Source: a virus
Length of the DNA stretch: 43,358 bases
Direction: 5' to 3' (one strand)
IMG/VR virus record: IMGVR_UViG_3300026512_000218
Span: 1 to 43,358 of that record
In this document: in pieces, positions 1-43,358 of the stretch
Numbering within the stretch: the first letter of the stretch is position 1
Layout: every line of letters begins with the position of its first letter
Notes under the pieces: generated by a model
What the model was told of the DNA's origin: nothing
The model's database searches: none
Seen by the model: the letters and a program-made list of their open reading frames with translations, nothing else
Translations under genes and position numbers: made by a program

Positions 1-170
1 GATGTGACAATATCGGATTCCACAGATGAATTTTTTGTATAAATTCCATTCGCAAAAAACATATGAGTATCTTCAACTTCAATATCAATTGTATCAATAT
101 CTCCAACAAATTCAATTGATTCTATTTCATCCATTTGCAAATCTGAAATGGTAACATCATGTTCTTTCAT
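1..170 (-). CDS. Replicative helicase C-terminal fragment headed by a split-intein C half (partial)
   Basis: This reading frame starts at ATG 170 behind GGAGAAAATA and runs off the left edge. Its first 47 residues are the C-terminal half of a split intein: GDIDTIDIEVEDTHMFFANG carries the block F/G pattern and the half ends YTKN, followed by Ser as the +1 nucleophile. The next visible residues (SSVESDIVTS) are what should follow TASQSHR of the helicase fragment at 2067-4016 in a DnaB/gp41 fold. From memory the half resembles the gp41-8 type C-intein. It should be joined in trans to the helicase N fragment, restoring the H4 region and the rest of the ATPase. The penultimate residue is Lys rather than the usual His. 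The assignment is strong; the helicase C-extein itself lies mostly outside the window. Confidence 0.85.
   Translation of the reverse strand, partial: MKEHDVTISDLQMDEIESIEFVGDIDTIDIEVEDTHMFFANGIYTKNSSVESDIVT
30..170 (-). other. Split intein C half (helicase junction)
   Basis: It covers residues 1-47 of the left-edge gene. It ends in Lys-Asn followed by Ser, and the strand pattern TIDIEV plus MFFANGIYTKN is typical of intein blocks F and G. The matching N half is at 2070-2438. Confidence 0.85.
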
Positions 171-261
171 TATTTTCTCCCTTATTTTCATTATTTATAA
201 TATTATAATTAAAAAATCATTAAATTAAAATCTAACAAATTAAAATCCAACAAATTAAAAT

Positions 262-2064
262 TTAATCCATCAAAAAATTAATACATTTATTTACAATTTT
301 TTCTTCATCATTTATATATTCATTATCCGAAATTCTTAAAGTTTTAAAACCTTTCGTTAACAAATAATTATCTCTATTTTTATCTTTTTCTATTGAATTT
401 TTATGCCAGTACTCCCCATCAAATTCTATTATTTTATTTTCGCATTTAAAATCGCAGAGAATATAATTTTGTTTAAAATATTCATTTTTTTCAATTATAA
501 ATTTTGCTTCATTATTTAAAGTGGCGAATTCACACAAATTTTGTTTATCCTTTGGTAAGTTATTATAAATTTTTCAAAATAATTTTTGTGATATTTTACT
601 ATATTTTTTACGATTGCTAAGCATGTTATTCAATATTTCTTCATATTTCTTTTTGCCTTCAGTTTCACCATATTTTTTAATATAACCTGCTAATGAGTGA
701 TTAACTGAAAATTTTTTACAATTTTCTTTATATTTAATTTTTCCCTCAATTTCTCCATATTTATTTTGAAAATAAGATAAAGAAAAATGGTCTTGCGTTA
801 AACAATGTTCATCATATTTCTTTGTTCCTTCAATTTCCCCGTAACGAGAAATATAACCTTGCAATGTCTGCCCGAATGAAACGTTTTTTAACATTTCTTC
901 ATATTTCTTTTTGCCTTCAGTTTCTCCATATTTTTTAATATAACCTGCTAAAGATTTTCCATAAGCAATATTTTTACACTTTGCTTCATATTTTTTTGTT
1001 CCTTCGATTTCTCCATATTTTTTAATAAAACCTTGTAAAGAATTAGTAAACACGGTATTTTTACATAATTCATCATATTTCTTTTTGCCTTCAGTCTCTC
1101 CATATTTTAAAATATAACTTTGCAATGAATGAGTAAATGATAATTTTTTACGTAATTCATCATATTTCTTTTTACCTTCAACTTTTCCATATTTTTTAAT
1201 ATAACCTTGCAATGTTTGTCTAAACGAATTTTGTTTACGTAATTCATCGTACTTCTTTTTACCTTCAACTTTTCCATATTTTTTAATATAACCTCGTAAT
1301 GAATTGCCAAATATTACTTTATCACGATATTCTTTATACTTTTTTGGTCCTTCAATTTCTCCATATTTTAAAATATAACCTTGTAATGTTTTACTAACTG
1401 AAATGTTTTTACACTTTGCTTCATATTTCTTTTTTCCTTCAATTTCTCCATATTTAGCAATATAACCTTGTAACGATTTACCAAATGAAATACGTTTACA
1501 ATATTCTTTATACTTTTTTGTTCCTTCAACTTCTCCATATTTTAAAATATAACCTTGCAATGAGTTACTAAAAGATTTTCGTTTACATTTTTCTTCATAT
1601 TTCTTTTTACCTTCAACTTTACCATATTGTTTAATATAATCATCTAATTTATATGCATTTATTTTTTTATCAATCTTTTTTTTATATTTCTTTTTGCCTT
1701 CAACTTCTCCATATTTTTTAATATAACCTGCTAATGAGTTATTAAATAATACTTTATCTTGATAATTTTTATAAATTATTGTCCCATATTTTTTTCCGTA
1801 TCTTACAATAAACATATTTAATGAACTACTATCATTTTTAAATTTTTGAGAAACAAGTATTCGTCTATTTCAATTTCCTTTAGTATTAAATTTTAATAAA
1901 TTTTTAATCATTGCTTTTTTAGAATAAAACCAATGCTTTGAATACATTTTAAGTAATTTATTAATTTGAATAATACTATGTTCAGTCAATGAATCAATAT
2001 CAACTTCATTTCAAGGTTTGCAAGATAATAATTGATTCAAGTCTTTAAAATATTTTTGTGCCAT
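262..2064 (-). CDS. Vsr-like homing endonuclease with 13 tandem KYGExEGKKKY repeats
   Basis: This is a 600-residue protein once three in-frame TGA codons are read as Trp (residues 18, 65 and 497). Without that it falls into separate ORFs. Residues about 84-490 are 13 recognisable tandem copies of a ~31-residue unit (SLQGYIxKYGExEGKKKYxE plus a K/C-rich tail), a repeat seen in phage homing endonucleases and presumably DNA-binding. The C-terminal ~90 residues have the Vsr/restriction-fold pattern: a hydrophobic strand, then EFDGEYWH at about 548-554, then RDNYLLTKGFKTLRI. It sits between the two halves of the fractured helicase, 2 nt after the N-half stop, exactly where Vsr-like free-standing endonucleases occur in published fractured genes. 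The expected role is to cut intein-free helicase alleles and spread the arrangement. Activity is inferred. Confidence 0.8.
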
Positions 2065-2066
2065 AA

Positions 2067-4016
2067 TTATTTCATTACCCCATTCTGTAAAACTTTATCA
2101 TCAGAGTCATTATCAGTATTTAAATTTTTATTACATTCATTACATTTGTTACCTTCATTACCTTCATTATTTTCTATAAATAATTTACTTCCAACTTTAA
2201 GACCCGTATTAATACACTTAAATTTTCCATCCTCTACTGGAAATTTATGTTTTGCTGAAACAATTATTTCTTTTCCAGATTTTAATTTTATCTTATAAGC
2301 CGGTTGTTTAGTTATTGGAAACACATTTTTTATTTTCTTAAAACCTTTATGTGTTTTAATTTTATCTCCAACTTTAACAGTCCCAATTTTAATAATACCT
2401 TTATTTTCTATTTCAACATTAGAATCAATTGCAATACATCGATGAGACTGAGATGCTGTAACAATAGGAACTCCTAAAATATTTCCCATACCACGTAATC
2501 TTTCATAAATATTACCACTCTCTAAATATGTCGAATCAGAATTTGCATATTTTTCAGATATTAATAAATCCGCATAATCAACAATAATTATATCTGGTTC
2601 AAAACCAATACCTTTCAATTGTTTCACATGTGCTAATAATGCTTGCACCCCAACAAATTTTGTCGGAAATTCTTTAACAATTATTTCATTATGATATTTT
2701 GATGTGATTGATTTAATTTTTGCTTTAACTGCTTCTTGTTTAAAATGTAAATCATTTGAAGGAATTTGCATCATAACAGAGTCGTATCTTAAATTTGTAT
2801 ATTGTGCTGATAGCTCCAATGTATAATGCAAAACATTATGTCCATTCTTAAATGCTTCATATCCCAATTTTGATAGTACCCAACTATTATGTGAAACAAC
2901 ACCGTTAGAATAATAACAATGAACTTCTTCAACTGAAATGTCATATAATATTTCTTCAAAATCCGAAGATTGTTTATCAACTATTGTACTAAATCCAGTA
3001 TCTGATTTAATTTTATCACCAATTTTTAAATTATGAACAAATTCATATTTACCATTTTCTTTCAATAATCTATGTTTGCCACTTGTCTTTAATGATGTTC
3101 CATTTGAAAAATATGTTCTTACTGTTTTTTGTTTTTCTGTTCTAAATAATGTTACTATATTTTTATATCCAGCAGGAGTATATACTTCAATAGTAAAAGA
3201 TGGATGAAATGTTGATAATTCACTTGTTCCAATATTTAATAATTTAAATAATTCATCCATTCTAATTCGTCTTATTTTTGTTACAATATCAGTATATGAA
3301 TATGCTGACATATTAATATTCCAAATATCTTCCCATTGTTTCAAAGTTGTATTATATAATTGATTATATTTGATAGTAATTATTGTACTTCCACCAACAC
3401 ATTTTCCAGCTCCACTTGGTGCGACTACAACTGCTAATTCTCCTTTACCAAAACCTCCATTTGTTATTTCATCAATTATAGGAATATTTGTTGCAACAAC
3501 TTTTCGTTCTGTATCCGAATATCTATTTTCGACTGTTGATGAAAACTTTTCACCTATTTTATTTTGTTCACCAATCATCATAATATTTGAAATTTCATCA
3601 AGAACACTATTATATTCAAATGTTTTTGTTTGTATTGATTGTGCTGATTGAATTAATACTGTTTCTAATGAACGTTGTTTTATAAAATTAATTATTTCAT
3701 CTTTAACATATCCCAAATCTGAATCTGTTCAGTGTTGCATTATTTCAGTTATTATTCTATTTAAATCTTCTACACTAACATTATCTTCACTTTGTTTAAT
3801 TTTATTAAATTCTGAACTTAACACGTTTACAGAAGGTGATGAATTATATTTTTCAATATATGAATAAATAATTTTATATAAAGGTTGTAATCTTTCTGAA
3901 AAATGTTCAATTTTTAAATTAAGAATATCTAAATAATTAATATTATTTTGTAATATATTAACTATTAATTTTATTTGAAAATCATTACCATAATCAGTTA
4001 ATTTATTTAAAACCAT
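2067..4016 (-). CDS. Replicative DNA helicase (gp41/DnaB type), N fragment with a mini-intein and a split-intein N half
   Basis: The product is 649 residues, with TGA read as Trp at residue 96 joining two ORFs. Residues 1-100 are the N-terminal DnaB-like domain. The RecA-fold ATPase begins near 170, with Walker A APSGAGK at 199-205 interrupted by a continuous mini-intein (206-377), then SWVLSK. Walker B is IIIVDYADLL at about 476-485, and GVPIVTASQSHR ends the extein at 526. A second intein starts at Cys527 and stops at 649 without a C-terminal splicing block, so it is the N half of a split intein; the partner is at the left window edge. The start overlaps the exonuclease stop (TAATG), implying coupled translation. 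The protein should act as the hexameric replication-fork helicase only after one cis and one trans splicing event. Confidence 0.93.
2070..2438 (-). other. Split intein N half (helicase junction)
   Basis: It covers residues 527-649. It starts with Cys after TASQSHR, has the VKVGDKIKTHKG strand and block B-like SAKHKFPVEDG, and ends in a low-complexity N/E/K/D tail with no block F or G. The stretch VFPITKQPAYKIKLKSGKE closely matches what I remember of gp41-8 and gp41-1 N-inteins. It should associate with the C half at 30-170. Confidence 0.88.
2886..3401 (-). other. Continuous mini-intein in helicase Walker A
   Basis: It covers residues 206-377 (172 residues) of the helicase. It starts with Cys immediately after APSGAGK, contains block B-like TSGKHRLL and block F/G LYDISVEEVHCYYSNGVVSHN, and ends His-Asn before Ser. 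There is no LAGLIDADG or HNH domain. Splicing restores GAGKS. Confidence 0.9.
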
Positions 4017-5116
4017 TAGTTAACTCCTACCCCTAAATTGTTTAAAATTTTATTTAATCTTGCAATATTTTTTACATCAACGGGTAAATTCATTACATTT
4101 AATAACTTAACAATATTTAAATCTTTAACATTTTCGAATAAAGGATTTGCTCTAACAAAATCCAATAAATATGTTCTTTCTCTAACTGGAATATTATTTG
4201 ATACAATATCTTTAGATAATGACATTAATTTAAAATTTCGTTCCAACTTATTTTCATTTTCTGTTATTAATTTTTTAAGACGTTTATTAACAACTTTGTC
4301 ATTTATATCCAATAAAAATTTATCAAAATCATTACTATAATCTTCGTTAATCATATTTAATTGACTCGATAAATGTTTTTTAACCATTCCTTTTCCTATA
4401 CCTTTTAACCCATCAACATTGTCTGATTTATCTCCTGTTATAATTTTTTCAAATATATAATTTGAAGGTAATACTTCATGTTCTGTAATAAAATTTTCTT
4501 TAGTAACATAATCTTTTTTAATTGGATTATAAATAATAACGTTATCTGATAACAATTGTTGAAAATCTTTATCTGCTGATAATATAATATTTCTAACCGA
4601 TTTATTATTATATTTCGGTAACGCCACAGTTGCTAAATAACTAATTACATCATCTGATTCAAAACCATTCGCAATATATGTTTTTATTGGTAATTCCTGT
4701 TGCATAATTTCAATAAGTTTTTTTATAGATTCTCTAAAACTTTTTTTAGAAGTTATTCCACCACCTCTATTCATTTTATAATCTTTAAATATTTCTCTAC
4801 GATTTTTTGTTGTATCTTTACCATCAAATATAATTAGTATATTATTTGCATTGCTTCTATCAATTTCATTAAATAATGTTCTAAAAAATAAACTAATTAT
4901 ATTCTTAAAATCACCATTTCCATTTTTCATATTTGTTGCAATCGCAAATGCTCTAATAAATAAAAATGACCCATCAATTATTAATGTACTACTATTAGTT
5001 AAATCGATTCACTGATTATTTGTTATTTTTGTATTTTCAACAATTTCTTTATTAATCATTTTTGATAAATTTCCTAAACTAAATTTTTTAACACCATTAC
5101 TGTTTTTACTATTCAT
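4016..5116 (-). CDS. RNase H / 5'-3' flap exonuclease (T4 Rnh/FEN family)
   Basis: The product is 366 residues with Trp36 encoded by TGA; the ATG at 5116 follows AGGAGATATT. The N-terminal LIIDGS (D48) is the first metal-binding Asp. FDGKD near 97-101, ESDDV, SADKDFQQL and GDKSDNVDGLKGIG (helix-3-turn-helix) follow in the family order. The enzyme removes RNA primers and flaps from lagging-strand DNA. The last base of its stop overlaps the helicase ATG. T4 Rnh and phage FEN proteins are about 305 residues, so an N-terminal ~40-residue extension is unusual; the in-frame TGA lies inside it. Confidence 0.9.
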
Positions 5117-5140
5117 AATATCTCCTAATCTTGTCTGTTT

Positions 5141-5153
5141 ATATTATTATAAT
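5141..5153 (-). promoter_or_regulatory. Putative promoter motif (TTATAATAATAT type)
   Basis: On the minus strand this reads ATTATAATAATAT, about 25 nt upstream of the exonuclease start and just after a terminator. The same motif recurs in most gene-free gaps. The assignment is by recurrence only, in a very AT-rich background. Confidence 0.35.
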
Positions 5154-5182
5154 ATTTTTTTTAAGTATTTAAAATAATAATA

Positions 5183-5208
5183 AAAAATCACCATTGCTGA
5201 TGATTTTT
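5183..5208 (-). terminator. Rho-independent terminator after the HD-domain gene
   Basis: On the minus strand a 10-bp stem AAAAATCATC/GGTGATTTTT with a 6-nt loop is followed by T-rich sequence. It lies 38 nt past the stop of the gene at 5246-5923. Confidence 0.7.
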
Positions 5209-5245
5209 AAGTTAATGAATTGGGAATTGAGTTGAATAATTTAAT

Positions 5246-5923
5246 TTATTCCTCATCCTTATAATTATAAATTTTATTTTCAATTATTGCGGACATAAAA
5301 TCTGCTTGATGAATAACCATATGAATATTTGTTTTTAAATTAAGCATATCCGAATAGTCTGGAATGTATTGTTTATATGATTCACTAAATGTTCCATCTG
5401 CTAATTTAATTCCGATTAACTCATTTCTTGACGGAATTAATCCATATTGCAATAACATCATCATAGTAGCATCTTCACTTGGTAACATATTATTACCCAA
5501 TTTAGAACGTTCATAATATTGAGAATAATGTTCTTGTTTCCATTTATTATTATTTTTTAAATAAAGCATTCCACCTTTATCTTTACTAAATCCAATTTTA
5601 TATAAATCATGAAATAATGCTGAAAATATTAATTCTTCTTTAGTATATAAATTTTTACCAAAACCACTTTCAGACCATAATTTATCAATTTTTAATGCGT
5701 TTTTCATAACATTTAAAGTATGATATAACCAACCACCTTCAAATGCACTATGAAATTTACTAAAACCGCTTGCTGGTGATAAAACAACATTTTCTATATT
5801 ATCAGATAATAATTTATAAATTTTTTCTTTTCTATTTTCATCTGGTATATACTCATCAATAAGTTCATGAATTTCTTTTAAATCATTTTCTATTTCTAAA
5901 TTTGTTCGTTTTTTATTTTGCAT
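5246..5923 (-). CDS. HD-domain phosphohydrolase-like protein
   Basis: The product is 225 residues; the ATG follows AAAGGAGAATATA. The HD superfamily signature is visible in order: FHSAFEGGWLYHTLNV (first His), ALFHDLYKIG (the HD pair, near residue 106), and HQADFMSA (late His/Asp near 210). These residues would bind one or two metals and hydrolyse a phosphoester, often a nucleotide. The substrate cannot be read from sequence. It ends with its own terminator, so it is the last gene of a transcript. Its nearest neighbours are the exonuclease downstream and an Hsp20-like gene upstream. Confidence 0.75.
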   Translation of the reverse strand: MQNKKRTNLEIENDLKEIHELIDEYIPDENRKEKIYKLLSDNIENVVLSPASGFSKFHSAFEGGWLYHTLNVMKNALKIDKLWSESGFGKNLYTKEELIFSALFHDLYKIGFSKDKGGMLYLKNNNKWKQEHYSQYYERSKLGNNMLPSEDATMMMLLQYGLIPSRNELIGIKLADGTFSESYKQYIPDYSDMLNLKTNIHMVIHQADFMSAIIENKIYNYKDEE

Positions 5924-5965
5924 TATATTCTCCTTTACTTTGTGTAAATATACATTATATTATTG

Positions 5966-6418
5966 CTATTTCTTAATAAAGTTATAACTATAATTCATTG
6001 ATAATGACTTTTTATCTGATTTTAAAATATTGATATTTAAAATACCATCTTTAATTGTACTTATTGTATTTGAAACATTATAGTTTTTATTAATTCCCCA
6101 CATATAAATAAACATATTGTCATTAACAGTTAAACCATTATAAATATATGCTCTATTTGTGTTTTTAGATTTATTTTTTTGTTTATTATATTTATCAATA
6201 TTATCTACATCATTAATACGAATTTCAATTGAATTTGTTTCTTCATAAATGTTAATAACAATATTATCTGGATTAATATTACAAATTGGAATATTAAAAT
6301 TTAAACTTTTATTTTCGTCTAAAAAAATATCGTATAATGCTGAACTTGTATTTGTTGATTTAATGATGTCACTTAACTCACTTAATTTATTCTGTTCACT
6401 TTGTTTGTTAAATTTCAT
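5966..6418 (-). CDS. Hsp20/alpha-crystallin-like small protein
   Basis: The product is 150 residues behind AAGGAGTTAAA. Residues about 35-75 (FNIPICNINPDNIVINIYEE followed by IEIRI) and about 115-135 (ISTIKDGILNINI) resemble the beta-sandwich and terminal strand of the small heat-shock domain, which binds unfolded proteins. T4-like phages commonly carry an Hsp20-family gene. The match is by strand pattern rather than catalytic motif, so confidence is moderate. It lies 18 nt downstream of the tmRNA-like gene, and another protein of the same fold lies on the other side of that RNA. Confidence 0.5.
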   Translation of the reverse strand: MKFNKQSEQNKLSELSDIIKSTNTSSALYDIFLDENKSLNFNIPICNINPDNIVINIYEETNSIEIRINDVDNIDKYNKQKNKSKNTNRAYIYNGLTVNDNMFIYMWGINKNYNVSNTISTIKDGILNINILKSDKKSLSMNYSYNFIKK

Positions 6419-6436
6419 TTTAACTCCTTAATAAAA

Positions 6437-6569
6437 TGGTGGAGCAAACGGGATTTGAACCCGTGTCCCTCATATCATTAGTTAAGTCTTCCAGTAGTCG
6501 TTTTAAATGCATTTATCTACCTTATAGTGAAGTTAACATTTAGATACAAAGTCGAAACCTTTTTGCCCC
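6437..6569 (-). ncRNA. ssrA: Short tmRNA-like RNA (133 nt)
   Basis: On the minus strand the RNA begins GGGGCAAAAAGGTTTCGAC, matching the tmRNA 5' consensus (GGGG, then GGNTTCGAC). It ends with a T-arm (ACGGG, loop TTCAAAT, CCCGT) and TTGCTCCACCA. The 7-base acceptor GGGGCAA pairs with TTGCTCC with one G-U, and CCA is encoded. Inside, GTATC/GATAT, GTTAA/TTAAC and CTTC/GAAG can stack as one long P2-like helix. Usual tmRNAs are about 300-400 nt with pseudoknots and a tag frame. Here the only candidate tag is a 10-codon frame from GCA that ends at TAA inside the helix. It may be a minimal, tag-less or decayed tmRNA. No D-arm or anticodon arm supports a plain tRNA. Confidence 0.65.
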
Positions 6570-6578
6570 ATAAATAAA

Positions 6579-6596
6579 GGGGTAGAATTCTACCCC
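6579..6596 (-). terminator. Hairpin between the Hsp20-like gene and the tmRNA-like RNA
   Basis: A perfect 7-bp stem GGGGTAG/CTACCCC with loop AATT is followed by TTTATTTAT on the minus strand. It ends only 9 nt before the tmRNA 5' end, so it could be a terminator or a processing hairpin; there is no room for a separate promoter. Confidence 0.65.
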
Positions 6597-6607
6597 AAAT
6601 TAATTAA

Positions 6608-7219
6608 CTAATCTACTTCAATTTTTATAATATTATCGTCCGTTTTTTTATCTTTATTAAGTGGGACAATAATTCGCAACAGAGATTTTGATTTAAGTAA
6701 TTTTGATGTAACTTTTGTTAAATCATATTTTTCATCAACAAAAAAACTTGCATTAAAATAACTCTGAACTGCAATTGATTTGTACAAATAATCTTTAGTA
6801 TCGTATTTATCTTTACTATGATTACTAAACATAATGTTTAAATGACTTTCTTGTAAATCTGCTGTAATGTTAATATCTTCTTGAGTAATATCATTTGCTT
6901 GAATTTCAAAAATTAAATTCCCATCATTATCCTTGTACACATCATAGAATTCTTTTTCCATACGTCGATTTCCTCCATTTTGTTTTTTTTCATTTAATTG
7001 TTTATCAACATTTTTATTTTGTTGACTGAGTTTTAACATTTCTTGTTTTTTTTCTTCTTCAACAATTGCTTGTTCAACCATTTCATTAAATTCTTCAAAC
7101 CATGTATCAAATAATGTTTTTCTAACGTGTTTAACAGGTTTAACAGGTTTAATTGGGGTATTATCTACTCTACCACCGTTTGCATTTCCGAATAATTCAT
7201 CAAACATATTAATAATCAT
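6608..7219 (-). CDS. Hsp20-like protein with charged N-terminal linker
   Basis: The product is 203 residues; SD GGAGGAAAGAAA precedes the first ATG, and a second in-frame ATG lies four codons in. Residues 1-90 are a linker rich in Lys, Glu and Gln (PIKPVKPVKHVRK, then EEEKKQEMLKLSQQ) likely to be disordered or helical. Residues 95-200 have the small heat-shock pattern: FEIQANDITQEDINITADLQ, a later SFFVDEKYDLTKVTSKLLKS and a final LLRIIVPL strand. A chaperone-like role is inferred from fold only. It is the gene immediately upstream of the tmRNA-like RNA, separated from it by a hairpin. Confidence 0.5.
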   Translation of the reverse strand: MIINMFDELFGNANGGRVDNTPIKPVKPVKHVRKTLFDTWFEEFNEMVEQAIVEEEKKQEMLKLSQQNKNVDKQLNEKKQNGGNRRMEKEFYDVYKDNDGNLIFEIQANDITQEDINITADLQESHLNIMFSNHSKDKYDTKDYLYKSIAVQSYFNASFFVDEKYDLTKVTSKLLKSKSLLRIIVPLNKDKKTDDNIIKIEVD

Positions 7220-7332
7220 TTTCTTTCCTCCTATTTATGATTTTAATTATTTATTACTACTTAATATTATAATTAAAAAATCTTATTTTTAAAATTTTTT
7301 TTAATTTTTTTTAATTTTTTAATGTTATAAAA

Positions 7333-7569
7333 TTATATACAAAATGATTCATTTACCATAATTATTATTTCTTCAGTTTTTTTAAAAACATCAATTTCTT
7401 GTAATTTGTTTAATTTACTTAACTCATTCAATGTATTCAATTCAGTAAACATTTTTTTTAATTTTTCTGAATTTTCAATATCAAGTGAATCGAATAATTT
7501 ATTTAAAATTTTCATCATTTTTTCATTTTCAATTGTTTTATTATTAGTTATAACTACATCATTATTCAT
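7333..7569 (-). CDS. Small hypothetical protein, helical
   Basis: The product is 78 residues behind AAAGGAGTTAAAA, so translation is likely. The sequence is Asn/Glu/Lys-rich with regular Leu spacing (LNKLFDSLDIENSEKLKKMF, then LNTLNELSKLNKLQEI), which suggests one long helix or a short coiled coil. No family is recognised. It is divergent from the receiver-PAS gene at 7725; the two share the AT-rich gap 7570-7724. Confidence 0.55.
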   Translation of the reverse strand: MNNDVVITNNKTIENEKMMKILNKLFDSLDIENSEKLKKMFTELNTLNELSKLNKLQEIDVFKKTEEIIIMVNESFCI

Positions 7570-7621
7570 TTTTAACTCCTTTGTAACTTTTATTTTTAAT
7601 TTTAATTATTTCTTATTACAT

Positions 7622-7632
7622 AATATTATAAT
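7622..7632 (+). promoter_or_regulatory. Putative divergent promoter motif
   Basis: AATATTATAAT contains a TATAAT box at 7627-7632 on the plus strand and is nearly palindromic. It lies between divergent genes at 7569 (minus) and 7725 (plus) and could serve either. Low specificity in this base composition. Confidence 0.3.
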
Positions 7633-7724
7633 TAAAAAACTATATTTTTAAATTTTTTTTAAATTTTTTTTTAATTATATAATTAATATTAAATAGTAAA
7701 TTCAGCAAAGGGAAAATTAACATA

Positions 7725-9794
7725 ATGAAATCAATAATTGTATATATACAACAGTTACTATTATCTGAATTAGATTATAAAATTTTAATCTACGATGATG
7801 ATACTGATAACATAAATTTATACAAAAATATTATTCAATTTAGTGAAAAAGATAAACATTTATTAAATGTTTATAATAATAATATTATCTATTGTTCTGA
7901 TTACACAAAAATTGATGATATACTTAAAAATGAAGACATTAAAATTGTCATATTAGATATTATAATTAAAAATTATACATTTGATAATTTAGAATCAGAA
8001 AAAAAATATAAATATGGTGGAATAGAACTGTATAATAAGTTAGTTTCAAAATATAAAAATATTGAAATTGATTTTATATCAGCACTAAACAATACATATA
8101 TAGATTTTAATTTATTGCATTCCACAACCAATACTCCTATATTTTTTCAACGAACAGAATTAAGTATTAATGAAATGATTATTTATATTAAAAATAAAAT
8201 AAATACATTTATAAATTCATTTTTATTACTGAAAATGTTGAAATATTTAGACACATTTATTAATATTAATTCACCAGTTCTTACAATTTTTGATGAAACC
8301 GGAAAAATTATTATTTCAAATGAGGTATTTTTAAGTAAATTTCCAAATATTACAAATATAAAAAAAATATTAACACATTGTTTAATTGACAATAAAAAAG
8401 ATAATAAAAAAGATAATGAAAAAGATAATGAAAATATTAATATAGATAATATATTCGATGATATTATTAACCACCAACATATTTCAATTAATAATTTTGG
8501 AATAGTTGCTAAAATAAATACACATAATTATATAACATTAATATTAAACGAAGATACTAATAATTTTCATAATAAATATATTGAATTAAAAAATAAGTAT
8601 GATAATATTTTAACATCAATTCCCGATTTAATTTGAACAAATGATTTAGAAGGAAAACCAACATATTCAAATCAATTAGATTATATTACAAATATAATTA
8701 AATCAAATATTCCACAGTTAAATGATGTTACTGAAATGGATAAATTTGTTAAAAGATATAATAAGCAAATAAATAAAACTATCTATAACGAAAAAGATAA
8801 CTCAACTTATAATGTTATAAAATCACCATTATTAGATTATTCGGGAAATTTAATTGGAACGACCGGTGTTGCAAGAAATATATCAATTGAAAAAGTTACA
8901 GAAACAATATTATCATCAGTATTTAATACATTTTTAGATGTTGCAATTATTCATTGTAATAGTAATTTTAAATTAATATATTTTAATACAAATGTTAAAA
9001 ATTTATCTATATTAAATAATAAAAATACTTCAATACTAAATAAAAATACAAATAAAAATGAAATTAATAATGATATTTCATTAGTAAATATGTTAAATAA
9101 AGATGTGTATAATACTATTATTACAAATATTTCAAATTCTAATAAAAATTCATATGAATTTAATTATTATGATACAGATAATAATATTACTTATAATATT
9201 TTAATTATTAAATCATATACAAATAATCCAAAACAATTATTCGGATATACTATATTCTTTATAAATAAAAATAATGAAATAGAAGATAAACAAAATTTTA
9301 CAGCAGTTAAACAAATTTTACATCAACAAATAGAAAATTCTAATGATATGGTTATAATCTTTAATAAAGATAGAAAAGTATTTTTATCTAATAAAAACGC
9401 TAAACGAATTTTTGAACGAATATTAAATTATTCATTAGTTGACGGTGTTCAAGATTATGCAATTTTAGAAAATTTAAATTTATTAATTGAATATTGTGTT
9501 GTCGACAATACAAAATGTGATTCCATAAATAACGAATTAATTACTGAAATTGTTAAATCAAAAGAGCCATTTGAAATAAGTATCAAATGACGAAATAACC
9601 AACATAAAAATTCAGACGTAACAGAACCTCCATTATTATTATCATATTATAAAATATTTAGTGAAATATATCATATTTGCGATACAGTTGAATATGTTAA
9701 ACTCGATATTAAAGATATTACAGATTTTAAACATAATGAATTTTTATTAATGAAAGAAATTAATAAACAAAAATTAATGTTACGTAACTTATAA
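7725..9794 (+). CDS. Receiver-like domain plus multiple PAS domains, no output domain
   Basis: The product is 689 residues with TGA read as Trp at 304 and 622. Residues 18-110 look like a response-regulator receiver: acidic DDD at 24-26 and KIVILDII with candidate phospho-acceptor D78. At least three PAS units follow. One near 180-215 has LTIFDETGKIIISNEVFL. The clearest, near 297-390, has SIPDLIWTNDLEGKPTYSN and ends in the PAC-like SPLLDYSGNLIGTTGVARNI. Another, near 530-570, has DMVIIFNKDRKVFLSNKNA. The chain ends after a final PAC-like segment and a short coil, where a histidine kinase would normally begin; no kinase, GGDEF or DNA-binding domain is present. It may sense a ligand and signal through protein contact. 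The linker at 223-240 is a DNKKDNEK repeat. Confidence 0.75.
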
Positions 9795-9822
9795 ATATAA
9801 AAATTTAAATTTCAAAGGAATA

Positions 9823-10329
9823 ATGATTATGTATGAAAATAACGAAAACGAAATAATTAAAGAGTTGTTAAATTTACACACAATTTCAATACAACATATT
9901 ACAAAATTATCAAATGATACTTCATCAATATTATCTTCAATTAAAACAATGTCTGATAAAATATCAGATATTGAAAATAGTCAAAAAATAATTAAACGTG
10001 ATATATCAAATATTATAATGCAACAACAAAAATTGCAATCCGATGTCAAATCATTAATTTCTGATTTTAGACAAAAATTTGATACAACATTACAATTTTT
10101 GTCACCAACAGATTTTACTAAAGAAATGTTAGAAAGGTTTGATAATAGTAACATTTTAAATATTATCGAAACACAAGATAAAATATTTAATACAACAATT
10201 GATTTAATGAAACACATTGATACTTCATTTACTGAATTAAATTTAAAAGTCAAAGCATTATCTTGAGTACTTGCAACTTTAGTAACATCTTATACCGTTT
10301 ATGAAATTATTATTAAAATTTTAAATTAA
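9823..10329 (+). CDS. Coiled-coil protein with C-terminal membrane segment
   Basis: The product is 168 residues with Trp148 encoded by TGA. Residues 15-90 are helical with heptad-like spacing (SSILSSIKTMSDKISDIENS, then QQQKLQSDVKSLISDF). The last ~22 residues after the TGA (VLATLVTSYTVYEIIIKIL) are hydrophobic and likely a tail anchor. AAAGGA is 3 nt from ATG 9823 but 9 nt from the in-frame ATG 9829, which may be the true start. It directly follows the receiver-PAS gene, so the two probably form one transcript and may form a membrane-tethered partner pair. No family is recognised. Confidence 0.7.
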
Positions 10330-10354
10330 TTAATTGTATTTTTTAAAATAAAAA

Positions 10355-10382
10355 AAAATGAATAACAATTGTTATTCATTTT
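10355..10382. terminator. Bidirectional terminator between converging genes
   Basis: A perfect 12-bp stem AAAATGAATAAC/GTTATTCATTTT with loop AATT is flanked by A and T runs on both sides. It lies between the plus-strand island and the minus-strand gene at 10412, so it can end both transcripts. Confidence 0.8.
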
Positions 10383-10411
10383 TCATTTTAAAATAAAACT
10401 TTTAAATTATT

Positions 10412-10996
10412 TTATTTCCACCAATTCCTCATATTATTATTTAGTAATAAACAAAATTTATCCCAATCTTCATTTTTTAATTTTTCAGAATTAATCAAAA
10501 CTTGTTCAATACTATCATCTATTAATTGAGCATTATCATTATTCGATTTATGAATTGACGCGTTAATATAATCAAAATTAATAATCTTTTTAAGAATTGT
10601 AATTGTTTTATTCAATTCTTCTAATTTATAATTATTAGTATGAAATTCATCATTTTTAATAACGCTATTCAAATTACGATATAACAATTGTAATCCTTTT
10701 AACATTATTCGTAATACAACAGTGTAAGTATCAAATTTTAATAATAGAATATTTTTAAATGACAAATAGTTATTAATACGTGTAAACCAATTATCAAATT
10801 TAAAAACAAAACGTTTTGCGATATAATATTCACAATTATTATTATCATTATTATAATAATTCAAATGATAATAAGTTTGTTCACCATTATAATTTATTTT
10901 AATTTTTTTCTTACAACCAAATTCTGAAGATTTGTCATAAAATTTACAATTTTCACAAAATACATTTTCATTTTTAATTTTTTTACTATTTTCCAC
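10412..10996 (-). CDS. Unknown protein with N-terminal Cys cluster
   Basis: The product is 194 residues. The start is GTG at 10996 with AAGGAG six bases upstream; the nearby ATG is in another frame. The first 60 residues hold CENCKFYD, GCKKK and CEYY, a spacing that could bind zinc or an iron-sulfur cluster. The remainder is helical and Leu/Asn-rich and ends in NWWK. I do not recognise a family. It ends at the bidirectional terminator, so it is the last gene of a leftward transcript beginning with or after the hexapeptide-repeat genes. Confidence 0.6.
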   Translation of the reverse strand: MENSKKIKNENVFCENCKFYDKSSEFGCKKKIKINYNGEQTYYHLNYYNNDNNNCEYYIAKRFVFKFDNWFTRINNYLSFKNILLLKFDTYTVVLRIMLKGLQLLYRNLNSVIKNDEFHTNNYKLEELNKTITILKKIINFDYINASIHKSNNDNAQLIDDSIEQVLINSEKLKNEDWDKFCLLLNNNMRNWWK

Positions 10997-11078
10997 ATTT
11001 AACTCCTTACTAATTTTACAATCATTTAAAATTCTAATTTACATTAATGAATTATCATTATTTATTATATATTATTAT

Positions 11079-11092
11079 AATGTAACTATTTA
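11079..11092 (-). promoter_or_regulatory. Putative promoter motif
   Basis: On the minus strand this reads CATTATAATAATAT, 83 nt upstream of the GTG start of the gene at 10412-10996. Same recurring motif as in other gaps. Confidence 0.35.
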
Positions 11093-11175
11093 TTATTTAA
11101 AATTTTAATTAATTTTTTATCAACTCTAAAATCTATTAAAATCATCAAATCAATCTTTATTTTCTTTATATCTTT

Positions 11176-12675
11176 TTAATGAAAATCTTCTTCGTTATCT
11201 TCAGGTGTACCATCAATTATTGATTGACTAATATATTCTTCACCCGGATTCTTCGTTAATGTTGAATCTTGAACATAACAATTAATAATATATGCATGTT
11301 CTATTTCAGAATCAATTATTTCAGAATCATCTTTGATTGTTACAGCATAATATATTTCGGATGTGCCATAAATTTCAGAATTATCTACTACACATTCATT
11401 ATAAATTTGAGCATCACCATAAATTTCAGAATAACCAGTAATTTCTACATTATCATAAATTTTAGCATTTCCATAAATTTTAGACGTATCATTAATACTG
11501 GACTCAGTAATTTCTGCATTATCATAAATTTTAACATTATTATTAATAGAAGAATCTAAAATTTTAACATTACCATAAACTTTAGCATTATCGGAAATTT
11601 CAGAATCTCCAGACACTTTTGCACTTTCATAAATTTGTGCTTTACCGAATATTTGTGCTTTACCGGAAATTTCAGCATTATCAAATATTTTTGATTGGTC
11701 ATAAACTTGTGCATTGTCAAATACTGTAGCGTTTTTAAATACTTCAACATCATCAAATACTTTCGCATTACCATAAACTCGCGCATCACCAAACACTGCA
11801 ACATTATTAAATGCTTTAGCGTAATCATACACTTCTGCATTACCAAATAACTCTGCATTATCGTATACACTTGAATTACCATAAATTTTAACATTACCAT
11901 ACACTTTTGCATTGTCATAAACTTGTGCATCACCATATACTTTTGCACTTTCATAAATTTTTACATTACCGTAAACATCTGCATTATCATAAACTTCTGC
12001 ACTATCATATACCATTGCTTTTCCTGATAATTGACAATTACCATACACACGTCCTTTATCAAATACTATAGCATCATCAAAAATTAATGATTTATCATAT
12101 TGATTAAAATTATATTCACTTTCTGCATATCCACCATTATTTGAACTTACTTTAGAATTATATTTAATTTTAAAAACAATATGCCCATTAATTTTTTTAA
12201 AATTATTATATGACAAATAATATTTTAAATTTCCATTATCTAAATAATTGTTAATTAATTTTTTAACTGGGGTTAATGGATTTTTTTCAAAATCATATAA
12301 TTCAATTTGTTTAGCAAATTTTTTAATATCAGTAAATCTTTTTGGAATTTTTCTGAACATAGTTGAATTATTGCCTTCCGTAATACCAATAATTGAATTT
12401 CTAATAATATACAAATTCATTTCTAAATTAAGCAATTTTACAATCAAACCACCATTAACTTTATCAATAATTATTTTAAAAGGTTCATTTTTAAATGCTT
12501 GTTTAAGCGTTGCTTCAATTATTTTAATTGAAAGAGGTTTACCCCAAATATTTTTAGATAAATCAATTGACTCAGAAATGTTATGTTTTTCATTATCAAC
12601 TTTATTCAATTGCATTCCTACACTTTCATTAATCATTCTTTTTAATTCATTTTTTGCAATTTTCATTTTTTTCAT
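11176..12675 (-). CDS. Hexapeptide-repeat (left-handed beta-helix) protein, long form
   Basis: The product is 499 residues behind GAAGGAAAA. Residues 1-20 are a basic helix (KNELKRMINESV) of a type common at the start of myophage proteins. About 30-170 form a mixed domain. Residues about 185-450 are an uninterrupted run of hexapeptide-like units (VYGNA, VYDNA, IYESA, with A or V inward), predicting a left-handed beta-helix like those of acyltransferases or polymer-forming scaffold proteins. No acyltransferase active-site His is evident. The neighbour at 12725 is a shorter paralogue with the same N-terminus. Function is unknown; structural or surface display is possible. Confidence 0.75.
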   Translation of the reverse strand: MKKMKIAKNELKRMINESVGMQLNKVDNEKHNISESIDLSKNIWGKPLSIKIIEATLKQAFKNEPFKIIIDKVNGGLIVKLLNLEMNLYIIRNSIIGITEGNNSTMFRKIPKRFTDIKKFAKQIELYDFEKNPLTPVKKLINNYLDNGNLKYYLSYNNFKKINGHIVFKIKYNSKVSSNNGGYAESEYNFNQYDKSLIFDDAIVFDKGRVYGNCQLSGKAMVYDSAEVYDNADVYGNVKIYESAKVYGDAQVYDNAKVYGNVKIYGNSSVYDNAELFGNAEVYDYAKAFNNVAVFGDARVYGNAKVFDDVEVFKNATVFDNAQVYDQSKIFDNAEISGKAQIFGKAQIYESAKVSGDSEISDNAKVYGNVKILDSSINNNVKIYDNAEITESSINDTSKIYGNAKIYDNVEITGYSEIYGDAQIYNECVVDNSEIYGTSEIYYAVTIKDDSEIIDSEIEHAYIINCYVQDSTLTKNPGEEYISQSIIDGTPEDNEEDFH

Positions 12676-12724
12676 TTTTCCTTCTTTTTTTAATTAATTT
12701 GTTAATTATTAATTTTTAATTAAA

Positions 12725-13783
12725 TTAAATATATTCACCACTATTTTTTTCAATATTGCCAACTATATCTAAATTAATATACTTAATAGAATCATCTTTT
12801 AACACTGAATTAATAATATTACAATCTTTTATTCGAATAGCAATTGAAATTTTTGAATCCTGAATGTTAGAAGCGCCATTAATAATTGAATTTTTAATTA
12901 AAGAATTCTTAACATATGTAGTATCACATATTTCCGAATATCCTTGAATTTCACTTTTACCACATACAATAGAGTTATCATAAATTTCTGCATCTCAATA
13001 AATTTCAACACTACCATAAACTTTTGCATTACCATATATTTTTGCACTACCGAAAATTTCAGCATTTTCGTAAACTTGTGCATTACCATAAATTTCAGCA
13101 TTATCACAAATGGTTGCATTACCAAACACTTGAGCATTTTCGTAAACTCGTGCATCATGATAAACAATTGCATTACCATAAACTACAGATTTACCAGTTT
13201 GACTTAAATTACTTTCACTTTCAATATATCCACCATCAACTGAAATACCTGACCTATACATAATTTTAAAAACAGTACGACCATCATAATTTTTATAATC
13301 TGTATAAGATAAATAATATTTTAATTTATGTTGTTTTAAAAAATTATTAATTAATTTACTTACACTTATTACTCTATTCTTTGTGGGATTATAATTATCA
13401 ATACCATTTAATAGTTGCGGTATACTTTTATAATTTTTCCAAAACATCGAGAATTTGGTTGTATTTTTAAGATTATCATTAATTCCGATAATTGTATTTC
13501 CAATAACATATAAATTAATTTCTGAATCTAATAAACTTACAATTAAACCTCCATTAAGTTTATCATATGATATATTAATTTGTTCATTTTTAAACATACC
13601 ACTAAACATTGATTTAACATCATTACGAGATGACATAATTTCAGTTGAAGCAGACATAATATCAATCGATTCAGAAATGTTACGTTTTTTCTTTTTATAC
13701 TCGTTAGTATTATTAACTTTACTTAATTGTCTCTTTACACTTTCATTAATCATTCTCTTTAATTCATTTTTTGTAATTTTCAT
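12725..13783 (-). CDS. Hexapeptide-repeat (left-handed beta-helix) protein, short form
   Basis: The product is 352 residues with Trp263 encoded by TGA (within VEIYWDAEIYDNS); without that the ORF ends mid-helix. The SD AGGAGGTAATTTTA is strong. It shares with its downstream neighbour the N-terminal KNELKRMINESV helix, the middle domain (YLSYxxxK, then VFKI) and the VYGNA/IYDNA beta-helix (about 185-340), so the pair is a tandem duplication followed by change in repeat number. The C-terminus (VLKDDSIKYINLDIVGN) is unlike the paralogue's acidic tail. Role unknown. Confidence 0.75.
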
Positions 13784-14042
13784 TAAAATTACCTCCTTAT
13801 TTGTTTATTATAATATTAAATAGATACTTTTAAAAAAAAATAAAATAATTTATGTAGTTAATTAAAAAAATTATAACATAAATATTTATATACTTAATTA
13901 TATTTTTAAAATTTTTATATTATAATTAAATAAATTTATTTTTAAAAATTATTTTACTTTTCTATTAAAAAATATAACTATTATTTGTATAACTAATTTA
14001 AATTCTGTAATTACATTAAATTAAATTTGATAATTAAAGTTA
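13784..14042. other. AT-rich gene-free gap
   Basis: 259 bases lie between the HNH gene and the short hexapeptide gene. It holds a strong SD for the downstream gene, a TATTATAATAT promoter-like motif at 13806-13816 and the string TGTAGTTAATTAAA, which also occurs in the gap upstream of the polymerase. No ORF or clear hairpin is seen. Confidence 0.5.
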
Positions 14043-14468
14043 TTAAAAATCAGAATGTGACAATTTTCTTAAAACATATTTTTTACTATTTTCTGAAAAA
14101 TTATTAATACAATTTAATAACTGTTTATATTCGGTATCAGTTAATTGTCCTTTACGTCTATTACATTTTTTACAAATAAATTGTAAGTTGTCAACATCAT
14201 TACTTCCACCAACTATTTCTGGTATTTTCCTATCTAAACTAATATTTTCGAATGTCAATTCTTCAGAACAATAATTACATCTTTCATTATTACTAATAAT
14301 ATGTTTTATTATATTAAAACATCATTCTTTATTAACCCCATATTTTTTTGTCCAATTATTAACTCTTGATTTAACATTACTAACTACTTTTTTTAATGTT
14401 TCTTTTCGCCTACGTGGATATTTGTTTTTAAATAATTCTTCCAATTCTATAGTAATTTTTTGTTTCAT
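14043..14468 (-). CDS. HNH endonuclease
   Basis: The product is 141 residues with Trp49 encoded by TGA. The start is ATG 14468 behind GGGG; an upstream in-frame ATG lies inside the next gene and lacks an SD. The N-terminal ~45 residues are basic (KYPRRRKETLKKVVSNVKSR). The HNH core follows: CNYCSEEL (zinc Cys pair), SLDRKIPEIVGGSNDVDNLQ (an LDR...GGxND variant of the usual LDHxxPxxxGG) and CKKCNRRKG (second Cys pair). It is probably a free-standing mobile endonuclease. It follows the kinase-like gene at 14479-15219 by 10 nt. Confidence 0.85.
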
Positions 14469-14478
14469 AATACCCCAA

Positions 14479-15219
14479 TTATTTATCTGTAGTTTTAAAG
14501 GTTTGTAATGTTTCAATAATCATACTTAAAATTTCTTTTTTCGATAAAATTGTTGTATTAAATTTTAAAAATTTAGTATGTTTAAAAAAATCTAATTTTT
14601 GTATCTGATTAAATGATTTTAAAAACATTGTATTAAATTCTTCTAATGTTTGTAAATATTCTGTAATAGTATTTAAATTATTTGGATTTTCAATTTTATC
14701 TAATCCTTTAATATTTTTCCCATCTCGCATAATAATTCTATCTTTTAATAAAGACACATCATCTGTATATAATAAAACAAAAATATTAGGTGCTACAATA
14801 TTTTTTTTATTTTTATTTAATATAAAATCAACATACTCGATTGAATTATTTTGATAAGTCATTGTCGATAATAAACTTCTATCAATTAAAATATTTTTAA
14901 ATTTTAATAAAGTATCTTCATTAATATTTTTTAAATTTTGTATTCGATGTTCCCAAACAATATCCGATTGAATCTGTTTATCGGAATATTTACTTATTTC
15001 TTTTTGTTTGTCTTTCGATAATGATAAAATTTTTTTAAAATTATATTCATCTAACTTTAATAGTTCACCAATAATTGTTGTTTTACCAATATTTGAAATT
15101 CCATCAATATTAATTATTACTCTATTTTGTGCTTTTAATTTAGAATTTTGTTGTATTTTTTCCCATTTATCCGAATATGATTTTCCACCATAATATACTT
15201 TAAACGAATCTGTATGCAT
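14479..15219 (-). CDS. P-loop thymidylate/deoxynucleoside kinase-like protein
   Basis: The product is 246 residues behind GGAGGAAACAAT. IINIDGISNIGKTT (about 35-48) is the Walker A of NMP kinases, with Asn replacing the usual Gly/Val before GKT. ILIDRSLLST (about 110-120) is the DR motif, and RIIMRDG is a lid-like basic stretch. It probably phosphorylates dTMP or a related nucleotide in support of the thymidylate set (ThyX, dUTPase). The 32-residue N-terminal extension before the P-loop is unusual. A second, shorter kinase of similar design is at 17747-18241. Confidence 0.65.
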   Translation of the reverse strand: MHTDSFKVYYGGKSYSDKWEKIQQNSKLKAQNRVIINIDGISNIGKTTIIGELLKLDEYNFKKILSLSKDKQKEISKYSDKQIQSDIVWEHRIQNLKNINEDTLLKFKNILIDRSLLSTMTYQNNSIEYVDFILNKNKKNIVAPNIFVLLYTDDVSLLKDRIIMRDGKNIKGLDKIENPNNLNTITEYLQTLEEFNTMFLKSFNQIQKLDFFKHTKFLKFNTTILSKKEILSMIIETLQTFKTTDK

Positions 15220-15240
15220 ATTGTTTCCTCCAATATTTTT

Positions 15241-16059
15241 TTATAAAAATTTTTCTAATATATTAGAAATATTATTCTTACTTTTTTGTTTCTTTAAAAC
15301 ATAAATATTATCACCATAAAAATTACCATACCCAAATTTCAATTGTCGATAATAATTTATATTATAATTTTTTGCATTTTTACCTTTTGACTCACCGTAA
15401 TCTTTAATTATATGTTGCTTTAAAATAAACCCCCTTTTTAATATCATATTTTTTAGTATTTCACCAACTTCGATTTCTTCACTATTTTTATAAATATTTC
15501 CACATGCCAATATAAAATATCCATTATCCTTTAATCTATCAACAGAATTATCAAGTATTTCATTCCACCAAGTTAAAAATTCAGTTAAAGTTTTTTTAGT
15601 TGAACCATCTTCAGGTTTATCACTATATTTAACCATATCCCAATATGGAGGATGTGATAAAATCATTTGAAAATTATTCCCTGCATTAAATGTTCTACTG
15701 TCCCCATATTGTATTTCTGGTATCGACGGATTAATATCATTAATAACAATTTCACGATTTAACATTTTTCCAATTCTTAAATCTGTTCCAGAACCACCAA
15801 ATTGAGACCAAATTTTATCATTCTTTTTTGTAAATCTAATAATCATTTGATATGGTATTTCTGGAATTCATAAACCATGAAAATTTGAATCATTTGAAGG
15901 AAAATTCTCGCGTTTTGGAATTATAAAATTACCAAATACCGGTATATTACTACTATTTGTTAATCATCTTGAATTTGTTGTAATATTATAATCACTATCT
16001 TCCCCCAAGTAATTTTTCCAATTTTCTAAATCAATATCTGAATGATTTGATGTTTTCAA
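15241..16059 (-). CDS. DNA N4/N6 methyltransferase
   Basis: The product is 272 residues, with two TGA-encoded Trp joining the N-terminal part (SRWLTNSSN, HGLWIPEIPYQ). The start is taken as TTG 16059, three bases after GGGGGA; no in-frame ATG fits. IWSQFGGSGTDL is the SAM-binding motif (usually DPFxGSGT), and SHPPYWDMV is the catalytic HPPY. The order (C-terminal catalytic motif after the SAM motif) fits beta-type methylases. It lies immediately downstream of a small ORF. The substrate site is unknown; protection of phage DNA from host nucleases is the usual role. No cognate restriction gene is visible. Confidence 0.85.
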
Positions 16060-16071
16060 TTATCCCCCATA

Positions 16072-16305
16072 TTAATACTTTCGTAATATTTTAATTATTT
16101 TCTTTTCTGTTTCATTAGATAAAATATTACAACTATAAATTTCATCATCAACAATATCAATAATTTTATTAATATCATTTTTTTTAACATGCATTAATTG
16201 CAATTTTTCATTTAGTTTAATAACATCAACTTTTTGAATAAGGTCTTGTTGATAAACTAAATCATAAACATAATCAATAAAATCTTCAATATTTTTCTTT
16301 TTCAT
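16072..16305 (-). CDS. Small hypothetical protein
   Basis: The product is 77 residues behind AAAAAGGAGTAAGAA. It is charged and helical (VDVIKLNEKLQLMHVKKNDI) with no motif that I recognise. It is followed 12 bases later by the methyltransferase start, so the two are probably co-transcribed. Confidence 0.5.
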   Translation of the reverse strand: MKKKNIEDFIDYVYDLVYQQDLIQKVDVIKLNEKLQLMHVKKNDINKIIDIVDDEIYSCNILSNETEKKIIKILRKY

Positions 16306-16384
16306 TTCTTACTCCTTTTTATTTTTACATTATATTATAACAAAAAATATATGTTTTTAAAATAAAAAAAAATATAAATAAAAT

Positions 16385-16404
16385 GCCCATAATTTCTTAT
16401 GAGC
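16385..16404 (-). terminator. Rho-independent terminator after dUTPase
   Basis: An 8-bp stem GCTCATAA/TTATGGGC with a GAAA tetraloop is followed on the minus strand by ATTTTATTTATATTTTTTTTT. It lies 80 bases past the dUTPase stop and ahead of the gene at 16072-16305. Confidence 0.8.
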
Positions 16405-16484
16405 AAATTTAGTTTAATTTATAGTAATTATATAACTTTTATATTATATACTTTTTTACTTTATATATTTAATACATTTATATA

Positions 16485-17024
16485 TTAAATTCCAGTTGAA
16501 CTAAATCCTCCATCTTGTCGTGTTGAATTTTTTTCTATTGATAATTCATTATATTTATCTTGTTCAACTTCTTGTAATATAGTGTTATAATTATTCACAA
16601 TAATAAATTGTACAAGTTTTTGATTTTCATTAATTACTACTGGTGTATTACCAACATTTATTAAATTTAAAAATATTTCTCCCAAATAATCAGAGTCAAT
16701 TAATTCCGCGCCAATTAATAAATTAAATTTTGATGCAATTCCAGATTTATTTGTTGCATCTAATCCTTTATCATTTGGTAATATTACTTTAATTCCAGAC
16801 GGAATTAAAACACCTTGTTGTGGTGATAATTCCATACAATTCACCCCATGAATATTATTAAATTTAATATTTGGATTATTACTTAATATTTTTTGTTTCA
16901 TTGCAGAATCAATAATTGGTACAAAAAAATCAATACCCAAATCTCCTTTATGTGCAATTGCTGGTGATTTTACATCTCGTACTTTTACATATTTAATTTT
17001 AACATCTTCTAATACATTATTCAT
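16485..17024 (-). CDS. dut: dUTP diphosphatase (trimeric dUTPase)
   Basis: The product is 179 residues and converts dUTP to dUMP, keeping uracil out of DNA and feeding thymidylate synthase. The five family motifs are visible in order: KGDLGIDFF, TNKSGIASK, GAELIDSDYLGEI (the catalytic region), NENQKLVQFII and the C-terminal lid RQDGGFSSTG. A ~25-residue insertion near 40-60 (AMKQKILSNNPNIKFNN) makes it longer than typical bacterial enzymes. It is the last gene of the ThyX/kinase cluster and is followed by a terminator. Confidence 0.93.
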   Translation of the reverse strand: MNNVLEDVKIKYVKVRDVKSPAIAHKGDLGIDFFVPIIDSAMKQKILSNNPNIKFNNIHGVNCMELSPQQGVLIPSGIKVILPNDKGLDATNKSGIASKFNLLIGAELIDSDYLGEIFLNLINVGNTPVVINENQKLVQFIIVNNYNTILQEVEQDKYNELSIEKNSTRQDGGFSSTGI

Positions 17025-17073
17025 TTTTTAACTCCTTATTACTTATTATTTATTACTTATTACTTATTATTTA

Positions 17074-17754
17074 TTACTTAAATGGATATTCCCATTTAAC
17101 ACCACAACTCATTTTTCCTTGATGACATTTTTTACATTTTGCCTCCATATAGCAATCTGGTCCTACTAATTTAAATAATTCTGGAAAATGATTTATGCAA
17201 TGTTCATACATTTTTGTAGTAACAATTTGCATTTCCTCAACATTTCTATGACATAATCGTAAATTAAATAAATTTATTAATGACCTTGCATTAATTGTAA
17301 TTATTAAATTATTTTCCATTCCTCCAGGTAATATTTGTCTTGCTTCTCATTTTGGAACATTATTATCAATTAATTTAGAATATAATTTTATTGTATTTTT
17401 AAAATTTTCTTCAACTTCTTTATTATTAACTAATGACTCATCGACAACTAAATTATATTCATTATATGTTTGATAGTGTTGTGAACCTGATGTATATGAA
17501 GCGTGTCTGTGTCTTGTTATTTGTGTTAAAAAATTTCTACTTGCTCCAGTAATTACAAATGTATAATTAATATGCTCAAACAAACTGGTATGATTTGCAT
17601 TTAATAAAAATTTAATTTGATTAGTCATTTCTGAATGTGATATTTTTTTAAAATTTTTTTTCATTGTAATATTCATTAACAAAGTTATTAACTCAATAGG
17701 ATTTTCAGTTTTTCTAATTAACTCTACCGTAATATCATTATATGTTTTAATCAT
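17074..17754 (-). CDS. thyX: Flavin-dependent thymidylate synthase ThyX
   Basis: The product is 226 residues after reading TGA at codon 136 as Trp (VPKWEARQILPGG), which joins two ORFs of one fold. The ThyX signature is present in divergent form, RHRHASYTSGSQHY. The distal nucleotide-binding part reads ARSLINLFNLRLCHRNVEEM. It converts dUMP to dTMP with FADH2 and methylene-tetrahydrofolate. ATG 17754 is preferred to TTG 17763 because of SD spacing; the start overlaps the kinase stop by 8 bases. The C-terminus has extra Cys residues (CKKCHQGKMSCG) suggesting a small metal site. Confidence 0.92.
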
Positions 17755-18241
17755 TTTTCTCAATTTCCTTTATTAAATTATAAATTATATTCGCAATTTG
17801 TTTTGGTGATAATACACTTGAATCTATCACAAATTTATATCGATAATTACTGCGATTAAACTCTTCTAAAAATTTAATCTTAATATCATCAATATCTTTA
17901 ATATCAATATTTTTATTATCAAATCTATCAATAATAACATTAGTATCCGCTGTTATTAAAATTAATACAACATTTGGTAGTTTTAACTCTAATTGCCTAA
18001 TATAATTCGGATAATAATTTCTGTATAATTGTCCATACACACATTCAGATAAAAATAGTCTATCCATAATATGATTATTTGTATGTTGCAAATTAATAGT
18101 TTTTTGTTCATATAATTGTTTAGTTTCTAATTTTGATTTACCAGCAGCGTTATGTTCTACTGTGAAATCATCTAATTTTAATAATTCAGTTATAACTGTG
18201 CTTTTACCAACACAATCACACCCTTCAATTAATATATTCAT
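17747..18241 (-). CDS. P-loop nucleotide kinase (thymidylate-kinase-like)
   Basis: The product is 164 residues behind GGAGGAAAT. MNILIEGCDCVGKST is a Walker A at the extreme N-terminus, and HIMDRLFLSECVYGQLY is the DR-like acceptor motif. The chain is short for a dTMP kinase (about 205-210 residues), so it may be a minimal phage version or a deoxynucleoside kinase. Its 3' end overlaps thyX, consistent with a shared thymidylate role. A paralogue is at 14479-15219. Confidence 0.7.
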   Translation of the reverse strand: MNILIEGCDCVGKSTVITELLKLDDFTVEHNAAGKSKLETKQLYEQKTINLQHTNNHIMDRLFLSECVYGQLYRNYYPNYIRQLELKLPNVVLILITADTNVIIDRFDNKNIDIKDIDDIKIKFLEEFNRSNYRYKFVIDSSVLSPKQIANIIYNLIKEIEKND

Positions 18242-18303
18242 ATTTCCTCCAATTTTAATAAGTTATCATTATATTATAATAAATTAATTGATAAATTAAA
18301 ATT

Positions 18304-18352
18304 TATTTTATTTTATTTTATTTTATTTTATTTTATTTTATTTTATTTTATT
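18304..18352. repeat. Pentanucleotide tandem repeat (TTTTA)n
   Basis: About nine to ten copies of TTTTA lie in the gap and touch the 3' end of the receiver-like gene. Likely slippage-prone. Confidence 0.85.
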
Positions 18353-18695
18353 AAGTAAAAAATATTTCTTTTTTCCAAACCATTGGAACAATAATTGCTG
18401 ATGGTAAATAATTTTTCATATTTTTTGCACCAACTATATTTGCAGAATGAATATAAACATGTTTAGGCGTATACATTTCATTTTTATATAAAAATTTTGC
18501 AACTGTATATCCACTTCCAACTAAATTTTCATCTCCTAAATCATGGTCTAAAAACAAATATTTAATAGTAATATCTTCAAGTATAGTTATTGCTTTATAT
18601 GCATTACTTTCAATTATAATATTACAATTTTTAAAATTTTTTTTAAATTGTTCAATTCTGTCAGCATCATCTTCTAATATTAATACATTAACCAT
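18351..18695 (-). CDS. Receiver-like domain of the cyclic-phosphate processing type
   Basis: The product is 114 residues behind AGGAGTAACTA. LILEDDADRIEQFKKNF (5-21), LFLDHDLGDENLVGSGYTVA (about 53-72) and VYIHSANIVGAKNM (about 86-99) match a stand-alone receiver-like family (HDLG and HSxNxVG motifs) proposed to act on cyclic phosphate ends rather than in two-component signalling. Its place next to RtcB, which ligates 2',3'-cyclic phosphate RNA ends, supports a joint role in RNA repair. The activity is inferred from family knowledge and context. Confidence 0.65.
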   Translation of the reverse strand: MVNVLILEDDADRIEQFKKNFKNCNIIIESNAYKAITILEDITIKYLFLDHDLGDENLVGSGYTVAKFLYKNEMYTPKHVYIHSANIVGAKNMKNYLPSAIIVPMVWKKEIFFT

Positions 18696-18768
18696 TAGTT
18701 ACTCCTTTATAATTTTTGTTATATAAATTCAAATATTTTTAATATCTTTATTTTTATTATTTAACATT

Positions 18769-20109
18769 TTATTTACTCTTAATATTTAAGATTGGTTTCA
18801 CATTATATAATATTTCAACTGTTTCTTTAATATTTTTTTTAATAACATTTGAATCTTTATAAACATCTGGTGCTTCATCTAATACACTCTTTACAATTGA
18901 TGATGAATATATTCCATCCATTTGTTTTTTAAACTCTGATAAACTTAATTCTCTTTTTGCTTGCATTCTTGATAAAATTCTTCCAGCACCATGTGGAGCA
19001 GAATAATTCCAATTTTTATTTCCTTTTCCTTTAGCAATTATTAATCCGTCTCTCATATTAAAAGGTATAATAACAACTTCATCTTTATGTGCAGAAATTG
19101 CACCTTTTCTAATTATGTTATCTTGAAAATTAATATAATTATGAATTGATTCAATTACTTGAATTTTACTAAATGAAAAATAATCAAGAATTTTTTGCAT
19201 CATAATTTTTCTATTTAATTTTGCATATTCTTGACCAATTATCATATCAATTAAATAATTCTTTAATTCATCATTTTCTAAATAATATTCTTTATTACCT
19301 TTATTACTTTCTTTTTTTGATAAATTATTATATTTAATTTTTAATTCTGAAATTAAATCATTATAATCTTTTGGATTATTATTTAATTTCAATAATTCTA
19401 ACTCTTTTTGATACATTTCTTTAGATTTTTCTACATCAATTAAATTATGTAATTTTGCAATATTTGTATGATATTTACAAATTTGTTGTCCAAGATTTCT
19501 TGAACCTGAATGAATTGTTATCCAAACATTACTATTTTCATCTTTACCAAATTCTATAAAATGATTACCACCTCCTAAAGTACCAACACTATTTTCAATT
19601 CTTGTTAGTAATTTTCTGCAATCTTTTCTTTTTGATAAACTTTCACTATATTTTTTAATCATTAATTTAAATTTACTATAATCAAAACCTGTATAAAATT
19701 TATCAACATACACTTTAATTAATTTTGTTACTTCTTTAAAATCGAATTCTTTTTCAAAATTAAATTTATTAGTTTCTGGATTATGAATATTAAATCCCAT
19801 TGGAATAATTTTTCTAATAACTTCATCTATCGTTTTTAAATTATCATCAGTAAATGTATGTTTACCAATATTAACTGATAACATTCCACAACCAATATCT
19901 ACTCCAACTAATTCTGGATTTAATTTTTTACCCAATTCCATTGTAAAACCAATAACAGAACCAGTACCAGCATGACAATCGGGCATTATTTTAATTGGAT
20001 TAGTAAATGTTGAATTATTAGTCATATCTGAAATTTGTTTAAATGTTGTGTCATCAATTTTGTCAATCATTATATCCGCTGTCGTATGACTTCCTTTAAT
20101 TGTCATCAT
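18769..20109 (-). CDS. rtcB: RNA ligase RtcB
   Basis: The product is 446 residues, about usual family length. Motifs in order: MPDCHAGTGSVIG, VGVDIGCGM (metal-binding Asp and Cys), GTLGGGNHFIE, HSGSRNLG, RKGAISAHK and SAPHGAGR (guanylation His). RtcB joins 2',3'-cyclic phosphate or 3'-phosphate RNA ends to 5'-OH ends using GTP and Mn; phages use it to repair tRNAs cut by host defences. An inserted Lys/Asn-rich segment near 270-285 (SKKESNKGNKEYYLEND) is a likely surface loop. The receiver-like gene follows downstream. Confidence 0.95.
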   Translation of the reverse strand: MMTIKGSHTTADIMIDKIDDTTFKQISDMTNNSTFTNPIKIMPDCHAGTGSVIGFTMELGKKLNPELVGVDIGCGMLSVNIGKHTFTDDNLKTIDEVIRKIIPMGFNIHNPETNKFNFEKEFDFKEVTKLIKVYVDKFYTGFDYSKFKLMIKKYSESLSKRKDCRKLLTRIENSVGTLGGGNHFIEFGKDENSNVWITIHSGSRNLGQQICKYHTNIAKLHNLIDVEKSKEMYQKELELLKLNNNPKDYNDLISELKIKYNNLSKKESNKGNKEYYLENDELKNYLIDMIIGQEYAKLNRKIMMQKILDYFSFSKIQVIESIHNYINFQDNIIRKGAISAHKDEVVIIPFNMRDGLIIAKGKGNKNWNYSAPHGAGRILSRMQAKRELSLSEFKKQMDGIYSSSIVKSVLDEAPDVYKDSNVIKKNIKETVEILYNVKPILNIKSK

Positions 20110-20469
20110 AATTATAACTCCTTTTTGTTTTTTTATTATTTATTATTTATCACTTATCACTTATCACTTATCAAAATATTATAATTAAAATTTTTGTTTT
20201 TTAAATTTTTTTTAATTTTTTTTAAATTTTTTTTAATTTTTTTTAATTTTTTTTAAGTTTTTTATTTTTTTTTATTTTTTTTTAATTTTTTCAATTCAAA
20301 TATTTATTTTTTTATGGTATTTTTATAAATAAATTTTTATATTATAATATAATTAATATTTTTTTAAAATTTTTTTATTTTTATTTTATTATAAAAAAAT
20401 GTGTATGATTTTACACATACACATTTATAATTTCTAAGTATTTTAAATTAATAAATTAAAACATAATTA
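20110..20469. other. Low-complexity gene-free gap
   Basis: 360 bases hold 7-bp ATCACTT-type repeats near 20150, long T tracts in ~9-10 bp steps (20190-20300), promoter-like ATTATAAT motifs near 20180 and 20340, and the reductase terminator at the left-strand end. No ORF is seen. Confidence 0.6.
20397..20426 (-). terminator. Rho-independent terminator after the reductase cluster
   Basis: On the minus strand an 11-bp stem AAATGTGTATG/CATACACATTT with an 8-nt loop is followed by a T run. It lies 43 bases past the stop of the last reductase fragment. Confidence 0.8.
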
Positions 20470-21462
20470 TTAACCACATTTACTAAATCCACATTCCGGA
20501 TTAGTACACGAAATACATCCTTCAACATAAATCATTTTTGAACCACATTCAGGACAAATTTCTTTACTCTCAACTCCATTCTCAATTAAACTCATTAAAT
20601 GTTTTCTAATCCAAAATATTAAACTTGATATTGATTCAGTAAATTCTTCTAAACAATTTACAATTTCGATAATTTTAATATTATGTCTTAATGCCATAGA
20701 TATTACTCTTGAAATTTTATCAACATTTGATTGTTTATTCATTTTTTCTTTTAATGAATCTATTAACATATCAGAAATATTATATTTCTTTAATAAATTA
20801 ATTAAATTATCAATAACATCATTCGTTACATTAGTTTTTTCTGTATTATTTGTCACAATAAAAAATTCAAACGGTTTTTTCATTTTTTCAGTTACATATC
20901 CAACCATAAAATAATACTTTTTATTTTTTCCCAAATTAATTTTAGTACGTTTTAAATATGATTTCTTTGGTGGATTTATACCTTCAGTTATAACATTATC
21001 TCCATATTGTTTATATAATCTAATTAATTCATGTTCCGTTATTTCACTATTAGATTTATCTGTAACTTTATTTAATACACCAGTTCTACATCCGTCCCGA
21101 TAGACAGTTGTCCCTTTAATATGCAATTTATGTGCTAATAAATAAGCATTTGAAACATCTTCTTGTGTTGCTGATGATGGTAAATTCACTGTATTATGTG
21201 TGGGAATACCATTTGCATAATATGAATGTGAATTATCATTTATTTCTAAATCCCCAGTTTGAACACCTTTAATAAATTCAATTTTAGTTACTGTTTTTAT
21301 TCGCGGAAATAATATTGCACGTAAATTAAAAATATGCTCATTAGTTACATTATCAAAATTTAATTTTTCAATATCTTTTTTCATTTGCTCAATTGATGTA
21401 GTATCTCTATATTCTTTTGATATTAATTCATTTGTATTACTTATTGATTTTAAATAATTCAT
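20470..21462 (-). CDS. Ribonucleotide reductase fragment 4 (C-terminal) with split-intein C half
   Basis: The product is 330 residues behind AGGAGAAAAAA. Residues 1-90 are a split-intein C half: a ~55-residue extra N-terminal segment, then EFIKGVQTGDLEI and SHSYYANGIPTHN ending His-Asn, with Thr91 as +1 residue. The extein begins TVNLPSSATQEDVSNAYLLA, which completes the class II motif ISKTVNxPxxAT when joined to fragment 3. KGTTVYRDG follows, then a family C-terminal region ending in a zinc/redox Cys motif (CPECGSK, CTNPECGFSKCG) typical of B12-dependent NrdJ. It is followed by a terminator, so it closes the reductase transcript. Confidence 0.9.
   Translation of the reverse strand: MNYLKSISNTNELISKEYRDTTSIEQMKKDIEKLNFDNVTNEHIFNLRAILFPRIKTVTKIEFIKGVQTGDLEINDNSHSYYANGIPTHNTVNLPSSATQEDVSNAYLLAHKLHIKGTTVYRDGCRTGVLNKVTDKSNSEITEHELIRLYKQYGDNVITEGINPPKKSYLKRTKINLGKNKKYYFMVGYVTEKMKKPFEFFIVTNNTEKTNVTNDVIDNLINLLKKYNISDMLIDSLKEKMNKQSNVDKISRVISMALRHNIKIIEIVNCLEEFTESISSLIFWIRKHLMSLIENGVESKEICPECGSKMIYVEGCISCTNPECGFSKCG
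21193..21462 (-). other. Split intein C half (reductase junction 3)
   Basis: It covers residues 1-90 of fragment 4. It ends YANGIPTHN before Thr. It is about twice as long as typical C halves because of a ~55-residue N-terminal segment. Its partner is at 21549-21854. Confidence 0.85.
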
Positions 21463-21545
21463 TTTTTTCTCCTATCTAAATTTCTTTGATATATGTGGAC
21501 ATTTATTCATTTTACAATACTCCCTCTTTTTTAAAAATAAAACAA

Positions 21546-22232
21546 TTACGGTTTTATTTGCATTCCAATTTTTACATCACTTAGTTTTTCCCATTTATCA
21601 TCTATATAAACTTTATGATTTAATGTTCCACTAAATGTTGAATTATCATCAAACGTTAATTTTATTACATTTTGTATACCATTATTATATAATGATTTTA
21701 TTTCTACATTTTCTTTTTTATGATTTTTTAAAACAAAATTTTCTTGACTAACATCAAAAAATTCATCTTCATTAATATGTTTATTTTCAAATAATTCATC
21801 CATATAATAAATTTTATTATTAATAATGACCATGGTGTTTTTTATATCCACACATTTAGATATACTTCCATCAATAAATTCTTGAAATTTTGCTTGTGTT
21901 TTTATATGTTGTTCGGGTGTTACATCTTCTGCAGTAACTAAATATTCCTTATATTCATCATATAAATTTTGCTCTTGTAATTCTTTAACAATTTCTGGTA
22001 CAATTATTCTTTTTCCTAAAACATCATTTCTTTCATACTCAAATTGAAAATATGGTTCTAATCCACCATTAACATTTACTAACATTGACGTTGAATTGTG
22101 TGAAACAGTTCCATCTTCTAATAAATAGTAATGAGATTTATTTACTTCAATATCATACGTATGTTTATTTTCATGATTAATCGATTCAATTTGTTTTGTT
22201 TTATATTTTTTCGGTAATTTTATTAATTTCAT
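21546..22232 (-). CDS. Ribonucleotide reductase fragment 3 with intein halves at both ends
   Basis: The product is 228 residues behind AGGAGGAAGTA. Residues 1-46 are a split-intein C half (HTYDIEVNKSHYYLLEDGTV, ending SHN). Ser47 starts the extein STSMLVNVNGGLEPYF, which continues the APTG of fragment 2. The extein is only 80 residues (47-126) and ends DGSISK. Cys127 begins a split-intein N half (CVDIKNTMV, block B-like SGTLNHKVYIDD, ending GMQIKP). To act, this piece must be spliced at both ends. It lies 18 bases downstream of fragment 2. Confidence 0.92.
   Translation of the reverse strand: MKLIKLPKKYKTKQIESINHENKHTYDIEVNKSHYYLLEDGTVSHNSTSMLVNVNGGLEPYFQFEYERNDVLGKRIIVPEIVKELQEQNLYDEYKEYLVTAEDVTPEQHIKTQAKFQEFIDGSISKCVDIKNTMVIINNKIYYMDELFENKHINEDEFFDVSQENFVLKNHKKENVEIKSLYNNGIQNVIKLTFDDNSTFSGTLNHKVYIDDKWEKLSDVKIGMQIKP
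21549..21854 (-). other. Split intein N half (reductase junction 3)
   Basis: It covers residues 127-228 of fragment 3. It starts with Cys after SISK; TFDDNSTFSGTLNHKVY is the block B region and SDVKIGMQ the strand before the split point. No block F or G is present. Confidence 0.87.
22095..22232 (-). other. Split intein C half (reductase junction 2)
   Basis: It covers residues 1-46 of fragment 3, with canonical block F (HTYDIEV) and block G ending Ser-His-Asn before Ser. Confidence 0.9.
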
Positions 22233-22250
22233 TACTTCCTCCTTTATGTA

Positions 22251-23198
22251 TTAAGTTAAATCAACAATTATTTCATCGGACTTCGTTAAATCTTTAACAG
22301 ACTTCCAATATCCATATCCTTCTTTTTCTGTTGATTTTACTAAAAATTTATGTTCATTAGTCCCAACAAAAGAAGTATTGTCATTAAATTTAATATTATT
22401 AACTGCACCATAACCATTATAAAATAATCTATTAACTGTTTGAATTTCACCATTGATATTAATTACATTAAAACTATTTTTTAAATCAATCCATTGTTTT
22501 TTACCAATTTTTTCTAAATCGATATAATTAATATCATTTTCAATTAATATTTCTTTAATTGATTTAATACCATCAGTTGTTTTAATTTTAGTTTCAAAAA
22601 TCGAACACCCAGTAGGAGCAATATTTAAAATTTTACCATTTCTTAAACCATATTTATTAACCAAATCAATTGTTTCTTTTGAACATTTATTTAAGTAATA
22701 CGGATTTAATTCGTAATCATTATATACAGGTGCTTTGCCTAATTTTTTTGCCCGTAATGCAGAATATTTATATGATTTATCTAATATAAATGTCATTAAT
22801 TTTTCAATAAATTTTAATGATTCTTCAGAACCATATTTTATTTTTTTCAAAATTAATAAATCAGCATACCCCATTAAACCAAGTCCCAAATCTCTATAAT
22901 ATTTTTGATTTTTTTCAATTCCTTTATCAAAATATTGTTCAGTTTCAATTGATTCATCTAAATAATCAATACCATTTTTAATTATATTATCAAGCATATC
23001 CCAATTAATATTATCTGGATATTTTTCAATATCTGATGTATATAATAATTTTAAATTAATTGATGCGAGATTACAACTTGAACCACTACCATCTTTTCCA
23101 ATTGGTAATATTTGTTCTCCACAATCTACATTTAAAATTGAATTCTGATAATAATTTTTATTAATTATGAATGGGTTACTTATTTTTTTAATTTTCAT
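22251..23198 (-). CDS. Ribonucleotide reductase fragment 2 (active-site core) with intein-like ends
   Basis: The product is 315 residues behind AAGGAGATAGAAA. Residues 1-25 are a short intein-C-like leader ending ILNVD. The extein starts at Cys26, CGEQILPIGKDGSGSSCNLA, where the first Cys is the family's thiyl-radical catalytic cysteine (NPCGE in intact NrdJ). It runs through GLGLMGYADLL to LNIAPTG at 197. Cys198 opens a split-intein N half (CSIFETKI, then DNTSFVGTNEHKFLV, ending EIIVDLT). A TTATAATA-type promoter motif lies in the 91-base gap upstream, so fragments 2-4 may have their own transcript. Confidence 0.92.
   Translation of the reverse strand: MKIKKISNPFIINKNYYQNSILNVDCGEQILPIGKDGSGSSCNLASINLKLLYTSDIEKYPDNINWDMLDNIIKNGIDYLDESIETEQYFDKGIEKNQKYYRDLGLGLMGYADLLILKKIKYGSEESLKFIEKLMTFILDKSYKYSALRAKKLGKAPVYNDYELNPYYLNKCSKETIDLVNKYGLRNGKILNIAPTGCSIFETKIKTTDGIKSIKEILIENDINYIDLEKIGKKQWIDLKNSFNVININGEIQTVNRLFYNGYGAVNNIKFNDNTSFVGTNEHKFLVKSTEKEGYGYWKSVKDLTKSDEIIVDLT
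22254..22607 (-). other. Split intein N half (reductase junction 2)
   Basis: It covers residues 198-315 of fragment 2. It starts with Cys after APTG; block B-like SFVGTNEHKFLV; ends after KDLTKSDEIIVDLT with no C-terminal splicing block. Confidence 0.88.
23124..23198 (-). other. Short, atypical split intein C half (reductase junction 1)
   Basis: It covers residues 1-25 of fragment 2. KNYYQNSILNVD aligns with block G (HNFFANGILVHN) but ends Val-Asp rather than His-Asn before Cys. It is shorter than the usual ~35-45 residues, and block F is hard to see. Confidence 0.55.
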
Positions 23199-23257
23199 TT
23201 TCTATCTCCTTAATAATATTATTTAAATTTTTCCTTATCACCTATTTAATAACAATT

Positions 23258-23270
23258 ATATATTATAATA
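23258..23270 (-). promoter_or_regulatory. Putative internal promoter between reductase fragments 1 and 2
   Basis: On the minus strand this reads TATTATAATATAT, the recurring motif, about 60 bases upstream of the fragment 2 start. It would allow fragments 2-4 to be made separately from fragment 1. Confidence 0.35.
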
Positions 23271-23289
23271 AAGAAAAAACTTAAAATAA

Positions 23290-24738
23290 TTATTCCAATT
23301 CATCATTTTCCCGTAAATCAATTGCAAATTTTTGTTCATTATTTTTTAGATTAACTACGTCATAAATATTAAAATTAATATTATCATTAACAACAACAAT
23401 TTCAGTGTTTACATATTCTTGCTTATTTAAAACACTAAAAAAATTATAATTTGGAATAGCAGTTAAATCATATACATCTTGTTTATAATTCAATTCACCT
23501 ATATTTATAATATTTGCAACTTTTCCGCTATTTGTTTGTATCTTTGGTAATTCAGTTGATTTTAACAAATCTTCAATTTTAATTTTATTATATTTTTCAT
23601 CATAAAATTTATGTTGTTTATTAGTTAATCTATATTGGTTTATATCAAATTCAGTTTTTATAATATCATCATTTTTTTCTGTAATTCCAACCCATTCCAA
23701 TTCTGAATTAAACAATTTACCATCTTTATTTTGTGTTATTATTTTTAATTGAGGATATTCTTCTTTATATTTTTTTAAATTCTCAATTTTAATCCAACCA
23801 ATATTAGTCATAACTAATGTTTCACCAACTACACATGGATTTGTTGTATTAATATAAGTTGCTTTTTTATAATTATTTGTTTCATTAACATTATCTTCAA
23901 ATATAATTCCTGGTTCTCCAGTTTTCCAAGCATTTTCAATAATATTATCCCATAATTTTCTTGCCTTTATTGTTTCATAAACAAGAACAGGATAACCGTT
24001 TTCAATCCATTCTCGTATATTCCCTGTCCAATGTTCATTATAAAATTCTTTTCCAACTTTTTTAAAATCTGGAAAAATTAAATCATAATCTTCATCATTT
24101 TCAACTGCATCAATAAACTTCTTATCAATAAAAACAGATATATTCATATTTTGTAATTTAGTTAAATCTTGTTTAACATTTATAAAATTAAATATATCTG
24201 GGTGATTACAATTAAGTAAACCAATTAATGCACCACGTCTATTTCCACCCTGTGTTATTGTTTCTTGTGTTTTTGCAAATCGTTCTATAAATGGAACAAC
24301 ACCAGAAGATGTAATATTTGCCCCCTCAAATTCTTCTTTAATTTTTGCTCGTTTAGGTCTAAGCACTGAAAAATTAACACCAATTCCACCTCCTTTTGAT
24401 GAAACTGTGTCAGAACGTCTTTCTAAATCAGAAATCCCTAATCTTGAATCTCTACCTTCATTATTAAGATTTTTGAAACCAAGTGCATAACAATTAAATA
24501 ATGTTCGTAACTGTTCATATCCTCTACCAGTTAAATGCCTTCCTGCAGGTATAAATTTTCCTGTATATAATAAATCAAATTGTTCATTATTATATGAAAC
24601 ACGTTCACACATTTCTTTATATGTTTCATTATTTATTTTATATTTCTTTTTAAAAACACTTTCATTAAGTTTAAAAGGTAAAATGTTATCTTTTTCTTTT
24701 TCAGTATTCTCATTTTTTAAATTATTTTTATTTAGCAT
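23290..24738 (-). CDS. Class II ribonucleotide reductase fragment 1 (N-terminal) with long intein N half
   Basis: The product is 482 residues behind GGGGGATTA. The extein (1-301) has family landmarks: GKFIPAGRHL, TLFNCYALGF (first redox Cys), SKGGGIGVNFS, TQGGNRRGA, GEPGIIFEDN and NTTNP. Cys302 starts an intein (CVVGETLVMTNIGWIKIENL; block B-like RLTNKQHKFY). Unlike other N halves, it continues through a block F-like KQDVYDLTAIPNYNFFSVL and then ~45 more residues to DLRENDELE. The protein reduces ribonucleotides for phage DNA synthesis; class II enzymes use adenosylcobalamin and need no small subunit, and none is seen here. Confidence 0.9.
   Translation of the reverse strand: MLNKNNLKNENTEKEKDNILPFKLNESVFKKKYKINNETYKEMCERVSYNNEQFDLLYTGKFIPAGRHLTGRGYEQLRTLFNCYALGFKNLNNEGRDSRLGISDLERRSDTVSSKGGGIGVNFSVLRPKRAKIKEEFEGANITSSGVVPFIERFAKTQETITQGGNRRGALIGLLNCNHPDIFNFINVKQDLTKLQNMNISVFIDKKFIDAVENDEDYDLIFPDFKKVGKEFYNEHWTGNIREWIENGYPVLVYETIKARKLWDNIIENAWKTGEPGIIFEDNVNETNNYKKATYINTTNPCVVGETLVMTNIGWIKIENLKKYKEEYPQLKIITQNKDGKLFNSELEWVGITEKNDDIIKTEFDINQYRLTNKQHKFYDEKYNKIKIEDLLKSTELPKIQTNSGKVANIINIGELNYKQDVYDLTAIPNYNFFSVLNKQEYVNTEIVVVNDNINFNIYDVVNLKNNEQKFAIDLRENDELE
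23293..23835 (-). other. Long intein N half (reductase junction 1)
   Basis: It covers residues 302-482 (181 residues). It contains block A, block B and a block F-like segment ending YVN before Thr, followed by ~38 residues resembling the end of another N half (EQKFAIDLRENDEL). Either the split point is shifted far to the C side or two intein pieces are fused. Confidence 0.7.
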
Positions 24739-24749
24739 TAATCCCCCGT

Positions 24750-25160
24750 TTATTCATAATTATCAACTGACTCTATTATAAATGCAATATTGAATTTAAC
24801 AATTTCATTATTTGGTTTATCTGATTCTGAATCTGAAATAAATTTACTAACTGTTACTTCAAAACCTCCAGTACCGAGACTATAATTATCAAGATTTTTA
24901 ACTAATGTAGTATATACACCTTCAAATAATAATTCTTCAGCAACTGTTTTAATTATTTCAATTGTCATTTTTTCAATTTTCCAATATTTCCAATTCATAA
25001 AATCCATAACTTTAATAATTTTTTCAAAATCAATATCATTTAAATGATTAATTATTTCATCATATAATTCAATATCATATGAATGTATAAATTTTTTAAA
25101 ATCCATTAAATTTAAATTTTCTTTTTTGTTTTCTTTTTCATTTTTGTCTTCTCTACTCAT
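24750..25160 (-). CDS. Conserved phage hypothetical protein
   Basis: The product is 136 residues behind AAAGGAGTAATC. The N-terminal 20 residues are Lys/Glu/Asn-rich and disordered. The core (IDFEKIIKVMDFMNWKYWKI, then a helix, then YSLGTGGFEVTVSKF and a closing FNIAFIIES strand) recalls a widespread small phage protein of unknown function. It lies 11 bases upstream of reductase fragment 1 and is probably co-transcribed with it. Confidence 0.55.
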   Translation of the reverse strand: MSREDKNEKENKKENLNLMDFKKFIHSYDIELYDEIINHLNDIDFEKIIKVMDFMNWKYWKIEKMTIEIIKTVAEELLFEGVYTTLVKNLDNYSLGTGGFEVTVSKFISDSESDKPNNEIVKFNIAFIIESVDNYE

Positions 25161-25180
25161 GATTACTCCTTTTTTTGCTT

Positions 25181-25546
25181 TTAAAATTTTTTTGAAAATT
25201 TTCCTGTTGCGTTATATTCATCAACTTTTTCTTGCATAGTTTCTAACTTTGCTTTATTATATATTGCGTTTAATTTTTGTGCTTCTGTTAATTCAAAATT
25301 ATGTTCTGAATTTTTACGTTTTATATTTCTTGATGTACTTTCAAACTCCCTTACTAATGTTTGTATTGCATAATCAAATTTATCTTCAGAACGATATATC
25401 GTCTTTTTAAGTTTAAAACCACATAAACATTTTATTGAAATTGCATAATTTCCAGAACTTTTTAACTCTCCACGTGCAGTAGTTATTATTCTATTACAAA
25501 ACGGGCAATGTAATGTTTTTTTCAATGGTATTTTTATTTTTTTCAT
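25181..25546 (-). CDS. Zinc-ribbon hypothetical protein
   Basis: The product is 121 residues; SD AGGGGTAAAT. CPFCNR near 14-19 and CLCGF near 40-44 form a four-Cys ribbon around a Gly/Ser turn. The C-terminal half is helical and charged (LTEAQKLNAIYNKAKLETMQ). Nucleic-acid binding is plausible but not shown. Confidence 0.55.
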   Translation of the reverse strand: MKKIKIPLKKTLHCPFCNRIITTARGELKSSGNYAISIKCLCGFKLKKTIYRSEDKFDYAIQTLVREFESTSRNIKRKNSEHNFELTEAQKLNAIYNKAKLETMQEKVDEYNATGKFSKKF

Positions 25547-25616
25547 ATTTACCCCTATAATTTATTTTCTTATATTATTATAATTTAAATTATACAAATT
25601 TAAAAAATAAATTAAA

Positions 25617-25901
25617 TTATTTTGTTGTATTACCATTTTTATTTACACTACCACTGTCAAGTTTATTTGTATTTTTATTTTCAGTTTCTTTTTTATCTAC
25701 ACGTGAATTAATAAACTTTTGTAAATCATTTATATACTTAAAGTGTAATATTGACTCTGGATAAAATGCAGAAAATTTATCAACATCAAAATGTTTAACA
25801 CCAATTATTTTAAGTTTATTTGCAACATAATCAGCAAATAATTCGGGATTATCAATAAAATTTTCTGCACCAAATATTGTTCTTTTTCTATACACTTTCA
25901 T
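25617..25901 (-). CDS. Small hypothetical protein
   Basis: The product is 94 residues behind AGAAGGTAAAA. The core (about 1-65) is mixed alpha/beta (ADYVANKLKIIGVKHFDVDK) and the tail is Asn/Lys/Thr-rich and probably disordered. It starts 11 bases after the polymerase C fragment stop. No family recognised. Confidence 0.5.
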   Translation of the reverse strand: MKVYRKRTIFGAENFIDNPELFADYVANKLKIIGVKHFDVDKFSAFYPESILHFKYINDLQKFINSRVDKKETENKNTNKLDSGSVNKNGNTTK

Positions 25902-25911
25902 TTTTACCTTC

Positions 25912-26922
25912 TTATACTTTTAATATTTTATCTTTATTTTCAATTAAATCATAATTTTCAGAAAAATTAAATTGACTGTCCCAAATTATTGCCCATTCAT
26001 ATATTCCAACAGTTAATTGTTTATTTTGTTGCAATTTTGATTTAACACTTTTAACTCGTTTAAAAAATTTTTTATATTTATCAAAATCTTTATGATTATT
26101 CATATATTCCAATACTATTGATTTAACCTTATTACTATAAATAAATTCAGAAAAAGGTTCTAATACTTGTCTGTCAAAATACTCTTCATAATCCATAGAA
26201 ATAATATCAGAATATTTTTCAAAAATATAAAAATGTTCAGGATTTAAACAAATTTCTTTTTTCTCAAATTCCCCGCTTTCAGGATTTTTATATTTAACAA
26301 AAAACATATATGGTTTATCTTCACTGGTAATATTTACACCATCGAAAGTATTTGCTAACATCCCAGCTTTAACATGTTGAGGCATTGTTTTATTATACGC
26401 ATTAAACGGTTTACTAAATGCTTTAACAATTCCAATCTCTTTTAATGGGGATTTTAAAATTAAATCGTATACATCTTGTAAATCTTTATATGTTATAATA
26501 TCTCTAACAGTTTTATTTGCTAATGTATTTAATTCAGTTTTTAAAATTGATGGTGTATCTTTTCTAATAATAGATAATCCTTTAATATAAATTGAACCAT
26601 CCTTTCTAATTGCATAATATCGTTTTTTAACACCAGAACTGAAATAATAATCTAAATAATTTTCATATTCCAATTCTAATAAATTAAATTTTGGGTCAAA
26701 TTCTGGATTATAAACATTAATAAATTCTTTACGTAAAACATCATTAAATTCTGAACTAAATATCTCATCAATAGTTTTATCATCTTCATGTCTAAATGAT
26801 GTGAATACACTATCAGTATCTATATATGTAATAAACGGCCGTTCTGTATGTTTATAAATAAATTTACTAACTTTATAATTATCTTCATAATCATCTTTTG
26901 AGTCTTTAAAACTTCGTGACAT
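25912..26922 (-). CDS. Family B DNA polymerase, C-terminal fragment (motif C, thumb)
   Basis: The product is 336 residues behind GGAGTTAGAAT. YIDTDSVF (about 32-39) is polymerase motif C with the two catalytic Asp, and KKRYYAIRKDG (about 98-108) is the KKxY motif. The rest matches the T4 gp43 thumb in length and helix content. It lacks the exonuclease domain and motifs A and B, which are at 29323-31191. No intein sequence precedes it, so the two parts should assemble without covalent joining. It starts 4 bases after the zinc-ribbon gene stop. Confidence 0.9.
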   Translation of the reverse strand: MSRSFKDSKDDYEDNYKVSKFIYKHTERPFITYIDTDSVFTSFRHEDDKTIDEIFSSEFNDVLRKEFINVYNPEFDPKFNLLELEYENYLDYYFSSGVKKRYYAIRKDGSIYIKGLSIIRKDTPSILKTELNTLANKTVRDIITYKDLQDVYDLILKSPLKEIGIVKAFSKPFNAYNKTMPQHVKAGMLANTFDGVNITSEDKPYMFFVKYKNPESGEFEKKEICLNPEHFYIFEKYSDIISMDYEEYFDRQVLEPFSEFIYSNKVKSIVLEYMNNHKDFDKYKKFFKRVKSVKSKLQQNKQLTVGIYEWAIIWDSQFNFSENYDLIENKDKILKV

Positions 26923-26925
26923 ATT

Positions 26926-27411
26926 CTAACTCCATTTTTTTATTTGTTTATTTATTACCTTTAAATCATTTTTTAAATTTTTTAAAGTTAATTTATTATC
27001 TTTTGATTTTTTTTCAATTGAATTTAATTTATCGATTTTTTTTAAAATATTTTTTTGTAATATAACTGCTTGTTGAAATAATGCTTCTTTTTCTTTTTTT
27101 GTTATTCGTTTTTTAGATTTTGATTTACTTTCTACTTTTTTTTCATAATCTTTTCTATGTAATGTCGGAGTTTTTTTAGTTTTTTCTTTAATCAATTTAC
27201 CTTTTTCATAGTAATCACCATTTAAATCAGTGAATTCACCCATGAATTGCCATCCTCTTGGTTTTGTTGATTTAATTTTTTTATCTACTTCAGGAAATCC
27301 AAATTGTTTAAATAACTTTTTTTGAACACATTCATTACATATAACTGATTTTGCATTATCACCAACATTGTATACTATCTTATTACAATGTTTACATCTT
27401 AAATTTTTCAT
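26926..27411 (-). CDS. Zinc-ribbon, lysine-rich protein
   Basis: The product is 161 residues behind AGGAGATATT, ending at TAG. CKHCNK (6-11) and CNEC (about 27-30) form a four-Cys ribbon. A central PRGWQFMGEFTDLNGDYYEKG reads as a small beta domain. The C-terminal 90 residues are strongly Lys-rich and coiled (TKKEKEALFQQAVILQKNIL). It sits between the two polymerase fragments and the DinG-like helicase, so a replication-linked DNA-binding role is possible but not proven. Confidence 0.55.
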   Translation of the reverse strand: MKNLRCKHCNKIVYNVGDNAKSVICNECVQKKLFKQFGFPEVDKKIKSTKPRGWQFMGEFTDLNGDYYEKGKLIKEKTKKTPTLHRKDYEKKVESKSKSKKRITKKEKEALFQQAVILQKNILKKIDKLNSIEKKSKDNKLTLKNLKNDLKVINKQIKKWS

Positions 27412-27488
27412 AATATCTCCTGTTAAACTGTTTTTTATTTTACAATTTATTATAACTATAAAAATTAATAATTAAAAAATTAATTTAA

Positions 27489-29321
27489 TTATTTTAACTT
27501 ATTAACCTTAAATTGGTTTCTCCAAACATTTAATTTATTTTCAAATAACCTTGATAAATTTGAATCTAAAAAATAAGATGTTCCATAATCATCTTTATTT
27601 CTAATTATTCTACCATTCCCTTGCACTATTTTTTGAATTGTTGTAATTGTATAAATATCTTTATATAAATCAGCAATCATTTTCATTCTTGGTGATGCTA
27701 AACTTGGAAATGGTGTTTTAACAACTATATTAAATCTGGCATTATCATCTGGTAAATCTATTCCTTCCCAAATTGAAGGACTTATTAAATATAATTTTTT
27801 ACCATTTTTGTAATCATCAATTATAGATTCTAATTTTTCACCTTGAGTATGAATATATAATTTTTTATATAATGAATAATCTGACATTTTAATATTATTA
27901 ACAATTTGATTTAATAAATAAAACGATGTTACTTGTATAATTCCTTTTTCATTTGAATGATGATTTAAAATTTCAATAATTATATCTGTTATAACTTTAA
28001 CGTTTTCAGATTTTTTCAAATAATTATAATTATAACTTGCATGATTTATATAAAATATTTGTTTATTATTAATATCAAATACCGGTTCTGCATTTATAAA
28101 TGACATTTCACTCGGGTCAATACTTAATGTTTCAGAAATATAAACATCTGATACAGTTGCTGACATTAATAAATTATACTTACTTGTTGCAACAAAATCT
28201 TTAAAAATATTTTTCATAAAAATCGGTTTAAAACTAACTTCCCCGTTTTCAATATGTCCGACATAATTATTACTTGACTCATCATCAAAAACATATGCTT
28301 TCATTAATGAATATGATAAATATTTTTGCCAAAAATGACTTCTAACTTTTAACAATGTTTGATAATCTTTAGATTTTAATAAACTATCTTTTTTTGAATC
28401 AGGTGTTTTATCTAAAATATCATACATTATTGCAGTATATATACTTGAAATATATTTACAATAATTAAAAAAGTTATCAACCTCTTCTTTTAACTCATTA
28501 TCGATTTGGTTATATTGATATTCTTTATTAAAAATTTCTTTATAATTTTCTAATTCCGTTACAACATAACCAATATAATCATAAGATACTGAATTAATTT
28601 TATCAATCATTTTATTAATAATTTTTTCAGATATTTTAATTTCAAACATATTTGTAAAAATATCATTAAGCATATGCACTTCATCAAATACTGTTATTGT
28701 TGAAGTTTTTAATTTATGAACAAACATTTTATCAGTTAAATAATATGAATAATTTGTTACAATATTTTTCTTATGCTCTAATTGTTTTTTCATTGTATTA
28801 TATTCACAAGTTTGACATTCTCCGGTCATTAATCTTTTGTTAACATTTAATAAACAATCTTCCGCAGTAAATGCATTATAATCATCATCTGAAATATTAT
28901 TTGTATGATTTAATGCTGGACATTTATAATTTGAAGCACCCTTAACTAATACAAAACCATTCTTATCTTTAATATCATAATATTTACTAAATGTTTTATA
29001 ATATTGATTACCTAAAATATTAGTATGACTTAAAAATTCACCTTTTGCCATATTAAAATTACTATTATTTATTTTACTATCCGATACTGGATTTTCTATT
29101 GCATCCAAAACCATTGAAGTTATAACACCAATAAATGATTTTCCAACACCAGTAGGAGCATTCAAAACAACATACCGTTTTTTATTATCAATAAAATCAG
29201 TTATAATTTCATTAATAATTTTAATTTGATTATTAAATGGTTTTGAATTTATTAATTGATACTGTCTTAAAATTATATTTTCATATTTAAGAATTTTACC
29301 ATTACTTTTAATATCTTTCAT
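27489..29321 (-). CDS. DinG/XPD-like superfamily 2 DNA helicase with Fe-S cysteines
   Basis: The product is 610 residues. APTGVGKS (about 55-62) is Walker A. KCPAL, DCLLN and GECQTCEYN supply four Cys in the usual XPD/DinG Fe-S position, between motifs I and II. VFDEVHML is the DEAH-type Walker B. SPSIWEGIDLPD and QGNGRIIRNKDDYG are the C-terminal helicase motifs V and VI. It unwinds DNA 5' to 3' in known relatives. Its ATG overlaps the tail of the polymerase N fragment (stop 29323), so it is translationally coupled to it and separates the two polymerase parts. Confidence 0.9.
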   Translation of the reverse strand: MKDIKSNGKILKYENIILRQYQLINSKPFNNQIKIINEIITDFIDNKKRYVVLNAPTGVGKSFIGVITSMVLDAIENPVSDSKINNSNFNMAKGEFLSHTNILGNQYYKTFSKYYDIKDKNGFVLVKGASNYKCPALNHTNNISDDDYNAFTAEDCLLNVNKRLMTGECQTCEYNTMKKQLEHKKNIVTNYSYYLTDKMFVHKLKTSTITVFDEVHMLNDIFTNMFEIKISEKIINKMIDKINSVSYDYIGYVVTELENYKEIFNKEYQYNQIDNELKEEVDNFFNYCKYISSIYTAIMYDILDKTPDSKKDSLLKSKDYQTLLKVRSHFWQKYLSYSLMKAYVFDDESSNNYVGHIENGEVSFKPIFMKNIFKDFVATSKYNLLMSATVSDVYISETLSIDPSEMSFINAEPVFDINNKQIFYINHASYNYNYLKKSENVKVITDIIIEILNHHSNEKGIIQVTSFYLLNQIVNNIKMSDYSLYKKLYIHTQGEKLESIIDDYKNGKKLYLISPSIWEGIDLPDDNARFNIVVKTPFPSLASPRMKMIADLYKDIYTITTIQKIVQGNGRIIRNKDDYGTSYFLDSNLSRLFENKLNVWRNQFKVNKLK

Positions 29322-29322
29322 T

Positions 29323-31191
29323 TTACTTTCCTTCAGTTATTCCTTTATAAAAATTCGGTAGTTTAACTTCACCATATTTACTATTTAAATATTTTGACAT
29401 TTTTGTCCATTTATATTGACCTTGAAAATAATTTTCAGCAACTCTTATTAATTTTCTACCATAAAATGTTGTAGCATCTGCAACTCTAAAATTATTTAAT
29501 CTGAAAAATTTAGATGCCATAGCACCGTAACTACTATTTAAAATAATCTTAAATACATATTGACGTTTATCTAATACTTTATAATTAACATTATCTTTAT
29601 CATATTTTTTCATTTCACGTTTAAACTGTTTTCTATCTTTATATAATTCAAATAATGAATCTGGTAATATACCTATTTTTGTTTTATGACTCATAAATAT
29701 ATAACGTTTTTCAACTAATTCATCAGAATATCCTGTATCACTAAATTTAATATTATTTTTTATTAATTCTGGTAATATATCTCTATCAATATCTAAACCA
29801 TTATTTTCAGCAATAGTATGAGAAATTATAAATGTTTCAGGACTTAGATTCATAATCATTTCAGTTGTCGGATATAAACTTGCATAATCAAATATTCCCA
29901 AATTTCGTTGTACTCCTGCGACAACAGGTTCTTTCACATAAGCACCCATATATTTTACTTGTTCTTTTAATGTATCTGCAGGAAATATTTTTTTAGTATT
30001 ATTATAATATCTTGAAATTAAAAAATGGTCAATTAATACAGTTTGTTGAAATTTTTGACTTAATTTTGTAATATTTGTAATATCTTGAATCATATAAAAT
30101 AAATCAAACATTTGCAATTTAGCATCAAGTTTTTTCAATATTTCAACATCTCTATAACCATATTTAATAAATCCTTCAAAATCATCTTTCCAATCTTTCC
30201 AAGAAGATGCTTTAATTTTACTCATATCGTCACCTAACAAATTAACTGCAATATCATCTAATTTATTTGTAGGCATTTTAATATTTAACATTGCAACTGC
30301 ATCCATCATATCAATGTGGTCAACTCCTTTAATAGTTGTAAAGAAATTATTTTTTCGTGAATTATATTTACACATTACCCATTTTGTAGGACTTATTGTT
30401 GCAAATGTTTCTTTTAATCCTAAATTAGATGCTCTATTAATTAAATAGGGAACATCATATCCACCAGAATACCATCCACTTATTACATCAGGAGATAACA
30501 TTTTAAATAATTTTATAAATACTTCAAATAAAATTAATTCAGATGTACATTTTATTAAATTTAAAATTTCACCATTTTCACCAGTTTGCACTTCTGATAT
30601 TACTGATTCTTTATTATTTTTAAATGATTCATGTCATGAAATAATATAATACTCATCTGATAATGATGAATATAATTGTATAGAAGTAACTGGTTGCATA
30701 GCCATTTTTGGTTTATTTGACTCTGGGTTTTTAACATCATACCATGTTTCAATATCAAATAAAACAAGATGTCTATTTTGACTCCATTCAATTGTATCAG
30801 AATGTTCATTTAAATATTTTAATTCTGGTGATATATCTAACATAAACGCATTATGCTTTATTGTATTTTGAAGTATTGTTTGTTTTTTATTCCTTGAAAT
30901 AATTCCATATTTAAATTTTAATTTATTAATTTTAAATTTTAATAATTTATCTCCAAATAATGATTCATAATTTTGTTGATTAGTATTTTCATCTATTGAA
31001 ACAAATGGTTCGATAGATTTATTTCCAATATATTCTTTTAATTCTTCTAATTTATCAATTGGATAATAAAAAAAATCTATAAATTTTTCTACAGTTATAT
31101 GTGGTTCATTATTATCATCCCACCATTTTAAAAAAATATTATATATTCCATTTCTAAAATCCGGTTCACTTCAAATTTGAGTTATTTTCAT
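29323..31191 (-). CDS. Family B DNA polymerase, N-terminal fragment (exonuclease, motifs A and B)
   Basis: The product is 622 residues after reading TGA as Trp at codons 7 and 186, which joins three ORFs. LFDIET (145-149) is exonuclease motif I, SGWYSGGYDVPYL motif II and YGYRDVEIL motif III. FDYASLYPTTE is polymerase motif A and KIILNSSYGAMAS motif B. The chain ends about 70 residues after motif B at GITEGK, before motif C. Together with the 336-residue C fragment the total is close to T4 gp43. T4-related Aeromonas phages are also known to have a split gene 43. It is the replicative polymerase with proofreading activity. Confidence 0.93.
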
Positions 31192-31396
31192 AATGTCTCC
31201 TTTAACATCTAATTTATTACTAAGTTATATTATTATAATAAAAATTTTAATAATTTAAAAATAAAATTTTAAGTATTCAAAATAAAATTTTAATAATTTT
31301 AAAATTGTTAAAATGCTTCAAAAAACGCGTTCTAAGAGCTTCTGAAGTTGTAGACGAGTATTTATACTAATTTTTTATTTTAACGATTCTTCAAAA

Positions 31397-31486
31397 ATGT
31401 AAGTCATTGATATATAAGGATTTATAAAAAATGAGGACTTAATTTTTAAAACGATGTAAGTTATTGATATATAATGAGTTATAAAA
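31397..31486. repeat. Pair of 33-base imperfect direct repeats, 57-base spacing
   Basis: Copies at 31397-31429 and 31454-31486 agree at 30 of 33 positions (ATGTAAGTYATTGATATATAA core). Only two copies are present, so this is not a CRISPR array. Confidence 0.75.
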
Positions 31487-31536
31487 TATCGTTAAAAAAA
31501 TAAAATATAGTTAGTGTAGTTAATTAAACGAATTTT

Positions 31537-31548
31537 TATATTATAATT
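31537..31548 (-). promoter_or_regulatory. Putative promoter motif upstream of polymerase
   Basis: On the minus strand this reads AATTATAATATA, just downstream of the SprT-gene terminator and ~345 bases before the polymerase ATG. Recurring motif, low specificity. Confidence 0.35.
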
Positions 31549-31566
31549 AATTATTGCATAAATTAA

Positions 31567-31605
31567 AAAAAATTCTCAATTATTTTGTGTAATTAAGAAT
31601 TTTTT
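31567..31605 (-). terminator. Rho-independent terminator after the SprT-like gene
   Basis: A 16-bp stem (AAAAAATTCTTAATTA with TAATTGAGAATTTTTT, one or two G-U) and a 7-nt loop, followed by T-rich sequence on the minus strand. Confidence 0.8.
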
Positions 31606-31636
31606 AACTAAAATTTGAATTATTTTTACACTATAT

Positions 31637-32302
31637 TTATTTTTGTTTATATCTAAACATATTTTGAAATATTAATTTTCCACCATCATTATGTAAATAA
31701 GTTGCACCACGCAATGTTCGTTTATATCGTACTGAAGATAACCAGATAATTTTACCACAAATATCACATTTGAATTTAAACTCTTTAGTTTTTCTATCGT
31801 TTAATATTTTAATATTTTTTGAATCTGTAATATCATATTCTTTTTGACTTATTTCCTTTTTGTGAGTAGATAATAATTTATATTCAATTGATGCAGTACT
31901 TTTATAAAATTGGTAATAATCTATCTTATTTATATATGCAATAATTTTACAAATCTTATGAAACTCTTTTCCATGATGTTTTATATCTTTAAAGTAATTT
32001 CGTGGATTATTTCCATAAACAAGTTTAACAAACATATGACCAATTTCATGCGCGAGTATATAAGTTGAATAATGATTAATATTAAATTTAGCATAATCCA
32101 TATTTAAAACAAATTCAAAATCATTATATTTATCAGAATTTACACGTGTCGAAATACACTTACCAACAATATTACTATTACCCATTATAAATGTAATGCG
32201 ATAAGTAAATAATTTTTCATTAATTTTTAATTGTTTAGCGGTATTATGAATATATTGTTTTGCATTATGTTTAATTAATTTTTTAATTTCAAGTTTATTC
32301 AT
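31637..32302 (-). CDS. SprT-like zinc metalloprotease
   Basis: The product is 221 residues behind AAAAGGAGTTATAAA. ILAHEIGHMFVKLVYG (about 87-102) holds the HExxH zinc site, with a third ligand candidate in HGKEFHKICK (about 117-126). The C-terminal FKCDICGKIIWLSS begins a zinc ribbon typical of SprT/Spartan proteins (the second Cys pair is not clear), then a basic ending. Spartan-type enzymes cut proteins crosslinked to DNA; a role at the phage replication fork is inferred. It has its own terminator and lies between the sigma factor and the polymerase leader. Confidence 0.8.
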   Translation of the reverse strand: MNKLEIKKLIKHNAKQYIHNTAKQLKINEKLFTYRITFIMGNSNIVGKCISTRVNSDKYNDFEFVLNMDYAKFNINHYSTYILAHEIGHMFVKLVYGNNPRNYFKDIKHHGKEFHKICKIIAYINKIDYYQFYKSTASIEYKLLSTHKKEISQKEYDITDSKNIKILNDRKTKEFKFKCDICGKIIWLSSVRYKRTLRGATYLHNDGGKLIFQNMFRYKQK

Positions 32303-32389
32303 TTTATAACTCCTTTTTAAAACTTTTTATAACTTTATTTTTATTACATTCTATTATAATTAAAAATTTTAATTTTTAAAAAAAAATAA

Positions 32390-32428
32390 AAAAACTGATA
32401 CAATATGATAAGTATTATACCAGTTTTT
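32390..32428 (-). terminator. Rho-independent terminator after the sigma-factor gene
   Basis: A 15-bp stem (AAAAACTGGTATAAT with ATTGTATCAGTTTTT, two G-U) and a 9-nt loop, followed by a T-rich run on the minus strand; 46 bases past the stop. Confidence 0.8.
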
Positions 32429-32474
32429 AATTTTTAATTTTATAATTTTTTAATAATTTATGAACATAACTTAA

Positions 32475-33581
32475 CTAATAATTATATCCTGCACTTTGTT
32501 TCATTTTTAACGCTAATTTTTTTCTAATTGTTTCCAATGCTTTATTAACGATATTTTTAACAGATGCTGAAGTAATATTAAAATCTTTTGCAATATTTAT
32601 ATCAGTTACATTACCATATTCATTTTTATATTTACTATTATCAACAAAACCATATTTAATATTAATAATATCACGTTCACGTTTTGGTAATGAATTAATA
32701 ATTTTTTTCAATTCTTTAACATTTTTTAATTTTTGATATTGTTTTGCAAAATCACCTTCATCACCAGTTAATGTATCAAAACCACCAAACTCTCTATATG
32801 TTTTTGATTTAGTATTTCTCGATGTTTGAGTTGCATCACCACTAACAACATGTCTCATTGCGACATTAGATTTACCGTGTTTTTTAATATCGATGACATT
32901 TAATTTTTTAAGATTATTTTCAAATTTATCCGAATAATGATTTGGATTTAATATTACTTCTCTTAACCAATTAAATAAATATGTTGAAAATTTAATTCCT
33001 TTATCTGGTTTAAAACCATTAATTGCTCTTGCTACATTAACAACCATTGCATTAAAAACTTCATCAAATGAAATATCTTTTTTGAAATTTGTTAATTTAG
33101 AAGAATTTTTCCAAATTAAATTTGCTATCATTAAACCATATTTCTGAATAATTAAATCAAAATCTTTCTTATTAGGATGTTTCTTATAACTTTCAACTGC
33201 TGCAACAACATCATCTTCTGTCGGTAAAACTTTTTTTGCGATATTTTTATTTAAATATTTTTTAAGTGAATTACTTGGTTGACGTAAACTACCGTTATTT
33301 TCATTTAATTCCAAATATTCGTTATCACTTAATTGACCTTCTTTAAGTCGTATTAACATTGTCAACTCCAAATTAGTAATGGTTTTATTTTCTTTAATAT
33401 GTTTTTTATTGTAATTTCTTACAATATCTGATATTAATAAATCATAAACATATGCACCAGCATAAATTTCTTCTAAGTTATTTAACATTTTATTGGTTAT
33501 TAAACTACCTTCATTAACTTTTAAATTTGACTTTAAACTTTCAATTCAATCCATTTCAGTTTGTGGTATATAAAATTTCAT
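32475..33581 (-). CDS. Sigma-70 family RNA polymerase sigma factor
   Basis: The product is 368 residues with Trp12 encoded by TGA, which moves the start to ATG 33581 behind AAGGAATAAATTT. Region 2 spans about 125-210 (FDEVFNAMVVNVARAINGFK followed by FSTYLFNWLREVIL). Region 4 spans about 290-360 (INSLPKRERDIINIKYGFVD, then the DNA-reading helix-turn-helix IAKDFNITSASVKNIVNKAL). It should redirect host RNA polymerase to phage promoters, as T4 gp55 does. The recurrent TTATAATAATAT motif in gaps is a candidate target, by inference only. Confidence 0.88.
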
Positions 33582-33692
33582 ATAAATTTATTCCTTATGT
33601 TTTATTTATATTAACTATTCAATAAATAATTTTTTATAAAAAAATATTAAAAAAAAACTAAATTATTATGTAACTAATTTTATTACCCTTTA

Positions 33693-34292
33693 TTAATACT
33701 CAAATTTAGCGAATGGATGTAATATCCTATTAAATAATTTAGCTTTAGTTCGATTAAATGCAACAGTTTTTTTATATTGTTTAATTTCATTTATAATCGA
33801 TTTTGGAATAGCTTTTTCCTCTGCCATAAATTCTAACGGTTCTGAATAAACTAACCATTTATTTATATTAGAATTTGGTAAAGATTTTTTTTCATTTTCA
33901 GGAACATTTAATAATGTAAAATATTCACAATATATTTTTGATGTATTTGAACAAAATGAAAAATTAATTTCCAAATCATCTATTTTCTTTGTAGTTTTTT
34001 CTACACCTTTTGTATCCAATGCTTCAGTTAGTAAATACAAAGATTCTTTAACCGTTTGCAATATTCTATTATCTTCTCTAATAGTTTTAATTAAATCAAA
34101 TGAAGTATCATCATAAAAAATATATAAACCGGCACCTATAAAAAATGTAAGTATTTTATATATTTCTTCATTTGTTAAATCATCTGCATCCACTTTATTT
34201 ATCGTATAAAATAAATTAAATGAAACAGTATCTTCAATATCACTAAATAAATCTTCTTTTTTATGAATGTTAATTTTCAGTTTTGTCATCAT
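33693..34292 (-). CDS. Unknown protein downstream of RecA
   Basis: The product is 199 residues. ATG 34292 or 34289 follows AGAAGGG; the upstream in-frame ATGs lie inside recA and lack an SD. It overlaps the recA end by 23 bases, so it is coupled to it. The sequence is acidic in the first half (DADDLTNEEIYKILTFFIGA) and basic at the end (YKKTVAFNRTKAKLFNRILH). Position next to RecA suggests a recombination helper such as a UvsY-like mediator, but I see no diagnostic motif. Confidence 0.55.
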   Translation of the reverse strand: MMTKLKINIHKKEDLFSDIEDTVSFNLFYTINKVDADDLTNEEIYKILTFFIGAGLYIFYDDTSFDLIKTIREDNRILQTVKESLYLLTEALDTKGVEKTTKKIDDLEINFSFCSNTSKIYCEYFTLLNVPENEKKSLPNSNINKWLVYSEPLEFMAEEKAIPKSIINEIKQYKKTVAFNRTKAKLFNRILHPFAKFEY

Positions 34293-36042
34293 TCCCTTCT
34301 TGTAATTGTTCATCATCTGATTTTTGATTATCATCTGATTTATCATTTTTATCAGAATCAATTTTACCACTAACTGAATCTGAAACAGTCATTGCTTTAA
34401 TTTTCTTTTCTTCCATAACTGATGAATAATTTTTTTCAAATAATAATTTTTCTTTTTCGATGTCATTAACATTTCTAATTTTAACAATTAATTTACTTGC
34501 AATCATTTTTAAAATTGGTATTTTAAATTCTGGATGTTCTTTTAACATTTCCATAAAACCAGAATCACTTCTAAATTTATAATCATCAGCAATAATTTCT
34601 CCAGTATCTGGGTCAGTTATTGTAATTTTAAAATAACCACCTGCTCCACCAGTGACCAATTTATATTTCTTTAACTCTTCTAACCAACTACCTTCATTTT
34701 CAACACCACTTGAAAAATAAATATTAAATTTTGTTGAATTATAAAGTGTTCCAAATCTCGATTTAGTTACATTTAAATTTCCCTTAACACCAATTACTTG
34801 TTCAATACCATCTTGTTTTTCTTTTATCTTTCCAGAACTTCTTAATCTTAAACTTAATGATGAATAAAATTTTAATGCATCTCCACCAGAACTTTCTACA
34901 TACGGGTCTTCAAATAAACTTGCACCTAATTTTTGTCTTAATTGTGATGTTACAACTAATGCAACTTTTTGACGTTTTATATTATTAGCAATTTGTTTTA
35001 ATGAACGTGAGTTAACTCTTGCTTTATGTGTTGAATATCCTCCTAATTCATGATTTTTTGCTTCAATATCATGTTTTGAACTTGCAGAAGTCATTGAATC
35101 AATTATAATTAATATTTTTTTATCTGAAAATTGCTCTCGTATTGATAATATAATTTCATCAATATAGCTATAAATATTTTCAATAATTTCTTCTTCAACC
35201 AAAATCATATTATTTGTATCAACACCTAATCGTTCCCAAAATGCTGATGATGTTGCTGATTCTGTATCAAAATAAACTGCAATTCCACCTTGTTTTTGAA
35301 TATTTTTAATTAAATGCGCGCATATTAAAGATTTTCCTGAATTATGATTATACATTTTATTACCAAAATATGCATGTTCATTTTCAACTGTTACATCAAC
35401 AATTTTGTGTAATCCAATATAATCAATAGAAATTACTTTTCTATATTTTCCATCTTCGCATAATATACTATTTGTATGTGGTTTTAGTTGTCTTGTTTTC
35501 AACCATCCAACTTCAGTAAAAAATTTATGGTCATTTGAAACTTTAATTGATGAATAATTATCTTGTAATAAAACTTCATACGTTTTTATTACACCTTTAT
35601 CAATATAATCAGTAATTTGATTAAATTTTTCATTCAATCCTTTTACTTTTACAATCTTACCATTCTTTAATAAATCATCAATTTCTTTAATTTTTATAAT
35701 TTTAGATTCTGTAGTCTTTTCAACAATAACTTCAATATTTGTATCTTCTGTAACACATCCAGGATTTCCACTAAGAGAAGTAATTCTACCTAACGGAATT
35801 CCACCATGAACAACATTTGAAATTACTATATCTGCAACCTCATTACCAATACTTATCCAACCTGGTATTGTTGCAACATCATCTTCAGATAATTTAGATG
35901 CAACTTTAATTCCAGATAATTTATTAATTTTTTTAACTAACATATTAGCTAATTTTAAATTTTCTTTTGAAATTTCAGAGTCAGTTTTAATATCAATTTT
36001 TTCATTTTTTTCTTTATCTATTTTTTTAGTTTTACTTGCCAT
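34270..36042 (-). CDS. uvsX: RecA/UvsX recombinase with mini-intein in Walker A
   Basis: The product is 590 residues behind AAAAGGAGACAGAT. The extein has GGIPLGRITSLSGNPG (Walker A first half, to residue 95), then a 139-residue intein (96-234), then SGKSLICAHLIKN. KKILIIIDSMTSAS is Walker B, and ALVVTSQLRQK plus the SSGGDALKFYSS segment are RecA-fold landmarks. The C-terminal 50 residues are acidic and Ser/Asp-rich. Without the intein the protein is ~451 residues. It pairs homologous DNA during recombination-dependent replication. It is followed by an overlapping unknown gene. Confidence 0.93.
   Translation of the reverse strand: MASKTKKIDKEKNEKIDIKTDSEISKENLKLANMLVKKINKLSGIKVASKLSEDDVATIPGWISIGNEVADIVISNVVHGGIPLGRITSLSGNPGCVTEDTNIEVIVEKTTESKIIKIKEIDDLLKNGKIVKVKGLNEKFNQITDYIDKGVIKTYEVLLQDNYSSIKVSNDHKFFTEVGWLKTRQLKPHTNSILCEDGKYRKVISIDYIGLHKIVDVTVENEHAYFGNKMYNHNSGKSLICAHLIKNIQKQGGIAVYFDTESATSSAFWERLGVDTNNMILVEEEIIENIYSYIDEIILSIREQFSDKKILIIIDSMTSASSKHDIEAKNHELGGYSTHKARVNSRSLKQIANNIKRQKVALVVTSQLRQKLGASLFEDPYVESSGGDALKFYSSLSLRLRSSGKIKEKQDGIEQVIGVKGNLNVTKSRFGTLYNSTKFNIYFSSGVENEGSWLEELKKYKLVTGGAGGYFKITITDPDTGEIIADDYKFRSDSGFMEMLKEHPEFKIPILKMIASKLIVKIRNVNDIEKEKLLFEKNYSSVMEEKKIKAMTVSDSVSGKIDSDKNDKSDDNQKSDDEQLQEGNDDKTEN
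35341..35757 (-). other. Continuous mini-intein in RecA
   Basis: It covers residues 96-234 (139 residues): Cys start after GNPG, block B-like VSNDHKFFTEVGW, block F VDVTVENEHAYF and end YNHN before Ser. No endonuclease domain. Splicing restores GNPGSGKS. Confidence 0.92.
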
Positions 36043-36073
36043 ATCTGTCTCCTTTTAATATAAAAAAATAAAA

Positions 36074-36107
36074 ATATAATGCAAACATATTTCAGTCTGC
36101 ATTATAT
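36074..36107 (-). terminator. Rho-independent terminator after the SSB gene
   Basis: A perfect 10-bp stem ATATAATGCA/TGCATTATAT with a 14-nt loop, then TTTTATTTTTTT on the minus strand. It lies between SSB and recA. Confidence 0.65.
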
Positions 36108-36123
36108 CACTAACTTATATGTA

Positions 36124-36960
36124 TTAACTATTAATCATTTCTTTAAATTTATTTAACGTTTTATTAATGTCAGGAGACGGTGTAACGTTATTTTCTTTTC
36201 CACTAACAACTGTTTCTGTAGTTTCGACATTTAATGGTTTTCCTTCGCCCGCATTTCTGAAATTTTTATTTCCATCAATGAAAGCATTAAATTTTTCTAA
36301 ATATACTTTTTCATCTTCTAACTCCCAAATATCCTCCCACTTTGGAAATGTTTCGGTATTAAAAATCTTATCAATTTCCTCTTCTGTTCCGACAGGACTG
36401 TTTTTACGTTTTAAAGTTACTGTATACGAAATTGTTTTAAAATCTCGTGGGTCTGTTTGATTTTTTGTAATTACAATATCAATTCCTTCAAACGGGTCAA
36501 TTAACATTTCAGTATCCGAATCATTCAAATACGCAATAATAATATCAAATACAGATTTTGGTAATCTCAATAATTTAACTTTCTTTTCGACATCATTTCT
36601 ATTAAGAACTGTACAATAAATAGATTCTTGTGGCATTAAACGTTTAAATAATATTTTTTTATCAGTAATGTCAATTAAATCATTATTCCAAATTTTACCT
36701 GCGAAATCAATAAATGGGTCAGGTTTACCATACGTTTTTGGACTTAATAAATTTTCATTATTAATCTTCCAATGGGTATATACAATTTTAAACGGCCAGT
36801 TTGTTTCATCATGAATATACGGTAAAATTCTAATAACATTTTGTCCTAATTCTAATTTCATAAATTGGTCATTTGATGATGAACTTCCTGATGACTTGTT
36901 AATAATGTCTGCTACTTTTTTTCCAAAACTTAAAGTTTTTCCTTTCTTAAACATACTCAT
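36124..36960 (-). CDS. Single-stranded DNA-binding protein (gp32 type)
   Basis: The product is 278 residues from ATG 36960, placed 7 bases after AAAGGAG; an upstream in-frame ATG lacks an SD. MSMFKKGKTLSFGKK is a basic N-terminal segment like those used by gp32 for self-association. Residues about 35-210 form an OB-like core (QNVIRILPYIHDETNWPFKI, then FKRLMPQESIYCTVLNRND). The C-terminus carries an acidic stretch (WEDIWELEDEKVYLEK) and a flexible tail. The T4 zinc-binding Cys set is not visible. It coats single-stranded DNA at the fork and sits beside recA. Confidence 0.75.
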   Translation of the reverse strand: MSMFKKGKTLSFGKKVADIINKSSGSSSSNDQFMKLELGQNVIRILPYIHDETNWPFKIVYTHWKINNENLLSPKTYGKPDPFIDFAGKIWNNDLIDITDKKILFKRLMPQESIYCTVLNRNDVEKKVKLLRLPKSVFDIIIAYLNDSDTEMLIDPFEGIDIVITKNQTDPRDFKTISYTVTLKRKNSPVGTEEEIDKIFNTETFPKWEDIWELEDEKVYLEKFNAFIDGNKNFRNAGEGKPLNVETTETVVSGKENNVTPSPDINKTLNKFKEMINS

Positions 36961-37041
36961 TTTTCGTCTCCTTTGCTTATTAATTATAAGCATTTTTTTT
37001 CTTTTTTGTTAGTTATTTTTTTCATTGATAATTTTAAATAA

Positions 37042-37659
37042 TTATCTTTGTAAATATCTTTTTTTTGAAGTTTGTTTTTTATTATTAAATGTTAACGTTT
37101 TTAATTTAACATATGACTGAATAATTAAACGATTTTTTTCAGAAAATTTACTATTAGCATTCGCTATAGCTTTATCTGCAGTTAAATCCGAAATTTCTGA
37201 TTTAAGTTTATTTACAAGTTGTTGATTATTATTAATACGTTTTAACTTTCTTGCTAATTGTTTAATGCGTTTATTAATTAAATATTTTTCAGATACAGTT
37301 GATATTACAGTATTTTTATATTGTGACCAATTTATTTTATATGTTTTATCAATTATACCTATTTTCTTAATCATTAATGCATTTATACCATCAATAGTAT
37401 AATATGTATTAGTTTTCTTAAAGAAATTTGTATAAGAAATATATAATAATTTTTTTGCATTTTCACTATAATCTTCATACTTTACTGAATTTGAAACTAC
37501 AGTAGTAGCAAATAATGTTTTAGATTTTTTATTTCTAAACATTAGAATCTTATCATTTCATACAGTATTTTCATCATACAACCGTGATAATACTTTTTCA
37601 AATAATGTTGAATTAAAAAGAACCTTTTCATCCCGTGGCGTTAACATTATAATTTTCAT
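37042..37659 (-). CDS. Unknown basic protein
   Basis: The product is 205 residues after reading TGA as Trp in ENTVWNDKIL, which extends the start to ATG 37659 behind CGGAGGTAAAAA. It has a short N-terminal strand (MKIIMLTPRDEKVLFN), a long helical middle (KRIKQLARKLKRINNNQQLV) and a very basic end (NNKKQTSKKRYLQR). A DNA- or protein-binding role is possible; no family recognised. It precedes SSB in the transcript. Confidence 0.55.
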
Positions 37660-37796
37660 TTTTTACCTCCGTTTTATATAACTTTTTAGTTACATATTAT
37701 TATAAACTTTTTTTTGACTTTTTAAATTTTTTTTATTTTTTTAATTTTTTTCTTTTATAACCATCATACTATCATATATTATTATAATTACTTTTT

Positions 37797-39095
37797 TTAC
37801 TTTTTAAAATTTTTATATAAATTTTTTGTAGATTTAATATCATAAAGTAAATTTAATTCATCTTTTAAAATATATTGAAACAATCCTAATTTAATTACTG
37901 CAGAATTATTCGTCATCTCCTCTTCTGAAAAATCAAATATAAATGAATCATATTTATACATTATAATATTATTAAATTCCTTTTGACTCTTAGATAACAA
38001 ATTATTTTCTGAAATTAACTTATTATATTTATCAATAATTAACATATTCATTTCAGTTTCAATAACTTGATATAACACAGACATATAATTTGTTTCATTA
38101 ACTCTATGTTTTATTTTAATTCCACTAATTGGACTTATCAAGTATCCTTTACTCTTATATTTTAACAATATTTCTTTTTTTGTAAATAATAATAAATTAA
38201 TAAATGAATTATTTTTAATTTTAATATCTAAATCTGATATATTAAGAACATCAGGATTAAACACTAAATTATTATAAAACTTCTTTATATCAATTTTACT
38301 TTTATTATTTAAAAATGGAATATAATGTTGCAAATAATATATTGGATTAGTACCAAATACAAAATCATTTAATAAAATTTTTGCAAAGTACTGTAACACT
38401 GTTGTATGAATATCAATTTCATATAATGTTCCCGCTTCTTTATATTTACTTTGAATTAATTTATCTTCATTAATATAATTTGAAAATAATCTATGCCTAT
38501 CAAAAATTTTATAATTTGCATTAACAATAGATGATTTATATAATGGATTATTTTCCATATCAGCATTTCTAAAATAATTTTTTTCCATACTATAAACTGA
38601 TGGTATTACTATTGAATTATAAAACAAATTTTGATGTGTAGTCAATACATGATTTTTATTATTTAAAATATTTGTTAAATATTCCTGAATAGATTTAATT
38701 GTATTAAATATATTATTTCTATTAACATTAATTGTTAGTTTATTGACAATATAAATATCAACATTAGACGGTATCATTCTTACATCAATAATATCAATAT
38801 CTTTTGATACATTTAATTTTTCAATATCGATTAATTTTAAAAAATTCTTTTTATCATATACATAAATATATTTATAATCATTAATATTATATGTTTGTAA
38901 AAATTCATCTAACTTTTTATATTTTTCAGAATGTTTAAATTTTAAATTTTTAAATACTGCAATTGAATTAAAAAAATCATAATATTTATATACACAATGT
39001 TTAATCCCATTATCTTTATTATCTGTTGTAACCGATAATACTCCATCTATTCCATTATAAATATAAATTCATTTTTTCTTAAATGTTAAATTCAT
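37797..39095 (-). CDS. Unknown 432-residue protein
   Basis: One TGA at codon 9 is read as Trp (FKKKWIYIYNGID), extending the start to ATG 39095 behind AAGGATACTATA. The first ~110 residues have a mixed alpha/beta look (DGVLSVTTDN, YIYVYDKKNFLKLIDIEKL). The rest is rich in Tyr, Asn and Lys with no catalytic motif I can name. It lies between the PD-(D/E)XK nuclease and SSB-side genes, so a DNA-metabolism role is possible from context alone. Confidence 0.55.
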
Positions 39096-39130
39096 TATAG
39101 TATCCTTATTTTTTATTTTTATTATTTTTA

Positions 39131-40366
39131 TTATTTTTTATTTTTATTATTTTTTATAATATTTCGTATATTACTAAACATATCTGGTGGTAATCCTAAA
39201 TTATATGTATCCTCATCTGTATTTTTATTTGATGATTTAATTAATTTAGAAATTTCTGATTTTGATAATTTCGTATTGTTAGAATTATTTACTTTTGTAG
39301 GATTTTCAATATTTGCTATTGTCTTTTTTGCTGAATCAGATAATTTTAATTTACTTTTAGTAATTTTTCTTTTTGAAGTACTTGAAATTCTCGCCTTTCT
39401 GGTTTTTTTAGCATTACATAAATCTGTATTTTTATGTTCACAATATTTACAAGATATATCATTTGCATTAGGTTTAAATTCTATATCTTTTAATTTTATA
39501 TCATTTTCATAAACATCATATACTGACAATATATTTTCTTTAAATTCTGAAATATATTTATTAAATTTTTGTTTACTCGGAACAATTATTTTCTTAACTC
39601 TACTTGGTGTAAATTCAGATTCTTTCGGTACAAAAACTTTTCGTTTCATTACAATAAACATTAATTCAATATTTGATAAACTTTCAATGTTATACTCTTC
39701 TTTATATTGTTGATAAAAATAATTCTTATATAACAATAACTGTAATTTACTTTGTTCAACTTTTTGTTTATTCCATCCACGATATGATGTTTTTAAATCA
39801 ATTATTGTTATTTTATTTGTCTTTGTATTTTTAATAACAACATCAATAAAACCATAAAAATTTAAAGCATTGGAAGTTAATTTATCACCAAATTTGGTAT
39901 TAAAAATAGGTGTATCAATTACTTTTTCAATACCTAATAATTTATATCCTCTAATTTTAAAATATTTTTTCCATTTTTTAACAAAATCTTTTAACATTTC
40001 ATCAGACTCTTCAATAATTGTTTCGATTTCTGCAAAAGATTTTACAAGTGGAGTGTTTATTTGTTTATTTGCATTTTCATATTCTTTATAAAATGTTTCA
40101 ATAAATTCTTTTTTCATATCAATATAATGCGCATGTTTTAATGAGTCATTATATGCAACATCTAAAAATTTCTGACACGTTTCATGAATAGAAGTTCCTA
40201 ATACATTATAAATATTTGGATTAAATTTTCGTAAATTGTCCACATAATTTAATTTCCAATGTAATGGACAATTTTTTAATAAAGTATATTGTGAATAACT
40301 TATTCGCTTTATATTATCTTTAATAGATTTACTTCCTCTATTTATATCAACTTTTTTAATTTCCAT
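39131..40366 (-). CDS. PD-(D/E)XK nuclease, Cas4/RecB-like, with Fe-S-type cysteines
   Basis: The product is 411 residues behind AAAAGGAAGTAATA. ISYSQYTLLKNCPLHWKL (about 22-39) with an early Cys, GTSIHETCQKFL (about 57-68; nuclease His), GFIDVVIKN and ITIIDLKTSYRG (the D and D-x-K of the core, about 172-195), QLQLLLYK, and a late CKYCEHKNTDLC (about 312-323) form the AddB/Cas4-type layout, with Cys residues that can bind a 4Fe-4S cluster. The C-terminal 80 residues are basic and low-complexity. It probably processes DNA ends for recombination. It is not near a CRISPR array. Confidence 0.85.
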   Translation of the reverse strand: MEIKKVDINRGSKSIKDNIKRISYSQYTLLKNCPLHWKLNYVDNLRKFNPNIYNVLGTSIHETCQKFLDVAYNDSLKHAHYIDMKKEFIETFYKEYENANKQINTPLVKSFAEIETIIEESDEMLKDFVKKWKKYFKIRGYKLLGIEKVIDTPIFNTKFGDKLTSNALNFYGFIDVVIKNTKTNKITIIDLKTSYRGWNKQKVEQSKLQLLLYKNYFYQQYKEEYNIESLSNIELMFIVMKRKVFVPKESEFTPSRVKKIIVPSKQKFNKYISEFKENILSVYDVYENDIKLKDIEFKPNANDISCKYCEHKNTDLCNAKKTRKARISSTSKRKITKSKLKLSDSAKKTIANIENPTKVNNSNNTKLSKSEISKLIKSSNKNTDEDTYNLGLPPDMFSNIRNIIKNNKNKK

Positions 40367-40386
40367 TATTACTTCCTTTTTAAAAT

Positions 40387-40701
40387 TTAATTTTCAATAT
40401 AATTTTTTATTTGTTTAAATATATTTACATCATTTTCTAATATTATTTGATTAATACAATAACCAAATAAATCACAAGTAACCTCTTTACTAAATTTTTC
40501 TAATTGATTAACTCCAGTTCTTTCAATATAAAAGTGCATTAATTCATGTAAACAAACACTATAAGCATTATATTCATCAGAATTAACATATATTTTATTT
40601 TCTGAAAATACTGCAGTTCCAACATACATTGGATTTAATTTATTAATATCTCCTGTCACTTTAACTATTTCAATATTTTGTGATAACAATTTAATAATCA
40701 T
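40387..40701 (-). CDS. Small zinc metallopeptidase-like protein (HELMH)
   Basis: The product is 104 residues behind AAGGAGTAAAA. CLHELMHFYIERTG (about 50-63) contains HExxH, and EVTCDLFGYCIN downstream supplies a possible third ligand (Asp), as in ImmA/IrrE-like minimal peptidases. Such proteins often cut repressors; the target is unknown. It is the first gene upstream of the Cas4-like nuclease. Confidence 0.65.
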   Translation of the reverse strand: MIIKLLSQNIEIVKVTGDINKLNPMYVGTAVFSENKIYVNSDEYNAYSVCLHELMHFYIERTGVNQLEKFSKEVTCDLFGYCINQIILENDVNIFKQIKNYIEN

Positions 40702-40769
40702 TTTTACTCCTTATTTTACATTTTACATTTTATTATAATCTGAATTATTATAATTTAAATTATTATTTT

Positions 40770-41183
40770 TTAATTTTCTGAAAAAGCATAATTTAAAATA
40801 TTAACTGTTCTAATTAAATCTTGGTCAATATATGCAATTCCACCATTTGCTCTAATCATATCAATAATTACTTCAAAAGATTTTAATTGACTTTCTGAAA
40901 ATCCATCTGGTAATACTTGAAATATTGTTATTTTATTGTTATTATGAACACTATTCACAACTTCAGCAATTGTTAAAACACCTGTCATTTCTGAAGTTAC
41001 AACATATAGATGAATATTACATTCATTTTCTTTTTGATTAATTTCTTCTTTAATACATTCATCATTCCAATTTTTAACTACTGGATTAAAATAATTAAGA
41101 TTTGTGTTAAGATTATTAATTATTACTTCTCTTCAATTATTTGTATTTGTAATTGTTCCACCTAAAAATACTTTATTGTTCAT
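40770..41183 (-). CDS. Nucleoside 2-deoxyribosyltransferase-like protein
   Basis: The product is 137 residues after reading TGA as Trp17 (TNTNNWREVI), joining what otherwise is a 72-residue ORF. KVFLGGTITNTNNWRE at the start, LNYFNPVVKNWNDECIKEE, LYVVTSEMTGVLTIAEVV and DGFSESQLKSFE match the layout of the deoxyribosyltransferase-like family, which transfers or hydrolyses deoxyribose-base bonds. In phages it may scavenge or modify nucleotides, or act on signalling nucleotides. It is one of two closely spaced genes at the right end of the coding region. Confidence 0.75.
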
Positions 41184-41189
41184 TTTAAA

Positions 41190-41714
41190 TTACTCCTTAT
41201 TATAATTTGCATTTAATTTTTTTAAATCATCTATACTTAATTTATTTATTTCCGATTTCGATTCAATAACATTAATATTATCTAATACTAAATCTACTGT
41301 ATTATCAAAAGCAGTTTTTAATAATTCTGATGAAACATCTTCTTTATAATATTTACCTTTTCTTGCTATACCTGAAACAATACCATCAATCATATATTCG
41401 ATAACATCAATTAAATTAACATCTTCTGGAATTCCATCAATAGTTGATAAATGATGACGTTCTGTATTTTTATGATATGCCCATCAATCTGTATGTCTAA
41501 AGTTATGTGTAAAATTTTCATAAAAAGAATTAAATTTTGTCATTTTAGTATAATCATGTAATTTACTTGATTCAATAATTTTATCTGCTATAAATTTCAT
41601 TCCATTTTGAACATCTTCTATATGTGAAGTTGTATTTTCTAATAATTCAAGTTTAGATATTTCTGAAGGTCTAACTACTCTTGTTTGTTTAACATTAATT
41701 TTGTTATTTTTCAT
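41190..41714 (-). CDS. Conserved phage protein with His-rich core
   Basis: The product is 174 residues after reading TGA as Trp77; the codons TGA-TGG give WW in HTDWWAYHKNTERHHL. The N-terminal ~35 residues are charged, then two helices with a HDYTKM motif, the His-rich core, and a helical end. I recall similar HNxxHHxxW-type phage proteins of unknown function; HD-like metal binding is possible. It is the first gene of the leftward coding region and begins next to the repeat zone. Confidence 0.6.
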
Positions 41715-42204
41715 TTTATTACTCCTTATTATTACTTCTTATTATTACTTTTTATTACTTCTTAATTAATAATTATACATTTCAATTTCCTTGGTAATTA
41801 TTTAATTATATCTGATGTATATTTATATTTATATTTATATTTTATATTTTATATTTTATATATTAATGAAATAAACTTTACTTTATGTTATTTCACTTTA
41901 TGCTACTTAATTATATACATTTTTTTAACTTAAATAATTCATTCCTTTTATTATAATCAACTTTTTGAATATTTAAAATTTATTTTTATATTTTTTATGT
42001 TTTATATTTTATGTTTTATATTTTATGTTTTATATTTCATATTTTATATTTTGTATATTTTATTATATCTTATTATATCTTATTATATCTTATTATATTC
42101 TATATTTTAAAAATCTGGTAGTAATTTAAAAACATGGTAATTCATAAATTAATATATATTGTTTTAATACTTTTAGTTATTTTGATGTATTTTAATTTTT
42201 AATT
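41715..42204. other. Low-complexity gene-free sequence
   Basis: No ORF. It holds ATTTAT and TTTTATA/TTTTATG runs (about 41820-41860 and 41985-42055) and likely the promoter area of the leftward transcript, since the first gene starts at 41714. Confidence 0.6.
42061..42100. repeat. 10-bp tandem repeat, four copies
   Basis: TATTATATCT is repeated four times with one end change. Confidence 0.9.
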
Positions 42205-42700
42205 TTTAATTTTTGATTTAACACTTTTAATAGTAAAAATAAAATTAAGCATTAATCTAAAGTTTTAATAGTAAAAATAAAATTAAAAAATCTGATATAT
42301 TTAATAATCTGATATATTTTAATTCTTTTATTTTTTAATTTTTGATTTAACACTTTTAATAGTAAAAATAAGATTAAAAAATCTGATATATTTTTATTCT
42401 TATTAATTTAAAAAATTTAAATATTCTGATATATCTTATTCTTTATTTTTAATTTTTGATTTAACACTTTTAATAGTAAAAATAAGATTAAAAAATCTGA
42501 TATATTTTTATTCTTATTAATTTAAAAAATTTAAATATTCTGATATATCTTATTCTTTATTTTTAATTTTTGATTTAACACTTTTAATAGTAAAAATAAG
42601 ATTAAAAAATCTGATATACTTTATTCTTTACTTTTTAATTTTTGATTTAACACTTTTAATAGTAAAAATAAAATTAAATTCTGATATACTTTATTCTTTT
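42205..42700. repeat. Iteron-like tandem repeats, main period 114 bp
   Basis: Five copies of a block with the core GATTTAACACTTTTAATAGT begin near 42215, 42344, 42458, 42572 and 42644; the middle copies are exactly 114 bp apart. Each is followed by TCTGATATATTT or TCTGATATACTTTATTCT elements. An inverted copy is at 43299-43346. Confidence 0.85.
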
Positions 42701-42755
42701 TCTTTTTTATTTTTTTATTTTTTAAAATTTTTAAATATTCTGATATACTTTATTC

Positions 42756-42852
42756 TCTTTCTTTTATTCTTTTTCTTCGAAAAAGAAAATCATCTTACAA
42801 GTAAGCTGATAGATGTAAGCAGGTTTCTTTTGTTAAATTTTGAATATTAAGA
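42756..42852. repeat. Left arm of a long inverted repeat
   Basis: About 97 bases that match the reverse complement of 43041-43138 with one indel and a few changes. It contains a perfect CTTTTTC/GAAAAAG hairpin and a CTTACAAGTAAG palindrome. Outside the arm, TCTGATATACTTTATTC elements continue the symmetry. Confidence 0.9.
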
Positions 42853-42857
42853 GATTC

Positions 42858-42972
42858 ATTATATTTTAATTAAATTTATTAATTTTAAATTATTTATAAA
42901 TAATTAATTATTTTCATTTATAAAATATATACTTTTATTATATTTTAATTGAGTTTATTAATTTTAAAATTT
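42858..42972. repeat. Direct repeat pair inside the inverted-repeat spacer
   Basis: ATTATATTTTAATTRARTTT-type copies begin at 42858 and 42937, ~79 bases apart, about 36 bases each. Confidence 0.65.
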
Positions 42973-43040
42973 TCATTAATAAAGTATATAATTATATTAA
43001 CTTATACAATTTTAATACTTTTAAACAAAAATTTTAAAAT

Positions 43041-43138
43041 TCTTAATATTTAAAAATTTAACAAAAGAAACCTGTCTACATCTATCAGCTTACTTGTAAG
43101 ATGATTTTCTTTTTCGAAGAAAAAGAATAAAAGAAAGA
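43041..43138. repeat. Right arm of a long inverted repeat
   Basis: Mirror of 42756-42852. Beyond it, to the window end, three inverted AAAGTATATCAGA elements and an inverted copy of the GATTTAACAC block continue the symmetry, with one more unit than on the left. Confidence 0.9.
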
Positions 43139-43358
43139 AGAGAAAAATAAAATAAAAAAATAAAAGAAAAAAAGAATAAAGTATATCAGAATATTTAAAA
43201 ATTTTAAAAAAAAATAAAAAAGAAAAAGGAAGAGAATAAAGTATATCAGAATATTTAAAAATTTTAAAGTAAAAGAAAATAAAAACTAAAGTATATCAGA
43301 ATTTAATTTTATTTTTACTATTAAAAGTGTTAAATCAAAAATTAAAAAAATAAAAAAT

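Follow-up and report, generated by a model that had tools for sequence, protein, structure and literature searches.

In mycobacteriophage DS6A, the tmRNA is little more than a tRNA-like domain (TLD) (PMC4131195). According to two later papers on the TLD-only form of Mao et al. (2009), a DS6A-like molecule strongly inhibits tmRNA in E. coli (PMC4131195; PMC11915505), and does so whether or not it can be charged, perhaps by titrating SmpB (PMC4131195). A 2025 census of 97,179 tmRNA sequences recorded only nine genes in standard order that lack a tag frame; of these it names DS6A, the sole phage case named, and two plastid forms; mitochondrial tmRNAs without tags persist together with SmpB (PMC11915505). 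By ARAGORN, tmRNAs occur in about 2% of phage genomes (PMC9004378).

The window analyzed here, a stretch of 43,358 bases of viral DNA, holds a single Rfam tmRNA match in its whole length, on the minus strand at 6437-6569 (RF00023, 58.3 bits, gathering threshold 47, E 2e-20). Positions 1-374 of the model align end to end over exactly this interval with large internal deletions, and 242 consensus positions are skipped where the mRNA-like domain and pseudoknots normally sit, which bears out the original prediction of a 133-nt tmRNA-like gene with its middle removed. The compact-class (class-A) model CM R1, built from 61 compact forms, also matches the RNA over its full length (49.3 bits, E 2e-9). 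ARAGORN called the gene neither as a tmRNA nor as a tRNA. The textbook tmRNA ends that had been read from the sequence are all present: the acceptor has 7/7 pairs with G3·U70, A73, and an encoded CCA, the T-stem has 5/5 pairs, and the D-loop GGUUUCGAC agrees with the RF00023 consensus. The RNA thus carries both the GG(A/U)UUCGAC D-loop and the UUCRANU T-loop with 5-bp stem that mark a TLD. The 5′ acceptor and D-arm come before the T-arm and CCA, with no permuted gene order seen, and neither an anticodon arm nor a D-stem was found by ARAGORN or Rfam. In the MFE fold a P2 helix occupies the place of the anticodon arm, with covariation from compact relatives and none for its own cap. The fold agrees with the long P2-like helix and small inner domain that had been foreseen: P2 of 9 bp, a 5/4 internal loop, and an inner helix of 9 bp interrupted by a 2-nt bulge, topped by a 5-bp stem whose loop has 19 nt (-29.5 kcal/mol, z -1.9; 8 of 200 shuffles were equally stable, which is modest on its own). 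PK1-PK4 are not present in the Rfam alignment or the fold, and a capped hairpin of ~40 nt stands instead. It is nearly certain that this RNA is a tmRNA derivative that has kept the whole TLD and lost the tag-coding half. Its features and those of its surroundings are as follows.

6437-6569 (-): mini-tmRNA gene, matched by RF00023 and CM R1
6563-6569 (-): acceptor 5′ strand GGGGCAA, G3 at 6567; 7/7 pairs with 6441-6447
6551-6559 (-): D-loop motif GGUUUCGAC, from the sequence and the RF00023 consensus
6543-6551 (-): P2 outer helix, 5′ strand, 9 nt, paired to 6468-6476 (MFE fold)
6538-6542 (-): 5-nt internal loop between the outer and inner 5′ strands of P2 (MFE fold)
6529-6537 (-): P2 inner helix, 5′ strand, GUUAACUUC (MFE fold)
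6493-6521 (-): cap hairpin GGUAG-(19-nt loop)-CUACU, in place of the mRNA-like domain and pseudoknots (MFE fold)
6481-6491 (-): P2 inner helix, 3′ strand, GAAG-AC-UUAAC (MFE fold)
6477-6480 (-): 4-nt internal loop after the inner 3′ strand of P2 (MFE fold)
6468-6476 (-): P2 outer helix, 3′ strand (MFE fold)
6448-6464 (-): T-arm ACGGG-UUCAAAU-CCCGU, 5/5 pairs
6437-6447 (-): acceptor 3′ strand UUGCUCC (U70 at 6443), A73 at 6440, encoded CCA (sequence and fold)
6478-6510 (-): sole GCA-to-stop frame, AFKTTTGRLN, crossing the cap and the P2 3′ strand (sequence and shuffle test)
6579-6596 (-): terminator-like hairpin GGGGTAGAATTCTACCCC and T-rich tail that stops 9 nt short of the RNA 5′ end (1 site against 0.1 expected)
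6608-7219 (-): upstream ORF, 203 aa, no PHROG or Pfam match
5966-6418 (-): downstream ORF, 150 aa, starting 18 nt past the CCA, AAGGAG ribosome site, no PHROG or Pfam match
2067-4016, 29323-31191, and 7725-9794: examples of ORFs extended through TGA, fused when TGA is sense

The intergenic gap holding the RNA is 189 nt long with 34% GC, as compared with 7-23% for the other gaps longer than 110 nt; the RNA itself has 38% GC against 21% for the whole record. Replication and nucleotide-metabolism genes surround it, and for this reason a role during lysis, as had been proposed, is unsupported. Among 42 selected ORFs ending in TAA or TAG, about 15 between 262 and 41714 continue past in-frame TGA, 20 such codons in all, and their boundaries are tight. 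In this phage UGA apparently encodes an amino acid, either Trp (code 4) or Gly (code 25); the codon contexts favor Gly in a repeat protein and are ambiguous in the methylase and polymerase. The nearest relatives of its helicase and RtcB are distant, with huge phages among them. No close relatives of the phage were found when the RNA region was run by blastn against phages or when related loci were sought with the DnaB and helicase ORFs. Other features of the record include a gp41-1-type split intein match at residues 530-615 of the DnaB-like ORF (2067-4016), which near residue 377 also has an internal stretch resembling an intein C-terminus, and a weak intein match in one ORF of a split ribonucleotide reductase (22251-23198). 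Two adjacent paralogues, 11176-12675 and 12725-13783, consist mostly of IYGNAKVYGDA-like repeats (phrog_7964/5070, beta-helix-like).

The ten-codon frame from GCA to TAA without the usual hydrophobic end, AFKTTTGRLN, was found as foreseen and is the only GCA frame in the RNA. When the middle is dinucleotide-shuffled, 29% of shuffles hold a frame of 6-35 codons from GCN to a stop, and 5.6% hold one that starts with GCA. A degron-type (ALAA) tag end was not found in the window RNA and the frame runs through helices, making it unconvincing as a tag; judged from the sequence, we do not consider it a real tag, and no convincing tag seems to be left. In three relatives (L002, L020, L315), our reading of the sequences finds conserved blocks with no common reading frame. 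Two further phage contigs, L523 and L524, encode a 223-nt tmRNA (814-1036, minus strand, in L523) whose frame ends in ...NNNNQNAFALAA (...NAFALAA) followed by a stop. Their RNAs are identical to each other, were missed by ARAGORN, and fall below the Rfam reporting cut-off. They share their first 19 nt exactly with the window RNA, and a search for these 19 nt found only the tagged L523/L524. A short phage tmRNA can therefore hold an obvious tag, as these two do, whereas the window RNA is without one. Two families of short forms, L007/L023/L035 and L037/L041, have a common GCAAATACGG frame whose stop is the ninth codon in both; the frames, ANTAGLTE and ANTVGMFK, could possibly be short tags.

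Short forms comparable to the window RNA (hereafter mini-tmRNAs or minis) were sought in IMG/VR by pattern scans for the D-loop motif followed by a T-loop at variable distance, filtered for a complementary acceptor and T-stem; all resulting counts are lower bounds. Among the matches listed in the first pass, 159/169 had G-U at 3-70. When complete acceptor pairing was required together with G-U at 3-70, A73, and a gap of less than 100 from CGAC to the T-stem, at least 158 loci with at least 115 distinct sequences were retained, the window included. The gap has a sharp peak at 34-35 nt and a thin tail to 93 nt. The peak is the compact build (TLD, 7-bp P2, and tiny cap; RNAs mostly of 75-82 nt), to which the majority of minis belong. 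The window RNA, with a gap of 86, lies in the sparse long-cap tail together with L012, L298, L037/L041, L007/L023/L035, and L002/L020/L036/L315. The sequences place the window RNA in a broad phage class that preserves this domain and differs in the cap. Reduced forms recur in other phages; for this particular cap no relative was found at the sequence level, leaving it without covariation support.

The 12 phage loci with minis tested in one batch were above the RF00023 cut-off, as were 8 of 9 loci in a second (two from bacterial bins; the exception was L443), and 43 of 46 whole phage records with minis gave an RF00023 match over cut-off. ARAGORN called none of the minis submitted, and the published 2% figure, which rests on this program, misses the class. 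In a literature search that excluded subscription papers and most preprints, no report of a tagless phage class at such a scale was found. One phage contig at first doubted, L048, does hold a compact form (4138-4220, RF00023 71.3 bits); a Pistol ribozyme (65.5 bits) lies on the same contig at 5471-5534 (minus strand). Candidates set aside were L003 from the first scan, a likely chance hairpin, and L016, a full-length tmRNA; a scan of gaps of 107-137 returned mostly tRNA pairs or a mini with a following tRNA. In Microbacterium phage Katzastrophic (L432), 2440-2528 is an unannotated mini-tmRNA-like sequence with G3·U70 and an altered D-loop, GGUUCGCCGAC (R1 29.5 bits).

Some compact forms have recognizable surroundings. 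In Streptomyces phage LuckySocke, an unannotated compact mini lies in a tRNA cluster (17977-18057), and other compact forms are also located in phage tRNA clusters. In Pontimonas phage phiPsal1, one at 5569-5650, likewise unannotated, is flanked by the prohead protease and major capsid genes. At ~11 IMG/VR loci the compact form is near one recurrent upstream and one recurrent downstream protein, which, by analogy with phiPsal1, may be the prohead protease and major capsid protein.

In the acceptor, the pair G3·U70 specifies alanine identity. Among the matches listed, 97 of 98 distinct compact forms have G-U at 3-70 and all 98 have A at 73, and these identities were in neither the search pattern nor the filter used for this set. 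The D- and T-loops were set in the pattern and acceptor pairing in the filter, so that the independent evidence consists of G3·U70, A73, P2, and covariation. In the 95 compact forms whose acceptor pairs throughout, all four Watson-Crick types interchange at pairs 4-6, G·U outside 3-70 is limited to 9/570 acceptor pairs, and P2 pairs 1-6 covary. CCA is encoded in 23/98. A near-invariant G3·U70 amid free covariation elsewhere indicates that AlaRS identity, and hence charging with alanine, appears to be under selection in the compact class. Maintained alanylation is the chief argument against a pseudogene or a pure sponge, neither of which would need it.

No SmpB gene was found in the 46 phage records with minis, with control genomes positive, or in the window record, which may be a fragment; host SmpB would therefore have to be used. 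The 341-kb phage contig G001 carries both a full-length tmRNA (C1:8556-8914, tag ATPYEYALAA) and a 139-nt mini (L002, 292364-292502), which argues that the mini is not merely a shrunken substitute. Full-length tmRNA and mini were also found together in three Poribacteria bins and one actinomycete bin, and such bins can mix sequences. In Poribacteria-bin contigs, a TLD-only mini lies ~125 nt from a CRISPR-like array in L521 (1501-1586; array 1711-3069) and ~3.3 kb from one in L176 (1361-1443; array 4706-6173); this was not seen in L522.

Of the three readings originally offered, a tagless decoy or interfering RNA is favored and a minimal tagging RNA disfavored, because the family has neither room for nor conservation of a tag and the alanylation signature is kept. 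We consider the chances about even that the window gene makes a tagless, alanylated, SmpB-dependent competitor of host trans-translation. Host AlaRS would charge the mini-tmRNA, host SmpB and EF-Tu would deliver it into the A site where truncated mRNA has stalled a ribosome, and the nascent chain would be transferred to it. Lacking a resume codon that could be used, it would not switch the ribosome onto a tag; host trans-translation would be blunted by competition, and phage proteins and nonstop mRNAs would escape tagging and decay. Charging is not required by the DS6A precedent, where inhibition occurred with or without it (PMC4131195). The GCA frame with its stop in the 3′ internal loop, seen in so few shuffles, counts against this competitor reading. 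The main rival, which we think unlikely, is rescue without a tag: the charged mini would take the nascent chain, the nonstop mRNA would leave, and other factors would split or hydrolyze the complex, so that ribosomes keep turning over and phage proteins are not marked for degradation, a role that has been proposed for mitochondrial tmRNA lacking a tag. Conserved G3·U70 and A73 imply charging and hence use on the ribosome, and the compact forms sit in tRNA clusters or capsid operons as if expressed during active synthesis. However, we know of no release step that works without a stop codon, and the one TLD-only case tested inhibits. The persistence of tagless mitochondrial tmRNAs with SmpB also favors this rival (PMC11915505).

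Two further readings, a short tag that works and a remnant, rank below tag-free rescue in likelihood. For a minimal working tmRNA, with AFKTTTGRLN as a short non-degradative tag and a resume codon GCA in the 19-nt loop, one can point to the UAAAU before the GCA, with U and A kept at -5/-4, to the stop placed in the 3′ internal loop, to the 5.6% of shuffles with a GCA-to-stop frame, and to the L007 and L037 families, in which our reading of the sequences also finds a GCAAATACG frame with the same stop codon position. The RNA lacks pseudoknots and a hydrophobic ALAA-type end, however, its frame would need P2 unwound, the compact class has no room for a tag, L002/L020/L315 have no conserved frame, and the tagged short phage tmRNA of L523 looks quite different; we regard this reading as quite improbable. 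A functionless relic decaying from a full-length tmRNA of phage or host origin, which would fit a cap without sequence-level relatives and a terminator-like hairpin immediately upstream, is very improbable, given that all acceptor, T-arm, and outer P2 pairs are intact, CCA is encoded, GC is raised within a 21% GC genome, and independent phages keep equally reduced forms. We give almost no credence to a misidentified or intron-bearing tRNA or an attachment-site fragment. Although tRNAs too have a T-arm and acceptor, and mobile elements often carry 3′ ssrA fragments, the best Rfam family is tmRNA and not tRNA, there is no anticodon arm and no ARAGORN tRNA call, and the window RNA is complete at both 5′ and 3′ ends where attachment-site fragments have one. 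Short forms of many lengths on independent contigs likewise speak against both an intron-bearing tRNA and an assembly error.

Overall, mini-tmRNAs probably interfere with or take over the host rescue of stalled ribosomes. At least 115 distinct phage minis with a near-invariant alanine pair and no SmpB gene suggest that phages routinely target ribosome rescue by RNA, through a class that the standard gene caller, ARAGORN, overlooks. More tentatively, and with somewhat less than even confidence, tagless minis may be a common, independently maintained system, used by phages of many groups, that places a charged alanyl-RNA on the ribosome, overriding or replacing host trans-translation without tagging, with the window RNA as a long-cap variant in a UGA-sense phage.

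As compared with known systems, the window RNA shares with the standard one-piece tmRNA (RF00023) the 5′-to-3′ order, the G3·U70 acceptor, the GGUUUCGAC D-loop, T-arm, P2, and CCA, but is one third the length and has no convincing tag frame or PK1-PK4. Mitochondrial tmRNA (RF02544) and the ~65-bp plastid forms of Mallomonadaceae also apparently lack a tag frame (PMC11915505); mitochondrial genes are mostly permuted, whereas the window gene is viral and in standard order. The L523/L524 tmRNA has the same acceptor pairing as well as the same first 19 nt, and differs in keeping its recognizable tag. The compact minis (LuckySocke, phiPsal1, L059) have the TLD, G3·U70, and A73, with P2 straight after CGAC and a GGAC-type linker before the T-arm, as in the window RNA, but measure 75-82 nt; their P2 has 7 bp, their cap about 12-17 nt, and CCA is often not encoded. 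DS6A, compared by its description, is like the window RNA phage-borne and in standard order, with the TLD kept and the tag frame absent; to this the window RNA, 133 nt in length, adds a long P2 in two parts and a capped hairpin.

What the first reader, a model, noticed from the sequence alone, without database searches (positions are those of the whole stretch)
20470..24738. Class II ribonucleotide reductase encoded in four genes linked by three split-intein junctions
Seen: four consecutive minus-strand genes, each with its own SD, carry successive parts of one NrdJ chain (…NTTNP / CGEQ…APTG / STSM…SISK / TVNLP…). Each break is flanked by an intein N half starting with Cys and a C-half-like leader ending before the next extein residue. 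The +1 residues are Cys, Ser and Thr, one of each kind. Known: single split inteins in NrdA/NrdJ have been reported from metagenomes. Inference: a full enzyme needs three orthogonal trans-splicing reactions in one protein, and the piece at 21546-22232 must splice at both ends. I know of no described protein assembled this way from four genes.
Basis: partly seen in the sequence, partly recalled or inferred. Interest (0 to 1): 0.92.

Follow-up and report, generated by a model that had tools for sequence, protein, structure and literature searches.

The report
Phage ribonucleotide reductase in four genes
An uncultured phage encodes one DNA-building enzyme, a vitamin-B12-type ribonucleotide reductase, in four separate genes; two of the three joins are clearly built to be sealed by protein trans-splicing, while the third join is broken in a different way that still has to be explained.

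Summary
The four minus-strand genes are real. Their exteins join without gaps at all three breaks into a 793-aa class II reductase (NrdJ_Z 480 bits, cut-off 400; NrdE_NrdA stays below its cut-off). Breaks are at NP|C, APTG|S and SISK|T. Breaks 2 and 3 are bona fide split inteins by sequence: N-halves with Cys1 and TxxH, canonical C-halves ending HN|S and HN|T (0 of 500 shuffles score as well). Each groups with inteins of the same insertion site in other phages, where they are mostly split with a homing endonuclease gene between the halves. Gene 3 is a double-ended piece, 80 aa of enzyme between a C-half and an N-half. Break 1 is not a normal split intein: gene 1 carries a complete Hint domain (Foldseek: Npu DnaE TM 0.80) homologous to cis inteins at this site, followed by Asp and 30 more residues, and the 25-aa leader of gene 2 resembles a C-half no better than shuffled sequence. 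Of about 180 viral NrdJ loci inspected, none other has more than one split intein. So "three split inteins" is partly supported: two firm, one unresolved. No splicing was tested.

The parts
23290..24738 (-). gene 1 (482 aa): NrdJ residues 1-301 ending INTTNP, then a complete intein (Hint) domain and a tail
23836..24738 (-). extein 1 (301 aa)
23386..23835 (-). intein at break 1, C302-N451: blocks A, B, F and a G-like strand EIVVVN; complete Hint fold on one chain
   Evidence: alignment to 15 site-1 cis inteins; AlphaFold, most of residues 1-130 above pLDDT 80; Foldseek TMt 0.80 to Npu DnaE 4kl5, 0.74 to NrdJ-1 8ubs
23293..23385 (-). 31-aa C-terminal tail of gene 1 (DNINFN...NDELE), predicted disordered
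23199..23289 (-). 91-nt gap between genes 1 and 2, with the SD AAGGAG of gene 2
   Evidence: no Rfam intron
22251..23198 (-). gene 2 (315 aa): 25-aa leader, NrdJ CGEQ...APTG, N-half of intein 2
23124..23198 (-). 25-aa leader MKIKKISNPFIINKNYYQNSILNVD before the catalytic Cys; no C-intein signal above chance
22608..23123 (-). extein 2 (172 aa), begins with the catalytic Cys (+1)
22254..22607 (-). N-half of split intein 2 (118 aa), Cys1, block B TNEH
   Evidence: 42 bits to N-intein profile; groups with site-2 inteins
21546..22232 (-). gene 3 (228 aa), double-ended piece: C-half of intein 2, 80-aa extein, N-half of intein 3
22095..22232 (-). C-half of split intein 2 (46 aa) ending VSHN before Ser
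   Evidence: TIGR01443 21.5 bits, cut-off 15.6; 0/500 shuffles
21855..22094 (-). extein 3 (80 aa)
21549..21854 (-). N-half of split intein 3 (102 aa), Cys1, block B TLNH
   Evidence: 34 bits; 33% identity to the site-3 split intein of L223, E 7e-17
20470..21462 (-). gene 4 (330 aa): C-half of intein 3 and NrdJ TVNLP...SKCG
21193..21462 (-). C-half of split intein 3 (90 aa with an N-terminal extension) ending PTHN before Thr
   Evidence: TIGR01443 21.5 bits; 48% identity over 95 aa to L223, E 4.5e-31
20473..21192 (-). extein 4 (240 aa) with C-terminal Cys-rich tail
20397..20426 (-). terminator-like hairpin after gene 4; none found between the four genes

Best explanation
A phage class II (adenosylcobalamin) ribonucleotide reductase is made from four co-directional cistrons. 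Products of genes 2, 3 and 4 are joined covalently by two unrelated, presumably orthogonal split inteins at APTG|S and SISK|T; gene 3 is spliced at both ends. Break 1, at NP|C just before the catalytic thiyl cysteine, is an intein-derived break of another kind: an originally cis intein stays whole on gene 1, and 262 bp now separate it from its C-extein, which is translated from its own start with a 25-aa leader. How chain 1 is united with chain 2 (atypical trans-splicing, ligation, or non-covalent assembly) is not settled. Shown by sequence: gene order, gapless exteins, split-intein halves at breaks 2 and 3, a whole Hint on gene 1, no recognisable C-half on gene 2. Inferred: expression, splicing, orthogonality, activity.
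For: Joined exteins pass the NrdJ_Z curated cut-off (480.4 vs 399.95 bits) and fail that of NrdE_NrdA; they align through all three junctions to the solved T. maritima enzyme and to intein-less phage NrdJs. Breaks 2 and 3: family hits, shuffle controls, canonical TxxH and HN|S, HN|T. Site-matched relatives: site 2 split in L009, L029, L031, L174, tree support 0.85-0.97; site 3 split in L223 with an endonuclease gene between the halves, tree support 0.98. Break 1. No TGA, frameshift or internal stop in the four ORFs; the only terminator-like site of the operon that fits is after gene 4.
Against: No expression, splicing or activity data. No homing endonuclease gene lies between any of the halves, unlike in the relatives. 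The C-half at break 3 scores only 13 bits in the window-wide scan, although its relative in L223 is clear. The AlphaFold alignment for gene 1 contained homologous inteins, which favours a Hint model, and its last strand (145-149) is of low confidence. The record is a fragment, so an intact second reductase elsewhere is possible.
Confidence: 0.7

Rival explanations
1. All three breaks are active split inteins; at break 1 the gene 2 leader supplies the last strand of the Hint domain in an atypical split, displacing the strand that gene 1 carries.
For: The leader ends NSILNVD before Cys, which fits the loose pattern N-small-I-L-x-x-(N/Q/D) seen at this site, where terminal residues vary (HN, SN, KN, AQ, RG). 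Inteins with C-terminal Asp have been described as splicing (Amitai 2004, title cited in PMC4031507). A break at the tip of the catalytic loop is hard to tolerate without a covalent bond (inference). The N-part of gene 1 is well conserved (42 bits).
Against: Leader at chance level in two profiles. Gene 1 already holds a complete C-domain. The block B Thr is Asn in gene 1, against Thr in nearly all relatives. The canonical split at this site, L153, puts the C-domain on the downstream gene. The AlphaFold test of leader docking was inconclusive: leader pLDDT about 25, and gene 1's own C-part was also unmodelled.
Confidence: 0.3
2. Break 1 is a genes-in-pieces break: chains 1 and 2+3+4 assemble without a covalent bond, and the intein on gene 1 is a relic or only cleaves itself off. 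Only two trans-splicing reactions happen.
For: Phage Aeh1 NrdA is functional as two chains without splicing, and phage 25 PolB likewise (PMC2988022). The Aeh1 break is about 14 residues beyond the thiyl Cys, in the same segment (Pfam 221|222 against 213|212 here). Fletchervirus NrdA is cut at the same place, with halves far apart in the genome and no intein at that cut.
Against: In Aeh1 and Fletchervirus the catalytic Cys and following Glu stay on chain 1. Here the cut is exactly before the Cys, leaving a folded 150-aa domain on one side and a 25-aa leader on the other.
Confidence: 0.35
3. Break 1 is undone at RNA or ribosome level (small intron or translational bypass over about 260 nt, GAT to GAT), restoring a cis intein that ends VVVND before CGEQ.
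For: Removing 262 nt restores the frame and a normal-length site-1 intein; GAT codons stand on both sides. Introns and inteins both interrupt phage reductase genes (PMC3653736).
Against: No Rfam intron in the region, although Rfam also found none in loci that look intron-split, so this is weak. The segment folds no better than shuffles (z -0.21). It contains a strong SD and an in-frame ATG for gene 2.
Confidence: 0.1
4. The locus is decaying or the contig is wrong at break 1, and the enzyme is not made.
For: Metagenomic contig without reads at hand; only one record; the anatomy of break 1 is irregular.
Against: All four ORFs are open with SDs and no internal stops; catalytic Cys, Asn and Glu and both redox Cys are kept; breaks 2 and 3 are canonical.
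Confidence: 0.15

Closest known systems
Fractured genes with split inteins (Dassa et al. 2009, Global Ocean Sampling; paper not held, cited in PMC3653736 and PMC7090010)
   Same: Enzyme gene cut at a conserved motif with an N-half on the upstream gene and a C-half on the downstream gene; nrdA and nrdJ are reported hosts
   Different: Here at least two split inteins lie in one protein and a middle piece carries a C-half and an N-half; no endonuclease gene sits between the halves
Split NrdJ inteins found here in IMG/VR and INPHARED: L009, L029, L031, L174 (site 2), L153 (site 1), L223 (site 3)
   Same: Same insertion sites and, for breaks 2 and 3, the same intein subfamilies
   Different: Each of these has one split intein with an endonuclease gene between the halves; their other inteins are cis
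Aeromonas phage Aeh1 NrdA genes-in-pieces and Fletchervirus NrdA
   Same: Reductase cut in the segment that carries the thiyl Cys
   Different: No intein at the cut, cut about 14 residues later, class I enzyme, two pieces
Brochothrix phage A9 nrdE in four fragments (PMC3653736)
   Same: A phage reductase gene in four coding fragments
   Different: Interrupted by introns plus an intein-encoded endonuclease, so mended mainly at RNA level, not by split inteins
Engineered multi-piece ligations (PMC7090010) and split-intein cyclisation (own knowledge)
   Same: Gene 3 has the topology C-half, extein, N-half used for tandem ligation, or for cyclisation if the two halves match
   Different: Natural locus with two unrelated inteins

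Membership tests
Class II ribonucleotide reductase (NrdJ) | curated NrdJ_Z score and preference over class I models | tested here: met
   480.4 bits against cut-off 399.95; NrdE_NrdA 260 against 341
Class II ribonucleotide reductase (NrdJ) | thiyl Cys with Asn and Glu (NPCGE) and the redox Cys pair | tested here: met
   alignments to phage NrdJs and T. maritima NrdJ; roles of the residues from own knowledge
Class II ribonucleotide reductase (NrdJ) | adenosylcobalamin-dependent activity, no NrdB needed | not testable with these tools
   no NrdB match among the window proteins scanned, but the record is a fragment
Natural split intein, break 2 | N-half with Cys1 and TxxH at the end of one gene, C-half ending HN before Cys/Ser/Thr at the start of the next, separate starts | tested here: met
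Natural split intein, break 3 | N-half with Cys1 and TxxH at the end of one gene, C-half ending HN before Cys/Ser/Thr at the start of the next, separate starts | tested here: met
   homologous split intein in L223
Natural split intein, break 1 | upstream gene carries only the N-half | tested here: not met
   gene 1 carries a complete Hint including the C-domain
Natural split intein, break 1 | downstream gene begins with a C-half | tested here: not met
   leader scores at chance against general and site-specific profiles
Natural split inteins | trans-splicing activity | not testable with these tools
   needs co-expression
Fractured gene with homing endonuclease | free-standing endonuclease gene between the halves | tested here: not met
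   gaps are 91, 18 and 83 nt; it is met in the relatives and for DnaB in this window
Group I intron-split gene, break 1 | intron RNA structure | tested here: inconclusive
   no Rfam match and z -0.21, but Rfam also missed loci that look intron-split

The most novel reading that the evidence does not exclude
A natural enzyme is built from four separately translated polypeptides by three orthogonal trans-splicing reactions, and at break 1 this uses a new split geometry in which a 25-aa leader replaces the last strand of an already complete intein domain, the +1 nucleophile being the catalytic radical cysteine itself.
Probability: 0.25. Interest if true: 0.88.

Novelty: new variant of a known kind. 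Interest (0 to 1): 0.64.

Why it matters
Single split inteins in phage reductases are known. Two firm ones in the same protein, with a middle piece that must be spliced at both ends, would be a natural case of multi-piece protein assembly and a source of co-evolved orthogonal intein pairs. Gene 3 also has the layout that cyclises a protein if its two halves pair with each other, so nature must have solved orthogonality here. Break 1 shows an intein site at an intermediate or unknown stage between cis splicing and gene fission, exactly at the residue that carries the radical. I did not find a described protein with more than one natural split intein in the papers searched, but the key 2009 paper is not in the library, so priority is not proven.

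Tried and rejected
Single-protein scans of IMG/VR with genes 1 and 2 found nothing. An RtcB-based search for sister phages gave contigs without a reductase. The idea that the gene 2 leader is an ordinary C-half was rejected after shuffle tests. An alignment with truncated rows was mangled and not used. Group I intron at break 1: no support. Structure or paired ends in the 262-bp segment: no better than shuffles. Promoter scan found no excess over shuffles. A search for the site-3 C-half family in 84,980 prokaryote genomes found none, and in IMG/VR only the one contig already known. The tmRNA match at 6437-6569 disappeared in a local run.
Full report
What is there. The window is a 43,358-base virus record from IMG/VR, 21% G+C. 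Four minus-strand ORFs at 24738-20470 encode 482, 315, 228 and 330 aa. Pfam's reductase barrel family matches them in order at positions 9-213, 212-405, 390-500 and 493-523. None contains TGA, so the choice between code 4 and code 11 does not matter for them.

Joined exteins. Cutting at NP|C, APTG|S and SISK|T gives 301+172+80+240 = 793 aa, 91 kDa. At each join the sequence runs without a gap against intein-less phage NrdJs: TTNP-CGEQ against ATNPCGEQ, APTG-STSM against QPTGNSSV, SISK-TVNLP against AMSKTVNLP. It also runs through all three joins against the solved T. maritima enzyme. Only the joined chain passes the curated NrdJ_Z cut-off (480 against 400 bits); the class I model stays below its own cut-off. 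So this is a class II reductase with its catalytic Cys, Asn and Glu in place.

Breaks 2 and 3. The N-half on gene 2 (118 aa) and the C-half on gene 3 (46 aa, VSHN|S) have Cys1, TNEH, the block F Asp and His, and terminal HN. The N-half on gene 3 (102 aa) and the C-half on gene 4 (90 aa, PTHN|T) have Cys1, TLNH, the Asp and His, and HN. Family models find the C-halves above cut-off, and no shuffle among 500 matches them. The relatives are specific to the site. Break 2 groups with inteins at the same place in other phage reductases: NrdJ of LR756500 (L009), L029, L031 and L174, all split with an endonuclease-like gene between, and NrdA of Klebsiella (split) and Campylobacter (cis) phages. Break 3 has one clear relative, contig 3300033233_000841 (L223): N-half 33% identical (E 7e-17), C-half 48% (E 4.5e-31), again with an endonuclease-like gene between the halves. 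The two window inteins are therefore not copies of each other, which argues for orthogonality. Genes 2 and 3 are in one frame, separated only by TAA and 18 nt that hold the SD, so break 2 looks like a mini-intein cut by a stop and a new start.

Break 1. Cis inteins at NP|C are common in phage NrdJ: some twenty in one set of 80 loci. Gene 1 from Cys302 on aligns with them over their whole splicing domain, including the C-domain (KVANIINIGELNYKQDVYDLT...) and a last strand EIVVVN, after which comes Asp rather than Cys. AlphaFold with 15 such relatives gives a Hint fold, most of the first 130 residues above pLDDT 80 and a weaker last strand; Foldseek finds Npu DnaE (TMt 0.80) and NrdJ-1 (0.74). 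The remaining 31 residues are predicted disordered. From the Asn codon to the catalytic Cys codon there are 262 bp, holding the gene 1 tail, a 91-nt gap, and the start and 25-aa leader of gene 2. That leader looks like a C-half no better than shuffled letters in a general profile (192 of 500) or a site-specific one (407 of 1000). For contrast, L153 has a true split intein at this site with a normal C-half, EDVYDLSVDNVHNFFANDLLVHN|CGE, on the downstream gene.

How break 1 might work. (a) Non-covalent assembly has a precedent: phage Aeh1 NrdA works as two chains (PMC2988022). I located its cut about 14 residues beyond the thiyl Cys. Fletchervirus NrdA is cut there too, with its halves far apart in the genome. 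But in those the Cys stays on chain 1, whereas here the cut is directly before it. (b) Atypical trans-splicing, with the leader as last strand, cannot be excluded: terminal residues at this site vary (HN, SN, KN, AQ, RG), and inteins ending in Asp have been reported to splice (cited in PMC4031507). A fused AlphaFold model was uninformative. (c) RNA-level or ribosomal bypass: no intron signal, weak evidence. I give (a) slightly more weight than (b).

Rarity. Of 18 + 80 + 80 viral NrdJ loci inspected with one profile (a few contigs occur twice), plus L214 and L223, none has more than one split intein. L031 has two further inteins in cis and one split. The samples are biased toward similarity to this sequence, and records very near the window are hidden by the tools. 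The record is a fragment, so a second reductase elsewhere is possible.

Genome context. The window is rich in inteins. DnaB has a cis mini-intein at Walker A and a split intein whose C-half I found at the window edge (194-3, minus), with an endonuclease-like gene between the halves. UvsX/RecA has a cis intein at Walker A. TGA is read as Trp: 12 TGA and 59 TGG inside 23 genes, and no gene ends in TGA.

Verdict. The strongest claim, three orthogonal trans-splicing reactions in one protein, remains possible (about 0.25) but is not what the sequence shows at break 1.

Noticed in passing
window 2067-4016 (-), 262-2064 (-), 3-194 (-): DnaB helicase with a cis mini-intein at Walker A (GAGK|C...VSHN|S) and a split intein: N-half at the gene end (QSHR|CIAIDS), a repeat-rich gene with a DUF559 nuclease domain, then a C-half MFFANGIYTKN|SSVESD at the contig edge.
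   Followed up: yes
window 34270-36042 (-): UvsX/RecA-like recombinase with a cis mini-intein inside Walker A (GNPG|C...YNHN|SGKS).
   Followed up: partly
window 29323-31191 and 25912-26922 (-): Family B DNA polymerase appears split into two genes (exonuclease plus start of the polymerase domain; a half with YIDTDS) with a helicase between and no intein seen.
   Followed up: no
window, whole: TGA is used as Trp (12 TGA and 59 TGG inside 23 genes; stops 22 TAA, 1 TAG), suggesting a host with code 4.
   Followed up: partly
window 18769-20109 (-): RtcB RNA ligase gene directly after the reductase operon; best viral relatives found are about 38% identical.
   Followed up: partly
window 14479-15219 and 17747-18241 (-): Two thymidylate-kinase-like genes in one phage, near thymidylate-synthase-, dUTPase- and methyltransferase-like genes.
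   Followed up: no
window 6437-6569 (-): Rfam tmRNA match (58 bits) in the whole-window run that vanished in a local run; ARAGORN finds none; probably an artefact.
   Followed up: partly
L031 (IMGVR_UViG_3300028283_000501) 1550-7477: NrdJ with two cis inteins (INC|L..., NP|C) and one split intein with an endonuclease-like gene at PTGN|S.
   Followed up: yes
L226, L228 (Campylobacter phage F207): NrdA halves at about 54 kb and 122 kb of the record, cut just after the thiyl-Cys loop; the C half also holds a cis intein related to break 2.
   Followed up: partly
L194, L205, L138, L203: NrdJ genes broken into two ORFs with endonuclease-like ORFs between and no intein halves, possibly introns, though Rfam finds none; L194 is cut at NP|C.
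   Followed up: partly
window 22233-22250 (-): Genes 2 and 3 are in one frame, separated only by TAA and 18 nt holding the SD, so split intein 2 looks like a cis mini-intein cut by a stop and a new start.
   Followed up: partly
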